NCBI RefSeq assembly: GCF_010728325.1
Contig: NZ_AP022570.1
Coordinates: 558,001-622,000, forward strand
Reading direction: 5' to 3'
DNA: 64,000 bases
Source: Mycolicibacterium poriferae
GTDB taxonomy: Bacteria; Actinomycetota; Actinomycetes; Mycobacteriales; Mycobacteriaceae
Both the position numbers and the translations under genes were made by a program. Of this stretch, positions 1-64,000 are shown piece by piece (within the stretch, counting starts at the first letter, position 1; every line of letters begins with the position of its first letter). The notes under the pieces were generated by a model. The model saw nothing but the letters and a program-made list of their open reading frames with translations, ran no database searches and was not told where the DNA came from.

Positions 1-37
1 GCGCGACGAAATCCTCCGGATCCTCTGGCTGACCCAT
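1..37 (-). CDS. YqgE/AlgH (UPF0301) family protein, N-terminus only
   Basis: An ATG on the minus strand at 37 opens a frame that runs off the left edge. Its twelve visible residues read MGQPEDPEDFVA. M. tuberculosis Rv0038, a YqgE-family protein, begins with a similar acidic EDPED stretch. In that species Rv0038 is divergent from an MFS transporter gene, which is the arrangement seen here. The identification therefore rests on a very short match plus gene context. The family's biochemical role is not well defined. The 152 bases between this start and the transporter start would hold both divergent promoters; I saw no clear motif there. Confidence 0.45.
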   Translation of the reverse strand, partial: MGQPEDPEDFVA

Positions 38-189
38 CCGCCCATCATGTCATCACCGGGGGCCGATGGTGGCGCGCAAGCGCCGGACGACACCATATTT
101 GTAGTGTGGATGCGGTCGCGGACATCCGCCCATCAACGCTCGTGTGAAGCGTCGCCGGACCCCCGACGTTCCACCACCGTCAACAGGAT

Positions 190-1482
190 GTGAAACCCGT
201 GCCCAACCTTCGCGCGCTGGCCCACGTGTGGCGTTCGGTACGCGCGCTGCCCGAATTCCGGCGCCTGCTGGAGCTGCGCGCGGTCAGCCAGTTCGGTGAC
301 GGCCTGTTCAACGCCGGACTGGCCGGGGCCATCCTGTTCAACCCGGAACGCGAGGCCGCGCCCTGGGCCATCGCCGGCGCCTTCGCGGTGCTGTTCCTGC
401 CCTACTCGCTGCTCGGCCCCTTCGCCGGCGCGTTACTGGACCGCTGGGACCGGCGGTTGGTGCTCATCGGGGCCAACACCGGCCGGCTGGCTCTGATCCT
501 CTGCGTGGCCGCGTTGCTCAGCGCCGGGGTCGGTGATCTGCCAATCCTGTTGGGCGCGTTGATCGTCAACGGGTTCACCCGCTTCGTGTCGTCGGGAATC
601 TCGGCGACGCTGCCGCACCTGGTGCCGCGCGAGCAGGTGGTCGCGATGAACGCGGTCTCCGTGGCCACCGGTGCCGCGGCGGCGTTCTTCGGGGCGTTCT
701 TCATGCTGGTGCCGCGCTACTTGTTCGGCGCCGACGACACCGGCGGGGCCGCGGTCATCTTCCTGGTGTCGGCACCGGTGGCGATCGCGCTGTGGCTGTC
801 CGTCCGGTTCCCCGCAGGCATGCTCGGGCCCGACGCGAGTGCCCGCGCGGTACACGGGTCCGTGGCCTACGCGGTGGCCACCGGATGGGTGCACGGGGCT
901 CGCACCGTGGTCGCGGTGCCCACCGTGGCCGCGACCCTGTCCGGCCTGGCCGCCCATCGCATGGTCTTCGGCCTGAACACCCTGCTGGTGCTGGTGCTGG
1001 TGCGGCACGTCGAGGCGGCCTCGGTCGCCGGCCTGGGCACCACCGCGCTGTTCGTCGCCGCCGCCGGCACCGGCTCGTTCCTCGCCACGGCGATCACGCC
1101 CGCCGCGGTGCAGCGGTGGGGCCGGTACACGACACCGAACGCGGCGCTGGCGTTCGCTGCGGTGGTGCAGCTGTGCGGCGTCGGGCTGCAACTGCCGGTG
1201 ATGGTGGTGTGCGGCTTCCTGCTCGGCGCCGCGGGCCAGGTGGTCAAGCTGTGCGCCGACACCGCGATGCAGGTCGACGTCGACGACGCGCTGCGCGGCC
1301 ACGTCTTCACCGTGCAGGACGCGTTGTTCTGGATCGCGTTCATCGCCGCCATCGCGGCCGCCGCCGCGGTTGTCCCGGCCGACGGCCATGCCCCGGCCAT
1401 CGCGCTGGCCGGCTCGGGCATCTATCTCGCCGGTCTGGCGGCACACGCCACCGTCGGCCGCCGCGCCACCCCACGCGGTTAA
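190..1482 (+). CDS. MFS transporter (Rv0037c-like)
   Basis: This 430-residue protein is almost entirely hydrophobic helices with short charged loops, as expected for a 12-helix major facilitator permease in the cytoplasmic membrane. A loop reading LLDRWDRR follows the second helix and resembles the MFS loop 2-3 signature. The substrate cannot be deduced. The GTG at 190 is used; another in-frame GTG lies three codons downstream. The gene is divergent from a YqgE-like start and is followed 10 bp later by a DinB/MDMPI-type gene, the pairing known as Rv0037c-Rv0036c. The two are probably co-transcribed. Confidence 0.8.
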
Positions 1483-1492
1483 GGTGACCGGC

Positions 1493-2275
1493 ATGGCCGG
1501 AGCCGCCCCGATCGTCGACGATCTACGCGCCGAGAGCGACGCCCTCGACGAGCTCGTCGCTGACCTGCCCGCGCAGCGGTGGACCACCGCCACCCCGGCC
1601 GCCGGCTGGACGATCGCCCACCAGATCGCGCACCTGCTGTGGACCGACCGGGTCGCGCTCATCGCCGTCGAGGACGAGCCCGGGTTCACCGCGGTCCTGG
1701 GTGCCGCGGCCGAGGATCCGTCCGGCTTCGTCGACGTGGCCGCCGAGGAACTGGCCGCCACACCACCCGGTGAGTTGCTCGCGGACTGGCGCACGACGCG
1801 CACGGCATTGCACGATGCGCTGCTGACCGTGGCCGAGGGCCGCAAGCTGCCGTGGTTCGGACCACCGATGAGCGCCGCGTCGATGGCCACGGCCCGGCTG
1901 ATGGAGACCTGGGCGCACGGCCTCGACGTCGCCGACGCACTCGGCGTGACCCGGGCGCCGACCGCGCGCCTGCGCTCCATCGCCCACATCGGCGTGCGGA
2001 CACGCGACTTCGCGTTCGCCGTGCACGGGCTCACCCCGCCGGCGGCACCGTTCGTGAAACTGAGTGCCCCGGCCGGTGCACCGGACGACGTGTGGACCTG
2101 GGGCCCTGAGGACGCCGAGCAGCGCGTCACCGGGTCGGCAGAGCACTTCTGCATGCTGGTGACCCAGCGCCGTCCGCACGCCGACCTCGACGTGCGGGCC
2201 GAGGGCCCCGACGCCGAACGGTGGCTGGGCATCGCGCAGGCATTCGCCGGACCACCCGGCACCGGTCGCGGCTGA
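1493..2275 (+). CDS. TIGR03084-type protein with mycothiol-dependent maleylpyruvate isomerase N-terminal fold (Rv0036c-like)
   Basis: The predicted protein has 260 residues. Its N-terminal half looks like the DinB/MDMPI four-helix fold: a helix with [17 protein letters not shown], then [20 protein letters not shown], where the His of the AHQIAHL segment is the usual first metal ligand. Further on, a [15 protein letters not shown] segment supplies the conserved HGxDxxDALG pattern. Members of this superfamily are metal- and thiol-dependent isomerases or transferases, but this subgroup has no assigned reaction. I chose ATG 1493, just past the upstream stop; a GTG at 1484 is possible. It probably shares a transcript with the upstream MFS gene. 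Confidence 0.75.
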
Positions 2276-2410
2276 CGCACCGGGGCGTTGAGCCCTAGGG
2301 CGTTGAGCCCCCGGGCCGGGACGCACCGGGGCGTTGAGACTGCACACCGTGCGGGAAAGTGCGAGTGGACCCCGCGCTGGACGCAGTCTCAACGTCTTTC
2401 AGGCTCAACG
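2274..2410. repeat. Intergenic direct and inverted repeats, possible hairpin terminator
   Basis: The gap between two convergent genes is repeat-rich. A 19-bp sequence ending CGGGGCGTTGAG occurs exactly at 2274-2292 and again at 2320-2338, and a shorter GCGTTGAGCCC copy lies between them. CGTTGAGACTGC (2332-2343) is the perfect reverse complement of GCAGTCTCAACG (2383-2394), giving a 12-bp stem with a 39-nt loop. GGCTCAACG at 2402-2410 adds another inverted copy. The position between converging genes suits a bidirectional terminator, but there is no clear T-tract. Confidence 0.55.
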
Positions 2411-2439
2411 TCCCTCAGGCCCCGCCCTGGACATCACGC

Positions 2440-2904
2440 CTAGGGAGACCCGACCGTGTCGGCGCGGCCGTCGCCGTCGGTGTCCCCCAGGCGCAGATCC
2501 CAGCGGCCGTCACCGTCGGTGTCCACCCACGCCGACCCTGCACCGAACGCCCGGTCCGCCAGTCCGTCACCGTCGGCATCGGCCAACCGCTCGGCCATCC
2601 CGTCACCGTCCAGATCGGCGACGTCGGTGCCGAGATGTTCCAGCCCGTCCAGACCGAACCACCGCAAGGCCCGGTCGGCGCTTAACGCCCAGGTGCCGGT
2701 CCCGTCGTCGGTGACGGACAGCTCAGCCGTGCCGTCGTCGTCGACGTCGAGCAGCGCCTCGTCGGCCACCCCGTCATCGTCGGTGTCCAGCAGCATGTCG
2801 TCGAGCAGACCCTCGCGGTCGACGTCGATCCCGCCGACCTCCGGCCCTCCGTCGACCGTCCACATCGTCGCCGAACCGTCCGGCTCACCCAGGCAGTAGT
2901 CCAT
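2440..2904 (-). CDS. Small acidic protein with DxDxDG calcium-loop-like repeats (Rv3906c-like)
   Basis: The 154-residue product is dominated by Asp-rich units such as DTDDDGVADE, DLDGDGMAER, DADGDGLADR, DTDGDGRWDL and DTDGDGRADT. These resemble the calcium-binding loops of EF-hands and thrombospondin type 3 or dockerin repeats. There is no signal peptide or membrane segment. Its start lies 6 bp after the stop of the CCA-adding enzyme gene on the same strand, so the two are probably co-transcribed. M. tuberculosis has a similar gene, Rv3906c, in the same place; databases sometimes label it pullulanase-like, which the sequence does not support. Calcium binding is an inference from the loops alone. 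Confidence 0.75.
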   Translation of the reverse strand: MDYCLGEPDGSATMWTVDGGPEVGGIDVDREGLLDDMLLDTDDDGVADEALLDVDDDGTAELSVTDDGTGTWALSADRALRWFGLDGLEHLGTDVADLDGDGMAERLADADGDGLADRAFGAGSAWVDTDGDGRWDLRLGDTDGDGRADTVGSP

Positions 2905-2910
2905 ACCTGC

Positions 2911-4383
2911 TCAGACGCCGGCGCCGCCCTGCTGGTTCCACCACGTCAGCAACTCGGCGATCGCCTCGTCACGCTCGAGCGGGCCGCGGTCCAGCCGCAG
3001 CTCCTTGAGGTACGTCCACGCCTTGCCGACCTGCGGGCCGGCCGGGATACCGAGGATCGACATGATCTCGTTGCCGTCGAGGTCCGGGCGGACCCGCGCC
3101 AGGTCCTCCTTGGCGGCCAGCTCCTCGATCCGACGCTCCAGATCGTCGTAGTTGGCCTGCAGTCGCGCCGCCCGACGCTTGTTGCGGGTGGTGCAGTCCG
3201 CACGCACCAGCTTGTGCAGCCGGCCCAGCAGCGGACCGGCGTCGGTGACGTAGCGGCGCACCGCCGAGTCGGTCCACCGCCCGTCCCCGTAGCCGTGGAA
3301 CCGCAGATGCAGGTACACCAGCTGCGAGACGTCGTCGACCATCTGCTTGGAGTACTTCAGTGCCCGCATCCGTTTGCGGGTCATCTTGGCGCCGACCACC
3401 TCGTGGTGGTGGAAGCTGACCCCGCCGTCGGGCTCGTGCCTGCGCGTGTCCGGCTTGCCGATGTCGTGCAGCAGCGCCGCCCACCGCAGCACCAGGTCGG
3501 GGCCGTCCGGACCCTCCAGGTCGATGGCCTGGCGCAACACCGTCAGCGAATGCTGGTAGACGTCCTTGTGCTGATGATGCTCGTCGATCGCCATCCGCAT
3601 CGCCCCGATCTCGGGCAGCACCACCTCACCCAGCCCGGTCTCGACCATCAGGTCGATTCCGGCGATCGGGTCGGCGCCGAGCAACAGCTTGTCCAGTTCG
3701 GCGGCCACCCGCTCGGCGGTGATCCGGCCCAGCTGCGGGGCCATCTGCTCCAGCGCCGTGCGGACCCGCGGCGCGACGGTGAACCCGAGCTGCGACACGA
3801 AGCGCGCCGCCCGAAGCATGCGCAGCGGATCGTCACCGAAGGACACCTCCGGCGCCGACGGGGTGTCCAGCACACCCGCCCGCAGCGCCGCCAGCCCGCC
3901 CAGCGGGTCGAGGAACTCCCCCGGCCCCTCGGCCGTGATCCGCACCGCCATCGCATTGACGGTGAAGTCGCGCCGCACCAGGTCGTCGGCGAGGTTGTCA
4001 CCGAAACGCACCTCCGGATTGCGCGACACCTGGTCATACGTGTCGGCCCGGAAGGTGGTCAGCTCCAGCCGGTCGGCACCCTTGCCGACGCCGAGGGTGC
4101 CGAACTCGATGCCGGTGTCCCACAGCGCGTCGGCCCACCCGCGCAGGAAACGCTGCATCTGCTCGGGGCGGGCGTCGGTGGTGAAGTCCAGGTCGGCGCC
4201 CAGGCGGCCGAGCAACGCGTCACGGACACTTCCGCCGACCAGATACAGCTCGTGGCCGTGCTCGGCGAACAACTGCCCGAGACCGCGCAGCACCTCCGCA
4301 TGACGATTCAGCGAAACCTGGGCAGCAGCCAGCAGCTCGACATCGGTTTCGCCGGGTGCGGTTTCTCGCCTGGGGTCGGGCAC
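2911..4383 (-). CDS. pcnA: CCA tRNA nucleotidyltransferase
   Basis: This 490-residue enzyme adds or repairs the CCA 3' end of tRNAs. The N-terminal nucleotidyltransferase core is clear: [13 protein letters not shown] followed by the catalytic DLDFTTDA pair of aspartates, then [10 protein letters not shown] and [13 protein letters not shown]-terminal HD domain is also present ([11 protein letters not shown] with HHHE), as in the class II actinobacterial enzymes. None of the tRNA genes I describe in this window encodes a full CCA end, so the enzyme would be needed for them. It is divergent from mutT4, as in M. tuberculosis (Rv3907c/Rv3908). The start is GTG 4383. Confidence 0.93.
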
Positions 4384-4468
4384 GTCCGATGAGCCTACTG
4401 GTCACAGCCGTATCACCGACCGGCGAGTGCGGCGAGAAGCACCGTTGACGGCAGCTACTATCGCTTGG

Positions 4469-5266
4469 GTGTCGGACGGGGAGCAACCCAAACCCAGACG
4501 GCGCCGAGGTCGGCGCCGCGGCCGACGCGCGGCAGGTCCGCCCGAACCCGGTAGCCAGGCCCCCGACAGCGCCCGGACCGCCGGCGCGAAGCAGAACGCA
4601 TCCACCGCGTCCGGGCAGAACAACACCCCCTCCCCCAAAGCCCAGAAGTCGCGGCCCCGCCGACCCCCGGACCGGCTGCGCACCGTGCACGAGACGTCGG
4701 CCGGCGGGCTGGTGATCGACGGGATCGACGGGCCCAAGGACCGCCAGGTCGCCGCGCTGATCGGGCGTGTCGACCGCCGCGGCCGCATGCTGTGGTCGCT
4801 GCCCAAGGGCCACATCGAGATGGGTGAGACGGCCGAGCAGACCGCGATCCGCGAGGTCGCCGAGGAGACCGGCATCCAGGGCAGCGTGCTCGCCGCCCTG
4901 GGCAGCATCGACTACTGGTTCGTCACCGAGGGCCGCCGCGTGCACAAGACCGTGCACCATTACCTGATGAGGTTTCTCGACGGTGAGCTCTCCGACGAGG
5001 ACATCGAGGTCACCGAGGTGGCCTGGGTGCCGCTGCACGAGCTGCCCGCCAAACTGGCCTACGCCGACGAACGGCGGCTGGCCGCGGTCGCCGACCAGCT
5101 GATCGACACGCTGCACACCGACGGGCCCGAGGCGTTGCCGCCGTTGCCGCCGACCACCCCGCGCCGGCGCGGCCAGACCCATTCGCACACCCGCAGACAC
5201 CGACCCGACCCCACCGCACAACCCCAGAACGGCCGGCGGACGAACGGCTGCGGACAAGGACCGTGA
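4469..5266 (+). CDS. mutT4: Nudix hydrolase MutT4
   Basis: The Nudix box is complete: [12 protein letters not shown] continuing into REVAEETGI fits GX5EX7REUXEEXGU. The first 60 residues are a basic, disordered tail ([14 protein letters not shown]). The C-terminus is also basic and His/Pro-rich. Nudix hydrolases cleave nucleoside diphosphate derivatives; the substrate of MutT4-type proteins is not settled. I prefer GTG 4469 (VSDGEQPK), because the family protein begins this way; an in-frame ATG at 4427 would add 14 residues. The stop overlaps the next gene's GTG by 4 bp, so translation of the two is probably coupled. Confidence 0.88.
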
Positions 5267-7743
5267 CGAGGCGGGCACACCGGGCATGGCTGCGGCTGGC
5301 CATCGCAGTCCTGGCGTTGTCGTTCGCCGTGGCGCCCACCGCAGCGGTCGCTGCGCACGCCCAGCCCGCGGCCAACCAGTTCCTGCGACTGACCATCGAC
5401 ACCGTGACCCCGGACGTCATGACGACCACCAGCGAACCCCTGGTGACCGTGACCGGCACCGTCAGCAACGTCGGTGACCGGCCGGTGCGTGATGTGGTCG
5501 TCCGGCTCGAACACGCGCCGGCGGTGACGGCCTCGACGTCGCTGCGCACCGATCTGTCCGGCAACCTCGACCAGTACCAACCGGTGTCGGACTTCATCAC
5601 CGTCGCCCCGGAGATGGCCCGCGGCCAGGAGGTGCCGTTCCGGCTGGCCGCCCCCGTCCGGTCCGCCACCTACGCGTCGCTGGACATCGACGACCCCGGC
5701 GTCTACCCGGTCCTGGTCAACGTCAACGGCACCCCCGACTACGGCGCGCCGGCCCGACTCGACGACACCCGCTTCCTGCTGCCGGTCATGGGCGTTCCGC
5801 CCGAAGCCGGCGCTGAACGGTCCGGGGCGAACACGCTGGAGTCGGCGGTGCCGCCCGACACCACCCGCCCGGTGGGTCTGACGATGTTCTGGCCGCTGGC
5901 CGACCGGCCCCGACTGGCCGCCGGACAGCCGGGCGGCACTGCCCCGGTTCGACTGATCGACGACGAGCTCGCGACGTCGCTGGCCCCGGGCGGACGGCTG
6001 GACACGATGCTGTCGGCGGTGGAGTTCGCGACCAGCCTGGAGGTCGATCCCGCCGGCGAGGTGACCCGCGCGCTGTGCCTGGCGGTGGATCCCGATCTCC
6101 TGGTCACCGTCAACGCGATGACGGGCGGCTACGTCGTCAACGACGCCGCCGACGCCGGCGCGGGCACCCCGACGCACCCGGGCACCGGCCAGCAGGCCGC
6201 CACCGACTGGCTCGCCCGACTGACCGCACTCGCCCAACGCATGTGCGTCGCGCCCACGGTGTACGCCCAGGCCGACCTCGACGCGCTGCGGCGGGTGGGC
6301 GACCCGGGCCTGTCGACGATCGCGACCACCACAGGCGCCGACATCGTCGACCGCCTGCTCGGCACCACCGCGATCCGCGGCGCGACCCTGATCGGCGACG
6401 GCCCGGTCACCGCGCCCGCCGTGCGCCTGTTGTCCGACGTCTACGGTCCCGCAGGGACCGTCGCCATCGGGGCCGCACCACTGGCCGGCCCCGGCGATGC
6501 GCTGGACGCCGCCCCCGCCACCGCCGACGCCGCGCCGGTGCGGTTCACCCCCGGCGTCACCGCGGCGCTGTTCGACCCCGCGGTCGGGGCGGCGCTCGGC
6601 GGCGCAGGCACCACCCCGGAGACACCGACCTACCTGGAGCCGTCGCTGGACATCCCGCTCAAACAGGATTCCGCCGTGGCCCGCCGCCAGGACGCGCTCG
6701 GCGCCATGCTGTGGCGGACACTGAATCCCGACCTCGCGCCGCGCGAGCAGATCCTGATGCCGCCGCTGGTGTGGAATCTCAGCGCCGACGACGCGCAGTC
6801 GATCCTCACCGCCCTCGCCAGCAGCATCCGATCCGGTCTCGCCGAGCCGCGCCCACTCCCCGAGGTCATCGCCGACGCCGCCGCGACGACCGAGTCGGCC
6901 CCGCTGCCGCAGGGAGCGCAGGGCAATCCGCGAGGCCGCTTCGACGACGGCGTGATCTCGGGCATCGCCGCCGTGACAGGCCGGCTGTGGGGGCTGACCG
7001 CCGCGTTGACCACCGACGAGCGCACCGGGCTCACCGGGTTCAGCTACACCGACCCGCTGCGCGAGGATCTGTTGCGGGCGCTGAGTCAGTCCGTGCCGCC
7101 CGACGCCCGCAACGGCCTGGCCCAGCAGCGGCTGACCACCGTCGGGCGCACCGTCGAGGACCTGTTCAACGCCGTCACGATCGTCAATCCGAGCGGCTCC
7201 TACACGCTGGCCACCGAACGCAGTCCGCTGCCGCTGGCGCTGCGCAACGACCTGCCGGTGCCGATCCGGGTCCGGCTCGACATCGACGCACCGCCGGGTA
7301 TGACGGTGACCGACATGGGTGAGATCGTGCTCCCGCCGGGCTTCCTGCCGCTGAAGGTGCCGATCGAGGTGCACTTCACCCAGCGGGTGGCGGTCGACGT
7401 CGCGCTGCGCACCGCCGACGGTCTGCCGCTCGGCGAACCGGTGCGGTTGTCGGTGCATTCCAACGCCTACGGCAAGGTGCTGTTCTTCATCACGCTGACC
7501 GGCGGGGTGGTACTGGTGCTGCTGGTGGGCCGGCGACTGTGGCACCGGTTCCGCGGTCAGCCCGACCGCGCGGACCTGGACCGCCCCGACCCGATCGAGG
7601 TCGCGCTGGCGTGGGACGACGGCGACGACGGCCACGCGACCGGGGACCGTGCCACCGGTGCCGGCCAGGACCGGGCCGCCCCCGGACCCGACGGTTCCCG
7701 CGGGCGACGCACCTCGACGACCACCGGTGGCACCGGTGAGTGA
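5263..7743 (+). CDS. Secreted or membrane-anchored DUF6049 protein (Rv3909-like)
   Basis: The 826-residue protein starts with a signal peptide ([16 protein letters not shown]...) ending near AAHAQPA. A long extracytoplasmic region follows, and a single C-terminal membrane helix ([18 protein letters not shown]) leads to a short acidic cytoplasmic tail. The N-terminal part reads like a beta-rich NEW3-type fold ([13 protein letters not shown]). The function is unknown. Its fixed place between mutT4 and murJ, with overlapping stop and start codons on both sides, links it to cell-envelope biogenesis. It overlaps mutT4 by 4 bp and murJ by 8 bp. Confidence 0.85.
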
Positions 7744-10700
7744 TCCGGTGCGGCGCACCGCGGAGGGGCCCGCGCCGCGCCCCGAGCTGTCCGATTCGGC
7801 GGTCGTCTCGCGCTCGTGGGGGATGGCAATAGCCACGCTGGTCAGCCGGCTCACCGGGTTCGCCCGGATGGTGCTGCTGGCCATCCTGCTCGGCGGGCCG
7901 CTGCTCAGTGCCTTCACCGTTGCCAACCAGCTGCCCAACCTGATCGCGGCGCTGGTGCTGGAGGCCACGTTCACCGCGATCTTCGTGCCCGTGCTCGCCC
8001 GCGCCGAACGCGACGACCCCGACGGCGGAGCGGCGTTCGTGCGCCGCCTGCTCACGCTGGCCACGACGCTGCTGCTGGTCGTCACCGCCGTGTCGATCGT
8101 GGCGGCGCCGCAGCTGGTGAACCTGATGCTGGGGTCCGACCCGGAGGTCAACCGCCCGCTCACCACCGCGTTCGCGTATCTGCTGCTGCCGCAGATCATC
8201 TTCTACGGCCTGTCGTCGGTGTTCATGGCGATCCTCAACACCCGCAACGTGTTCGGGCCACCGGCCTGGGCTCCGGTGGTCAACAACATGGTCGCCCTGG
8301 TCACGCTCGGGCTGTTCGCGCTCGTCCCCGGCGAGCTGTCCATCGACCCGGTCGCGATGGGCACCGCCAAACTCCTGGTGCTCGGCATCGGTACCACGCT
8401 GGGCGTGATCACCCAGGCCGCCGTGGTGTTCGTGGCGCTGCGTGCCCGCCACGTCAGCATGCGGCCGCTGTGGGGTATCGACGACCGGCTCAAGAAGTTC
8501 GGCATGATGGCACTGGCGATGGTGCTCTACGTGCTCATCAGCCAGGCAGGTCTGGTGGTGGGCAACCGGATCGCCGCCGGCGCAGCCGATTCGGGGCCGG
8601 CGATCTACAACTACACGTGGCTGATCCTGCAGCTGCCGTTCGGCATCATCGGCGTCACCGTGCTGACCGTGGTCATGCCGCGGCTGTCCCGCAACGCGGC
8701 CGCCGAGAACGGCCCCGCGGTGCTCGCCGACCTGTCGCTGGCCACCCGGCTGACCATGGTCACGCTGATCCCGATCGTCGCGATGATGACCGTCGGCGGG
8801 CCCGCGATCGGCAGCGCCCTGTTCTCCTACGGCAACTTCGGCGCCGCCGACGCCGGCTACCTCGGCGTGGCGATCTCCCTGTCCGCGTTCACGCTGATCC
8901 CATATACCCTGCTGCTGTTGCAGCTGCGGGTCTTCTACGCCCGCGAGGAGCCGTGGACCCCGATCGCGCTGATCGTCGTGATCACCGCGGTGAAGATCGC
9001 GGCGTCGGTGGCGGCGCCGCACCTGACCGACGACCCGAAGCTGGTGGCCGGCTACCTGGGTCTGGCCAACGGGCTGGGCTTCCTCGCCGGGGCCGCGGTC
9101 GGCCACTTCCTGCTGCGGTCCCGGCTGGATCCGCCGGACGGGCACCTGCTCAGCCTCGACGTGGTGCGGACCATCCTGGTCACCATCACCGCGTCGCTGG
9201 GAGCGGGCCTGCTCGCGCACATCGCCGATCGCATGCTGGGTCTGGAGGTGCTGACCGATCAGTGGGGCGGCGGGGGCTCGCTGCTGCGGCTGGCCGTCCT
9301 GGGCCTGATCATGGTGCCCGTCATCGCCGGGGTGCTGCTCGCGGCCCGGGTACCCGAGGCCGAGGCCGCACTCGCCGTGGTGCGTCGCCGCCTCGGATCC
9401 CGCCGGGCAACCCCGCCCGCCCGCGCTCTACCGTCCGTCCCGCCACGATCCGAGCGGCCCCTCACGTACCCTGATCGCAAGAGTTCGTCCTCGCCGCACC
9501 GCCACCAGCAGCCTCATCCGGTGCAGCGCGGACCTTCGGCCGACGTCGCCGACGACTGGAGGAGGGGGAGAGGATCCGCGGTGAGCGACAGACCCGCAAA
9601 CGGTTCTCCGGCCGATCACGATTCCGCGGACAGCCCTGAAACCACTCGTCTCCCCCGGCCGACCGGTCCCGCGGCAGACGACTTCCAGCCCGACGTACCC
9701 GCCGCCGCGAAGCCCGATCCGGTGTCGGCACCGGAGGGTCGCAGGCCCGCGAACGACTACGCCGGTGACCCGACCCGCGAACCGGTGGCGTTCGAATCCC
9801 CGCGCGAGCAGACCGTCGAGACGCCGTTGTCCGGAGACGACGTCCACCTCATTCCCGGCGCGACGATCGCCTCCGGCCGCTACCGGCTGCTGGTTTTTCA
9901 CGGCGGACCCGCCAACCTGCAGTTCTGGCAGGCCCTGGACACCGCGCTGGACCGACAGGTCGCGCTGACGTTCGTCGACCCCGACGGCACCATGCCCGAC
10001 CACGAGGTGCAGGAGATCCTGACCCGCACCCAGCGGCTCGGACGCATCGACATGCCCGGCGTGGCACGTGTCCTCGACGTCGTCAGCAGCGGCTCGGGAG
10101 GCCTGGTCGTGTCGGAGTGGATCCGGGGCGGATCACTGGCCGAGGTCGCCGACACCGCGCCGTCCCCGATCGGCGGTGCCCGGGCCGTGCAGTCGCTGGC
10201 CGCGGCCGCCGACGTCGCGCACCGGCAGGGCGTCGCGTTGTCGGTGGATCACCCCAGCCGGATCCGGGTCAGCATCGACGGCGACGTCGCACTGGCGTTT
10301 CCGGCCACGCTGGCCGACGCCACCCCCGAGAACGACATCCGCGGGATCGGCGCCGCGCTGTACGCGCTGCTGGTCAACCGCTGGCCACTGCCCGAACGCG
10401 GTGAGCCCAGCGGCCTGGCGCAGGCAGACCGCGACGCCGCGGGTCAGCCCGTCGAACCCAAGACGGTCGACCGCGACATCCCGTTCCAGATCTCGGCTGC
10501 GGCCATCCGGGCCGTCCAGGACGGCGGGGCGATCCGCAGCGCGGGCACCCTGCTGAACCTGCTGCAGCAGGCCACCGCCGTCGCCGACCGCACCGACCAC
10601 CTCGCCCCCGTCGAGGCCGCGCCCGAACCCGCCGCCGAGGACTGGAAGCCCGAGCCGGATCCCGAGGCCGAGGCGCGCCGCCGCAAGGGCCTGATCATCG

Positions 10701-11314
10701 GCCTGAGCGTCGGCGCGGCCGTGCTCGTGTTGTTCGTGGTGCTGATGGGCACCGTGCTCAGCAACATCTTCGGCGACGTCGACGACGGTCTGGGCGGCGA
10801 CGAACTCGGCCTGAACTCCCCCACCGAATCCTCGGAACAGACCAGTGAACCGCAGGCCGCCGGGCAGGTCATCGAACCCAGCTCGGTCACCGTGTTCTCC
10901 CCCGAAGGTGAGGCCGACGCACCCGACCTGGCCGAGCTCGCCATCGACGGCGACCCGAGCACGGTGTGGCCCACCGACACCTACAGCGACCCGGAGCCGT
11001 TCCCGAACTTCAAGAACGGGTTGGGCCTGATGCTGCAGCTGCCGGAACCGGCGACGCTGGGATCGGTGACGATCAACCTCAACAGCACCGGCACCTCCGT
11101 GCAGATCCGTTCGTCGTCGACCGCCACCCCGTCCTCGCTGGAGGACACCACCGCACTGACCCAGCCGACCGCGCTTCGGCCAGGCTCCAACACCATCGAC
11201 GTCGAGGACGCGGCACCGACATCACACGTGCTCGTGTGGATCACCAAGCTCGGGAACGTCGGCGGGGAGAGCCGCTCCGACATCGCCGAGATCACGCTGC
11301 GCGCCGCGTCCTGA
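7736..11314 (+). CDS. murJ: MurJ/MviN lipid II flippase fused to a pseudokinase and an extracellular domain
   Basis: The product is about 1,192 residues, far longer than the usual 500-residue flippase. Residues about 20-530 form the multi-helix MviN/MurJ fold (SRLTGFARMV, NLIAALVLEA, LPFGIIGVTVLTVVMP), which flips lipid II across the membrane. A long Pro/Ser-rich linker follows. Residues about 705-955 are a kinase-like domain (ASGRYRLLVFHGG) without HRD or DFG, so a pseudokinase. One helix lies near 985-1008, then a discoidin-like outer domain. In M. tuberculosis the phosphorylated pseudokinase recruits FhaA; fhaA and pknB both lie in this window. Start GTG 7736 overlaps the upstream stop; GTG 7727 is an alternative. 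Confidence 0.92.
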   Translation: MSDPVRRTAEGPAPRPELSDSAVVSRSWGMAIATLVSRLTGFARMVLLAILLGGPLLSAFTVANQLPNLIAALVLEATFTAIFVPVLARAERDDPDGGAAFVRRLLTLATTLLLVVTAVSIVAAPQLVNLMLGSDPEVNRPLTTAFAYLLLPQIIFYGLSSVFMAILNTRNVFGPPAWAPVVNNMVALVTLGLFALVPGELSIDPVAMGTAKLLVLGIGTTLGVITQAAVVFVALRARHVSMRPLWGIDDRLKKFGMMALAMVLYVLISQAGLVVGNRIAAGAADSGPAIYNYTWLILQLPFGIIGVTVLTVVMPRLSRNAAAENGPAVLADLSLATRLTMVTLIPIVAMMTVGGPAIGSALFSYGNFGAADAGYLGVAISLSAFTLIPYTLLLLQLRVFYAREEPWTPIALIVVITAVKIAASVAAPHLTDDPKLVAGYLGLANGLGFLAGAAVGHFLLRSRLDPPDGHLLSLDVVRTILVTITASLGAGLLAHIADRMLGLEVLTDQWGGGGSLLRLAVLGLIMVPVIAGVLLAARVPEAEAALAVVRRRLGSRRATPPARALPSVPPRSERPLTYPDRKSSSSPHRHQQPHPVQRGPSADVADDWRRGRGSAVSDRPANGSPADHDSADSPETTRLPRPTGPAADDFQPDVPAAAKPDPVSAPEGRRPANDYAGDPTREPVAFESPREQTVETPLSGDDVHLIPGATIASGRYRLLVFHGGPANLQFWQALDTALDRQVALTFVDPDGTMPDHEVQEILTRTQRLGRIDMPGVARVLDVVSSGSGGLVVSEWIRGGSLAEVADTAPSPIGGARAVQSLAAAADVAHRQGVALSVDHPSRIRVSIDGDVALAFPATLADATPENDIRGIGAALYALLVNRWPLPERGEPSGLAQADRDAAGQPVEPKTVDRDIPFQISAAAIRAVQDGGAIRSAGTLLNLLQQATAVADRTDHLAPVEAAPEPAAEDWKPEPDPEAEARRRKGLIIGLSVGAAVLVLFVVLMGTVLSNIFGDVDDGLGGDELGLNSPTESSEQTSEPQAAGQVIEPSSVTVFSPEGEADAPDLAELAIDGDPSTVWPTDTYSDPEPFPNFKNGLGLMLQLPEPATLGSVTINLNSTGTSVQIRSSSTATPSSLEDTTALTQPTALRPGSNTIDVEDAAPTSHVLVWITKLGNVGGESRSDIAEITLRAAS

Positions 11315-11365
11315 CCGGTCATCCCCAGCACCGCGCCGGGGTCTGCGCAGATGAGGGTGGTTGCC

Positions 11366-11395
11366 GGAAACTGGTGTCCGACACCCCCTGTCGTT
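11366..11395 (+). promoter_or_regulatory. Candidate ECF-type promoter of sigM
   Basis: GGAAAC at 11366-11371 and GTCGTT at 11390-11395 are separated by 18 bp, resembling the GGAAC/CGTC-type elements of mycobacterial ECF sigma promoters. They lie 18 bp upstream of the sigM start, in the place expected for an autoregulatory promoter. No transcript evidence is available. Confidence 0.4.
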
Positions 11396-11412
11396 GCCCT
11401 TAGTGTTCGGCT

Positions 11413-12009
11413 GTGGGGATCTTCGGGGCACATCGGGACGGGCCGGACCAGCCGCTCGGTGACGCCGAACTGCGCAGTGACGCCGAACTGCTCGCCGCGC
11501 ATGTCCGCGGCGACCGGTACGCCTTCGAGGAACTGTTCCATCGCCACCATCGGCAGCTCTACCGGCTGGCGAAGCTGACCAGCCGGAACCCCGACGACGC
11601 CGCCGACGCGCTGCAGGACGCCATGCTGGCCGCGCACCGGTCCGCGCACCGGTTCCGCCACGACTCCACGGTCAGCAGCTGGCTGTACCGCATCGTCGTC
11701 AACGCCTGCCTGGACCGGCTGCGGCGCAACCGCGTGCACTCGTGCGAGGAACTGGACGAGCAGGCCGGTCCGACTGCCGACCCGACCGGCCGGCTGGTCA
11801 CCGCTCTCGTCGTGGAGCGCGCGCTGCTGGGCCTGCCTGTCGAACAGCGAGCGGCGGTCGTCGCGGTCGACATGCAGGGCTACACCGTCGCCGAGACGGC
11901 GCTGATCCTCGGTGTGGCCGAGGGCACGGTGAAGAGCCGCTGCTCACGGGCCCGCGCCAAGCTGGCGGGCGCGCTGGACGGGTTGGCCGCCGGTGCCACC
12001 GCCGGATGA
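11413..12009 (+). CDS. sigM: ECF RNA polymerase sigma factor SigM
   Basis: This 198-residue sigma factor has region 2 (AFEELFHRHHRQLYRLA, then DALQDAMLAAHR and WLYRIVVNACLDRLRR) and region 4 (LPVEQRAAVVAVDMQGYTV with the helix-turn-helix VAEGTVKSRCSRARAKL). There is no region 1 or 3, as in ECF factors. In M. tuberculosis SigM controls secreted ESX-4 substrates and surface lipid genes. Here it lies between murJ and a gene for a predicted membrane anti-sigma factor, the standard arrangement. The start is GTG 11413, downstream of a candidate ECF promoter that suggests autoregulation. Confidence 0.92.
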   Translation: MGIFGAHRDGPDQPLGDAELRSDAELLAAHVRGDRYAFEELFHRHHRQLYRLAKLTSRNPDDAADALQDAMLAAHRSAHRFRHDSTVSSWLYRIVVNACLDRLRRNRVHSCEELDEQAGPTADPTGRLVTALVVERALLGLPVEQRAAVVAVDMQGYTVAETALILGVAEGTVKSRCSRARAKLAGALDGLAAGATAG

Positions 12010-12066
12010 CCGCAGTCGGTTAGCCTCGAACGGTTCGCAGGAGTCGACGAGCAGCCGGGGGCAGCC

Positions 12067-12801
12067 ATGGACGGTCACGCGGGCCGTGACCCCGACACCG
12101 ATCCCCCGGAACTCACCGCCGCGGTGCTGGCCGACCTGCAGGCCGGTCTTCTCGACGACGCCACCGCGGCCCGCGTCCGGCGCCGCGCCCGCGACGATCC
12201 CGAGGCCGCGCGCACCCTCGCCCGTTTCGACGCGGTGCGCGGTGAGCTGGCCCGGCTGGGCACCGATGCGTCCTCCGCGCCCGACGCGCCGCCCGACGTC
12301 ACCGCCCGGGTCGGTGCCGCATTGCGTGCGGCGTCCAGCACACCCGTACACCGCATCGCCCGGCCCAGCCTCAGCCGCCCTCAGCGGGTGGCGGTCGTCG
12401 GCAGTCTGCTCGCCGCCACCGCGGCGGTCGTGATCGGCGCCGTGACACTCACCCGCGACCCCGGGCCCGCGTTCCCGGCCGGACCGACCGCCTCGCGGAT
12501 CACCGTCGCGCCGGAGGACTTCCCGATCCCCGAGTCCGAGTTACGCGCGCTGCTCTCCGCGCCGGCAGAGCTGGGCGCGCTGACCGATCCGCAGCGGCTC
12601 GCATCCTGCCTGGCCGGGCTCGGCCACTCCCCGGGCGGACCGGTGCTCGGCGCGCGGACCGACCGGGTCGCCGGCCGTCCGGCCGTGGTGCTGGTCCTTC
12701 CCGACGACGTCCCCGGCCGGGCCACCGCCGTGGTCGTCGCCCCCACCTGCAGTGCCGACGACACCGGCCTGCTCGCGCGACGGTCTCTGAACCTGTCGTG
12801 A
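12067..12801 (+). CDS. rsmA: Membrane anti-sigma factor for SigM (Rv3912-like)
   Basis: The 244-residue protein has a cytoplasmic N-terminal segment with the helical pattern of an anti-sigma domain (ELTAAVLADLQAGLLDDATA followed by RRRARDDPEA). A single membrane helix (VAVVGSLLAATAAVVIGAVTL) lies near residue 115. An extracytoplasmic domain with two cysteines follows. There is no HxxxCxxC zinc motif. It lies 57 bp after sigM on the same strand, so binding SigM at the membrane is the natural inference, matching its M. tuberculosis counterpart. The ATG at 12067 is preceded by a purine-rich stretch (GGGGGCA). Confidence 0.82.
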   Translation: MDGHAGRDPDTDPPELTAAVLADLQAGLLDDATAARVRRRARDDPEAARTLARFDAVRGELARLGTDASSAPDAPPDVTARVGAALRAASSTPVHRIARPSLSRPQRVAVVGSLLAATAAVVIGAVTLTRDPGPAFPAGPTASRITVAPEDFPIPESELRALLSAPAELGALTDPQRLASCLAGLGHSPGGPVLGARTDRVAGRPAVVLVLPDDVPGRATAVVVAPTCSADDTGLLARRSLNLS

Positions 12802-12831
12802 ACCACCGACACCCCCACTGGGCAGGTCCGC

Positions 12832-12858
12832 GGGAACACCCGGGCATACCCTGTTGTT
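12832..12858 (+). promoter_or_regulatory. Candidate SigH-type stress promoter of trxB
   Basis: GGGAAC at 12832-12837 and GTTGTT at 12853-12858, about 30 bp upstream of the trxB start, resemble the GGAA/CGTT-type elements recognised by oxidative-stress ECF factors. In M. tuberculosis trxB2-trxC is known to be SigH-dependent. The assignment here rests on motif and position only. Confidence 0.4.
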
Positions 12859-12888
12859 AGAACCCGTGCCGCAGGCAGAAAGGCTCGC

Positions 12889-13890
12889 ATGACCTCCTCA
12901 CCTACCATCCATGACGTCATCGTCATCGGCTCCGGTCCGGCCGGTTACACCGCCGCCGTGTACGCCGCGCGTGCCCAGCTCAAGCCCCTCGTCTTCGAGG
13001 GCAGCCAATTCGGCGGCGCGCTGATGACCACCACCGAGGTCGAGAACTACCCCGGCTTCAAAGACGGCATCATGGGCCCCGAACTGATGGACCAGATGCG
13101 TGAGCAGGCCCTGCGCTTCGGCGCCGACCTGCGCATGGAAGACGTCGACGCGGTCGACCTGACCGGACCGGTCAAGACCGTCACCGTCGGCGACGAAACC
13201 CATCACGCCCGCTCGGTGATCCTGGCCATGGGTGCCGCGGCCCGCCATCTCGGCGTCCCCGGCGAGGACACCCTGCTCGGCATGGGCGTCAGCACCTGCG
13301 CCACCTGCGACGGCTTCTTCTTCCGCGACCAGGACATCGCCGTGGTCGGCGGCGGCGACTCGGCCATGGAGGAGGCCACCTTCCTGACCCGGTTCGCCCG
13401 CAGCGTCACGCTCATCCACCGTCGCGACGAGTTCCGCGCCTCTCGGATCATGCTCGAACGGGCCCAGGCCAACGACAAGATCACCATCCTGACCAACACG
13501 GCCGTCACCGCCATCGAGGGTGACCCCAAGGTCAGCGGCATCCGGTTGCGCAACACAGTCACCGGCGAAGAGTCCGAGCTGCCCGTCACCGGCGTGTTCG
13601 TCGCCATCGGGCACGACCCGCGCTCCGAGCTGGTCCGCGGCCAGATCGACCTGGACGACGAGGGTTACGTCAAGACCCGCGGGCGGACCACCTACACCTC
13701 GGTGGACGGTGTGTTCGCCGCCGGTGACCTGGTGGATCACACCTACCGGCAGGCCATCACCGCGGCCGGCACCGGATGTTCGGCCTCGATCGACGCCGAA
13801 CGCTGGCTGGCCGACCACGAGGAGACCCCGACCGCTCCCCCCACCCCGACCACCGCCGACGGCAGCGACCTGATAGGAGCACAGCAATGA
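12889..13890 (+). CDS. trxB: Thioredoxin reductase
   Basis: This 333-residue flavoprotein transfers electrons from NADPH to thioredoxin. The FAD-binding [15 protein letters not shown] is at the N-terminus, the redox-active CATC is within [11 protein letters not shown], the NADPH-binding [10 protein letters not shown] follows, and the FAD-contacting [11 protein letters not shown] is near the C-terminus. Length and domain order are normal for the low-molecular-weight bacterial enzyme. The stop overlaps the trxA start in ATGA, so reductase and substrate are translationally coupled. The start ATG follows GGCAGAAAGG. The C-terminal 30 residues are a Thr/Pro-rich extension typical of mycobacterial TrxB2. 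Confidence 0.95.
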
Positions 13891-14228
13891 GCGATTCCGG
13901 TACCGAAACAGCCACCGTTGCGGTGACCGACGACTCGTTCTCCCAGGACGTGCTGTCCTCGAGCACTCCGGTCCTGGTCGACTTCTGGGCCACCTGGTGC
14001 GGACCGTGCAAGATGGTCGCTCCGGTCCTGGAGGAGATCGCCTCGGAGAAGGCCGGCTCGTTGACGGTCGCCAAGCTCGACGTGGACGAGAACCCGGCCA
14101 CCGCGCGGGACTTCCAGGTGGTGTCGATTCCGACGATGATCTTGTTCAAGGACGGCGAGCCGGTCAAGCGCATCGTCGGCGCCAAGGGCAAGGCCGCGCT
14201 GTTGCGCGAGCTCGCTGACCTGGTCTGA
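13887..14228 (+). CDS. trxA: Thioredoxin
   Basis: This 113-residue thioredoxin has the active site WCGPCK within [15 protein letters not shown] and the conserved cis-proline in [12 protein letters not shown]. It reduces disulfides of cytosolic proteins using electrons from the overlapping trxB gene. The start ATG at 13887 overlaps the reductase stop by 4 bp and has TAGGAGC upstream. In M. tuberculosis the corresponding gene is called trxC (Rv3914). The next gene, cwlM, begins about 95 bp downstream on the same strand. Confidence 0.95.
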
Positions 14229-14323
14229 CGGCGGGCTGAGCTGCTGCGGGGGCGGCCGCCGCGGACCGGAACAACGCGCCGACGTTTTCCGAATTGCCCT
14301 GCTCTTCTGAGACAATGACGGCT

Positions 14324-15511
14324 ATGTCGAGCTTGCGTCGCGGTGACCGCGGGGGTGCGGTCACCGAGATCCGGGCCGCGTTGGCGGCCCTGGGCATGAT
14401 CGACAACCCCGACGACGATCTGACCACCGGCAGGCATGTCGCGGTCGACGTCTTCGACGATGACCTCGACCACTCCGTGCGCGCGTTCCAGCAGCATCGC
14501 GGTCTGCTGGTGGACGGCATCGTCGGTGAAGCCACCTACCGAGCGCTGAAAGAGGCGTCCTACCGTCTCGGTGCCCGCACCCTCAACCACCAGTTCGGCG
14601 CCCCGATGTACGGCGACGACGTGGCGACGTTGCAGGCGCGCCTGCAGGATCTCGGTTTCTACACCGGCTTGGTGGACGGTCACTTCGGTCTGCAGACGCA
14701 CAATGCGCTGTCGTCGTATCAGCGTGAGTACGGGTTGTATCCCGATGGCATCTGTGGCCCGGAAACGTTGCGGTCCTTGTACTTTCTGGGCTCGCGGGTG
14801 ACCGGTGGTTCGCCGCACGCCATCCGCGAGGAGGAGTTGGTGCGCAGCTCCGGGCCCCGCTTGTCCGGCAAGCGGATCATCATCGATCCGGGTCGCGGCG
14901 GTGATGACCACGGGCTCATCATGAACGGGCCCGCCGGCCCCATCAGCGAAGCAGACATCTTGTGGGACTTGGCCAGTCGACTCGAAGGCCGGATGACCGC
15001 GATCGGCATGGAGACGTTTCTGTCCCGACCGGCCCACCGCTCCCCCACTGACGCCGAGCGCGCCGGCACCGCCAACACCGTCGGCGCCGATCTGATGATC
15101 AGCCTGCGCTGCGCGACGCAACCCAGTCCGGCGGCCAACGGCGTGGCGTCCTTCCATTTCGGTAACTCGCACGGCTCGGTGTCCACGATCGGACGTAACC
15201 TCGCCGATTTCATCCAGCGAGAGGTTGTGGCCCGCACCGGGTTACGTGACTGCCGCGTGCACGGCCGGACCTGGGATCTGCTCCGGCTGACCCGGATGCC
15301 GACCGTCCAGGTCGACGTCGGTTACGTCACCAATCCCGGCGACCGCGCCACGCTGGTGTCCGCAGAGTCGCGTGATTCCCTCGCCGAGGGAATCCTCGCC
15401 GCGGTGAAACGGCTCTATCTGCTCGGCAAGAACGACCGCCCCACCGGCACGTTCACCTTCGCCGAGTTGCTGGCCCACGAATTGTCCGTGGAGCAGGCCC
15501 GCCAGGGCTGA
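14324..15511 (+). CDS. cwlM: CwlM, amidase-like regulator of peptidoglycan precursor synthesis
   Basis: The 395-residue protein carries two N-terminal peptidoglycan-binding domains (VRAFQQHRGLLVDGIVGEAT and ATLQARLQDLGFYTGLVDGH). A zinc N-acetylmuramoyl-L-alanine amidase-type domain follows (IIIDPGRGG ... VDVGYVTNP). There is no signal peptide. The DPGRGG motif lacks the usual metal-binding His of DPGHGG. Established work on mycobacteria shows CwlM is cytoplasmic, is phosphorylated by PknB and activates MurA rather than cutting peptidoglycan; the missing signal and His fit that. ATG 14324 (MSSLRRGD) is chosen; another ATG lies three codons upstream. Confidence 0.9.
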   Translation: MSSLRRGDRGGAVTEIRAALAALGMIDNPDDDLTTGRHVAVDVFDDDLDHSVRAFQQHRGLLVDGIVGEATYRALKEASYRLGARTLNHQFGAPMYGDDVATLQARLQDLGFYTGLVDGHFGLQTHNALSSYQREYGLYPDGICGPETLRSLYFLGSRVTGGSPHAIREEELVRSSGPRLSGKRIIIDPGRGGDDHGLIMNGPAGPISEADILWDLASRLEGRMTAIGMETFLSRPAHRSPTDAERAGTANTVGADLMISLRCATQPSPAANGVASFHFGNSHGSVSTIGRNLADFIQREVVARTGLRDCRVHGRTWDLLRLTRMPTVQVDVGYVTNPGDRATLVSAESRDSLAEGILAAVKRLYLLGKNDRPTGTFTFAELLAHELSVEQARQG

Positions 15512-15577
15512 TCGACCGCGCCGGTGTGAACGGGTCCTCGGGCTCGATCGGTTGAGCCACAACGTTTTCGGGCCGGG

Positions 15578-16330
15578 TCAGGCGAATTGCACCGAGGACG
15601 CCCCCGAGCCGACCGTTTGCAGTTGAGCGCTCTGCAGCAGCCGCTCCAGGGCTGCCTCCACATCGGCCTTCCAGCCGAGGCCCTGCTCGAGCTCCAAACG
15701 CAGCCGGGGGAAATACGTGTGGTGAGACACGACGACGAAACCGGCGTCGAGCAGCAGGTCGCTGTCGAGCACGCATTGTTCCACCGAACAATCCCCCAGC
15801 GCTTCCATCACCGGGATGACGTCGGCCGGCCGCTGAGCGGGATCGCTCAGCGCGGCGACCTCTGCGGTCCGCCCGAACGCCTCCAGCGCGCGGACACCGC
15901 GCCGCACCAGATCTCCGACCACGGCAGCGATCAGCGTGCGCGACAACTCCTGCGCCGCCTCGCCAGGGTCGATACCCAACGAGGTCAGTAACACCGCGTC
16001 CGCACTGACCGGACCGGTGGGAAAGCGCCCCGCCCGCGGCACCGACCGGGGCGGGGCGTAGAACACGTACCCCAGGCATGGTTCGTCGCCGGTGTCGGAT
16101 GCGGGTTCCTCGCCAACCGCGACGTCCTTGATGTCGACGGCCAACTGCCCGCACGAACCCCATTCGAGCATGACCATCGACAGCCACGCTTCCTTCTCGA
16201 ACTCGGGGTCGGACAGGTGGCCTTCTGCGCCGACAGTGAGCGGGTCGACCTCCCAGTACACGCAGCGCCGTGCATGCTTCGGCAACTGCTCGAAAGCTTC
16301 GAGCCGAAGAGGCGTGATGCGAGCGGCCAC
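15578..16330 (-). CDS. Conserved GNAT-like protein (Rv3916c-like)
   Basis: A protein of about 250 residues always found between cwlM and parB in mycobacteria. The N-terminal half has a pattern reminiscent of a GNAT acetyltransferase (CVYWEVDP, a GYVFYAPP strand, LLTSLGIDPGEAAQELSRTLIAAVVGDLVRRGVRALEAFG split over two elements). The C-terminal half has a GFVVVSHHTYFPRLRLEL segment. I cannot assign an acceptor substrate. GTG 16330 is chosen because the residues upstream of it are Pro/Gly-rich and atypical; the frame is open to 16450. It converges with cwlM. Confidence 0.75.
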   Translation of the reverse strand: MAARITPLRLEAFEQLPKHARRCVYWEVDPLTVGAEGHLSDPEFEKEAWLSMVMLEWGSCGQLAVDIKDVAVGEEPASDTGDEPCLGYVFYAPPRSVPRAGRFPTGPVSADAVLLTSLGIDPGEAAQELSRTLIAAVVGDLVRRGVRALEAFGRTAEVAALSDPAQRPADVIPVMEALGDCSVEQCVLDSDLLLDAGFVVVSHHTYFPRLRLELEQGLGWKADVEAALERLLQSAQLQTVGSGASSVQFA

Positions 16331-16547
16331 TACACCCCCGGGTCTTGTCGCCGTTCCGAAACGGACAGTTGCCACTCCAGGATAGAAGGCGCCGGTCTCA
16401 GCGGGCCGCGGCGGCCCGCATTCGGGACGTAGCGCCGGTCCGGAATCCAATTATGTTGACCGGCAACACGTTTGCCGCTCACCGTGCGATCTGCCAGACC
16501 AGTCTGCCGGGCTGTGTCACAGTGACGTAATTCGCACGGGTGGTAGG

Positions 16548-17555
16548 TCATCGCGAGGACGCGTTCATCAAGTCGACAATGCGCTGCAAGTCGTCGACCG
16601 AGCCGAATTCCACCACGATCTTGCCCTTGCGCTTACCCAGGCTCACCGTCACCCGGGTGTCGAAGGCCGAGGACAGCTGTTCGGCGACATCCTGCAGACC
16701 CGGCATCTGGATCGGCTTACGTCGTGGAGCGGACGGCGGTGCACTCCCATCCCGGTTCGCCAGTGTCACGGCTTCTTCGGTGGCCCGCACCGACAGACCC
16801 TCGGCGACGATCCGGGCGGCGAGCTCCTCCTGGACCTCCGGCCCGCCTTCGAGCGACAGCAGCGCCCGCGCGTGCCCAGCGGACAGGACGCCGGCGGCGA
16901 CACGGCGCTGCACCGCGATGGGCAGCCGCAGCAGTCGGATCATGTTCGTGATCAGCGGCCGGGAACGTCCGATTCGCGACGCGAGTTCATCGTGGGTGAC
17001 GCCGAACTCGTCGAGCAACTGTTGATATGCGGCCGCCTCTTCGAGGGGATTCAGCTGGACGCGATGAATGTTCTCCAGGAGCGCGTCGCGCAGCATGCTG
17101 TCATCGGCGGTCTCCCGCACGATCGCGGGAATCGTCGCGACGCCGGCTTCCTGGGCCGCACGCCAACGGCGCTCCCCCATCACCAGCTGATAGCGCGGAG
17201 CTCCCGCGGCATCGTCCGGAGATGCCGGAGCGGCCCGTACGACGATCGGCTGCATCAAGCCGAACTCGCGGATGGAGTGCACCAGCTCAGCGAGCGACTC
17301 CTCGTCGAACACCTGGCGCGGCTGACGCGGGTTGGGCTCGATCTGCGCGGGGTCGATCTCCCGGTAGACCGCCCCGGCCGGGTTGGACTCCTCCGGCTGC
17401 GGTGTCACGGTCGGCCCACCGAGCACCACGTCGGCAGCGGCCGATCCCATCCGCGGGCCGAAGGTCGACGGTTCGCCGTCTTCCGCCGGGCCCGTCGGGA
17501 TCAGTGACGCCAGCCCGCGGCCGAGTCCGCTGCGTTTACGCGCCGGGTTGTTCAT
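16548..17555 (-). CDS. parB: Chromosome partitioning protein ParB
   Basis: This 335-residue CTPase binds parS and spreads to form the partition complex. It starts with the ParA-stimulating [15 protein letters not shown]. The N-terminal domain has the [19 protein letters not shown] box and the GERRWRAA box of the nucleotide-binding fold. The helix-turn-helix for parS recognition is [19 protein letters not shown], and the C-terminus is a dimerisation region. Two perfect parS cores lie 0.9 and 1.7 kb upstream. The gene follows parA by 43 bp on the same strand. Confidence 0.95.
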
Positions 17556-17598
17556 CGATTACCCCTTCTCCTCACCAAGGATCCACGCCGATCGACGC

Positions 17599-19253
<1,655 letters not shown>

Positions 19254-19274
19254 CTACATAGGTGTAACTCGGGG

Positions 19275-19922
19275 TCAGTCGACCAGGACGACGACGCGGC
19301 GGGAGGGCTCAACACCCTCGCTCTCACTGTGCACGCCACTGACCGCGGCCACGGCGTCATGCACGATCTTGCGTTCGAACGGCGTCATCGGGGACAGCTC
19401 TTCGCGCTCCCCGGTCTCCAGCACCCGGCGTGCCACCTTGTCGCCCAACGCCGTCAACTCCTCGCGGCGGCGCTGACGCCACTGCGCGATGTCGAGCATC
19501 AGCCGACTGCGCTCACCGGTCTTCTGGTGGACCGCCAGACGAGTCAGCTCCTGAAGCGCATCGAGCACCTCGCCCTTGCGGCCCACCAACTTCGTCAGGT
19601 CGGTCCCGCCGTCGATGCTGACGACCGCCCGGTCGCCCTCGACGTCCAGATCGATGTCTCCGTCGAAGTCGAGCAGGTCCAGCAGCTCTTCGAGATAGTC
19701 ACCGGCGATCTCGCCCTCGGCCACCAGCGGGTCGTCCAATTCGTCTCCCCCATCGGCGCCCGCGGTGTCCCCCGCCGCGACGTCACTGTCCTCGGCCGCC
19801 GTCGCGGCACCGCCATCGGCTGTGCCAGTGCCTCCACTGTCGGTGTCCGTGGTTCCGGTGGCGCCGGCATCCTCAACCGTTTCGGCGGCTCCGCCGTCCG
19901 GTGCGGTCTCGAACTTCGTCAT
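19275..19922 (-). CDS. jag: Jag/KhpB-type R3H and KH domain RNA-binding protein
   Basis: The 215-residue protein has a low-complexity acidic Gly/Ala/Asp N-terminus of about 90 residues. It is followed by the KH-like domain (VVSIDGGTDLTKLVGRKGEVLDAL written as two parts VVSIDGGTDL and VGRKGEVLDALQEL). The C-terminal R3H domain contains RRREELTALGDKVA and LSPMTPFERKIVHDAVA. It is cytoplasmic and predicted to bind RNA. It sits 34 bp downstream of yidC, the usual pairing in Gram-positive bacteria and actinobacteria. Confidence 0.9.
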   Translation of the reverse strand: MTKFETAPDGGAAETVEDAGATGTTDTDSGGTGTADGGAATAAEDSDVAAGDTAGADGGDELDDPLVAEGEIAGDYLEELLDLLDFDGDIDLDVEGDRAVVSIDGGTDLTKLVGRKGEVLDALQELTRLAVHQKTGERSRLMLDIAQWRQRRREELTALGDKVARRVLETGEREELSPMTPFERKIVHDAVAAVSGVHSESEGVEPSRRVVVLVD

Positions 19923-19956
19923 GCGTACCTCTTTCTCATGCGCGCTCGCCTGCGCG

Positions 19957-21072
19957 TCAACGTTTCCGTTTCTTCGGCCGGGCTCCCGGTTTCGGGGTTC
20001 GGTTCACCGCCCCGTTCCGCGACCCAGACTTGGCCGCGGAGTCGGTGTTCGACCCCGACGTGCTCTCGCTCGGGTCCACCGTGGCCGCGCCGTTGCTCTC
20101 GGGCTCCGTGCCGTCGACCGCGGCGGAGCTGCTGTTGGCGACGCCTGCCGAATCGGCCTTCTTCTTCCGAGGCTTGGCACCCGGCGCCGGAGCGTTCGCC
20201 GCCCGCCGCTCGATCGCCTCAAGCTTCTTCTGCTCTTCTTCCTTCTCGATCTTGCCGAACACGTAGTGCTGCTGACCGAAGGTCCAGATGTTGTTCGCGA
20301 ACCAGTACAGGATGATCGCCAGAGGCAGGAACGGCCCACCGACCACCACGCCGAGCGGGAAGACGTACAGCGCCAGCTTGTTCATCAACGCGGTCTGCGG
20401 ATTGGCGGCCGCCTCCGGGCTCTGCCGCGCGACCGAGGCGCGGCTGTTGAAGTAGGTCGCGATACCGGCCGCGATCATGATCGGCACACCCACCGCGATC
20501 ACCGCGGTCCGGTTGAATTCGGTGAACGCCTCCAGACCCGCGGACTGGGTCATGTAAGCCCCGAGCGGTGCCCCGAACAGGTTGGCGTCCAGGAAGTGAC
20601 GCACATCCTCGGCGCTGAAGAAATAGTTCGCGAGTTGGGCGTTCTCCTCGACGCTCAGGTTCAGGTGACCGAACCCGATCCCGCCGGTGCGGTTGAACGA
20701 CCGCAGAACGTGATAGAGGCCGAGGAACACCGGGATCTGGGCGAGCATCGGCAAGCAACCGAGTATCGGGTTGAACCCGTGCTCGCGCTGCAGCTTCTGC
20801 ATCTCCAGCGCCATCCGCTGGCGATCCTTGCCGTACTTCTTCTGCAGGGCCTTGATCTGGGGCTGCAGCTCCTGCATCTGCCGGGTCGTGCGGATCTGCC
20901 GGACGAACGGCTTGTACAGAATCGCGCGCAGCGTGAACACCAGGAACATCACCGACAGCGCCCACGCGAAGAAGTTCGTGGGACCCAGAAGGAACGCGAA
21001 GACCTTGTACCAGACCCACATGATCCCCGACACCGGGTAGTAGATGATGTCGAGGCTGAAGAAATTAAACAC
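19957..21072 (-). CDS. yidC: Membrane protein insertase YidC
   Basis: This 371-residue insertase helps membrane proteins fold into the cytoplasmic membrane. The segment from [17 protein letters not shown] through [19 protein letters not shown] and [20 protein letters not shown] is the conserved five-helix YidC/Oxa1 core. The C-terminus is long, Ser/Ala-rich and ends in a basic PKKRKR. I chose GTG 21072, which overlaps the yidD stop by 8 bp and has GGGAAGAG upstream; the frame continues to 21150 but only over yidD sequence. Confidence 0.93.
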
Positions 21073-21403
21073 GCGGTTGACTCTTCCCTTGGTGGTCCGG
21101 GCTGACCCGGTGTTCGGTGACGCCATCCCGGTACGGGTCGGTGGCCTCACTGTGGTTGTCCGGTCGACCGTCCCGATCCGGGATCGGGTCCCATCCTCCG
21201 TTATGCCATGGACCGCACTTGCCCAGTCGCACCAGGGCCAGCCATCCGCCGCGCAGCAAGCCGTACTCGCTCAACGCGTCGACGGCGTATTGGCTGCAGG
21301 TGGGAGTGAACCGACACGTCGGCAGTCGCAGCGGAGAGATGGTGTGGCGGTAGAGCTGGATGAGAAAGACCAGCGCGCGCACCGGGGCTGATCGCACATT
21401 CAT
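21065..21403 (-). CDS. yidD: Membrane protein insertion efficiency factor YidD
   Basis: This 112-residue protein has the family signature: LYRHTISPL, then [15 protein letters not shown] and [22 protein letters not shown]. The three conserved cysteines are present. It is a small membrane-associated helper of YidC. The start ATG at 21403 overlaps the rnpA stop, and the stop lies inside the yidC 5' end, so rnpA-yidD-yidC form one tightly packed unit. A hydrophilic tail of about 35 residues after the conserved domain is typical of actinobacteria. Confidence 0.93.
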
Positions 21404-21759
21404 GCGCCGGCCCCCGCCCGGGCCGAGATGCGCTCGAGGGCGGTGCGCAGTTCCTGTTCGAGCCGGCGCGACAACGCGTGCCGACTGCCGGGAAGGGCCC
21501 GGATGACGAGGCGGTCGGCGGGGGTCAGATCATCGATGACGGCGCGCGCAACATGGCGCAGCTGCCGCGACACCCGATGGCGTTGCACCGCATTACCCAC
21601 CGCTTTGGAGACGACCAGGCCGATCCTCGGTCCGGGGTCACCGGTCTGGTCAGAACGCAACCGGTATACGACGAGGTCGGGCTGAGCGGCCCGGATCCCC
21701 TGACTGACTGTGGCACCGAACTCGGCCGACCGCGTCATCCGGTTCCGAGCCGGAAGCAC
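21400..21759 (-). CDS. rnpA: Ribonuclease P protein component
   Basis: This basic 119-residue protein partners the RNase P RNA in 5' maturation of tRNA. The RNR motif region is recognisable as [27 protein letters not shown], seen here as [18 protein letters not shown]. The start is GTG 21759 ([14 protein letters not shown]). It lies 21 bp after rpmH and overlaps yidD by 4 bp, the universal bacterial arrangement. Confidence 0.93.
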
Positions 21760-21780
21760 CGCGTCAGACCTTGGACCGGA

Positions 21781-21924
21781 TCACGCAGTCAGCGAGCGAC
21801 GGCCCTTGCGGCGCCGATCCGAGACGATGGCACGCCCGGCGCGGGTGCGCATCCGCAGCCGGAACCCGTGCACACGCGCGCGGCGACGGTTGTTCGGCTG
21901 AAAGGTCCGCTTGCCCTTGGCCAC
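21781..21924 (-). CDS. rpmH: 50S ribosomal protein L34
   Basis: The 47-residue product reads [20 protein letters not shown] and continues [20 protein letters not shown], ending GRRSLTA. This is the complete, highly basic L34. The GTG start at 21924 has AAGGAG 8 bp upstream. It opens the leftward rpmH-rnpA-yidD-yidC-jag-rsmG-parA-parB gene group and is divergent from dnaA. Confidence 0.97.
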
Positions 21925-22255
21925 GTCAGTCACTCCTTGTTGCGTTTGACCGCCACGCGCCAGCCCGCATGATGTCGGTCATGCCAGGCGCGACGCGGAC
22001 GGCCGTTGGTAAGCTCGTCACTCTTGCCGGCGCGGTCCCCGGTGGCACCGGGTCGCAGCCGTATCACCACTTGCGGGCGACTGTTCGAGGGTACTGACGA
22101 GATTTCGCTCGGTCAAACCTACGGTCAGCGCCCCGATCACTGTCACCGTCATCACACCGGACCCAACTGTCACGCTCGTCTGGAACTATTGGGCCAGTGG
22201 CGATCTCCGCACCCGACGTCCACACGTTCACGGCCCTCGGAATGTTGCAGAACTG

Positions 22256-22284
22256 TTGGCACTCGGAGAGAAAACTGTTAGCTT
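22256..22284 (+). promoter_or_regulatory. Likely dnaA promoter
   Basis: TTGGCA (22256-22261) and TAGCTT (22279-22284) are separated by 17 bp, a good match to the housekeeping TTGACA/TANNNT pattern. It reads toward dnaA with a leader of roughly 220 nt. The DnaA boxes lie downstream of it, within the leader, which would allow autoregulation. Confidence 0.6.
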
Positions 22285-22431
22285 CTGGCAATGCCGATTC
22301 CACACCGGATCGGCGAACGACAACGAAGCGAGGACGCCTCCTCCGCCGCGAGCCCACTGAATGATCATTTGTGACGCGCTCCGGTGTGGAGCGTTCGCGC
22401 CGGTAGACAACACAACGACGACGGGCGTCCC

Positions 22432-22464
22432 ATATCCACAGTCTGTGGATAACTTTGTGGACAA
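22432..22464. promoter_or_regulatory. Cluster of three DnaA boxes upstream of dnaA
   Basis: ATATCCACA (22432-22440) matches 8 of 9 bases of TTATCCACA. TGTGGATAA (22444-22452) is a perfect TTATCCACA on the minus strand. TGTGGACAA (22456-22464) is a perfect TTGTCCACA on the minus strand. The first is inverted relative to the other two, all within 33 bp, about 50 bp before the dnaA start. Confidence 0.8.
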
Positions 22465-22514
22465 TTCGTCTTCGTTCGTCAGGTCGACCCTCGCGTCGGC
22501 CCCGAGGGGGTTGA

Positions 22515-24071
22515 GTGTCTGTGAGCGCTGACCCCGACCCCCCCTTCGTCACCATCTGGAACAACGTCGTCACCGAGCTGAACGGCTCACCGGGCGCGGG
22601 TGGTCGCACGCTGACCCCACAACAGCGGGCCTGGCTCAAACTCGTGCAGCCGCTGGTGCTGACCGAAGGGTTCGCGCTGCTGTCGGTGCCCACCCCGTTC
22701 GTCCAGAACGAGATCGAACGTCACCTCCGCGAACCGATCGTGGCGGCGCTCAGTCGCCAACTGGGCCAGCGCGTCGAACTCGGCGTCCGGATCGCCGATC
22801 CGGCCACCGCATCCACCGACGAACCTGGCCGAGACGGCCACAACGGACGGACCAGCGCGGCATCGACCATGACCGCACTCGATCCCGAAGCCGTCACGGG
22901 CGACGGTGCCGCCGGGACCCCCTTCGAGGACGGCGACGACGACGTCGACGACGACCTGGCCGCACGCGCCAGCGCCGAGGAGAACTGGCCGTCATATTTC
23001 GCCAACCGCGCGGCGAATTCCGCCGGCGACGACGCCACGGGTATCACCCTCAACCGGCGCTACACCTTTGACACGTTCGTCATCGGCGCGTCCAATCGCT
23101 TCGCCCACGCGGCATCGCTGGCCATCGCTGAAGCGCCCGCGCGGGCCTACAACCCGCTGTTCATCTGGGGCGAGTCGGGTCTGGGTAAGACCCACCTCCT
23201 GCACGCGGCCGGCAATTACGCCCAACGACTGTTCCCCGGAATGCGGGTCAAGTACGTCTCGACCGAGGAATTCACCAACGACTTCATCAACTCGCTGCGC
23301 GATGACCGTCGAGCGTCGTTCAAACGCACCTACCGCGACATCGACGTCCTGCTCGTCGACGACATCCAGTTCATCGAGGGCAAAGACGGCATCCAGGAAG
23401 AGTTCTTCCACACGTTCAACACCCTGCACAACGCGAACAAGCAGATCGTCATCTCCTCCGACCGGCCGCCGAAGCAACTGGCCACCCTCGAGGACCGGCT
23501 GCGCACCCGCTTCGAATGGGGTCTCATCACCGATGTCCAGCCTCCGGAGCTGGAGACGCGGATCGCCATTCTGCGCAAGAAGGCTCAGATGGACCGCCTC
23601 GATGTGCCCGGTGATGTCCTGGAGTTGATCGCCAGCCGCATCGAGCGCAACATCCGCGAACTCGAGGGCGCGCTCATCAGGGTCACCGCCTTCGCGTCTC
23701 TGAACAAGACCCCCATCGACAAGTCGCTGGCCGAGATCGTGCTGCGGGATCTCATCTCCGACCCCACCACGATGCAGATCAGCACCGCGGCCATCATGGC
23801 CGCCACCGCGGAGTACTTCGAGACCAGCGTCGACGAACTGCGAGGGCCGGGCAAGACGCGTGCGTTGGCCCAGTCGCGCCAGATCGCGATGTATCTGTGC
23901 CGCGAACTCACGGATCTGTCCCTGCCCAAGATCGGTCAGGCATTCGGGCGCGACCACACCACGGTCATGTACGCCGAGAAGAAGATTCGCGCCGAGATGG
24001 CCGAACGGCGCGAGGTCTTCGACCACGTCAAAGAGCTCACCACTCGGATCCGCCAGCGCGCCAAGCGCTGA
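22515..24071 (+). CDS. dnaA: Chromosomal replication initiator DnaA
   Basis: The 518-residue protein has all four domains. Domain I is at 1-100 ([11 protein letters not shown]...). Domain II is a disordered acidic linker at about 100-165 containing DDDVDDD. Domain III is the AAA+ ATPase with Walker [10 protein letters not shown] and Walker [13 protein letters not shown]. Domain IV is the box-binding domain with the signature [14 protein letters not shown]. It opens oriC DNA as DnaA-ATP. GTG 22515 is used; a second in-frame GTG is two codons downstream. Confidence 0.97.
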
Positions 24072-24714
24072 ACGCGCAGCCTGTTCTCCACGGCCACGAC
24101 GGCGCCTGCACGCCATGATCGTGGCCTTCGTGGTGCGCCCACACGCTGCCCCGGTGCGCCCGTGCTTTCTCCCGGCGGCGCCGCCAGTGCCCCGAACGGG
24201 CCATGCGATGCCGCCCAGGGCGAAAACGACAGAAAAACTTCTGTACCCACCGCCCCACCTGTCACAGCACCGGGCTGTGCACCGCACTGTGCACTACCTG
24301 AGGTCAACCGTGCGATTCACTCGACGGCGCGTGCACAACGACAGCGTGGTCCACAACCCGTCACCAACCGCGCCGCCGATATCCACAGTCTGCGCACAGG
24401 TCGATGACCCCGCTGGCCAGCGCGGACGCCACGTTGTCCCCAGTATGCACACCACCTACTACTGTTACTGATCTCAATACATCGATTTCTTCTAGAAGAA
24501 GCGTCCTGGGGACACCGTGCTCACATGCCGTCCGAGTGCCCTGAGCGTCGCCGATGTCGGCGCGATGGATTAGCTTTCAAGTTGAGACGGAAAGCTCTAC
24601 GGTGGTTCATCGACAGCCGTTGCGCTTGCCGCGCTGCGTCCACCTGGGCGCACCGTGCGGTGGCGGGAAAACCGCTGATTGAGGCTTTATCGGGGTGTGC
24701 ATCGAAGGGACGCT
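24072..24714. other. oriC: dnaA-dnaN intergenic region
   Basis: This 643-bp gap is the usual location of the mycobacterial origin. Near-consensus DnaA boxes include TGGTCCACA (24347-24355), ATATCCACA (24379-24387) and TTGTCCCCA (24434-24442), each one mismatch from TTGTCCACA or TTATCCACA. An A/T-rich stretch at about 24463-24508 (TGTTACTGATCTC, then ATCGATTTCTTCTAGAAG) stands out from the surrounding GC-rich DNA and is a candidate unwinding element. Few perfect boxes and many weak ones is normal for mycobacteria. Promoter sequences for dnaN must also lie here. Confidence 0.8.
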
Positions 24715-25914
24715 ATGAACGTGGCGACGACAACGGCTGGTCTCACGGATTTGAAATTTCGACTGGCCCGCGAAGACTTCGCCGATGCGGTTGCCTGGGT
24801 AGCTCGCAATCTGCCGTCCCGGCCCACGGTCCCGGTGCTGGCCGGCGTCCTGCTCACCGGCACCGACGAGGGTCTCACGATCTCCGGGTTCGACTACGAG
24901 GTCTCCGCCGAGGTGCAGATTCCAGCCGAGATCGCTTCTCCAGGAAGCGTTTTGGTATCAGGCCGGTTGCTCAGCGACATCGTGCGCGCGCTGCCGGCCA
25001 AGCCGGTCGACGTCAGCGTCGAGGGCACGCGAGTCGCATTGAGCTGCGGAAGTGCACGTTTCTCGCTGCCCACCATGGCGGTCGAGGACTATCCGACGCT
25101 GCCCACCCTGCCCGACGAGACCGGAGTGGTGTCCTCCGAGCTGTTCGCCGAGGCCATCGGCCAGGTCGCGGTCGCGGCGGGCCGCGACGACACGCTGCCC
25201 ATGCTGACCGGTATCCGGGTCGAGATCTCCGGCGAGAAGGTGGTTTTGGCCGCCACCGACCGGTTCCGCCTCGCTGTGCGGGAGCTCACCTGGTCCACCG
25301 ATGCGGCCGGCGTCGAGGCCGCCGTGTTGGTCCCCGCCAAGACGTTGTCCGAAGCAGCCAAGGCCGGCGCTGACGGCACCGACGTGCACCTGTCCCTCGG
25401 CTCGGGCCCGGCGGTCGGCAAGGAAGGTCTGCTCGGTATCCGCAGCAAGGGCAAGCGCAGCACGACCCGCCTGCTCGATGCCGAGTTCCCCAAGTTCCGT
25501 CAGCTGCTGCCGACCGAACACACCGCGATGGCGACGGTGGGAGTCGCCGAGCTCACCGAAGCCATCAAGCGTGTGGCCCTGGTCGCCGACCGCGGCGCGC
25601 AGGTTCGGATGGAATTCGCCGACGGTGTGCTCCGGCTGTCCGCGGGCGCCGACGACGTCGGTCGTGCCGAGGAAGACCTCCCCGTGGAATTCGCCGGCGA
25701 GCCGCTCACCATCGCGTTCAACCCGACCTATCTGACCGACGGCCTCGGTTCGCTGCACTCCGACCGCGTGACATTCGGGTTCACCACACCGAGTCGGCCG
25801 GCGGTGTTGCGTCCGGCCGGCGATGACGACGCCGCGGCCACCGGAGCCGGGCCGTTCCCGGCGGCACAGACCGACTATGTCTACCTGTTGATGCCGGTTC
25901 GCCTTCCCGGCTGA
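24715..25914 (+). CDS. dnaN: DNA polymerase III beta sliding clamp
   Basis: This 399-residue protein forms the ring-shaped processivity clamp. Three tandem clamp domains are evident by length and by segments such as [28 protein letters not shown] and the C-terminal [15 protein letters not shown] 24715 is chosen (MNVATTTAG), with GAAGGGA upstream; an open extension to 24679 lacks family similarity. The protein is the target for many origin-region partners and of griselimycin-type inhibitors. It is followed by gnd 31 bp downstream. Confidence 0.97.
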
Positions 25915-25945
25915 CCGGTGCGAACACACGAAAAGGGGCGTTGAC

Positions 25946-26839
25946 ATGCAGCTGGGTCTGGTTGGCCTGGGAAAAATGGGGTTCAACATGCGCGCGCGCC
26001 TGCGCGACGGCGGCCACGAGGTCGTCGGATATGACCCTCGGCCCGAAGTGTCCGATGTCGCGTCGCTGGAGGAACTGACAGAGAAGTTGCCCTCTCCCCG
26101 GGTCGTCTGGGTGATGGTGCCCTCCGGAACGGTCACCAACGAGACCATCGTCGGTCTGGCCGGGGTGCTCGAGAAGGGCGATCTGGTGATCGACGGGGGC
26201 AACTCTCGTTACACCGAAGACCAGCCGCACGCACACCTGTTGGCCAATAAAGGAATTGGGTTCATCGACGCCGGTGTGTCGGGTGGTATCTGGGGGCTGA
26301 CCGAAGGCTATGGCCTGATGGTGGGCGGTTCCGAGGCCGACGTCGAGCGCGTCATGCCGATCTTCGACACGCTGCGCCCGCCCGGACCCCGTGAGGACGG
26401 GTTCGTCCATGCCGGCCCGGTCGGTGCGGGTCACTTCGCCAAGATGGTGCACAACGGGGTCGAGTACGCGTTGATGACTGCCTATGCCGAGGGTTACGAG
26501 ATGCTGGCCGCCGAAGAGCTGGTTCAGAATCCGCAGGCGGTCTACCAAGCCTGGACGAACGGCACAGTGGTGCGGTCGTGGTTGCAGCAGCTGCTGGCCA
26601 AGGCGCTCAAGGAAGACCCGAATCTCGCCGAGATCAGCGGCTACACCGAGGATTCCGGCGAGGGACGCTGGACGGTGGAGGAAGCGATCAGGCTGCGTGT
26701 GCCGGTGCCCGGCATCGCGGCATCGCTGTTCGCGCGGTTCCTGTCGCGGCAGGACGACTCCCCCACCATGAAGGCGGTGTCGGCACTGCGCAACCAGTTC
26801 GGCGGACACGCGGTGAAGCGAATCAGCGAGTCCGGCTGA
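25946..26839 (+). CDS. gnd: 6-phosphogluconate dehydrogenase (decarboxylating), short YqeC/GndA type
   Basis: This 297-residue NAD(P)-dependent enzyme of the pentose phosphate pathway oxidises 6-phosphogluconate to ribulose 5-phosphate and CO2. The Rossmann GLGKMGFNM opens the protein, followed by VIDGGNSRYTED and the catalytic GHFAKMVHNGVEYALM with Lys and His-Asn. It belongs to the short class of about 300 residues rather than the 470-residue class. Its position between dnaN and recF is a known feature of several fast-growing mycobacteria and other actinobacteria; M. tuberculosis lacks it here. Confidence 0.92.
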   Translation: MQLGLVGLGKMGFNMRARLRDGGHEVVGYDPRPEVSDVASLEELTEKLPSPRVVWVMVPSGTVTNETIVGLAGVLEKGDLVIDGGNSRYTEDQPHAHLLANKGIGFIDAGVSGGIWGLTEGYGLMVGGSEADVERVMPIFDTLRPPGPREDGFVHAGPVGAGHFAKMVHNGVEYALMTAYAEGYEMLAAEELVQNPQAVYQAWTNGTVVRSWLQQLLAKALKEDPNLAEISGYTEDSGEGRWTVEEAIRLRVPVPGIAASLFARFLSRQDDSPTMKAVSALRNQFGGHAVKRISESG

Positions 26840-26851
26840 GCGAGAAGATCG

Positions 26852-28012
26852 GTGTACGTCCGCCACCTCGTCTTGACCGATTTCCGGTCGTGGCCGCGAG
26901 CCGAGCTCGAGCTCGCTCCGGGGCGGACGGTGTTCGTCGGGCCCAACGGCTTCGGTAAGACCAATCTTGTTGAAGCACTGTGGTATTCAGCGACTCTGAA
27001 TTCCCATCGGGTTGCCACGGACGCTCCGTTGATCCGGGTCGGCGCTGACAGGGCGATCATCTCGACGATCGTCGTCAACGAGGGCCGCGAGTTGGCCGTG
27101 GACCTGGACATCACGTCCGGCCGGGCGAACAAAGCCAGGCTCAACCGCTCACCGGTCCGATCCGCCCGCGAGGTGCTCGGGGTTCTGCGCGCGGTGTTGT
27201 TCGCCCCGGAAGATCTTGCCCTCGTCCGTGGCGACCCGGCAGAACGGCGGCGCTATCTCGACGAATTGGCCACCACGCGGCGGCCGACGATCGCCGGGGT
27301 CCGCGCGGACTACGACAAAGTGGTGCGCCAGCGCACCGCGTTGCTCAAGACCGCCGCCGGTTCCCGGTTCCGCGGTGACGACAGTGCCCTGCAAACCCTG
27401 GACGTGTGGGACGGCCACCTCGCCGCCCACGGCGCCCAACTGATCGCTGCCCGAATCGATCTCGTCAACGAGCTGGCTCCGGAGGTCGAGAAGGCCTATC
27501 AGCTGCTCGCGCCTGCGTCGCGGCCTGCGTCGGTGCGGTACCGCAGCCGCGTTGACGTCGTCGAGCACGAGGCTGCCGCCGGTAACACCGATGTCGAGGT
27601 GTTGGAGGCGGCGCTGCTCGACGAGCTGAGTCGGCGCCGGCCCGCCGAACTGGAGCGGGGAGTCTGTCTGGTGGGTCCCCACCGTGATGACCTCGAGCTC
27701 AGACTGGGCGAGCAGATCGCCAAAGGGTTCGCCAGCCACGGTGAATCGTGGTCCATGGCGCTGTCGTTGAGGTTGGCGTCCTACGAGTTGCTGCGCGCCG
27801 AAGGGAGCGATCCGGTGCTGCTGCTCGACGACGTGTTCGCCGAACTGGACACCGCACGCCGCGAGGCCTTGGCGCAGGTCGCCGCGTCGGCCGAGCAGGT
27901 GTTGGTCACCGCCGCGGTCGCCGAGGACATCCCCGCCGACTGGGACGCGCGGCGCATCGACATCACCATGCGGGACACGGATTCCGGCCGGATCTCGGAG
28001 GTGCAGCAGTGA
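26852..28012 (+). CDS. recF: DNA replication and repair protein RecF
   Basis: This 386-residue SMC-like ATPase loads RecA at gapped DNA. Walker A is [11 protein letters not shown], the ABC signature lies in [16 protein letters not shown], and Walker B is [13 protein letters not shown]. The start is GTG 26852, 12 bp after gnd. The stop overlaps the start of the DciA-like gene by 4 bp (GTGA), so the two are translationally coupled. Length and order are as in other mycobacteria. Confidence 0.95.
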
Positions 28013-28578
28013 GCGACGAACCGGACAACACCGAGGGCGCTGCCGGCCCGCCGGCACATCTGTCCCATCTGTCGGGCATGGATCTGGTGCGCCGCACCCT
28101 CGAGGAGGCCCGGGGCGCGGCGCGTCAGCAGGGGAAAAACGTGGGGCACGGCCGCAGCGCGCCGCCGCCGAGGCGGGTCGCCGGTGGCGGGCGGCGGCGC
28201 TGGTCGGGACCGGGGCCGGACGGCCGCGACCCGCAACTGTTCGGCAATGTCACCAACGAACTGGCCCGCAGCCGCGGATGGTCGAACCGGGTCGCCCAAG
28301 GGGCGGTGTTCGGCCGGTGGCGGTCCGTGGTCGGCGATCAGATCGCCGCCCACGCCTCCCCGACCTCACTGCACGAGGGTGTGTTGACCGTGTCCGCGGA
28401 GTCCACGGCGTGGGCCACCCAGTTGCGATTGGTGCAATCGCAGCTGCTGGCCAAGATCGCCGCAGCCGTCGGCGACGGTGTCGTGACATCGTTGAAGATC
28501 CAGGGACCGGTCGGACCGTCCTGGCAGAAGGGCCGCTACAGCGTGCGGGGTCGCGGGCCCCGCGACACCTACGGGTGA
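28009..28578 (+). CDS. DciA-like DUF721 protein (Rv0004-like)
   Basis: The 189-residue protein has a disordered N-terminal half rich in Gly/Arg ([15 protein letters not shown]). The C-terminal DUF721/DciA domain contains [19 protein letters not shown] and [18 protein letters not shown] with [13 protein letters not shown]. DciA-type proteins help load the replicative helicase in bacteria lacking DnaC/DnaI; work in mycobacteria supports this role. It overlaps recF by 4 bp and precedes the gyrB leader. The start is GTG 28009. Confidence 0.85.
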
Positions 28579-28714
28579 GTTCCGGGCGCTGCGGCTGAGA
28601 GCCACCAGGACGCGAGCGCAGAGTTTCCGAGGCGTCAAGACCTATCCTGAATCGAGAAATTCCGTGCACGGCGCGATTAGGTGCGTAGAAACGCCGCCAC
28701 AGAATCGGTCCTGA

Positions 28715-30826
<2,112 letters not shown>

Positions 30827-30860
30827 TTACTGATTCTGCGATAGGGCCAGGGAAAACTCT

Positions 30861-33386
30861 ATGACTGACACCACGTTGCCGCCAGGCGACGAAGCCGGCG
30901 ACCGCATCGAACCGGTCGACATCCAGCAGGAGATGCAGCGCAGCTACATCGACTATGCGATGAGCGTCATCGTCGGGCGTGCGCTGCCCGAGGTGCGGGA
31001 CGGTCTCAAGCCGGTGCACCGCCGGGTGCTCTACGCGATGTTCGACTCCGGGTTCCGGCCCGACCGCAGCCACGCGAAATCCGCGCGCTCGGTGGCCGAG
31101 ACGATGGGTAACTACCACCCGCACGGCGACGCGTCGATCTACGACACCCTGGTGCGCATGGCGCAGCCGTGGTCGTTGCGCTATCCCCTGGTGGACGGGC
31201 AGGGCAACTTCGGTTCGCCGGGCAACGATCCGCCAGCCGCGATGCGCTACACCGAGGCGCGGCTGACTCCCCTGGCGATGGAGATGCTGCGCGAAATCGA
31301 CGAGGAGACAGTCGATTTCGTCCCGAACTACGACGGTCGGGTGCAGGAGCCGACGGTTCTGCCAAGCCGGTTCCCGAACCTGCTGGCCAATGGTTCGGGC
31401 GGCATCGCGGTCGGCATGGCCACCAACATCCCGCCGCACAATCTCGGCGAGCTCGCCGAGGCGGTGTACTGGTGCCTGGACAACCACGAGGCCGACGAGG
31501 AAGCCACCCTGGCCGCGGTCTGCGAGCGCGTCAAGGGTCCCGACTTCCCCACCCACGGCCTGATCGTCGGGTCCCAGGGCATCGAGGACACCTACAAGAC
31601 CGGTCGCGGATCGATCCGGATGCGTGGCGTCGTCGAGATCGAGGAGGACTCGCGCGGTCGCACCGCGATCGTCATCACCGAGTTGCCCTATCAGGTCAAC
31701 CACGACAACTTCATCACCTCGATCGCCGAGCAGGTCCGCGACGGCAAGATGGCCGGGATCTCCAACATCGAAGACCAGTCCAGCGACCGGGTCGGTCTGC
31801 GCATCGTCGTCGAGATCAAGCGCGACGCGGTGGCCAAGGTGGTGCTGAACAACCTCTACAAGCACACCCAGCTGCAGACCAGCTTCGGCGCGAACATGCT
31901 CTCGATCGTCGACGGCGTCCCGCGCACCCTGCGCCTGGACCAGATGATCCGCCACTACGTCAATCACCAACTCGACGTCATCATCCGGCGGACCACCTAC
32001 CGGCTGCGGAAAGCCAACGAACGGGCCCACATCCTGCGCGGCCTGGTCAAGGCGCTCGATGCGCTCGACGAAGTGATCGCGCTGATCCGGGCCTCGGAGA
32101 GCGCCGACGTCGCCCGCACCGGCCTGATGGAACTCCTCGACGTCGACGAGATCCAGGCGCAGGCGATCCTCGACATGCAGTTGCGCCGGTTGGCCGCTCT
32201 GGAACGCCAGCGCATCGTCGACGACCTGGCCAAGATCGAGGCCGAGATCGCCGACCTCGAGGACATCCTGGCCAAGCCGGAACGCCAGCGGGCCATCGTG
32301 CGCGACGAACTCAAGGAGATCGTCGACAAGCACGGCGACGCGCGCCGCACCCGGATCATCCCGGCCGACGGGGACGTCGCCGACGAGGACCTGATCGCCC
32401 GCGAAGAGGTGGTCGTCACGATCACCGAGACCGGTTACGCCAAGCGGACCAAGTCCGACCTGTACCGCAGCCAGAAGCGCGGCGGCAAGGGTGTGCAGGG
32501 CGCCGGCCTCAAGCAGGACGACATCGTCAACCACTTCTTCGTCTGCTCCACCCACGACTGGATCCTGTTCTTCACCACGCAGGGCCGGGTGTACCGGGCC
32601 AAGGCCTATGACCTGCCCGAGGCCTCCCGCACCGCGCGGGGCCAGCACGTGGCCAACCTGCTGGCGTTCCAGCCCGAGGAGCGCATCGCCCAGGTCATCC
32701 AGCTCAAGAGCTACGAAGACGCGCCCTATCTCGTGCTGGCCACCCGCAACGGACTGGTCAAGAAGTCGAAGCTCACCGACTTCGACTCCAACCGGTCCGG
32801 CGGCATCGTCGCGGTGAACCTGCGCGACGGCGACGAGCTGGTCGGTGCGATCCTGTGCTCCGCGGACGACGACCTGCTGCTGGTGTCGGCCAAGGGCCAG
32901 TCGATCCGCTTCTCGGCCACCGATGAGGTGTTGCGCCCGATGGGGCGGGCCACCTCCGGTGTGCAGGGGATGCGGTTCAACACCGACGATGCTCTGCTGT
33001 CGCTCAACGTGGTCCGTGACGACACGTATCTGCTGGTCGCGACCTCCGGCGGGTACGCCAAGCGCACCGCGATCGAGGAGTACCCGGTGCAGGGCCGCGG
33101 CGGCAAGGGTGTGCTGACGATTCAGTTCGACCGGCGTCGTGGCACGCTGGTCGGAGCGCTGATCGTCGACAACGACACCGAGCTGTACGCCATCACCTCC
33201 GGTGGTGGGGTCATCCGCACCGGTGCTCGACAGGTCCGTAAAGCCGGGCGCCAGACCAAGGGCGTTCGCTTGATGAACCTGGGTGAGGGCGACACACTTA
33301 TCGCGATCGCGCGCAACGCCGAAGCCGGCGACAGCACCGACGAGGTCAACACCGACCCGGGCGCGCCGACCAGTGAGGAGTCGTAG
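30861..33386 (+). CDS. gyrA: DNA gyrase subunit A
   Basis: This 841-residue protein is the DNA-cleaving half of gyrase. The active-site Tyr lies in [14 protein letters not shown]. The quinolone-determining region reads [15 protein letters not shown] with Ala91, Ser92 and Asp95 (equivalent to A90, S91, D94 of M. tuberculosis), so no classical fluoroquinolone-resistance substitution is present. The C-terminal beta-pinwheel carries the GyrA box [14 protein letters not shown] sequence ([11 protein letters not shown]). No intein interrupts the gene, unlike in some mycobacteria. The start is ATG 30861. Confidence 0.97.
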
Positions 33387-34436
33387 GTGAGCTCACCCAA
33401 CGAGCCGGGTTCTGCTCATGACGCAGGTTCGTCGGGCGGCCAGGCGCCGCGTGGGGGGCCGCAGCAGTCGGGCTCGTCGCCGGCGCATGTGGCCGAGTCC
33501 GGCGACGTCCCACCCTGGCAGCGGGGGCCGGCAGCCCGCGCTCGCCAGCAGCAGACTCCGGACGGATCGGCCGGTGAGGCCCGGCGCAGCGGCGGGCAGC
33601 AGGGCCTGGATGCGCGGCTGAACCGCTTCATCGCGGGCGGTTCCCCGGCCGAGGGCGACACCACCTCACGCAATGAGCGCACCGACACGATCCGACCCGA
33701 CAACGCCAGAGCGGACAGTGCCAGACCGGACACTGCCCGGCCGGAGGCCGGGCGTGCCGACGGTGCAAGGCCAGAGGCCGGCCGCCCGGAGTCGCGGCCC
33801 GAGGGTCCCCGCCCGGATGCGCGGCCCGAAGGCCCCCGACCTGAAGCGGGCCGTCCCGATGCGGGGCGTCCCGATGCGGGGCGTCCCGACGGCAGCCGCA
33901 CCGAGCAGGCCGCCCGGCCGGAAGGCGGCAAGTACAACAGCGAGCTGCCCGACCTGTCCGGTCCGATGCCGCGTCCGGCGCAGCAGCGCAAACCGGCCGA
34001 GCGTCCCAGCGGGGAGCAGCGCCCGCCACAGCCGAACAGGGGCGTGCAGGTCGCGACCCGCCAGCACAAGGGTCCGGTGCGGGCAAGCATGCAGATCCGC
34101 CGCATCGACCCGTGGAGCACGCTGAAGGTGTCGCTGCTGTTGTCGGTGGCGTTGTTCTTCGTGTGGATGATCGCGGTGGCGTTCCTGTATCTGGTCCTCG
34201 GCGGAATGGGCGTCTGGACGAAGCTGAACAGCAACGTCGGCGACCTGCTGACCAGTGCCAGCGGCGCCTCCGGCGGTGAGCTGGTGTCCAGCGGCACGAT
34301 CTTCGGCGGCGCGGCACTGATCGGCCTGGTCAACATCGTGCTGTTGACGGCAGCCGCCACGATCGGGGCGTTCATCTACAACCTGACCACCGACCTGGTC
34401 GGTGGTGTCGAGGTGACCCTCGCCGATCGCGACTGA
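33387..34436 (+). CDS. DUF3566 membrane protein with a long disordered N-terminus (Rv0007-like)
   Basis: The 349-residue protein begins directly after the gyrA stop with GTG 33387. About 220 residues are Pro/Arg/Gly/Ala-rich and disordered, with degenerate repeats of the type ARPEAGRPD. The C-terminal DUF3566 domain starts at [20 protein letters not shown] and holds two membrane helices ([21 protein letters not shown] split, and [19 protein letters not shown]). The family's role is unknown; M. tuberculosis Rv0007 sits in the same place. It is co-transcribed with gyrBA by spacing. The repeat region may vary in length between strains. Confidence 0.88.
33690..33905. repeat. Degenerate tandem repeat coding for (A/G)RP(D/E) units
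   Basis: Within the DUF3566 gene, units such as GCCAGACCGGAC and GGGCGTCCCGATGCG recur. The 15-bp unit GGGCGTCCCGATGCG is repeated almost exactly around 33853-33890, encoding [14 protein letters not shown]. The repeats are in frame, so they lengthen a disordered cytoplasmic arm rather than disrupt it. Confidence 0.7.
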
Positions 34437-34440
34437 CGGT

Positions 34441-34470
34441 TTGGGAGACAGCGACACCGTACGGTAATCT
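34441..34470 (+). promoter_or_regulatory. Candidate promoter of the tRNA-Ile/tRNA-Ala locus
   Basis: TTGGGA (34441-34446) and TAATCT (34465-34470), spaced by 18 bp, lie 24 bp before tRNA-Ile. They would drive tRNA-Ile, the DLW-39 gene, the broken tRNA-Ala and, by read-through, the element-borne tRNA-Ala. The match is moderate. Confidence 0.4.
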
Positions 34471-34494
34471 CGTCGCTCGGCCCGTGTGGTGCAC

Positions 34495-34568
34495 GGGGCT
34501 ATAGCTCAGGCGGTTAGAGCGCTTCGCTGATAACGAAGAGGTCGGAGGTTCGAGTCCTCCTAGCCCCA
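34495..34568 (+). tRNA. ileT: tRNA-Ile (GAT)
   Basis: A full cloverleaf is present: acceptor GGGGCTA/TAGCCCC, D-stem GCTC/GAGC, anticodon loop CTGATAA with anticodon GAT, T-stem GGAGG/CCTCC with loop TTCGAGT, and discriminator A. The CCA end is not encoded (ACG follows). It sits between gyrA and tRNA-Ala as in other mycobacteria. Confidence 0.97.
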
Positions 34569-34585
34569 CGGAAAGGTTCACATCG

Positions 34586-34708
34586 ATGAAGTTGGTGTTC
34601 CTGCTCGCAGCCGGCGTCGCTGTGGCCGCCGCCGTGGTGTGGCGGACCCAGCACGAACCCGAGGTGTGGCACACCTTGCCGGGCCGCCTCGCCGATGTTC
34701 CTTCCTGA
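34586..34708 (+). CDS. DLW-39 family small membrane peptide
   Basis: A 40-residue peptide lies between the two tRNA genes, reading MKLVFLLAAGVAVAAAVVWR then TQHEPEVWHTLPGRLADVPS. GGAAAGG precedes the ATG. The N-terminal two-thirds is one membrane helix and the remainder a short polar tail with conserved Trp. Peptides of this size and place are known in actinobacteria as the DLW-39 family; their role is unknown. It probably shares the tRNA transcript. Confidence 0.75.
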   Translation: MKLVFLLAAGVAVAAAVVWRTQHEPEVWHTLPGRLADVPS

Positions 34709-34711
34709 TCG

Positions 34712-34773
34712 GGGGCCTTAGCTCAGTTGGTAGAGCGCTGCCTTTGCAAGGCAGATGTCAGGAGTTCGAATCT
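34712..34773 (+). pseudogene. alaT: 5' fragment of host tRNA-Ala (TGC), split by the mobile element
   Basis: The first 62 nt of a normal mycobacterial tRNA-Ala are intact: acceptor 5' strand GGGGCCT, D-arm GCTC/GAGC, anticodon arm CTGCC-TTTGCAA-GGCAG with anticodon TGC, and T-arm 5' strand AGGAG with loop TTCGAAT. After TCGAATCT the sequence changes to TATCTCTAGG, which cannot pair as the T-stem and lacks the acceptor 3' strand. The missing 11 nt, CCTAGGCTCCA, are found at 44766-44776. Joining the two restores a perfect 73-nt tRNA. The gene is therefore broken in this genome. Confidence 0.93.
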
Positions 34774-34783
34774 TATCTCTAGG
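34766..34783. other. Left attachment junction (attL): core plus left arm
   Basis: Core TCGAATCT is followed by arm TATCTCTAGG. With the right arm CCTAGAGATA it would make a 28-bp attP in the circular form: two perfectly inverted 10-bp arms around an 8-bp spacer, the layout of a tyrosine recombinase core site. Confidence 0.85.
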
Positions 34784-34841
34784 AGAGGTAGATGAAAGTG
34801 GGTGTGACCAGCGGTGATACCGCCACGGTCATATCCATGAC

Positions 34842-34912
34842 GGGGCCATAGTTCAACGGTAGAACGGGGCCTTTGCAAGGCTCAAATCGGGGTTCGATTC
34901 CCCGTGGCTCCA
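34842..34912 (+). tRNA. Element-borne tRNA-Ala (TGC), likely functional replacement
   Basis: A complete 71-nt cloverleaf: acceptor GGGGCCA/TGGCTCC, D-stem GTTC/GAAC with GG in the loop, anticodon stem GGGCC/GGCTC with loop TTTGCAA (anticodon TGC), 4-nt variable loop, T-stem CGGGG/CCCCG with loop TTCGATT, discriminator A73. Positions 3 and 70 form G:U, the main identity element for alanyl-tRNA synthetase. Apart from acceptor and anticodon loop it differs strongly from host alaT, so it is not a recent duplicate. It starts 68 bp inside the element, in the direction of the host tRNA promoter. Confidence 0.92.
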
Positions 34913-34940
34913 CCTTTGGTCGGTACGGCCGGCGGTGACA

Positions 34941-35555
34941 CTACGCCCGTCTGATCCGCCCGATGCCGGGCAGGAACCGGTCGACAGCCTCACAGTAGTC
35001 GCGGTAGGCCTGGCCGTGGGTGGCGGTGAGGTAGGGCTCTTCGATCAGGCGGACCTGCAGTTGACTACCGATGATGATCATCACGACGCCGGCGAGTGCA
35101 ATACCGTTGGGAACCGCAAAGGTTAGTCCGATAACCATGACGTTGATCGACGTGTAGATGGGGTTGCGCACGATCGCGAAAATGCCGGTGGTGACCAGTG
35201 GCGGGCGTTCGGTGGGGTCGACAGTGGTGCGCCACGAAGATCCCATTGCGCGTTGGGCGCCGAACGCGGCGAACACGCCCAGTGCGGCGAGCATGATGCC
35301 GGCGACGCGGCTGGGCCCGTGGTCCAACAGTGGCACTGGCTGCAGGCCCAGCAGTTCGGCGATGGGGGCGGCGATGCCGGGCAGCAGCATGCCGGAGGCC
35401 AGGGTTCCTCGGGCCCACCACTGTTTGGGTGTGCGAGGGATGCGGATGCCGCTGTCGCCGGTGCGATGGCGTTGAATACGGGCTCGCACGTAGCCGTCGA
35501 GCAGCCAGAAAGCCGCGACGAGGAGCAAGGCGATGATGGCGTACATCGCGGACAT
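34941..35555 (-). CDS. Isoprenylcysteine carboxyl methyltransferase-family membrane protein
   Basis: The 204-residue protein has four to five membrane helices (MYAIIALLLVAAFWLLDG at the start). The C-terminal ICMT/PEMT-like signature is RNPIYTSINVMVIGL, followed by LIEEPYLTATHGQAYRDYC and VDRFLPG. This fold binds S-adenosylmethionine at the membrane. True prenyl-cysteine substrates are absent from bacteria, so the substrate is unknown; methylation of lipids or small thiols or metals is possible. It lies 34 bp downstream of a soluble methyltransferase gene and divergent from the metal-responsive regulator. M. tuberculosis also has an extra gene (Rv1993c) beside cmtR-ctpG, but it is not this protein. 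Confidence 0.75.
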   Translation of the reverse strand: MSAMYAIIALLLVAAFWLLDGYVRARIQRHRTGDSGIRIPRTPKQWWARGTLASGMLLPGIAAPIAELLGLQPVPLLDHGPSRVAGIMLAALGVFAAFGAQRAMGSSWRTTVDPTERPPLVTTGIFAIVRNPIYTSINVMVIGLTFAVPNGIALAGVVMIIIGSQLQVRLIEEPYLTATHGQAYRDYCEAVDRFLPGIGRIRRA

Positions 35556-35589
35556 CGTGGTCGGCTTTCGTGGTCGCGGGGGTGGCAGG

Positions 35590-36186
35590 TCAGATCTTTC
35601 GGGCGGCCCCGATGAAGAGGAGCCCGCGAAGGTGGTGTTCGATGCGGGCGGTGCCGTGCAGGCCGTGGCGGGCCAGTTCAGCGGCGAATTCGTCTGACTC
35701 GAAGCGGTTTTCGCGTGGGTGCACGGTGAATGTGCGGAACGCCCAGGTGTCGAGCATGCGGCGTGGAACTTCCTCGAACAACAGCAGCCCACCGGGGCGC
35801 AACACTCGGGCGATCTCGGCGACGGCCAGCTGCCAGTGCGGGACGTGGTGGATGATGCCGAAGTCAACGACGGTGTCGTGGCTGGCGGTCGGCTGATGGA
35901 TGTCGCAGACATCGCCGACTGACAGGGATACGGGCCTGTGATGGAGGCGTTTGCGGGCGAGCTCGACCATGGTGTCGTCGAGGTCGAATGCGGTGACGTG
36001 GCGGGCCTGGAGCCGGTCGAGGATGACTTCGGAGCCGACACCTCGTCCGCAGCCGGTCTCGAGTACGTCCTGGCCGGTGAGGTCGCCACCGGCGAGGCGG
36101 CGAAACCATGCGGCTTCCCGATGGTGTTGATGGGCAGCCCGAATCGGGTTGTTCATCGCTGCCCGTTCGATGGTGTTGAGCTTCAC
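35590..36186 (-). CDS. Class I SAM-dependent methyltransferase
   Basis: The 198-residue protein has the Rossmann methyltransferase motifs: motif I VLETGCGRGVGSEV, the acidic VTAFDLDDTMVELAR at the second strand, VVDFGIIHHVPHWQ at motif IV, and VLRPGGLLLFEEVP at motif V-VI. This matches the UbiE/COQ5-like Methyltransf_11 group. The start is GTG 36186 with GGTGG just upstream. It is transcribed away from the CmtR-like regulator and ahead of the ICMT-like gene, so it may be metal-responsive. Its substrate is not evident. Confidence 0.8.
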   Translation of the reverse strand: MKLNTIERAAMNNPIRAAHQHHREAAWFRRLAGGDLTGQDVLETGCGRGVGSEVILDRLQARHVTAFDLDDTMVELARKRLHHRPVSLSVGDVCDIHQPTASHDTVVDFGIIHHVPHWQLAVAEIARVLRPGGLLLFEEVPRRMLDTWAFRTFTVHPRENRFESDEFAAELARHGLHGTARIEHHLRGLLFIGAARKI

Positions 36187-36268
36187 CGCGCCACCTCAGC
36201 CTTCATCAATCGCAAGCGCTGTCATCGACTAATTCCGATCAATCTATGTTGTAGGCTATCATCGCGAT
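36187..36268. promoter_or_regulatory. Divergent promoter/operator of the metal-responsive unit
   Basis: The 82 bp between the methyltransferase and the regulator contain a possible -10 element TAGGCT at 36252-36257 and the 8-bp palindrome ATCGCGAT (36261-36268) immediately before the regulator's ATG. There is no Shine-Dalgarno sequence, so the regulator mRNA may be leaderless. The palindrome is a plausible operator part for an ArsR/SmtB repressor. Confidence 0.35.
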
Positions 36269-36649
36269 ATGTCGATGAAAAGTATGGGTGCTGCGCCGCC
36301 GAGTGCATCGCGCGACGAGTTGGCGGGGGCGGTGGCGTTGTTTCACAGTCTGTCCGATCCCACCCGGTTGGCGATCGCCCGCCGCCTAGCTGGTGGTGAG
36401 GCTCGGGTGGTGGATCTGACCGGTGAGTTGGGATTGGCGCAATCGACGGTGTCGTCGCATCTGGCGTGCCTGCGCGACTGTGGGCTGGTGGATTTCCGGC
36501 CCCAGGGCCGCGCCTCGGTGTATCGGCTGGCCCGGCCGGAACTGCTGGACATGTTTCGCGCGGCCGAGGCGGTGTTGGAGGCGACCGGCAACGCCGTCGC
36601 CTTGTGCCCCAACTACGGCCACCCGACTGAACGGAAGGTAGCGCGATGA
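36269..36649 (+). CDS. ArsR/SmtB-family metal sensor, CmtR-like
   Basis: This 126-residue winged-helix repressor has the HTH core LTGELGLAQSTVSSHLACLR. Cys67 and Cys71 form a C-x3-C pair in the recognition helix (ACLRDCGLV), and Cys113 lies near the C-terminus (ALCPNYG). The same three-cysteine layout (Cys57, Cys61, Cys102) binds Cd(II)/Pb(II) in M. tuberculosis CmtR, where metal releases the repressor from DNA. The gene overlaps the downstream P-type ATPase by 4 bp (ATGA), matching the CmtR-CtpG pairing. Cd/Pb sensing is therefore a strong inference. Confidence 0.88.
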   Translation: MSMKSMGAAPPSASRDELAGAVALFHSLSDPTRLAIARRLAGGEARVVDLTGELGLAQSTVSSHLACLRDCGLVDFRPQGRASVYRLARPELLDMFRAAEAVLEATGNAVALCPNYGHPTERKVAR

Positions 36650-38604
36650 GCGAGGCGTGCGGCTGCGGCAGCGACGACCGCAACGAAGGCGAGCAGGAAC
36701 CCGAACGGCTCTGGGAGATCACCGAACTACGCGCGGCCGCAGCCGCGGGGGTGGTGCTGCTGGCCGGCTATGCGGTCGGCTGGTCCGGCGGCCCCCATGT
36801 GGTCGAAATCGGCCTGTATGCGCTGGCGTTGGCGATCGGGGCCTACACGTTCGTACCCTCGACGCTGCGCCGGTTAGCGCAAGGCAAGATCGGGGTCGGC
36901 ACGCTGATGACGATCGCCGCCATCGGCGCGGTGATCCTCGGCGAGGTCGGCGAAGCCGCCATGCTGGCGTTCCTGTTCTCCATCAGCGAGGGCCTCGAAG
37001 AATACTCACTGGCCCGGACCCGCCGGGGACTGCGCGCGTTGTTGGCGCTGGTGCCCGACGAGGCCACCGTCCTGCGCGACGGCGCCGAAATCACCATCCC
37101 GCCAGCGGAGTTGCGGGTCGGTGACCGGATGCTGGTCAAGCCCGGCGAACGGGTCGCGACCGACGGCACCATCACCTCGGGGCGCACCGCACTGGATGTC
37201 TCGGCCATCACCGGCGAATCCGTTCCGGTGGAGGCCGGACCCGGCAGTGATGTGTTCGCCGGATCGATCAACGGCACCGGGGTGCTCGAAGTCGAGGTCA
37301 CCTCCAGCGCTGCTGATAACTCGTTGGCCCGCATCGTGGCGATCGTGGAGGCTGAGCAGTCCCGCAAGGGCGCCAGCCAGCGCCTGGCCGACCGCATCGC
37401 CAAACCGCTTGTTCCGGCGATCATGGTCGCGGCCGCGCTGATCGCCGCCATCGGTTCCGTGTTGGGTGATCCGCTGGTGTGGATTGAACGTGCCCTGGTC
37501 GTGCTGGTGGCCGCCTCCCCGTGCGCGCTGGCCATCTCGGTGCCGGTCACCGTCGTCGCCGCGATCGGCGCCGCCTCCAAGCTCGGCGTCCTCGTCAAAG
37601 GCGGCGCCGCGCTGGAAGCCCTCGGCGCGGTGCGCACCGTCGCGCTAGACAAGACCGGCACCCTGACCGCCAACCAGCCCACCGTCATCGACGTCGCCAC
37701 CACCAACGGCAACAGCCGCGACCACGTGTTAGATGTGGCGGCGGCGTTGGAGGCCCGCAGCGAACACCCGCTGGCTGCAGCGATTCTCGCCGCCACCGAG
37801 GGGCCGGTCCAACCAGCTGAGGATGTGGAGGCGGTGACCGGGGCCGGACTGCTCGGCCACCGTGACGGCCACCGGCTACGGCTCGGGCGCCCCGGCTGGC
37901 TCGACCCCGGACCCTTGTCCGAACACGTCGCGGCCATGCAGGCCGCCGGCGCCACCGCCGTGCTGGTCGAAGACAACGGTCAGGTCATTGGGGCGGTCGC
38001 GGTGCGCGACGAACTGCGGCCCGAAGCCGCCCAGGTCGTCGAACACCTGCGCCGCGGCGGCTATCAGGTCGCCATGCTCACCGGCGACAACCAAGCGACC
38101 GCCCAAGCCCTGGCCCGCCAGGTGGGGATCGATACGGTGCATGCCGATCTGCGGCCCGAAGACAAGGCGGCGCTGATCGGTCAACTGCGCCAACGCTCCT
38201 CGACGGCCATGGTCGGTGATGGCGTCAATGACGCCCCCGCTCTGGCCACCGCCGATTTGGGGATCGCGATGGGTGCGATGGGCACCGACGTGGCCATCGA
38301 AACCGCCGACGTCGCCCTCATGGGTGAAGACCTGCGCCACCTCACCCAGGCCCTGGCCCACGCGCGGCGAGCCCGGCGCATCATGCTCCAAAACGTCGGC
38401 CTCTCACTGGGATTGATCGCAGTGCTCATCCCGCTCGCCCTCACCGGTGTGCTCGGCCTGGCCGCGGTCGTCGCGGTGCACGAACTCGCCGAAATCGTCG
38501 TCATCGCCAACGGTGTCCGGGCCGGGCGCACCAAACCACTGGCACAGCCAGGCCGGGACCATGATCCGGTGGCCGAAGTAGCCGCCTCCGCGATATCGCG
38601 TTGA
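36646..38604 (+). CDS. Heavy-metal P1B-type ATPase, CtpG-like
   Basis: This 652-residue metal-exporting ATPase has the actuator TGES (ITGESVPVEAG), the phosphorylation motif DKTGTLTAN with Asp335, and the hinge GDGVNDAPAL. The transmembrane metal site is SPC (AASPCALAISVP) rather than CPC, with HELAEIVV in a late helix, as in the CtpG/P1B-4-like group. The N-terminus has only a short Cys pair (ACGCGSDD) and no HMA domain. It is translationally coupled to the CmtR-like sensor. Export of Cd, Pb, Co or Zn is likely; the sequence cannot decide which. Confidence 0.9.
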   Translation: MSEACGCGSDDRNEGEQEPERLWEITELRAAAAAGVVLLAGYAVGWSGGPHVVEIGLYALALAIGAYTFVPSTLRRLAQGKIGVGTLMTIAAIGAVILGEVGEAAMLAFLFSISEGLEEYSLARTRRGLRALLALVPDEATVLRDGAEITIPPAELRVGDRMLVKPGERVATDGTITSGRTALDVSAITGESVPVEAGPGSDVFAGSINGTGVLEVEVTSSAADNSLARIVAIVEAEQSRKGASQRLADRIAKPLVPAIMVAAALIAAIGSVLGDPLVWIERALVVLVAASPCALAISVPVTVVAAIGAASKLGVLVKGGAALEALGAVRTVALDKTGTLTANQPTVIDVATTNGNSRDHVLDVAAALEARSEHPLAAAILAATEGPVQPAEDVEAVTGAGLLGHRDGHRLRLGRPGWLDPGPLSEHVAAMQAAGATAVLVEDNGQVIGAVAVRDELRPEAAQVVEHLRRGGYQVAMLTGDNQATAQALARQVGIDTVHADLRPEDKAALIGQLRQRSSTAMVGDGVNDAPALATADLGIAMGAMGTDVAIETADVALMGEDLRHLTQALAHARRARRIMLQNVGLSLGLIAVLIPLALTGVLGLAAVVAVHELAEIVVIANGVRAGRTKPLAQPGRDHDPVAEVAASAISR

Positions 38605-38676
38605 CCACCGGCATCATCCATCGCGTAACCAGCCAGGCGAGGAGGTCAGCAAGGTGTGGTGTTTGCCGATGACTTA

Positions 38677-39006
38677 TCACGCCTTTGCGTCACGGCCGGC
38701 AGCGGTCAGGCCGAGACTGTGCGCTCGCCGCCAGGCGGCCGCCAGGTTTGCGCTTCGGCTCTTGCCTGATACCTGGCAGAGGTACGTGCTGCATTCTTTG
38801 TTGTTGGTCTGCCACCGCAGTTCGGCGTAGATACGCAGGTATCTGCGCCGCAGGACGACCCGTCCGAGCGCACCACCACTGTCGTTCACCACACGGCATC
38901 GGCGGCCGCCTGCGGCGTGGTCCTGCTCAAGGGCTTGCCCCTGCTTGGTCCAGTGGACCGGCGCTTTCCACTGCTCGTCGCGGACCGGGGTGCGATTCCA
39001 GCCCAC
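38677..39006 (-). CDS. Small hypothetical protein downstream of the XRE-ImmA gene
   Basis: I do not recognise this 109-residue basic protein. The C-terminal half has coherent secondary-structure-like composition (RYLRIYAELRWQT, CSTYLCQVSGKSRSANL, AAAWRRAHSLGL) ending in a helix, unlike a random antisense frame. GTG 39006 lies 15 bp after the XRE-ImmA stop, on the same strand, so co-transcription is likely. Two cysteines are present. The 72 bp between its stop and the ATPase stop show nothing else. It could be a partner of the regulator or an unrelated passenger. Confidence 0.5.
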   Translation of the reverse strand: MGWNRTPVRDEQWKAPVHWTKQGQALEQDHAAGGRRCRVVNDSGGALGRVVLRRRYLRIYAELRWQTNNKECSTYLCQVSGKSRSANLAAAWRRAHSLGLTAAGRDAKA

Positions 39007-39021
39007 GATCGCGCCCGGTGT

Positions 39022-40119
39022 TTAGACCATCGTGAGGTGCCGGGCGCCGGGCCTGTCGCTTACGCCGAAGAGCGCGCCGCGTTGCGCGCCGGTGAGCAGC
39101 GTAATGTCGTCGAGTTCACTGGCGGTGTAGCCGCCGGCCGCGAGTTGGCCGAGTACGTCGCCGACGAGACGGGGCATCTCCTCGGCCACGCCGGGGCGGG
39201 GGCCATACATGCGGCCGGTCTCGTTGAGCAGCCGGAACATCGAGCGGTACTGGTAGTCGGAGAGCACACCTCGCTCGCGGGCCCGCACGACCAGCGACGA
39301 CGCGCTCACACCCCAGGTGAGGCGCAGCTCATCGAGTTCATGCACGGCCCGCACTGACACGCGGTCCAAGTCAAAGCCGATGTCGGCGATGGGGGCGAGG
39401 AACTCGGCGGCGAAACTGTTGGCCCGCCGCTCGGCCTCGGCGGGGCTGACCAGCGTCATCGCATCCATGACCAGGTGGCCGAGTTCGTGGGCCAGCGTCA
39501 TCCGCATGCGGTCGGGCGGCCGGGCCGCGTTGACGTACACCAGGTGCGGGTGATACTCGCTTGCTCGCAGGGTCACCGCGTCGATCTCGTCGTCGAGGAA
39601 ACCATCGACCACAACGAACACCCCTGCGGCTTCGAGCAATTCGGTCATCGAGCGGATCGGGCCGGCGACGCGCCACAGGCGGCGCAGAACCTGGGCGACG
39701 GTGATCTCTCCGAGCTCGGAGGCGTAGTCGGCCGGGTCGAGATCGGGAAGCGCAAGCTTGGGGTTGATGTCGGCGCGGGACACCAGGCGGCCGATCCGCA
39801 TCGCGACAAGATTCGCGCGCGCCCACACGCGGTCACGCTTCCACTCGGCCGCACTCAGGTTGGCCCGGAAGTGGCTGCCCTGGGCCGGGGACCGGGTGAA
39901 GGGCACGCACAGCGCTTCCGGGCGGCATTCCATGGCCTGCGCGTAGTCGAGCAAGGCCTTCCCTGCCAGGGGCAGCAGCCCCGCCTCGACCCTGCTGACG
40001 TGCGAGGCCGACACCCCGGCCTCGTCGGCCAGGCGCTTTTTCGACCACCCACGCGACAACCGGGTCAACTGCACCATCACGCTGTTCGCCGCGTCGTCGT
40101 ACGGGTCCGGTGCCGTCAC
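39022..40119 (-). CDS. XRE helix-turn-helix and ImmA/IrrE metalloprotease fusion
   Basis: The 365-residue protein joins an N-terminal XRE-type HTH (SKKRLADEAGVSASHVSRVE, about residues 25-45) to an ImmA/IrrE zinc protease domain with HELGH at 211-215 and a downstream ERRANSFAAEFLAP helix. In mobile elements such as ICEBs1 an ImmA protease cleaves its partner repressor to trigger excision; fused versions are widespread regulators. GTG 40119 is chosen because GGGGAGG precedes it at good spacing; an open extension to 40134 lacks this. It is divergent from the recombinase operon, which suits control of that operon. Confidence 0.85.
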   Translation of the reverse strand: MTAPDPYDDAANSVMVQLTRLSRGWSKKRLADEAGVSASHVSRVEAGLLPLAGKALLDYAQAMECRPEALCVPFTRSPAQGSHFRANLSAAEWKRDRVWARANLVAMRIGRLVSRADINPKLALPDLDPADYASELGEITVAQVLRRLWRVAGPIRSMTELLEAAGVFVVVDGFLDDEIDAVTLRASEYHPHLVYVNAARPPDRMRMTLAHELGHLVMDAMTLVSPAEAERRANSFAAEFLAPIADIGFDLDRVSVRAVHELDELRLTWGVSASSLVVRARERGVLSDYQYRSMFRLLNETGRMYGPRPGVAEEMPRLVGDVLGQLAAGGYTASELDDITLLTGAQRGALFGVSDRPGARHLTMV

Positions 40120-40389
40120 AGATCGCCTCCCCAACCGTCTCGGTGCTGTCTTTCGACACTAGCCCGCCGCCGCCGCGAATTCGCGCAGAAACACCGTTTG
40201 ATCTGCGTTTTCCCAGTTCACGCCCACTAACGGACGTGGGGCGTGTGTGGCTGGTGTGACGATAGCGCAACTCCAGCCCGTGACGCCTGCAGACCGGCTG
40301 CTCCGTATGCGATCGGCGTGTCTTCCGGCCTCAAACTTTACCCCGGTCCGCACGATTCTATGCAAGGTTTTCGGCTGAAAGGCGGGGTC
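40120..40389. promoter_or_regulatory. Divergent control region between XRE-ImmA and the recombinase operon
   Basis: This 270-bp gap must contain promoters for both directions and is the natural operator site for the XRE-ImmA protein. I see an imperfect inverted repeat GCCCAC / GTGGGGC around 40223-40245. Weak A/T-richer patches are near 40178-40215 and 40330-40375. No coding sequence is convincing. Confidence 0.4.
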
Positions 40390-41091
40390 GTGACAGCTCC
40401 GATGGATCAACCCAACACACCCGACCGTCCGGTCTCCCGCAAGGAGGCCCGACGGCTGCTCAACCAGGTGGCGGTCGGGGTGGGGGCGATGCTGCTGGCC
40501 GCCGTCGATGACTGGAACGCCTTGTCGGCCCGGCACTCCGCACATCTGCGAACCGTGATGCAAGGGCTCGGGCGCGGCACATATGTTGCGGCCGCCGTCG
40601 CGGCGGGCACCGATGTGTGGCTGAGCACCCGCGGCATGCATCCACCCGGACACACGGTCGTCAAGCCCTACCGCTGGCCCGAGATCAACAGCCGCGGCAA
40701 GACGCACATGATGATCCACCACAACGAGATGGAACCGACCACCCCGCGGCGGACCGCGTTCTTCACCCAGGATTCGGCGACCCTGGGCCTGATCGGCGAT
40801 CCCACCCATTGCGAGCTGACCTGGGACTACGACATCGTCACCGACACCCATATCCGCCGGATCTGGGTCAGCGCGCCGGGCGTCGACTGGGACCGCTTCG
40901 AGGTTCCGATGGCCAAGGTGCAGGCCCAATACGCGACGTGGCGCAAGCGCGACATGAAGTGGCTGCCCGGGGCACTTCCTGCCGACACCGCCGCAGCCGC
41001 GCCGATGCCGGCCCGCCAACCGCAGGAAGACCTGCGGCCCGACATCCAGGTGCGGCCCCGGCGCCCCGAGGAAACCCGGGATGCCGAGTGA
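40390..41091 (+). CDS. Unrecognised first gene of the recombinase operon
   Basis: The 233-residue protein matches no family I know. The N-terminus (SRKEARRLLNQVAVGVGAML) looks helical. The central part has an aromatic and His-rich region (KPYRWPEINSRGKTHMMIHH, then CELTWDYDIVTDTHIRRIW). The C-terminus is a disordered Pro/Arg tail. There is no signal peptide, membrane helix or HTH. GTG 40390 follows AAAGGCGGGG; ATG 40402 is an alternative. The stop overlaps the TnpA-like start as GTGA, so it is coupled to the recombinases. Accessory roles such as directionality factor, target selection or DNA-end protection are only guesses. Confidence 0.75.
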   Translation: MTAPMDQPNTPDRPVSRKEARRLLNQVAVGVGAMLLAAVDDWNALSARHSAHLRTVMQGLGRGTYVAAAVAAGTDVWLSTRGMHPPGHTVVKPYRWPEINSRGKTHMMIHHNEMEPTTPRRTAFFTQDSATLGLIGDPTHCELTWDYDIVTDTHIRRIWVSAPGVDWDRFEVPMAKVQAQYATWRKRDMKWLPGALPADTAAAAPMPARQPQEDLRPDIQVRPRRPEETRDAE

Positions 41092-42200
41092 AGGCGGCAC
41101 CGGTGACCATCCACGGACGGGCGTCGTGGACGGTCGTAGACGCTTCAGGCCTACCGGTCGGGGAGGTCGAGCAGTTCCTGCACTGGCTGCGTGCGATCGG
41201 CCGGTCGCAGAACACCGTCCGCTCGTATGCGCGCCACCTGAGCTTGTTCTACCGGTGGCTGGGCGCACGCGGAATCGACTGGGACGCCGTAGTATTCGAC
41301 GCACTGTGTGATTTCGTGGGGGCGCTGTCGGCCGGTTTGCCCCCGCTGCCGACCCGGTCCGGTAGCCGGGCGCCGGGAACGGTCAAAGCGGTGAGCGCGG
41401 CCGTGCGCGAGTTCTACGAGTTCCACCGCGTCGAAGGCCGCGGACCGCAGGATCTGGTGTTGACCCGCAACCCGTCGCGGCTCCCGCGCCGGGCACACAG
41501 CTTCCTGGCCCACATCGAGCAACGCCACCCCAGCGCGGTCTCCCGGTTGACCCGGCCGGGCAAGCAGCCGGCAGAGACCGTGCAGCTGATCGACTTCGAG
41601 GCCGACTTCGCGACGTTGCTGGCGGCGGCGTCGACCCACCGCGACCGGCTGCTGCTCTCCGCGCTCTATGACCTGGGCCTGCGGGTCGGGCAGGCGTTAG
41701 GCCTACGGCACGCCGACCTGGACCCGATGCGCAAGCGAGTGCAGGTGTGCCGCCGGGAGGACAACGCCAACGGGGCGCTGTCAAAGCAGCGAGCGCAATT
41801 CGCGGTGGCCGCGCCCCGCCGGTTCTTCGACCTGTACGCCGCTTACCTCCTCAGTGAGATCTCCGACCTGGACAGCGATTACGTGTTCGTCAACCTGTCC
41901 CGGCCCCCGGTCGGCGGGCCGCTGTCGTACTCGAACGCCTACCAGATCATCGAGCACATCGGCTCCGTAGCGGGCCTTGACGGGCTGCACCCACACATGC
42001 TGCGCCATACCCACGCAACTGCGCTGGCCAAGGCCGGATGGACGTCGGCTGAGATCGCTGCCCGGCTTGGCCAGTCGCACGCCGCCAGCGCCGACGTCTA
42101 CATCCACCTCGCCAGCGACGATCTGGCAGACCGATTGCGCCGCACCGAGCAGCTGGTGTGGGCGCCACCGCAGCGCGAGGCAGGCCATGAGAAACATTGA
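41088..42200 (+). CDS. Tyrosine recombinase, Tn554 TnpA-like
   Basis: This 370-residue recombinase has an N-terminal SAM-like core-binding domain (LHWLRAIGRSQNTVRSYARH). The C-terminal catalytic domain carries Arg199 (DLGLRVGQALGLRHADL), His303 and Arg306 in HPHMLRHTHATALAKAG, a late His in LGQSHAASAD, and nucleophile Tyr338 in DVYIHLAS. All active-site residues are present. Length and order (followed by a long recombinase and a short TnpC-like gene) match Tn554 TnpA (361 residues). GTG 41088 overlaps the previous stop, and its own stop lies 14 nt inside the next gene. It probably cuts the TCGAATCT core. Confidence 0.9.
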   Translation: MKAAPVTIHGRASWTVVDASGLPVGEVEQFLHWLRAIGRSQNTVRSYARHLSLFYRWLGARGIDWDAVVFDALCDFVGALSAGLPPLPTRSGSRAPGTVKAVSAAVREFYEFHRVEGRGPQDLVLTRNPSRLPRRAHSFLAHIEQRHPSAVSRLTRPGKQPAETVQLIDFEADFATLLAAASTHRDRLLLSALYDLGLRVGQALGLRHADLDPMRKRVQVCRREDNANGALSKQRAQFAVAAPRRFFDLYAAYLLSEISDLDSDYVFVNLSRPPVGGPLSYSNAYQIIEHIGSVAGLDGLHPHMLRHTHATALAKAGWTSAEIAARLGQSHAASADVYIHLASDDLADRLRRTEQLVWAPPQREAGHEKH

Positions 42201-44196
42201 TTCCCACCCTGACTCCACGCGCAGAGGCCGCCGTTCGCCGCTACGGGTACCCGACGGGCCGTGGTGTCAGCCGACGTGGCAGGTGGTCGAACCGGCCGGA
42301 GACCGCCGCCGCCAGGCGGCGGACCCCTGCGCCGTCGACGCATGCAACAGCGAGCGGTACTGGCTGGGCGGCCCCCACTCCGCAGGCGCCGAGCGGCGCG
42401 GATTGTGCTACGCGCACTACTTCCAATGGTTCCGCGCCGGCCAGCCCGCCGACTTCACCGCATGGGCAACCTTCGAAGCCCAACCCGTCGGCGCCCCGCG
42501 CGGCCACCTCTCGGCCCAGATCGTCGACTTCCGGCGGCTACCGCAGATCGCGGCCGATGAGATCCGGTTCGTCGTCGCCACCAAGGTGCGCCGCGGCGAC
42601 TGGACCCCCAACACCAGCCTCCGCCGCTTCTTGATGGTGCTCATCGACACCGCCGACGGCCGGATCACCGACTCCCTCACCGAGCGACCCGCCGGCGAGT
42701 GGCTTCTGCTGTGCCGGCAGCATTGGCCGCACGCGAGCTCGTTCGACTCCCTGTGTGCACCCTACATTCGGCGCTTCTTCCGACTCCTCGACGGCGCCAC
42801 CAACCCGGACCCGTGGGCCGACGACCACTGGCACTGGCGAGACGGATTCGAATTCGTTCTCGACGCCACCCAATCCGGATCGACACACACCGCCGTGGAC
42901 TGGTCGACGGTGACCGTGCCGTGGCTGCGTGACGCGGTCAAAGAACTCGCACGCCGGCAGCTCACCACCGCCACCCTGGCCTGGGGCACGCTGACCCAGT
43001 GGGTGCGCGCCACCCGCCAGCTCGCCCGGTTCCTCACCCGCGACGACGAATCACCGGAACCGTCCGCGGTGACCAGGCCGGTCTTCCTTGACTACCTGGC
43101 GTGGACCCGGCGACCGGACACCCAAGCGGACGCGCGGTTGGCCAATACCGCCGCCTACCTGCTGGAGTCGCTGCACGACACCCAGATCGTGCCCGCTCTC
43201 GGGTCGGCGGTGTTCCTCCGACGAGGCGAGAACGTGCACCGCAAGACCCGCAGCCCCCGCCCGTTCCCGCCGGACGTAATCGAACGCGTCGACACGCTGA
43301 TCGTCGACAACCCCGCAACCGACCCCACCCTGCGGTCGATGATCGCCACCACCCGGTGGGCAGGCTGCCGCATCTCCGAACTGGTCGCCCTGCCCATCGA
43401 CTGCCTGCACCGCTCCGACGCGGGCTACTGGATCGAATATTGGATGCCCAAAACCCGGGCCTGGCGCCGATTCCCCATCCCGGACAGCCTCGCAACCATC
43501 GTCCTCGACCAGCAGACCCGCGTGCGCGACACCTACGGCCCCGACGCCGAGCACCTATTCCCCGGCGCCCGGTCCAACGCCGCCGCCGGCCGCACCCAAC
43601 CCTGGTCGACCAGCGGCCTGCGGCACCGCCTCGCCGCACTGTTCACCGAACACGGCATCACCACCTCGACCATCACCGGCGAGCCGATCTCCGGCGGCGA
43701 TGTGCACCGCTTCCGGCACACCATCGGAACCACACTGCTCAACAACGGCTGGACCCAACAAGAAGTGCGCGACTTCCTCGGCCACCACAGCGACACCATG
43801 ACCTCGGCATACGCCCGCATCACCGACGACACCCTGGCCCGCAAAGCACGTGAATTCTGGAACAGCGCCGCAACAGACACGACCAACACCGACGCCGACG
43901 TGGAGCGGCTCCGGGCCCGGTTCACCACCGCGCTGCCCAACGGATTCTGCACTCTCCCAACGGCGCAACGCTGCGAATTCCGGCCCAACCCCTGCCTCGA
44001 CTGCTCCTTCCACGACCCCGGCGGCCGGGTCTTCCTCGGCGCCCATATCGCGCACCGCGACCAACTGCAACGCCTCACCGCCGACGCTCACGAGCGCGGC
44101 GACGCAGCCGCCGTCGAATTGAACACGGCGATGCTCGACAAGGTCTCCAAACTGATCAGCGAAATCGACCCGAACACCACGCAGGAACCTCAGTGA
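42187..44196 (+). CDS. Long tyrosine recombinase, Tn554 TnpB-like
   Basis: This 669-residue recombinase has an extended N-terminal region with a Cys/His cluster (CAVDACNSERYWLGG then CYAHYF). A core-binding domain follows, and the catalytic domain carries Arg395 (TRWAGCRISELVALP), HRFRHTIGTTLLNNGW, LGHHSDTMTS and nucleophile Tyr542 (SAYARI). A second Cys/His cluster near the C-terminus (CEFRPNPCLDCSFH) may bind zinc. Tn554 TnpB has 630 residues and the same layout. ATG 42187 overlaps the TnpA-like gene by 14 bp, and the stop overlaps the TnpC-like gene by 4 bp. Confidence 0.9.
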   Translation: MRNIDSHPDSTRRGRRSPLRVPDGPWCQPTWQVVEPAGDRRRQAADPCAVDACNSERYWLGGPHSAGAERRGLCYAHYFQWFRAGQPADFTAWATFEAQPVGAPRGHLSAQIVDFRRLPQIAADEIRFVVATKVRRGDWTPNTSLRRFLMVLIDTADGRITDSLTERPAGEWLLLCRQHWPHASSFDSLCAPYIRRFFRLLDGATNPDPWADDHWHWRDGFEFVLDATQSGSTHTAVDWSTVTVPWLRDAVKELARRQLTTATLAWGTLTQWVRATRQLARFLTRDDESPEPSAVTRPVFLDYLAWTRRPDTQADARLANTAAYLLESLHDTQIVPALGSAVFLRRGENVHRKTRSPRPFPPDVIERVDTLIVDNPATDPTLRSMIATTRWAGCRISELVALPIDCLHRSDAGYWIEYWMPKTRAWRRFPIPDSLATIVLDQQTRVRDTYGPDAEHLFPGARSNAAAGRTQPWSTSGLRHRLAALFTEHGITTSTITGEPISGGDVHRFRHTIGTTLLNNGWTQQEVRDFLGHHSDTMTSAYARITDDTLARKAREFWNSAATDTTNTDADVERLRARFTTALPNGFCTLPTAQRCEFRPNPCLDCSFHDPGGRVFLGAHIAHRDQLQRLTADAHERGDAAAVELNTAMLDKVSKLISEIDPNTTQEPQ

Positions 44197-44606
44197 GCGC
44201 CGACGACCGCGAACGCCGCACCGCACGCCTGACCGCAGCAGCCGCCGCCCGCACCACCGACGCCACCGCCCGCGCCCGCCGCGCGATCACCCGACTGCGA
44301 AACACCGGTCAGCCCGTCACCTTCGTCGACGTCGCCCGCGACGCCGGTGTATCGACCAGCTTCCTCTACCAGCACAGCCAACTACGCGACGACATCACCA
44401 ACCTCCGCACCACCACGACCACCACGGCGACGGCCGCAACAGGGCGCGCGGCAAGCCTGGAATCGCTACGCACCAAACTCGCCACCGCGATCGCCCGCAA
44501 CCGTGAACTCACCGAACAACTCGCGCAGCTTCGCACCGAGAACGAAGCACTTCGCAGCCGACTCCTCGAATCCCGCATCCCTGCGGCGACACCGCATCCG
44601 TCATAG
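44193..44606 (+). CDS. TnpC-like accessory protein (DUF6262 type)
   Basis: This 137-residue protein is Thr/Ala-rich with an HTH-like segment (VTFVDVARDAGVSTSFLYQH) and a C-terminal coiled coil (LRTKLATAIARNRELTEQLAQ, split: ELTEQLAQLRTENEALRSRL). This matches the short third protein of Tn554-type elements, TnpC (125 residues), which in Tn554 affects transposition efficiency and orientation. GTG 44193 overlaps the upstream stop. It is the last gene of the element; the right junction begins 142 bp downstream. Confidence 0.82.
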   Translation: MSADDRERRTARLTAAAAARTTDATARARRAITRLRNTGQPVTFVDVARDAGVSTSFLYQHSQLRDDITNLRTTTTTTATAATGRAASLESLRTKLATAIARNRELTEQLAQLRTENEALRSRLLESRIPAATPHPS

Positions 44607-44747
44607 CCGGACCGGACCCAACCAGAACCAACGGGGCCACAGCGCAGCCCACCACCGTCGACGACTTCCTACAGATAACCCGGCCACGACGACGGACCTA
44701 CGCCAAGCCGCGGCCCCGTCGTAGACGTCGACTCCACACGCCGCTCA

Positions 44748-44776
44748 CCTAGAGATATCGAATCTCCTAGGCTCCA
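44748..44776 (+). pseudogene. alaT: Right junction (attR) with the 3' fragment of host tRNA-Ala
   Basis: Arm CCTAGAGATA (44748-44757) belongs to the element. Core TCGAATCT (44758-44765) is followed by CCTAGGCTCCA (44766-44776), which is the T-stem 3' remainder, the acceptor 3' strand AGGCTCC and the discriminator A of host tRNA-Ala. No promoter or 5' half is attached, so this fragment cannot give a tRNA. Confidence 0.92.
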
Positions 44777-44784
44777 CAAGTGCG

Positions 44785-46131
44785 TCAGCATTCGACGACG
44801 TTGAGGGCAAGCCCGCCCAGTGACGTCTCCTTGTACTTCTCGGCCATGTCGGCCCCGGTGTCGCGCATCGTCTTGATTGCGGTGTCCAGGCTGACGTGGT
44901 GGATGCCGTCGCCGCGCAACGCCATCCGCGCGGCGGTGATCGCCTTGACCGAGGCCACGGCGTTGCGTTCGATACACGGGATCTGCACCAGGCCTCCAAC
45001 CGGATCGCAGGTCAGCCCGAGGTTGTGCTCGATGCCGATCTCGGCGGCGTTCTCCACCTGCGCAGGCGTGCCGCCGAGCACCGCGGCCAGCCCGGCGGCT
45101 GCCATCGAGCACGCCGAGCCCACCTCCCCCTGGCAGCCGACCTCCGCGCCGGAGATCGAGGCATTGGTCTTGAACAACTGGCCGATGGCCGCGGCGGTGA
45201 GCAGGAATTCGACGACGCCGTCCTCGCAGGCGTCTGGGACGAAGCGCCAGTAGTAGTGCAGCACAGCGGGAATGATGCCGGCGGCACCGTTGGTGGGTGC
45301 GGTGACGACCCGGCCGCCTGCGGCGTTCTCCTCGTTGACCGCGAGTGCGAACACGGTCACCCAGTCCATCGCGTACAGCGGGTCGGTCGGATCCGCCTCG
45401 AGTGCCTGGGCCAGCGCCGGCGCCCGGCGACGGACCCGCAGACCGCCGGGCAACACCCCTTCGGCGCGCAGTCCGTTGTCCACGCACTCGCGCATCACCG
45501 CCCAGATGCGCAGCAGGCCCGCGCGGAGCTCCCTGTGACCAAGGGCTGCTTCGTTGCGGGCCATGATCTCGGCGATCCGACAGTTGTTCTCGACGGCCAG
45601 GCCCACCAGCTCCGCGCCGGTGGTGAACGGGTGCGGCACCGCCGGGACGGCGGGGGTCGCCTCCCCTTCGGCGAGGACGAATCCCCCGCCCACCGAGTAG
45701 TACACCCGGTGCAGCAGCTCTCCCCAGTCACCGGCGAACGCGGTGAACACCATGCCGTTGCTGTGGAATTCCATGGCGCGCAACGACAGAACGATGTCTG
45801 CGCCCGGGTCGAACTCGATCGGGTGTTCCCCGGCCAGGCGTAGCCGCCGGTCTGTGCGGATGGCGTCGACGCGGCTGCGCGCCTCGGCGGGGTCGACGGT
45901 CTCGGGGGCGAAACCCTCGAGGCCGAGCAGGACCGCGCCGGGGGTGCCGTGCCCTGCGCCGGTCGCGCCGAGTGAGCCGTAGAGCTCGACGCGGATGCGG
46001 GCCACGTCGGTGAGCCGGCCGTCGGCCACCAGCTGGTCGACGAAGCGGTGCGCGGCCCGCATCGGCCCGACGGTGTGCGAACTCGACGGTCCGATACCGA
46101 CGGAGAACAGATCGAACACCGAGACGGTCAT
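44785..46131 (-). CDS. sdaA: L-serine ammonia-lyase (L-serine dehydratase)
   Basis: This 448-residue single-chain iron-sulfur enzyme deaminates L-serine to pyruvate. The beta-domain begins [20 protein letters not shown]. The alpha-domain contains the [4Fe-4S] cysteines in [25 protein letters not shown] and a C-terminal Cys near the last residue (NVVEC). The SSSHT serine-binding motif is intact. The gene ends 8 bp from the restored tRNA-Ala 3' end, so it flanks the insertion. In M. tuberculosis sdaA is elsewhere (Rv0069c), so its location here reflects local rearrangement. Confidence 0.93.
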
Positions 46132-46144
46132 GGTGCGGGACGCG

Positions 46145-46579
46145 CTACGGCTTGGGGGTGACTTCGACGCTGGGCTCGAGCGCCGAGGGTTCCGGCTGGG
46201 TGGAACGCCGCACGATCACGAACGCCGCCGCTCCCCCGGCGAGGACGACCGTGCCGACACCAGCGATCAGCAGTGTCCGCTTGCGGGAGCGGGTTCTGCG
46301 CCCCTTGGTGAGCGTGTCGGGCAGCTGCGCCACCGCTTCCTGTGCAGCGGCCAGCTCGGCAGCGACGGTCTCCTGCGCCGCACTCAGTTCGGCCTTGAGT
46401 TGTCTGGCCAGTTCACTGCGCCGGTAACGGTCACCGACCCAGGCCGCCGACGAGCGGGCCGAATCCACCCCGATTCCGAGCGCTCCCCTGGTGACGTCGA
46501 CCGGACCGATCGTCGAGTACTTCAACCCGCGGCTCAGTCGCTGACGTGGGGTCAGTCGGAGTTCGGTCTTGGAGCGCAT
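46145..46579 (-). CDS. cwsA: Cell wall synthesis protein CwsA
   Basis: The 144-residue protein begins [20 protein letters not shown]. It has a helical central segment ([20 protein letters not shown]) and one C-terminal membrane helix ([21 protein letters not shown]) followed by a short acidic tail. Length, layout and position next to ppiA and crgA match Rv0008c, established as CwsA, a partner of CrgA and the polar protein Wag31 in division and polar growth. It lies 13 bp downstream in the direction of sdaA, so it may be co-transcribed with it. Confidence 0.85.
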
Positions 46580-46687
46580 AGTCCACCTCTTTCACACCTG
46601 GCGGTGTCGCGTCTATCAGCCTGCCATCTCGCCGAACTCCACGGTGCCCGGTTGGGCCCGGGAGGGGGCGTGGCACACTGACTTCCC

Positions 46688-47215
46688 GTGACGAGTCCTA
46701 TTCAGACCGCGACCGCGACCCTGCACACGAACCGGGGCGACATCAAGATCGCCTTGTTCGGTAACCATGCGCCCAAGACCGTGGCTAACTTCGTCGGATT
46801 GGCTCAGGGCACCAAGGATTACAGCACCGAGAACGCGTCGGGCGGCTCGTCGGGCCCGTTCTACGACGGCGTGATCTTCCACCGGGTGATCGACGGATTC
46901 ATGATCCAGGGCGGCGACCCGACGGGAACCGGCCGTGGCGACGCCGGCTACAAGTTCGCCGACGAGTTCCACCCCGAGCTGCAGTTCGACAAGCCCTACC
47001 TGCTGGCCATGGCCAACGCCGGGCCCGGCACCAACGGCTCGCAGTTCTTCATCACGGTCACCGAGACGCCACATCTGAACCGTCGGCACACGATCTTCGG
47101 TGAGGTCGTCGATCCCGAGTCGCAGAAGGTTGTCGACGCGATCGCCAAGACGCCGACCGATCGGGGCGACCGCCCGACGGATCCGGTCGTGATCGAGTCG
47201 ATCACCATCTCTTAG
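46688..47215 (+). CDS. ppiA: Cyclophilin-type peptidyl-prolyl cis-trans isomerase A
   Basis: This 175-residue cytoplasmic prolyl isomerase has cyclophilin motifs: ALFGNHAPKTVANFVGL, FHRVIDGFMIQGGDPTG with the catalytic Arg, and AMANAGPGTNGSQFFITV. The terminal HTIFGEVVD is also conserved. No signal peptide is present. The start is GTG 46688. The gene is divergent from cwsA and convergent with the PH-domain gene. It corresponds to Rv0009. Confidence 0.95.
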   Translation: MTSPIQTATATLHTNRGDIKIALFGNHAPKTVANFVGLAQGTKDYSTENASGGSSGPFYDGVIFHRVIDGFMIQGGDPTGTGRGDAGYKFADEFHPELQFDKPYLLAMANAGPGTNGSQFFITVTETPHLNRRHTIFGEVVDPESQKVVDAIAKTPTDRGDRPTDPVVIESITIS

Positions 47216-47222
47216 CGACGTC

Positions 47223-47259
47223 GGCGTGGTTGTCGGCGCTCAGCGTCGATGACCACGCC
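47223..47259. terminator. Possible bidirectional hairpin between ppiA and the PH-domain gene
   Basis: GGCGTGGT (47223-47230) is perfectly complementary to ACCACGCC (47252-47259), with a 21-nt loop, between two convergent stops. There is no T-tract, as is usual in mycobacteria, so termination is an inference. Confidence 0.4.
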
Positions 47260-47263
47260 GCCA

Positions 47264-47692
47264 TCACGCCCGGCCGGGGGCGAATCCGGTTTCGGTGAGC
47301 GCGTCGAGGACGTGCAACGGGTCGGTGCCGAGGTCCCAGCGGCTCAATACCAGCAGCCGGTCGTCGGTCGTGTCGATCTCCAGCAGGCGCACCTTGCGCC
47401 CGATGCGGCGGAACTCGGTGATGCGGATCAGGGCGATGTCAGCTCTGGTGAGTTCTCGCCGCCGCCACCAGCCGCGGTAGATCAGGACGGCATCGTCGAT
47501 TGCCAGTTTCGGCCGAGCGCGCCACGACATGATGGCAAACAGCAGCAAACCGACGGCGGCGGTCCCGATCAGGATGCGTCCCGGCACGTCTGTGACCAGC
47601 GTCACAGCGCCTACGCCGAGGAAAATGCCGAGAATCGCGGCTCCGACGAGGCCTGCGGTCGGTGGACCCCACGAAGTTTGCTGGGCGGACAT
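47264..47692 (-). CDS. Membrane protein with PH domain (Rv0010c-like)
   Basis: The 142-residue protein has two closely spaced membrane helices (GLVGAAILGIFLGVGAVTLV and ILIGTAAVGLLLFAIMSW). A bacterial PH-like domain follows (AIDDAVLIYRGWWRRRELTRAD, split: LIYRGWWRRRELTRADIALI, and LLVLSRWDLGTDPLHVLDAL). Its role is unknown. ATG 47692 (MSAQQTSWG) is chosen because GGAGAGGG lies just upstream; the frame stays open to 47731. It is the neighbour of crgA in all mycobacteria I recall. Confidence 0.82.
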   Translation of the reverse strand: MSAQQTSWGPPTAGLVGAAILGIFLGVGAVTLVTDVPGRILIGTAAVGLLLFAIMSWRARPKLAIDDAVLIYRGWWRRRELTRADIALIRITEFRRIGRKVRLLEIDTTDDRLLVLSRWDLGTDPLHVLDALTETGFAPGRA

Positions 47693-47841
47693 TTCACCCT
47701 CTCCTACCGCGGACAACGGGGTTATCCACAAGTGCTATCCCCAATGGGGATGAATCACAACCGTGTGATCTGGTGACGACCTGGTGGCGCCGACGGTAAC
47801 GCGAAGCGACCAAGATGAATTCATTCGGCGGCCGGCGCCGG

Positions 47842-48123
47842 TCACCGCCACCGCATCGTGAGCAGCAGGCCCGTGATCATGAAGGCAAACGCGATGGCGT
47901 AGTTCCACACATTGAGGTCGGCCATCCACTGCAGGAAGCTGGGAGCGTCGGGACCGTTGCCGGCCAGCTGGAACACGATGAGCCACACCAGGCCGAGCAG
48001 CATCAGACCGACGAAGAGAACGACGAACCACATGCTCGACGGACCCGCCTTGACCTTCACCGGCGTCCGGCTCACCGGGTTGATGGTGAAGTCGTTCTTC
48101 TTACGGACCTTGGACTTGGGCAT
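47842..48123 (-). CDS. crgA: Cell division protein CrgA
   Basis: This 93-residue protein starts [16 protein letters not shown] and has two membrane helices ([20 protein letters not shown] and [20 protein letters not shown]). It is the actinobacterial divisome protein that binds FtsZ, FtsQ, FtsI and CwsA. The frame is open to 48201, but the conserved start is ATG 48123. It corresponds to Rv0011c. A DUF881 gene is transcribed divergently. Confidence 0.94.
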
Positions 48124-48243
48124 GCGAACCTTCGGACGATCGGCGCCGCACCGGCCGCCGGTGTCCTCAAACCACCGGTTGGTGCGACGATGTGTAGGCA
48201 AAGCCTAACGTAGCCGCGAACCTGCTCCCAGGAGATGAAGCCC

Positions 48244-49005
48244 ATGCCGGACTCGACGCCGCCGCGGCCGACACGCTCGGCGTGGCGCTGGGGCGTGCCG
48301 GCGGTGTGTGTGGCCGCGGGATTGCTGCTCGGGGTGACGCACAGCGTCTCGGGGGGCGACGAGATCCGGGGCAGTGACGCACCCCGGTTGGTCGATCTGG
48401 TGCGCGAGGCGCAGCAGTCGGTGGACCGGTTGACCGCCGAACGCGACGCCGCCGCGGACGCCATCGCCAACCATCACGGCGGCACCCCGTCGTCGGCGGC
48501 GGCGCTGGAGGCGATCACCCGCCGCGGAGATGCCCTGGCCGGTGCCGCCGGGTTGACCCCGTTGCGGGGCCCGGGCCTGGTGGTGACGCTCGACGATGCG
48601 CAACGCGACGCCCAGGGCCGGTTTCCGCGCGACGCCTCCCCCGACGACCTCGTCGTCCACCAGCAGGACATCGAAGCGGTGCTCAACGCCATGTGGAGCG
48701 CGGGAGCCGAGGGTGTGCAGGTGCAGGATCAGCGCATCATCGCGACGTCGGCTCCGCGCTGCGTGGGCAACACGCTGTTGCTCAACGGCCGCACCTACAG
48801 TCCGCCCTATGTCATCTCGGCGATCGGTGATGCCGCGGCGATGCAGGACGCGTTGGCGGCTGCGCCGATGGTGACGCTGTACAAGCGCTATGTCGACCGA
48901 TTCGGGCTGGGTTACAGCGAGGAGCGGCGCGACGTCGAGCTCGTCGGGCACACCGAGCCGGTCCGGATGGAGTACGCGGAGCCGATGGGCCCTTTAGGCT
49001 ACTGA
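48244..49005 (+). CDS. DUF881 family membrane-anchored protein (Rv0012-like)
   Basis: The 253-residue protein has an N-terminal signal-anchor (AWRWGVPAVCVAAGLLLGV). It is followed by a coiled coil (LVDLVREAQQSVDRLTAERD) and the DUF881 fold (LTPLRGPGLVVTLDDAQRD, DLVVHQQDIEAVLNAMWSAG). Related proteins occur next to sortase and division genes in Gram-positive bacteria; the function is unknown. ATG 48244 has CCAGGAG at ideal distance; ATG 48235 lies too close to that site. Confidence 0.85.
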   Translation: MPDSTPPRPTRSAWRWGVPAVCVAAGLLLGVTHSVSGGDEIRGSDAPRLVDLVREAQQSVDRLTAERDAAADAIANHHGGTPSSAAALEAITRRGDALAGAAGLTPLRGPGLVVTLDDAQRDAQGRFPRDASPDDLVVHQQDIEAVLNAMWSAGAEGVQVQDQRIIATSAPRCVGNTLLLNGRTYSPPYVISAIGDAAAMQDALAAAPMVTLYKRYVDRFGLGYSEERRDVELVGHTEPVRMEYAEPMGPLGY

Positions 49006-49143
49006 ATAGACGGTCCCGAAAATTAGCTGTCGCCTAGCGCTTCTGTGTTCCTCCTGATATACAGAATTTCGCTGTTTGGACAGCAATAGCTGTTCTGAAC
49101 GCGATTGTCCGCTTGCGGCAGTGCTTCGGGGGAGGGCCATGCC

Positions 49144-50544
49144 ATGTATTCGTCTACCAACGTCGTTTGCTCAAATCAACGTCCAGTGAACTCGCGCCGG
49201 TCTGCCGGCCGTCACCGCCGACGCGTCTGGCGTGGGCGCCGGGGAGCACTGGCCGCCACCTTGTCGACGTCGGCGGCACTGGCCCTGTCGTGGGCGCCGT
49301 CGGCACCCGCGGCCACGGTGCTGGTCGCCGAAGGCACCGCCCAACCTGCCGGAACGGCCCAGACCGCGTTCAGCGGGGCGTTCTGCGCCCACAACACGTG
49401 CCGTTCGATCAGGAATGCGCGTCACCCGTTCGGCGTCGCGATGGGGTCACAGCAGATGCAGGACGCCATCGACGCCACCAAGGGACCCCTCATCGTGATG
49501 GGGTTCTCCCTCGGCGCGGCGTCCGTGTACGACAGGATGCGGGCCTGGGAGGACGAACCGGACATCGCTCCCGACCTCGACCGGCTCAAACTGATCGTCA
49601 CGTTCGGAAACCCCGAGAACAAGTACGGCGGCGACGACCGCAAGAACTCCTACGCCGGCCTCCCCGAGGCGCAGCCCTACCAGCACCTCGACGTGGCAAT
49701 GCAGTACGACAGCGTCGCCGACCGGCCCACCCGATGGGGGTGGTACTCGATGATCAACCTGACATTCGCCCGCCATCTGGACTACTTCGATCCCATCGAC
49801 ATCAACGACCCGGACAACCTCGTCTATCAGGATGCCGACGGCAGCACCTACATGCTGATCCAGGCGGATGTGCTTCCGATGCTCAAGTGGATGGACTGGT
49901 TCACCACCGACGAACGCATGGCCGAACTCGACGCCAAGTACCGGCCGCTGGTCGAACGCGACTACGACCGGCCGGATTACATTCCGCAGGGCGAGGGCGC
50001 GGATTGGGGCAACGGCACTCCGCCGCCGACCGTGGAGGCCCACCCAGGCGGTGTGGATGACGCCGGGGCGGCCACACCGGTGGCTACGGGTAAGCCGGGC
50101 CGCACGGCCGACGACGCTCAATCCAACGGAACTGACCCCGACAGCGTGATCGGCGGCGGCATCGTCGGCGGGGGAAACGTCAACGGAGTTGCCGACGACG
50201 CACATGGCGCCGAGCATTCGGACAACCCAATCGCCGATGACGGGACCGTGATCGACGACGCAGACAACCCAAGCGTCGATGGCGAGGCCTCCGACGACCC
50301 AGACGCCGGAGGCCTCGACGATCTGGACGACAGCCTGACCGACGACCCGACCGTGACCGACGACGCCGCTGACGCGGACCTCTCCGAGGACGACGGCGAC
50401 GTTGCTGAGGCCGATGAGACCGCCGACGCCGACGAACCCGCGCCGGGGATCGACAGCGACGAGGATGAGGCGAACCGGGCCGAGCGGGAGACGCCCGCCT
50501 CCGCGCAGAGCGAGTCCGGGGACCCCGCCGGCGACCAGAGCTGA
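49144..50544 (+). CDS. Secreted PE-PPE-domain serine hydrolase with acidic tail, copy 1
   Basis: The 466-residue protein has a twin-arginine-like basic N-terminus and hydrophobic signal (RRGALAATLSTSAALALSWA). The PE-PPE domain (PF08237-type alpha/beta hydrolase) follows, with nucleophile motif GFSLG in IVMGFSLGAASVYDR and conserved VTFGNPENKYGGDD. The domain ends at YIPQGEGADWGNGTPPP. About 170 residues of Asp/Glu-rich disordered tail follow. No PE or PPE N-terminal domain is present. Members hydrolyse short-chain esters or act in cell-wall lipid assembly. ATG 49144 follows GGGGGAGGG. It is paralogous to the gene at 50880. Confidence 0.85.
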   Translation: MYSSTNVVCSNQRPVNSRRSAGRHRRRVWRGRRGALAATLSTSAALALSWAPSAPAATVLVAEGTAQPAGTAQTAFSGAFCAHNTCRSIRNARHPFGVAMGSQQMQDAIDATKGPLIVMGFSLGAASVYDRMRAWEDEPDIAPDLDRLKLIVTFGNPENKYGGDDRKNSYAGLPEAQPYQHLDVAMQYDSVADRPTRWGWYSMINLTFARHLDYFDPIDINDPDNLVYQDADGSTYMLIQADVLPMLKWMDWFTTDERMAELDAKYRPLVERDYDRPDYIPQGEGADWGNGTPPPTVEAHPGGVDDAGAATPVATGKPGRTADDAQSNGTDPDSVIGGGIVGGGNVNGVADDAHGAEHSDNPIADDGTVIDDADNPSVDGEASDDPDAGGLDDLDDSLTDDPTVTDDAADADLSEDDGDVAEADETADADEPAPGIDSDEDEANRAERETPASAQSESGDPAGDQS

Positions 50545-50879
50545 ATCAGGAGCGGCGGGCGCTGTCGCGAGGTGAGCCTGTCGGCGTCACAACTGCGTAA
50601 TGGCTGCGCCGGGTGAATTTGCTGACCCGATGGGTACGGTTGGGGAGGCTGGGAGTGACGGTGTCCCTGGTAGTCGCAAATGCCAGGTACCAACGGGTTA
50701 TTCCCTGCGCAAAGGGTGAGGTCGGTCCGATGTTTCAGCGAAGAGGACTCGGGCATGTACTTCGCCGCAAGCGGTAGCAGCACCACGCCTTGAACACTTG
50801 CGTCCAATCCCTTCTGGCTCAGTGACGATGCCGCGAAGGCGGTGGCGTGGTGCCCACCGATCGACTGGTCGAGGAACCC
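50545..50879. other. Intergenic gap between the two PE-PPE hydrolase genes
   Basis: This 335-bp stretch has no convincing coding sequence. It should contain the promoter of the second hydrolase gene, whose ATG is preceded by GAGGAA. I see no repeat or hairpin that stands out. Confidence 0.5.
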
Positions 50880-52157
50880 ATGAACTCTCATCGCCGGACT
50901 GGATATGTCGCCGGAATCGCCACGCTGTTGACGCCCTTCGCGGTTCCGTTTGCCGCGCCGCCCACCGCTGCGGCCGCGACCGCGTTGTTCGCCGAGGGTG
51001 CCACGCGGCAGAGCGGTGAAGCGCAGTCCGCCTTCGGTGGCGCGTTCTGCCAGGAGAACACCTGCCGGTCTCTGGGTCGGGGCACCATCACGCCGTCGGG
51101 TAGTGCCCGCCGCATTCAGGACGCGGTCGACTCGACCCCGGGCGAGATCATCGTGGCGGGCTATTCGGTGGGTGCCGCCGGGGTGTACAACCGGCTGCGG
51201 ACGTGGGAAGAGGATCCGACGCTGGCCCCTGACCCCGCGCGGGTGGTGCTGGTGGTCACGTTCGGCAATCCCGAGAACAAGTTCGGCGGCGACAATCGCC
51301 GGGTGCCAGGTACCGGCCTGCCGCAGACCCAGCCCTACGACCACCTCGACGTGGTGGCGCAGTACGACAGCGTCGCCGACAGCCCGACGCGGTTCGGCTT
51401 CTACTCCGCGGTCAACTCCCTGTTCTCGAACCGGCATTTCGCCTACTTCGAGGGTCTCGACGTCAACGATCCGGACAACCTGGTGTACCAGGAGGGCAAC
51501 ACCACCTACATGCTGATCCCGGCCGAGACGTTGCCGATGGTCAGCTGGCTCGCGCCGTTCGTGTCCGACGAGCGCCTGGCCGAACTCGACGCCAGGTACC
51601 GGCCGCTGGTCGAGCGCGATTACGACCGTCCGGCCTACATACCGCAGGGGGAGGGTGCGGACTGGGGCAACGGGACCCCGCCGCCCAGCCTGCAGGATCC
51701 CGGGGCGGAGCAGCCCGTGCCGGATCAGACGTCGACGGAGACGGTGGAGCGCGAGTCGCAGTCGGCCGGACGGGTCGCGGGAGCCGACGAGACGCCAGCT
51801 GAGGAGTCTGCTGGTGCCGAGTTCGTGAGCGTGAGCGAGTCGGCGCAAGCCGCACCCGCCGTCGACGACGTGCCGACCTCCGTTGCCGGTGACGAAGGCA
51901 GCGACATCGACGAGACAGACCTCGAGGCGGAGGTCGAGACCGAGGAGACCGCGTCCGATCAGAGCGCCGCTTACGGCACGAGCGAGACGCGCGCCACGAA
52001 CGAGTCCGACGACGCCGAAGAGTCCGCCGATGCCGAAGAGGCCGACAGCGCTGAAGGCTCGGATGACGCCACCGGCAGCGACAAGACCGGCAGCGACAAG
52101 ACCGACAGCGACAAGGCCAGCAGCGACTCGGGCGGTAGCGCCAAGACCGGCGACTGA
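50880..52157 (+). CDS. Secreted PE-PPE-domain serine hydrolase with acidic tail, copy 2
   Basis: The 425-residue protein starts with a signal sequence (VAGIATLLTPFAVPFAAPPT). The PE-PPE domain has nucleophile motif GYSVG in IIVAGYSVGAAGVYNRL. The same landmarks as copy 1 appear: TFGNPENKFGGD, YFEGLDVNDPDNLVYQ and YIPQGEGADWGNGTPPP. The tail is Glu/Asp/Ser-rich and ends with SDKTG-type short repeats (about 52075-52140). The two catalytic domains are clearly paralogous while tails differ, so the tail diverged faster after a tandem duplication. ATG 50880 is chosen over GTG 50847. Confidence 0.85.
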   Translation: MNSHRRTGYVAGIATLLTPFAVPFAAPPTAAAATALFAEGATRQSGEAQSAFGGAFCQENTCRSLGRGTITPSGSARRIQDAVDSTPGEIIVAGYSVGAAGVYNRLRTWEEDPTLAPDPARVVLVVTFGNPENKFGGDNRRVPGTGLPQTQPYDHLDVVAQYDSVADSPTRFGFYSAVNSLFSNRHFAYFEGLDVNDPDNLVYQEGNTTYMLIPAETLPMVSWLAPFVSDERLAELDARYRPLVERDYDRPAYIPQGEGADWGNGTPPPSLQDPGAEQPVPDQTSTETVERESQSAGRVAGADETPAEESAGAEFVSVSESAQAAPAVDDVPTSVAGDEGSDIDETDLEAEVETEETASDQSAAYGTSETRATNESDDAEESADAEEADSAEGSDDATGSDKTGSDKTDSDKASSDSGGSAKTGD

Positions 52158-52201
52158 ACCCGCCGCCCGCGAAGCCTCAAACCGGGCGGTAACCTGTGAC
52201 G

Positions 52202-52906
52202 ATGCAGGTGTTGGTCGTCGACAACTACGACAGCTTCGTGTTCAACCTGGTCCAGTATCTGGGCCAGCTCGGGGTGGACGCGCAGGTGTGGCGTAACGAC
52301 GACGACCGCCTGGGCACCCCCTCCGACATCGCCGCTGCAGCCACCGAGTTCGACGGGGTGTTGCTCAGCCCCGGACCGGGCACCCCGGAGCGCGCCGGCG
52401 CGTCGATTCCGCTGGTCCACGCCTGCGCGGCCGCCCGCACCCCGCTGCTGGGCGTCTGCCTGGGACATCAGGCGATCGGGGTGGCGTTCGGAGGGACGGT
52501 CGACCGGGCACCGGAACTGTTGCACGGCAAGACCAGCGTGGTGCACCACAACAACCAGGGCGTGCTCGCGGGCCTGCCGGACCCGTTCGTCGCCACCCGC
52601 TACCACTCGCTGACGATCCTGCCCGACACGGTTCCGCCGGAACTCGAGGTCATCGCCCGCACCGTCCGCGGCGAACCAGGTGCTGGGATGGACGGCGGCA
52701 ATGTGATCATGGCGGTTCGCCACGACGAGCTGCCGATTCACGGCGTGCAGTTCCACCCCGAATCGATCCTCACCCAGGGGGGGCACCGCATGCTGGCGAA
52801 CTGGCTGGGCTTCTGCGGAGCTGCGCCGGCCGAGGCACTGGTCCGCGCGCTCGAGGAGGAAGTCGCCGGCGCCGTCGCCGCGGCTACGACGCGAAGTTCA
52901 GCGTGA
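52202..52906 (+). CDS. trpG: Glutamine amidotransferase, anthranilate/aminodeoxychorismate synthase component II
   Basis: This protein of about 234 residues supplies ammonia from glutamine for anthranilate or p-aminobenzoate synthesis. The class I triad is clear: nucleophile Cys in LLGVCLGHQAIG, and His-Glu in GVQFHPESILTQGG. The start reads MQVLVVDNYDSFVFNLVQYL. ATG 52202 gives the canonical N-terminus; GTG 52196 has better ribosome-binding spacing and would add two residues. The partner subunit gene is not in the window, so trp versus pab use is undecided. The last 23 bp overlap the convergent pknB end. Confidence 0.93.
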   Translation: MQVLVVDNYDSFVFNLVQYLGQLGVDAQVWRNDDDRLGTPSDIAAAATEFDGVLLSPGPGTPERAGASIPLVHACAAARTPLLGVCLGHQAIGVAFGGTVDRAPELLHGKTSVVHHNNQGVLAGLPDPFVATRYHSLTILPDTVPPELEVIARTVRGEPGAGMDGGNVIMAVRHDELPIHGVQFHPESILTQGGHRMLANWLGFCGAAPAEALVRALEEEVAGAVAAATTRSSA

Positions 52907-54761
52907 TCCTCGATCCGTAGGTGACCCCCGTGCCCGGTGCCGGGCTCTGGTTCACCACCGCGTTGGTCCGTTGCCCGCTGTTCTGTACGTCGGCGCCCTT
53001 GTCCAGTACCCCGGTCCAGCCCAGCGCCCGCAGCCGCGGCTCGGCGTCGGTCCAGAACATTCCGGTCAGGTCGGGCATCACGAACTGGTTGCCGCGTGAG
53101 ACCTGGATCTGGATGACGGTGTCCTGCGGAACCGTCTGCCCGGCGGCGGGGTCCAAGCCGACCACCAGACCCGCTGAGGTGGTGCTGTCCACCTGGACCG
53201 GCACCGTGTTGAGGAAGCCCGAGGCCGTCAAGACCTCCTGGCAGGTCTGCTGAGTCTGGCCGACGCAGTCGGGCACGACGGCGGTGGCCGGGCCGCGGCC
53301 GACGACGATGGTGATCTCGTTGGTGATCGCCGAGGTCTGATTGGCCGGCGGCAGCGTGGAGAGCACCCGGTCCTTCTGCTCGGGGGTGGACTCGGACGTC
53401 GTCTGCCGGAACCGTTCGAAGCCGGCGTCGGTGAGTTCCTCCACCGCCTGGCCGTAGGTCAGGCCGGAGACGTCGGGCACCTCGCGCTGCTCGGGTCCGG
53501 TCGAGACGTTGACGGTGATCTCGTCGCCCGCCGCGACCGAGCTGTCGGCCTCCGGGTCGGTGCTGATGACGTGGTCTGGAGGCACCTCGGAGTCGGGCTG
53601 CTGCTGGGTGCGGATGGAGAAACCCCGGTTCTGCAGCGCCGCGATCGCGTCGGCGGAGACCTGCCCGCTGACGTCGGGCACCTGCACCTCGCGGGTGTCG
53701 CCGCCGAACATGTTGATGCCCACCGTGACCAGCACCGTCAACACCGCCAGCACCGCCACCGCGACCACCCAGCGGGCGACCGAGCCGCTGCGCGGCCGCT
53801 CCACGTACCGCGGCTGGTGCCCGCCGACGGGGTTGATCGGTTCGGTGCGGTCCGAGGGCGCCGGCGCGGCCAGCATCGAGGTCCGCTCGGCGTCGGTGAA
53901 GATCTTCGGGGCGTCCGGTGTCTCGCCGCTGTGCACCCTGACCAGATCGGCGCGCATCTCCGCGGCGGTCTGGTAGCGGTTGTCGGGGTTCTTGGCCAGC
54001 GCCTTGAGCACCACCGCGTCCAGGTCGGGGGAGATGTCGCCGTTGCGGGTCGACGGCGGCACCGGATCCTCGCGGACATGCTGGTAGGCGACCGCGACCG
54101 GCGAATCCCCGACGAAGGGCGGTTCCCCGGTGAGCACCTCGTAGAGCACACAGCCCAGCGAGTACACGTCCGAGCGGGCGTCGACCTTGTTGCCGCGAGC
54201 CTGCTCCGGCGAGAGGTACTGCGCGGTGCCGATCACCGCGGCGGTCTGGGTGACGGGGTTGCCGGCGTCGGCGAGCGCGCGGGCGATGCCGAAGTCCATC
54301 ACCTTCACCGCGCCCGACTTGCTGATCATGATGTTCGCGGGTTTGACGTCGCGGTGGATGATGCCGTGCTGGTGGCTGAAGTTCAGGGCCTGGCAGGCGT
54401 CGGCGATGACCTCGATGGCCCGCTGAGCCGGCATCGGACCCTCGGTGTGCACGATGTCGCGCAGCGTCACACCCTCGACGTACTCCATCACGATGTAGGG
54501 CAGCGGCCCGGTGGGCGTCTCGGCCTCTCCGGTGTCGTACACCGCGACGATGGCCGGGTGGTTCAGCGCCGCCGCGTTCTGCGCTTCGCGGCGGAACCGC
54601 AGATAGAAGCTCGGGTCGCGCGCCAGGTCGGCGCGCAGCACCTTGATCGCGACGTCGCGGTGCAACCGCAGGTCGCGTGCCAGGTGGACTTCGGACATGC
54701 CGCCGAAGCCGAGGATCTCACCGAGTTCGTACCGGTCGGAGAGGTGCTGGGGGGTCGTCAT
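52884..54761 (-). CDS. pknB: Serine/threonine protein kinase PknB with four PASTA domains
   Basis: This 625-residue receptor kinase controls cell-wall synthesis and division. The kinase domain (1-280) has [14 protein letters not shown], Lys in VAIKVLRAD, catalytic HRDVKPANI and DFG in [10 protein letters not shown]. The activation loop is [17 protein letters not shown] with the two autophosphorylated Thr. One membrane helix ([20 protein letters not shown]) leads to four PASTA repeats ([44 protein letters not shown]), which sense muropeptides and lipid II. CwlM, MurJ and FhaA encoded nearby are known substrates or partners. It overlaps pknA by 4 bp. Confidence 0.97.
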
Positions 54762-56017
54762 CGCAACATCTGTTCTGAGGCGTCCAACATCGACGTCGGG
54801 GGTCCGACGTCGTCAAGCGGGCGGGATACCCGGTATCCCTGAAATCCATGATCGCCGAAGCGCGCGGGTGCGGCCGCCGGCGACTCCGCCGGTGTCGTCT
54901 GTGACGTCTCGTCGCCGCTCGGGGCGCGGTCCTGCCGGTCCTGGGCGTTGAGCACGATCAGGATCGCGATGACGATCGCCAGGGCACCGAGCACCCCGGC
55001 CGCCCACAGCAGCGCGCGCTGGCCTGACGAGAAGGTGCGGCGGGCCGGCGGCGCTGGGCGGTGACTGCCGGTGGCGCGGGCGCGTGGCGGCGGTGCGGGG
55101 ACGGCGCGGGCCTGGGTGGCCGACGGGACCGCCGTCGGTGCCGCCCGGCCGATCGACGGCGCGGCGTTGGGCCGCGGTGGCCGGCGGCCGGCTCGCACCG
55201 CGGCGACCGCGTCGGCGAACGGGCCTCCGGACTTGTACCGCATGCCCGGGTTCTTCACGAGGGTGATCTCGATCAGCTCACGCACGTTGGGTGGCAGGTC
55301 GGCCGGCAGCGGGGGAGGGTTCTCCTTGATGTGCTTCATCGCCACGGTCAGTGCGCCGTCGCCGGTGAACGGCCGCTTGCCCGACACCGCCTCGTAGCCG
55401 ACCACGCCGAGTGAGTACACGTCGCTGGCGGCGGTGGCGTCATGGCCCAGGGCCTGCTCGGGGGCGATGTACTGGGCGGTGCCCATGACCATGCCGGTCT
55501 GGGTGACCGGTGCCGCGTCGACGGCCTTGGCGATACCGAAGTCGGTCAGCTTGACCTGCCCGGTGGGGGTGATCAGGATGTTGCCCGGCTTGACGTCGCG
55601 GTGCACCAGCCCGGCGGTGTGGGCGACCTGCAATGCCCGGCCGGTCTGTTCGAGCATGTCCAAGGCGTGCCGCAGCGACAGCCGCCCGGTGCGCTTGAGC
55701 ACCGAGTTCAGCGGCTCACCGTTGACCAGCTCCATCACCAGGTAGGCGGTGCGGCCCTCGCCGTCGATGTCGGTCTCGCCGTAGTCGTACACCCCGGCGA
55801 TGCCCGGGTGGTTGAGCATCGCCACGGTGCGGGCCTCGGCGCGGAACCGTTCCACGAATTCGGCGTCGGTGGAGTACTCGGCCTTCAGCACCTTGATGGC
55901 GACCCGGCGACCCAGCCGGGAGTCCACACCTTCCCAGACCTGGCCCATGCCGCCCGTGGCGATCAGCCTCTGCAGCCGGTAACGCCCGGACAGCGTGACA
56001 CCCACGCGCGGACTCAT
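54758..56017 (-). CDS. pknA: Serine/threonine protein kinase PknA
   Basis: This 419-residue membrane kinase affects cell shape. It has [14 protein letters not shown], Lys in [19 protein letters not shown] and [10 protein letters not shown]. The activation loop is [18 protein letters not shown] Pro/Ala/Arg-rich linker leads to one membrane helix ([20 protein letters not shown]) and a short outer tail without PASTA domains. ATG 56017 is chosen; the frame extends to 56194 over pbpA sequence with no kinase similarity. Its stop overlaps the pknB ATG. Confidence 0.96.
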
Positions 56018-56036
56018 GTCGCGACCTCCGCGCGCC

Positions 56037-57512
56037 TCATGCGCCCTCCCGCAATGCGGCGGCGATGGTGGCGCGCCCGATGGGGGCGGCGAGCGCACCA
56101 CCGGTGGCGGACAGGTGGTTCCCACCGTTCTCCACCAGCACCGCGACGGCGACCTTGGGGGCCTGCGCGGGCGCAAAAGCGATGTACCAGGCATGCGGAG
56201 GCGTGTTGCGCGGATCCGTACCGTGCTCCGCAGTGCCGGTCTTGGATGCGATCTGCACGCCGGCGATGGCTCCCTTCTGCTGAGTCACCTGCTCGGCGGC
56301 GACCATCAAGTCCGTAAGTGTATCCGCGACACCCTCGGAGACCGCTCGCCGCTCTTCCGTCGGCTCTGTGGTGGCGATCGTCGCGAGGTCGGGTCCGCGC
56401 AGGCTCTCGACCAGATACGGGCGCATCGTGACCCCGTCGTTGGCGACCGTCGCAGCGACCATCGCGTTCTGCAGCGGCGTCAGCGCGACATCCTTCTGGC
56501 CGATGCTCGTCATGCCCAGCGCCGCCGCGTCGGGGATCGGGCCGATGGTGGACTCGGCGACCTGCAGCGGAATCGGCGGCGGCTCGACGTCGACGCCGAA
56601 GGAACGGGCCGTGCTGCGCAGCGCGTCGGCTCCGGTGTCAATGCCCAGCTGGACGAACGCGGTGTTGCACGAGTGTGCGAATGCATAAGCGAGCGTCGCG
56701 GTTTCGGCGCCGCCGCAGGGCCGGCCACCGAAGTTCTCCAGCGTGGCGGTGCTGTCGGGCAGCGGGATCGCCGACTGCGCGGTCACCTGCGTGTCGGGGG
56801 TGGCGCCGGCCTGCAGCGCGGCGGCCGTCGTCAGCACCTTGAACGTCGACCCGGGCGGGTAGGTCTCGGAGATCGCACGGTTGAGCAGTGGTGAGTCCGC
56901 CTCGTCACGCAACCGCTGCCAGGCCTCGGTCTGCTCGGCGAGGTCGTGGGTGGCCAGCAGGTTGGGGTCATACGACGGCGAGGACACCAGAGCCAGGATC
57001 TTGCCGGTGGACGGTTCGAGCGCCACCACCGAGCCTTGGCACGGTCCGGAACACCCCTCCTGCATCGCGTCCCAGGCGGCCTGCTGCACCTCCGGGTTGA
57101 TGGTGGTGTCCACGTTGCCGCCGCGGGGATCGCGGCCGGTGAAGAAGTCGGCCAGGCGGCGGGCGAACAGCCGCTGATCGGACCCGTTGAGAATCGAGTC
57201 CTCGGCGCGTTCCAGCCCGGTGCTCGAGTAGCTCAGCGAATAGAACCCGGTCACCGGGGCGTAGACCAGCGGATCCGGGTAGACCCGCAGGAACCGGAAC
57301 CGTCCGCCGGTGGACACCGAGTAGGCCAGCAGCTGGCCCCCGGCGGTGATCTGGCCGCGCTGGCGGGAGTACTCGTCGAGCAGCACCCGCTGGTTGCGGG
57401 GGTCCGAACGCAGGCTGTTGGCGGTGAAGACCTGGGTGAAGGTGGCGTTGGCCAGCAACAGCACGACCAGGCCCATGATCATCACCGAGATCCGGCGCAG
57501 CGAGGTGTTCAT
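56037..57512 (-). CDS. pbpA: Penicillin-binding protein A (class B transpeptidase)
   Basis: This 491-residue transpeptidase has an N-terminal membrane anchor ([20 protein letters not shown]). The catalytic motifs are SxxK in [15 protein letters not shown], SxN in [12 protein letters not shown] and KTG in [11 protein letters not shown]. It crosslinks peptidoglycan at the division site and is known as a PknB substrate in M. tuberculosis. The frame is open to 57662, but ATG 57512 overlaps the rodA stop by 4 bp (ATGA) and is preferred. It ends 19 bp before pknA starts. Confidence 0.96.
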
Positions 57513-58918
57513 ACCTTCTCGATCACCTCGGTGCTGGCGGCTGCGATGGGCCCACCGGGTGAGGTGCTGCCGATGGGGCGGCGCGCGGCATGGGAGATGC
57601 GGACCAGGATCGCCAGCAGCAGATAGTTGGCCACCAGCGAGGACCCGCCGTAGGACAGCCACGGGGTAGTGAGCCCGGTCAGCGGGATCAGGTTGGTGAC
57701 ACCGCCGACGACGATGAACAGCTGGATGGCCAGCGTCGCGGCCAGCCCTGCGGCCAGCAGCTTGCCGAAGCTGTCCCGCACGGCGATCGCGGTGCGCAGG
57801 CCGCGGATGATCAGGATCGTGTAGAGCATCAGCACCGCGGCCAGGCCGACCAGCCCGAGCTCCTCACCGACGGCGGCGATGATGAAGTCGGTGGAGGCGG
57901 CCGGGATCGTGCCCGGCTGGCCGTTGCCCAGACCGGTGCCGAAGATGCCGCCGGTGGCGAAGCTGAACAGCGACTGCACCATCTGATAGCCGGCCCCGTC
58001 CGGGTCGGCGAACGGGTCCCACCACGTCTGCACCCGCACCCGGACGTGGTCGAACGCGTAGTAGGCGACGACGCTGGCCACGGCGAACAACCCCAAACCG
58101 AGCACCACCCAGCTGAACCGTTCGGTGGCGATGTACACCATCACCAGAAACGACGCGTACAGCAGCAGCGACGTGCCGAGATCCTTCTCGAAGATCATCA
58201 CCCCGATGGAGGCGATCCAGGCAGCCAGCAGCGGCGCCAGGTCGCGCGGCCGCGGCAGGTCCATCCCCAGCACGTGCTTGCCCGCGCTGGTGAACAGGTT
58301 GCGTTTGGACACCAGCACCGAGGCGAAGAACACGAGCAGCAGGATCTTGGAGAACTCGGCGGGCTGAATCGAGAAGCCGGGGAACTGGATCCAGATCTTC
58401 GCGCCGTTCTGCTCGGACATCGACCGGGGCAGCACGGCCGGGATCGCCAGCAGAATCAGCCCGGTCAGCCCGCACAGATAGCCGTAGCGCGACAGCATCC
58501 GGTGGTCGCGCAGCAGGATCACCACCGCCGAGAAGCCCAGCACCCCGACCAGGGTCCACAACATCTGCTGGTTGGCGGTACCGCCGAAGCCCTGCGCGCG
58601 ATTCTCCTCCGCGGCCAGGTCCAGGCGGTGGATCATCACCAGACCCAACCCGTTGAGCAGCGCGACCACGGGCAGCAGCAACGGGTCGGCGTAGGGCGCG
58701 AAACGGCGCACCGCCAGGTGCGCGCCGGCGAACAGCGCCAGGTAGGCGACCGTGTACTGGGCGAGGTCCCAGTGCAGGCCCTGCTCCTGGTTGGCCTCGA
58801 CGAGCAGCAGCGCAACTGTGGTGATCACGGCGGCGAAGCCGAGCAGGAACAGCTCGGCGTTGCGCCGGTTCGGCAGCGGGGGTGCCACCGCAACCGGAGA
58901 TTGCGGTTGGGTGCTCAT
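57509..58918 (-). CDS. rodA: RodA/FtsW-type SEDS peptidoglycan glycosyltransferase
   Basis: This 469-residue polytopic membrane protein of the SEDS family polymerises lipid II. Typical segments are GAKIWIQFPGFSIQPAEFSK and FEKDLGTSLLLYASFLVMVY, then NLIPLTGLTTPWLSYGGSSL near the end. It pairs with the class B PBP encoded by the overlapping pbpA gene, forming a SEDS-bPBP synthase. Both ends overlap neighbours by 4 bp (pstP upstream, pbpA downstream). Confidence 0.96.
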   Translation of the reverse strand: MSTQPQSPVAVAPPLPNRRNAELFLLGFAAVITTVALLLVEANQEQGLHWDLAQYTVAYLALFAGAHLAVRRFAPYADPLLLPVVALLNGLGLVMIHRLDLAAEENRAQGFGGTANQQMLWTLVGVLGFSAVVILLRDHRMLSRYGYLCGLTGLILLAIPAVLPRSMSEQNGAKIWIQFPGFSIQPAEFSKILLLVFFASVLVSKRNLFTSAGKHVLGMDLPRPRDLAPLLAAWIASIGVMIFEKDLGTSLLLYASFLVMVYIATERFSWVVLGLGLFAVASVVAYYAFDHVRVRVQTWWDPFADPDGAGYQMVQSLFSFATGGIFGTGLGNGQPGTIPAASTDFIIAAVGEELGLVGLAAVLMLYTILIIRGLRTAIAVRDSFGKLLAAGLAATLAIQLFIVVGGVTNLIPLTGLTTPWLSYGGSSLVANYLLLAILVRISHAARRPIGSTSPGGPIAAASTEVIEKV

Positions 58919-60444
58919 GGCACTTCCCGGCAGTTGGTTCCCGGCTCGGGTGGTGGGGGCGGCAGCGCGGTCACCGTTGGCGACGGGCTGGACGGGGCCG
59001 GAGCCCCGGTGACGGTGCGAGGCGTCTCCGGCGACGGACCGGGGGCCGGGCCGCGGGTGGGGCTGGGCGGCGTCGTGGTGGGCGGCGTCGTGGTGGCCGG
59101 TGCCCTGGTGCCGTTGGTCGGGGCGGGGGCCGGACGGGGCGTGGCGGGGGCCCTGCTCGTGGTCGTGGGGGCCGGCGGCGCGCAGATCGGCAGCACGGAG
59201 CTGCGGGACAGCTCCTCGATCTGGCGGATCGCGTCGTCGAGGGTGCCCGAGGGCAGCCCCGCGGTCACCTGGGCGCGCTCGGAGGGCCGCATGTCGCTGA
59301 CGCCGAGCAGCCGGCAGTTCAGGTTCTGTTGAGATTGGTCGGCGCTGATCAACGACAGTTCGTTGCGCGAGTTCAGACAGCCGAGAAGATAAGGCTCCTG
59401 CAGCGAGAGTCCGAGAAAGGAACCCTGCACGCCCCGCAGGATGGAGACGGTGCCCTCGTGTTCGCCGACGTAGTAGTTACTGCGCACGATTTCACGGGCT
59501 ACGGCCAGGCCTGCGAGCACCACCAGGACCAGCACGGCCGCTGCGATGTACATGCGGCGCCGTGACTTGGGGCGCGGCGGCGGCTCCTCGGGTTGCTGCA
59601 CCACGCGTTTGGCGGCTGTGCGTTTCGGGTTGAACGCCGACGCGCGACCCGCGGCGGTGTCCGGCGGCGCGCTCTGGTCGTCGACGCCGGAGACAGCGCC
59701 GGCCAGGATGGGCTGCGTCTGGCCGTAGTCGTAGTCGACCACGTCGGCCACGACCACGGTGACGTTGTCGGGGCCGCCGCCGCGCAGCGCCAGCTCGATG
59801 AGCCGGTCGGCGCTTTCGGCGGTGTCCTCGATCTGGAGTGCGTCGAGGATCGTCTCCTGGCTCACCGGGTCGGACAGTCCGTCGGTGCACAGCATGTAAC
59901 GGTCCCCGGCGCGCGCCTCCCGCATGATCAGCGCCGGCTCGACCTCGTGGCCGGTCAGCGCTTTCATGATCAGCGACCGCTGCGGGTGGCTGTGCGCCTC
60001 CTCGGCGGTGATGCGGCCCTCGTCGACGAGGGTCTGCACGAACGAGTCGTCCTTGGTGATCTGGGTGAGCTCGCCGTCGCGCAGCAGATAACCCCGCGAG
60101 TCGCCGATGTGCACCAGGCCCAGGCGGTTGCCTGCGAACAGGATCGCCGTCAGCGTGGTGCCCATGCCGTCGAGCTCGGGGTCGGCGTCGATGTGCGCGG
60201 CGATCGCCGAGTTGCCCTCCCGGACGGCGGCGTCGAGCTTGCTGAGCAGGTCTCCGCCGGGCTCGTCGTCATCGAGGTGGGCCAGCGCGGCGATGACGAG
60301 TTGGGAGGCGATCTCACCGGCGGCGTGCCCGCCCATCCCGTCGGCCAGCGCCAGCAGCCTGGCCCCGGCATATACCGAGTCCTCGTTGTTGGCGCGCACC
60401 AGCCCGCGATCGCTGCGCGCGGCGTATCGAAGCACGAGCGTCAC
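58915..60444 (-). CDS. pstP: PP2C-family Ser/Thr phosphatase PstP
   Basis: This 509-residue membrane phosphatase reverses PknA/PknB phosphorylation. The PP2C domain (about 1-240) contains ARSDRGLVRANNEDSVYAG, ALADGMGGHAAGE, HIGDSRGYLLRDGEL and GGPDNVTVVVADV, with the metal-binding aspartates present. A membrane helix (MYIAAAVLVLVVLAGLAVA) near residue 300 is followed by an outer domain and a long Thr/Pro-rich tail. GTG 60444 (VTLVLRYAARSD) is chosen because it overlaps the fhaB stop; the frame extends to 60570 without similarity. Confidence 0.96.
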   Translation of the reverse strand: MTLVLRYAARSDRGLVRANNEDSVYAGARLLALADGMGGHAAGEIASQLVIAALAHLDDDEPGGDLLSKLDAAVREGNSAIAAHIDADPELDGMGTTLTAILFAGNRLGLVHIGDSRGYLLRDGELTQITKDDSFVQTLVDEGRITAEEAHSHPQRSLIMKALTGHEVEPALIMREARAGDRYMLCTDGLSDPVSQETILDALQIEDTAESADRLIELALRGGGPDNVTVVVADVVDYDYGQTQPILAGAVSGVDDQSAPPDTAAGRASAFNPKRTAAKRVVQQPEEPPPRPKSRRRMYIAAAVLVLVVLAGLAVAREIVRSNYYVGEHEGTVSILRGVQGSFLGLSLQEPYLLGCLNSRNELSLISADQSQQNLNCRLLGVSDMRPSERAQVTAGLPSGTLDDAIRQIEELSRSSVLPICAPPAPTTTSRAPATPRPAPAPTNGTRAPATTTPPTTTPPSPTRGPAPGPSPETPRTVTGAPAPSSPSPTVTALPPPPPEPGTNCREVP

Positions 60445-60908
60445 GGGCGCAGCTCTATCACCGTCTTGCCGATCCGCACGGGGGTGCCCATCGGAACTCG
60501 TACCGCCGTCGTCACCTTCGCCCTGTCGAGGTATGTACCGTTGGTTGATCCTAGGTCCTCTACATACCACTCCGGACCTCGTGGCGAGAGTCGGGCGTGG
60601 CGGGTGGAAGCGTAGTCGTCGGTCAGCACCAGTGTGGAGTCGTCAGCCCGCCCGATCAGGACCGGCTGGGTGCCCAGCGGAATCCGGGTGCCCTTGAGCG
60701 CGCCCTCGATGACCACCAGCTGGCGGGGTACGTTGCGTCCGCCGCGGCTGGGCAGGATGGACCCCCGCAGCGCCAGGCCACGACGCACCATCACCGCGCC
60801 GGTCGGTGCGTAGATGTCCGTGCGCAGGATCCGCAGCACCGACCAGATGAACAGCCACAGCAGCAACAGGAAGCCGACACGGGTCAGCTGCAGTACCAGC
60901 CCCTGCAT
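60441..60908 (-). CDS. fhaB: FHA-domain membrane protein FhaB (FipA)
   Basis: The 155-residue protein has an N-terminal membrane helix (LVLQLTRVGFLLLLWLFIWS). The C-terminal FHA domain carries LIGRADDSTLVLTDDYASTR and HARLSPRGPEWYVEDLGSTN, with the phosphothreonine-binding Arg, Ser and Asn. It reads kinase signals from PknA/PknB and takes part in division under stress. ATG 60908 with AGAGGA upstream gives the normal family length; the frame extends to 61031 through a repeat-containing spacer. Confidence 0.95.
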   Translation of the reverse strand: MQGLVLQLTRVGFLLLLWLFIWSVLRILRTDIYAPTGAVMVRRGLALRGSILPSRGGRNVPRQLVVIEGALKGTRIPLGTQPVLIGRADDSTLVLTDDYASTRHARLSPRGPEWYVEDLGSTNGTYLDRAKVTTAVRVPMGTPVRIGKTVIELRP

Positions 60909-60936
60909 CTGACGTCCTCTCCGTCCCGGTGACAAA

Positions 60937-61004
60937 CCCCGCGCAAGCGCTCCGCCCGGTGACACCGCTCGTCGGCCTGGTGAGACCCCCCGCGCAAGCG
61001 CTCC
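60937..61004. repeat. Two 17-bp direct repeats in the fhaA-fhaB spacer
   Basis: CCCCGCGCAAGCGCTCC occurs exactly at 60937-60953 and 60988-61004, 51 bp apart, each preceded by a GGTGA-type motif. The spacer (60909-61098) holds no gene. The repeats could be part of a dispersed intergenic repeat family or a local duplication. Confidence 0.7.
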
Positions 61005-61098
61005 CTGGCGTGCTTCCGGCACCGCCACCATACTGTGGTGTCGATCGACGCGAAGGTCACACCGACCGCTTTCCCAGCGATGCCGGGCGGTCCGACCC

Positions 61099-62493
61099 TC
61101 AGTGAACGCGGACGATGATCTCGGAGTGTCCCAGCCGGATGACGTCGCCGTCGGCCAGCTGCCACTCCTGGACCGGGGCGTTGTTCACCGTCGTGCCGTT
61201 GGTGGAGTTGAGGTCAGACAATAGCGCGACCTGACCGTCCCAGCGGATTTCCAGGTGCCGACGCGACACACCCGTGTCGGGCAGCCGGAACTGAGCGTCC
61301 TGACCGCGGCCGATCACGTTGGCGCCCTCGCGGAGCTGGTAGGTGCGGCCGCTGCCGTCGTCCAACTGCAGGGTCACCGTGGCGCCGGCGGCCGAGTAGT
61401 CGCCCTGGCCCGCCCCGTAGCCCTGGCCGTAGCCGGCGGGAGCCCCGTAACCGCCGTCGCCGTAGCCCTGCTCGGGATAGCCACCCGGCGCCTCGCCGTA
61501 GCGGCCGTAATCCGGCTGGGCGTAGTCCTGGCGGCCGCCGTAACCCTGGCCGCCGTAACCGCCCTGGTCGGGATAGCCACCCTGATCCGGATATCCGCCG
61601 TGGTCGGGGTAGCCGCCCTGATCCGGGTAGCCGGGACGGCCCTGGTGCGGGTAGCCGCCGTCGTCGGGGCGCCCGGGGGGACGGCCGTAGTCGTAGTCGT
61701 TGGACGGCGGGCCGTACCCGGGGGGCGGTCCGTAACCGCCCGGCGCCTGCCGGTAGCCCTGGTCCGGGTAGCCCGGAGGCGGGCCGTACCCGGCCGGGGG
61801 GCGCTGCTCGTAGGACGGGGGCGGGTAGCCCTGGTCCGGGTAGCCGCCCTGCTCGGGGTAGCCGCCCTGGTCCGGGTAGCCCCCGCGCGGCGGGTAGTTC
61901 GGCTCGCCCTGCGGGGGATAGCCACCCTGCTCCGACGGCGGGTAGTGACCGCGCTGATCCTCGGGCCGGTTGTAGCGCTCGTCGTAATACTCGTCGGCGG
62001 GCCGGCCCTGGCCGGGACCCTGGCCGCCGCGGTAGGTCGGGTTGTCGCTCATCGGTGGTACTCCTGGTTCTGCGGGGGACGAGAGTTCTCGAGGTGGAGG
62101 GGCGGGCACGTCGTTGGTCGTGTCGGGATTGACCGCCCCGCGCGCGCGAAACTGTCCGGTGTGCAGGCTCGGTGACTGCTCGAATCTGACGACCACATCA
62201 CCATACGTTTGCCACCCCTGCTCATGGATGTATCCCTCCAGGTGCTTGGCGAACGTGGTCGCGGTGATGTCCGGATCGGCACTCACCTTGTGGTAGTCGG
62301 GCACACTGAGGGTAATGACGTAGTCGTTCGGGGCCAAAATGCGCCCGCGACCCACTTCGCGGGCTTGGCTCTCGGCTTCGCGCCGCAGCAGCGTCTCGAC
62401 CTCGGCCGGAACGATCGACCCACCGAACACCCGGGCGAAGGCGTCGCCGACCTTGTCCTCGAGTTTTCGCTCGAAGCGGTCGACCAACCCCAT
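61099..62493 (-). CDS. fhaA: FHA-domain protein FhaA
   Basis: The 464-residue protein has an N-terminal DUF3662 domain (MGLVDRFERKLEDKVGDAFA ... VEVETLL-type VPAEVETLLRREAES). A very long Gly/Tyr/Pro/Gln-rich disordered linker of about 240 residues follows. The C-terminal FHA domain carries VIGRGQDAQFRLPDTGVSRR and DLNSTNGTTV. FhaA binds the phosphorylated pseudokinase of the MurJ fusion and restrains cell-wall synthesis; both genes lie in this window. It is the first gene of the operon that runs to pknB. Confidence 0.95.
   Translation of the reverse strand: MGLVDRFERKLEDKVGDAFARVFGGSIVPAEVETLLRREAESQAREVGRGRILAPNDYVITLSVPDYHKVSADPDITATTFAKHLEGYIHEQGWQTYGDVVVRFEQSPSLHTGQFRARGAVNPDTTNDVPAPPPRELSSPAEPGVPPMSDNPTYRGGQGPGQGRPADEYYDERYNRPEDQRGHYPPSEQGGYPPQGEPNYPPRGGYPDQGGYPEQGGYPDQGYPPPSYEQRPPAGYGPPPGYPDQGYRQAPGGYGPPPGYGPPSNDYDYGRPPGRPDDGGYPHQGRPGYPDQGGYPDHGGYPDQGGYPDQGGYGGQGYGGRQDYAQPDYGRYGEAPGGYPEQGYGDGGYGAPAGYGQGYGAGQGDYSAAGATVTLQLDDGSGRTYQLREGANVIGRGQDAQFRLPDTGVSRRHLEIRWDGQVALLSDLNSTNGTTVNNAPVQEWQLADGDVIRLGHSEIIVRVH
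61440..62050. repeat. GYPDQGG-type coding repeats in fhaA
   Basis: The linker of FhaA is built of imperfect units such as GGYPDQGGYPEQ and QGYPPPSYEQRP; at DNA level GGGTAGCC and GGATAGCC motifs recur on the plus strand every 12-30 bp. All are in frame. Expansion or contraction by replication slippage is likely. Confidence 0.8.
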
Positions 62494-62741
62494 CTACCCG
62501 CCCGCCTCCTCCGTGTCGTGAGCTGTTCGTGCACATACTGTTGACGCCCCCAGCGTGTCGACTGGCAGCGACGCTCAGATGCATGGTATCGGCCATGTCT
62601 GGCACTGCGGGACCAACGGAACTCTGAGAATCACATCGCCGCAGGTCAAGCAGGTGTGACAAGCCGTTTTGGCGTTCCGGGTGCTCGCCCAGTACGGTTG
62701 GGCCCCGGGGTTGCCTGCGTGATAGGCTCCCCCGGTTGTTC

Positions 62742-62824
62742 GGGCGAGTGGCGGAATGGCAGACGCGCTGGCTTCAGGTGCCAGTGTCCTTCGGGACGTG
62801 GGGGTTCAAGTCCCCCTTCGCCCA
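62742..62824 (+). tRNA. leuT: tRNA-Leu (CAG)
   Basis: An 83-nt type II tRNA: acceptor GGGCGAG/TTCGCCC (last pair G:U), anticodon loop CTTCAGG with anticodon CAG, a long variable arm GTGTCCTTCGGGACGT, T-stem GGGGG/CCCCC with loop TTCAAGT, and discriminator A. The CCA is not encoded. In M. tuberculosis leuT is likewise found just beyond fhaA. Confidence 0.96.
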
Positions 62825-62856
62825 CATTTGAGCGGTTCCACGAACTGCGACGCATG

Positions 62857-62894
62857 AGGTCACGAATCAGAAATGGTTCGTGACCTTTGTGTTT
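62857..62894 (+). terminator. Hairpin terminator after tRNA-Leu
   Basis: AGGTCACGAA (62857-62866) and TTCGTGACCT (62877-62886) form a perfect 10-bp stem with a 10-nt loop, followed by the T-rich TTGTGTTT. This is a strong intrinsic-type terminator 32 bp after the tRNA. Confidence 0.85.
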
Positions 62895-62993
62895 GAGGGG
62901 TCCCGAGTTCGAGTTCGCCCTGCTCGGCGGAACCGGAGAAGTCCAGCGTCGACTGCGTGTGTTCGGTAGCGTCAAGCGCGCGAACCTGTGGTT

Positions 62994-64000
62994 GTGAACC
63001 GAGCGGACAGGGTCGCGTCGCCGATCACGCGCCGTGCCGAAGTGACACGGTGGCCGGCCTCGACCCGACCCGGGGGACGGGGGTGGGATGACGTGGAGCG
63101 AGTGATCCAGGCCCTGGTCGGTTCGATGGAACCGGCGTCGTTGATGAGCCGAGTCGCCGAGCAGGCGTGCGTGTTTGCGCACAAGGCCGACGGCGCTGCG
63201 GTCACGCTCCTGCGCGCCACCGACAATGCCTACGTCACCGTGTCCGCCCACGGCGTGCTCGCCACGGCGGTCGGCTTCGTGGTACCCAAGCGCGGCAGCT
63301 TGCAGGGACGCGCCGCCCGAGAGAGACGTCCCCAGCTGATCGAGGACGCGATGGTGGACTCGCGCCTGACCGCGCGCGTGCGCTCGATGAACCAGCAGTG
63401 GGGAACTCGTTCCTGGGCGGCGATTCCGTTGACCTACAACCACCACGCCATCGGCTCCCTGTTGTTGGCTGCCGCGGAGCCGGGTGCGTTCACGGAGGCG
63501 GACGTCGATTCGATGCTCGCGATCAGCGAGTTCGTCTCCGCGTTGATCGGCGCGCAGTCTCAGATCTGGACCCTGCTGACCCAGGTGATGACGGACAGCG
63601 AGGAGCGTGGACAGCGTGCGCTCACCGCCCGGTTCGTGGCTTCGGTGATGTTGCCTGAGGCCGCCGAGGTCGGTGAACTCCAGGAGGAATTGGAAGCGCT
63701 GCTGGCGCAATCGGACGGCCTGAGTGCGGTCTTCCAACCCATGGTCCATCTCGCCAGCGGTGAGCCCATTGCCTACGAGGGGCTGACGCGCTTTCCCACC
63801 AACGCTTCGCTGACGCCGCAGAAGTGGTTCATCACCGCTCGCCGCCTGGGCCGGGGTGTCGCGTTCGAGCACGCGGCGCTGCGAGAGGTGCTGACCGCGG
63901 CCGAGCGCATTCCCGACCGCTATCCGGTAGCCGTCAACCTCAGTCCGAGTGCTGTTCTGGACCCCTCGATCCAGGAGCTGTTGGTCAGCGTCGACCGACC
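62994..64000 (+). CDS. GAF-EAL domain protein (partial, runs off the right edge)
   Basis: The open frame encodes a GAF domain (VIQALVGSMEPASLMSRVAE, GSLQGRAARERRPQLIED, WAAIPLTYNHHAIGSLLLAA). An EAL-type domain beginning AVFQPMVHLASGEPIAYEGL follows. EAL domains hydrolyse cyclic di-GMP; here the signature triplet is EGL instead of EAL, and the downstream metal and substrate residues beyond AVNLSPSAV lie outside the window, so activity cannot be judged. The start is uncertain: GTG 62994 gives the longest frame, while GTG 63042 and GTG 63093 are nearer the GAF domain. GAF-EAL proteins without a GGDEF domain are common in mycobacteria. Confidence 0.75.
   Translation, partial: MNRADRVASPITRRAEVTRWPASTRPGGRGWDDVERVIQALVGSMEPASLMSRVAEQACVFAHKADGAAVTLLRATDNAYVTVSAHGVLATAVGFVVPKRGSLQGRAARERRPQLIEDAMVDSRLTARVRSMNQQWGTRSWAAIPLTYNHHAIGSLLLAAAEPGAFTEADVDSMLAISEFVSALIGAQSQIWTLLTQVMTDSEERGQRALTARFVASVMLPEAAEVGELQEELEALLAQSDGLSAVFQPMVHLASGEPIAYEGLTRFPTNASLTPQKWFITARRLGRGVAFEHAALREVLTAAERIPDRYPVAVNLSPSAVLDPSIQELLVSVDR

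Follow-up and report, generated by a model that had tools for sequence, protein, structure and literature searches.

How does a mycobacterium decode GCA codons once its alaT gene, which encodes tRNA-Ala(UGC), has been interrupted by a mobile element? Under standard decoding rules these codons require tRNA-Ala(UGC), and alaT is probably essential; gyrA contains no GCA codon. The question arises in Mycolicibacterium poriferae (GCF_010728325.1; genome G000, 5.93 Mb in 2 contigs, scanned in full for tRNAs), in a window of 64,000 nt (NZ_AP022570.1, 558,001-622,000), the whole stretch of DNA that was analysed, to which all coordinates refer. We consider it very probable that a Tn554/SE-like transposon (SE, strand-biased circularizing integrative element) carrying its own tRNA-Ala(UGC) destroys alaT and supplies a substitute tRNA on which the host comes to depend. 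The locus comprises the following features, where codes beginning with G denote genomes:

34495-34569, + strand: host tRNA-Ile(GAT), intact neighbour of alaT (ARAGORN)
34712-34766, + strand: host alaT 5' fragment, to T-loop position 55 (100% match to alaT query; joined flanks equal intact alaT of G175)
34767-34772, + strand: left 6-bp core CGAATC, on the side that varies between insertions and here equal to the target core (junction comparison)
34773-44758, + strand: mobile element, 9,986 bp (junctions; equal length in G230)
34773-34782, + strand: left terminal sequence TTATCTCTAG, inverted relative to the right end (similar ends in relatives)
34842-34914, + strand: element-borne tRNA-Ala(TGC) with G3:U70 (ARAGORN; Rfam 67.3 bits; fold)
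34941-35558, - strand: PEMT/ICMT-like methyltransferase, cargo (Pfam PF04191 in frame 34941-36089; 205-aa form in relatives)
35590-36186, - strand: SAM methyltransferase, cargo (Pfam PF08241)
36269-36649, + strand: ArsR/SmtB-type metalloregulator, cargo (Pfam PF01022, NF033788)
36646-38604, + strand: heavy-metal (cadmium-type) P-type ATPase, cargo (TIGR01525, TIGR01512)
39022-40119, - strand: HTH and IrrE/ImmA-like (M78) protein (Pfam PF06114, PF01381)
40390-41091, + strand: 233-aa ORF directly upstream of tnpA (57-95% identity in 8 relatives)
41085-42200, + strand: TnpA-like tyrosine recombinase, 371 aa (Pfam PF00589, PF02899; HxxRH motif)
42187-44196, + strand: TnpB-like long tyrosine recombinase, 669 aa (Pfam PF00589; HxxRH motif)
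44193-44606, + strand: TnpC-like DUF6262 protein, in the tnpC position (Pfam PF19776)
44669-44678, + strand: subterminal repeat CTACAGATAA, 80 bp inside the right end (equal spacing in relatives)
44749-44758, + strand: right terminal sequence CTAGAGATAT (junction reading; relatives)
44759-44764, + strand: right 6-bp core CGAATC, the target's own (CGA(A/T)TC at 12 of 12 alaT right junctions)
44765-44778, + strand: host alaT 3' fragment, mature end at 44776, followed by CA (100% match to alaT query)

The element splits alaT in its T-loop. A search of the window with a 75-nt alaT query returned 34712-34773 as query positions 1-62 and 44758-44778 as positions 55-75, both at 100%; only 8 bp are common to the two junctions, and the flanks joined across the element are identical, over the 74 bases compared, to the intact alaT of the relative G175. 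ARAGORN calls no tRNA at 34712 in the window, and neither element end rebuilds the gene, so that the defining feature of a conventional tRNA-targeting island, an end that restores the 3' part of the tRNA, is absent. The sequence-only reading had described this unrestored break, and rightly so, although the boundaries that it gave (34712-34773 and 44766-44776) differ slightly from ours, within the repeat that the two junctions have in common. An assembly artefact, which it had named as a possible cause, is rejected because the split recurs in independently assembled genomes such as G230 and the single-contig G002 and G210. A functional hybrid tRNA from the split gene is unlikely by folding, though the Rfam tRNA model gives the remnant 42.1 bits (cut-off 29): the 73-nt hybrid folds at -17.6 kcal/mol (z +1.25), no better than its own shuffles, the element tRNA at -31.6 kcal/mol (z -2.65) and the intact alaT of G175 at -32.1 kcal/mol (z -2.54).

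The element tRNA-Ala(UGC) lies 69 bp inside the left end and is complete and divergent from host alaT, and its TGC anticodon and G3:U70 pair, read earlier from the letters, are borne out by the ARAGORN and Rfam calls given above. Genome-wide, 46 tRNA-type hits were found, of which ARAGORN typed 45, the 46th being the broken alaT; the alanine anticodons among them are CGC, GGC and a single TGC, that of the element. A DNA search of the genome, together with this typing, found no second intact tRNA-Ala(TGC), and the element thus supplies the sole intact copy found, as had been supposed. The element tRNA is probably transcribed and alanylated; a promoter scan gave no sigma-70-type match upstream of it. 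The best phage match in a search for its origin reached 77%.

The element had also been taken for Tn554-like, in agreement with its two PF00589 recombinases and the 6-bp footprint described below. Part of TnpB matches, at ~28%, plasmid-borne recombinases from Enterococcus and Staphylococcus that we take to be of Tn554 type, and the best mycobacterial plasmid relatives outside the element's own family share ~35% identity in TnpA. In a scan of the order (397 genomes, E up to 1e-60, best 5 candidates per genome) TnpA was found in at least three genomes, that of M. poriferae included, and in one of the phylum (396 genomes, E up to 1e-40, best 3 candidates per genome) TnpB was listed from M. poriferae alone, a lower bound. 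A PHROGs scan of nine element proteins and one doubtful ORF returned integrases, regulators, methyltransferases and an ATPase, and no structural, packaging or lysis family. The 233-aa ORF had no family match in Pfam, NCBIfam or PHROGs, and its predicted structure (mean pLDDT 56.9, nine sequences) was inadequate for a fold search.

The sequence-only reading had suggested looking for the same element, and for an empty intact alaT, in other genomes, and both were found, the latter in G175. Among the 396 genomes of the genus sample, M. poriferae counted in, 21 carry a match of at least 120 bits, our threshold, to the tRNA end of the element. Since this search scored the best two candidates per genome, native alaT was tallied from a separate one: 17 of the 21 carriers show no full-length copy, several of the 21 being drafts, in which an absent alaT may be an assembly gap. 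All 17 keep an element-type tRNA (64.1-68.1 bits, Rfam), a pattern consistent with host dependence on it. Remnants of alaT that reach the Rfam cut-off score 30-44 bits; besides M. poriferae, broken alaT exceeds it at eight further loci, plus L144 and L187. In G230 an element of equal length likewise leaves alaT unrestored, and in G068 and G118 the alaT 5' half was not found. Four carriers have native alaT, and their element tRNAs score 67.3 (G279), 65.1 (G275), 45.1 (G112) and 38.7 (G111) bits; those of G112 and G111 have deletions and substitutions and are still typed tRNA-Ala(TGC) by ARAGORN, and G275 and G279 combine an intact alaT with a good element tRNA, which may therefore occur unneeded.

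Across 14 aligned alaT-locus copies, pairwise identity averages 98.0% for the tRNA versus 72.9% for the 70 preceding columns, and the pair C5:G68 is replaced by U5:A68 in G197 and both G306 copies. At five alaT loci (G002, G215, G210, G118 and G306) no match to the M. poriferae recombinases was found, and the element tRNA persists. Two copies that lack recombinases over the stretch read have genes for DNA methyltransferases, in one case together with a Vsr gene, possibly restriction-modification cargo. The element also sits at other sites, with alaT intact in some of those genomes, and good tRNAs are found in off-target copies of G275, G279, an M. farcinogenes plasmid and an M. avium plasmid. 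Beyond the mycobacteria, Tsukamurella sp. M9C has alaT split alike, but by an element with a different tRNA-Ala(TGC), of which T. sputi has an altered copy. In the draft of M. palustre a right junction lies at alaT, and searches for the alaT 5' half and for an element tRNA found neither.

The 17 readable alaT left junctions, two of them from outside the genus sample, show 15 different 6-bp cores, and all 12 right junctions read show the target's own CGA(A/T)TC. Variable left and constant right cores make up a footprint of the Tn554/SE type and point to many insertions, each core being a record of the site type from which its copy came; some left cores may have been altered after insertion. CGAATC as left core in off-target copies (G200, G279, the M. 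farcinogenes plasmid and Gordonia aichiensis) would fit donors seated in alaT. Precise excision, previously regarded as the host's escape from the element, would in many cases fail to rebuild alaT, because the left core departs from CGAATC at 14 of the 17 junctions; in M. poriferae the two cores happen to match. By analogy with the SE and Tn554 literature, the element may move in a copy-type manner without excision; for SE-type relatives, which form circular copies, the absence of an empty site is reported.

In the mechanism that we propose, the recombinases would target a CGNNNN core in the T-loop of the host's only tRNA-Ala(UGC) gene; once the element is inserted, the core of the target would lie at the right junction and the 6-bp core brought from the previous site at the left. 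Insertion would destroy alaT, neither end would rebuild it, and the tRNA gene just inside the left end would take over. As GCA codons need tRNA-Ala(UGC), insertion would be expected to be lethal without the element tRNA; the host would come to depend on this tRNA, which could outlive the remaining element. More likely, the tRNA serves mainly for self-complementation, by which a conserved essential gene becomes available as an insertion site, and addiction would then be a consequence. We think it unlikely that addiction is the selected function, with the tRNA kept mainly as a punishment for element loss and self-complementation secondary. The lack of another intact tRNA-Ala(UGC) in the M. poriferae genome searches and the DNA methyltransferase genes (one with Vsr) on two recombinase-less copies would suit such a function, but an insertion that should be lethal without the tRNA means that rescue must precede addiction, and the tRNA stayed at the alaT loci of G002, G215, G210 and G118 after the recombinase match was gone, and is therefore no protector of the whole element. 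The addiction-like stabilisation proposed earlier thus stands as host dependence, but probably not as the main role of the tRNA.

Considerably less probable still is that the tRNA is ordinary cargo, e.g. against a tRNA-cutting defence, and that the split of alaT is tolerated because a hybrid transcript or another isoacceptor reads GCA. Arrays of tRNA genes are reported from mycobacterial genomes, plasmids and phages (PMC5966550), which together with the Rfam score of the hybrid remnant and the good tRNAs of the four off-target copies speaks for cargo; the hybrid nevertheless folds poorly, two genomes yielded no alaT 5' half at all, 17 of 17 genomes without full-length alaT retain the tRNA at 64-68 bits, and two clearly different tRNA-Ala types, both of the target's isotype, occupy the same place in related elements. 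Hardly credible is a conventional tRNA-targeting island whose end formerly rebuilt alaT and then decayed: tyrosine-integrase islands usually rebuild the tRNA (PMC4383910), and the M. poriferae cores match, but the two junctions share only 8 bp, a homologous core is incompatible with 15 different left cores at 17 junctions, and G230 is unrestored at equal element length.

Returning to replacement by self-complementation, we lean slightly towards a broader view, in which an essential chromosomal tRNA gene of mycobacteria and Tsukamurella has been replaced by this lineage time and again, for the most part irreversibly, GCA decoding passing to an element tRNA that outlives its element, with recombinases adapted to the target and a tRNA slot exchangeable between tRNA-Ala genes, perhaps from tRNA arrays. 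If this is true, each alaT insertion hands a species' GCA decoding to the tRNA of a mobile element. For some mycobacteria, the functioning tRNA-Ala(UGC) gene is probably non-native.

With the Tn554 family the element shares tnpA/tnpB recombinases, one of them long, and a 6-bp donor-site footprint without target duplication, but the family target is att554 in radC, not the alaT T-loop. Tn554-related elements of Actinobacteria, on plasmids and chromosomes, also pair a long tyrosine recombinase with an ordinary one and frequently have a TnpC-like partner, a place taken here by the DUF6262 gene; the report on them mentions tRNA twice, for genomic islands near tRNA genes and not for these elements (PMC3414803). 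SEs, described from Gammaproteobacteria in a paper that does not mention tRNA, likewise have two tyrosine recombinases, short imperfect inverted ends and a footprint, 6 bp from one donor flank being copied to the opposite flank at the new site, but their core genes are intA, tfp, intB and srap (PMC10214605), a set absent here, where tnpA and tnpB overlap with no gene between them. The strategy itself, believed undescribed in the sequence-only reading, has precedents in phages, and it is for Tn554-type elements that no report appeared among the top literature matches listed. Guerrero-Bustamante and Hatfull (2024, PMC10865867) demonstrated tRNA-dependent lysogeny experimentally for mycobacteriophages (Fionnbharth, Gaia and others), whose attachment site is, as here, a host tRNA gene that is not rebuilt; these phages are temperate and use a single integrase at tRNA-Lys, Leu or Ile2, where the common core measures 8-17 bp, tRNA-Ala going unmentioned in that text. 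Rhizobium phages like vTRX32-1 interrupt a tRNA-Leu gene and carry a complete tRNA-Leu presumed to replace it, with a 12-bp repeat at both ends unlike our element (PMC8631192). The M. poriferae element differs from the mycobacteriophages in being a Tn554/SE-like transposon with an alaT T-loop target and a 6-bp footprint, and in a tRNA that in several species has apparently been fixed as a gene. As far as our searches show, the transposon setting, the target, the footprint and the lasting replacement of the tRNA gene are new; they would extend tRNA-dependent integration from phages to transposons and suggest a possible sequel, in which a single-copy tRNA gene gives way to that of a mobile element, the native gene degenerates or is lost, and its substitute outlasts the recombinase genes that brought it.

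The interruption of alaT, the native host gene for tRNA-Ala(UGC), by a Tn554/SE-like transposon is a real, recurrent and mechanistically coherent observation. A 75-nt alaT query matches the window perfectly in two separate parts and ARAGORN calls no tRNA at the alaT position itself, which bears out the sequence-only reading; so does the finding that the joined flanks, which that reading took for the halves of a complete tRNA, are identical to the intact alaT of a relative (genome G175) over the 74 bases compared. Features of the locus, in window coordinates:

34495-34569, host tRNA-Ile(GAT), called by ARAGORN
34712-34773, first part of alaT, perfect query match
34773-44758, element between the two alaT parts, 9,986 bp
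34842-34914, element tRNA-Ala(TGC), called by ARAGORN
44758-44778, second part of alaT, perfect query match

The element ends in TTATCTCTAG and CTAGAGATAT, with a copy of CGAATC outside each. Unlike the element tRNA and the intact alaT (folding z of -2.65 and -2.54), the 73-nt hybrid transcript is not predicted to adopt a tRNA fold (+1.25), though the Rfam tRNA model still gives it 42.1 bits (cut-off 29).

Of the cargo proteins, two are of methyltransferase type, one is an ArsR-type regulator and one a heavy-metal P-type ATPase. In the recombination part, an M78/HTH protein and a 233-aa ORF that matches no known family are encoded together with two tyrosine recombinases, one TnpA-like and the other long and TnpB-like, whose genes overlap, and with a TnpC-like protein of the DUF6262 type; a subterminal repeat lies 80 bp inward of the right end. 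M78, the 233-aa ORF, TnpA and TnpB were found jointly, within contig reach, in most relatives with at least 79% TnpA identity; in the 72% TnpA group (M. sherrisii, M. palustre and a second M. hubeiense element) M78 and the 233-aa ORF were unmatched. At three of the loci read out from other genomes or plasmids (L133, L138, L140) the recombinase genes run the opposite way with respect to the tRNA end from those in the window, which means that the orientation of these genes varies.

The 5.93-Mb host genome holds 46 tRNA-type matches, all typed except one, the broken alaT. Alanine anticodons are CGC, GGC and one TGC, so that the scan for another tRNA-Ala(TGC) proposed by the sequence-only reading returned a single TGC among the 45 typed tRNAs, the element's own. 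GCA codons are in use: in 28 long ORFs that were picked mechanically from the window, those of the element among them, 155 of 14,858 codons are GCA, and gyrA has none. At locus L083 (3679-7452) of genome G002, the GyrA ORF has 1257 aa, versus 841 aa in the window, and one internal stretch of it looks like an intein.

The same arrangement recurs, as the proposed search of further genomes brought out: the tRNA end was matched at 120 bits or more in 21 of 396 genus genomes, the window's own included. Among these 21 and G175, full-length native alaT was found in five of the 22 (G175, G279, G111, G112 and G275) and therefore in none of 17 of the 21, several of which are drafts. Fifteen of the 17 retain the alaT 5' part, which this search did not find in G068 and G118; in G200 and G144 the reading of the broken alaT comes from the end of a contig, and the complete element tRNA that was read sits elsewhere. 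The same split was seen beyond the genus sample in M. gordonae CTRI 14-8773 and Tsukamurella sp. M9C, and an M. palustre draft has the right junction at alaT, with neither the alaT 5' half nor the element tRNA found in it.

Element-type tRNAs score 64.1-68.1 bits with Rfam in all 17 genomes without full-length alaT; beside a native alaT, a comparison of only four genomes, the element tRNA is good in two (G279, 67.3; G275, 65.1) and scores 45.1 in G112 and 38.7 in G111, in both of which it carries deletions and substitutions and is still called tRNA-Ala(TGC) by ARAGORN. An M. marinum plasmid copy scores 30.2 and is called Glu(TTC). Across 14 aligned alaT-locus copies, pairwise identity averages 98.0% within the tRNA against 72.9% over the 70 columns preceding it, and one stem pair is altered on both sides (C5:G68 to U5:A68). 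The tRNA also scores 64-68 at the alaT loci of G002, G215, G210, G118 and G306, where the window's recombinases were unmatched; the G306 copy, with both ends kept, is better called non-autonomous. In G111 (L104, L149) a damaged element-type tRNA lies close after the intact native alaT, an arrangement that would fit recovery of alaT followed by decay of the replacement.

Plasmid-borne copies occur in M. farcinogenes, M. avium, M. marinum and Candidatus M. methanotrophicum. Two 3.4-kb copies of G306 (L144, 786-4184, and L143, 806-4202), one from its plasmid and one from the chromosomal alaT locus, share 99.65% identity; both contain genes for a C5 methyltransferase and for GIY-YIG and Vsr proteins, with recombinases unmatched. 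On M. avium plasmid pP4-4a, typed as mobilizable, the left end and a good tRNA adjoin an N6/N4 DNA methyltransferase gene (L208, 5932-8450). In M. hubeiense (L082/L117) a second element of the family, different from the first, lies within the tnpB of that first one, at the T-loop-like GTTCGACTCC.

The tRNA-Ala(TGC) genes on the elements of Tsukamurella sp. M9C and Gordonia aichiensis are different ones (74.2 and 74.8 bits). A tRNA array of G111 (L168) includes a tRNA-Ala(TGC) with ends similar to theirs, which is a possible source. On T. tyrosinosolvens plasmid 8 (L177, 12752-21564), the copy of a related element abuts sequence that resembles another tRNA's 3' half, and a 22-tRNA array begins beside its right end. 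T. sputi has an intact alaT and, on contig C77 (L218; G424:C77, 1031-1104), a Tsukamurella-type tRNA-Ala(TGC) that agrees with the M9C element tRNA in its 3' part and differs in its 5' part. An integrase-like stretch (30% to TnpA; L198, about 6009-6645) directly adjoins the intact alaT, possibly marking a conventional island that restored the tRNA. In Gordonia aichiensis, 45 bp that match the 3' part of alaT at 98% (G425:C64:79578-79622) lie 2.4 kb away from the intact gene and resemble the remnant such an island would leave.

Seventeen alaT left junctions were readable, 15 in the genus set and one each in M. gordonae CTRI 14-8773 and Tsukamurella sp. M9C. The 6-bp cores just outside them comprise 15 different 6-mers (CGAATC occurring three times), 15 of the 17 starting with CG; the exceptions are CAGTAA (G322) and GGGCCC (G306, with two extra bases), and some left cores may have mutated after insertion. 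The right core is the target's own CGA(A/T)TC at all 12 alaT right junctions read. Copies outside alaT have the following right cores:

CGGGCG, G200
CGAGCG, G279
CGACTC, M. hubeiense
CGGGGT, G306 plasmid
CGGTAC, M. farcinogenes plasmid
CTAACG, G. aichiensis

Four of these six have CGAATC as left core, as would be expected if the donor had sat in alaT.

Tn554-like elements are already known in Actinobacteria (excerpts of PMC3414803). That no Tn554-type element is known to have been described with this strategy, as the sequence-only reading put it, stands insofar as the top literature matches among open-licence papers include no report of a replacement tRNA on a Tn554/SE-type element; the strategy itself is known from phages as tRNA-dependent lysogeny (excerpts of PMC10865867) and has been suggested for Rhizobium phages (excerpts of PMC8631192). 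Most interesting is that a tRNA gene which is probably essential has probably been replaced for good. In SE and Tn554 elements, 6 bp of one donor flank reappear at the opposite flank of the new copy (excerpts of PMC10214605), a rule that the core pattern fits, the likeness lying in the variable left and constant right core at alaT. With the phages, the element shares the strategy of tRNA-dependent lysogeny, of which it is a transposon variant.
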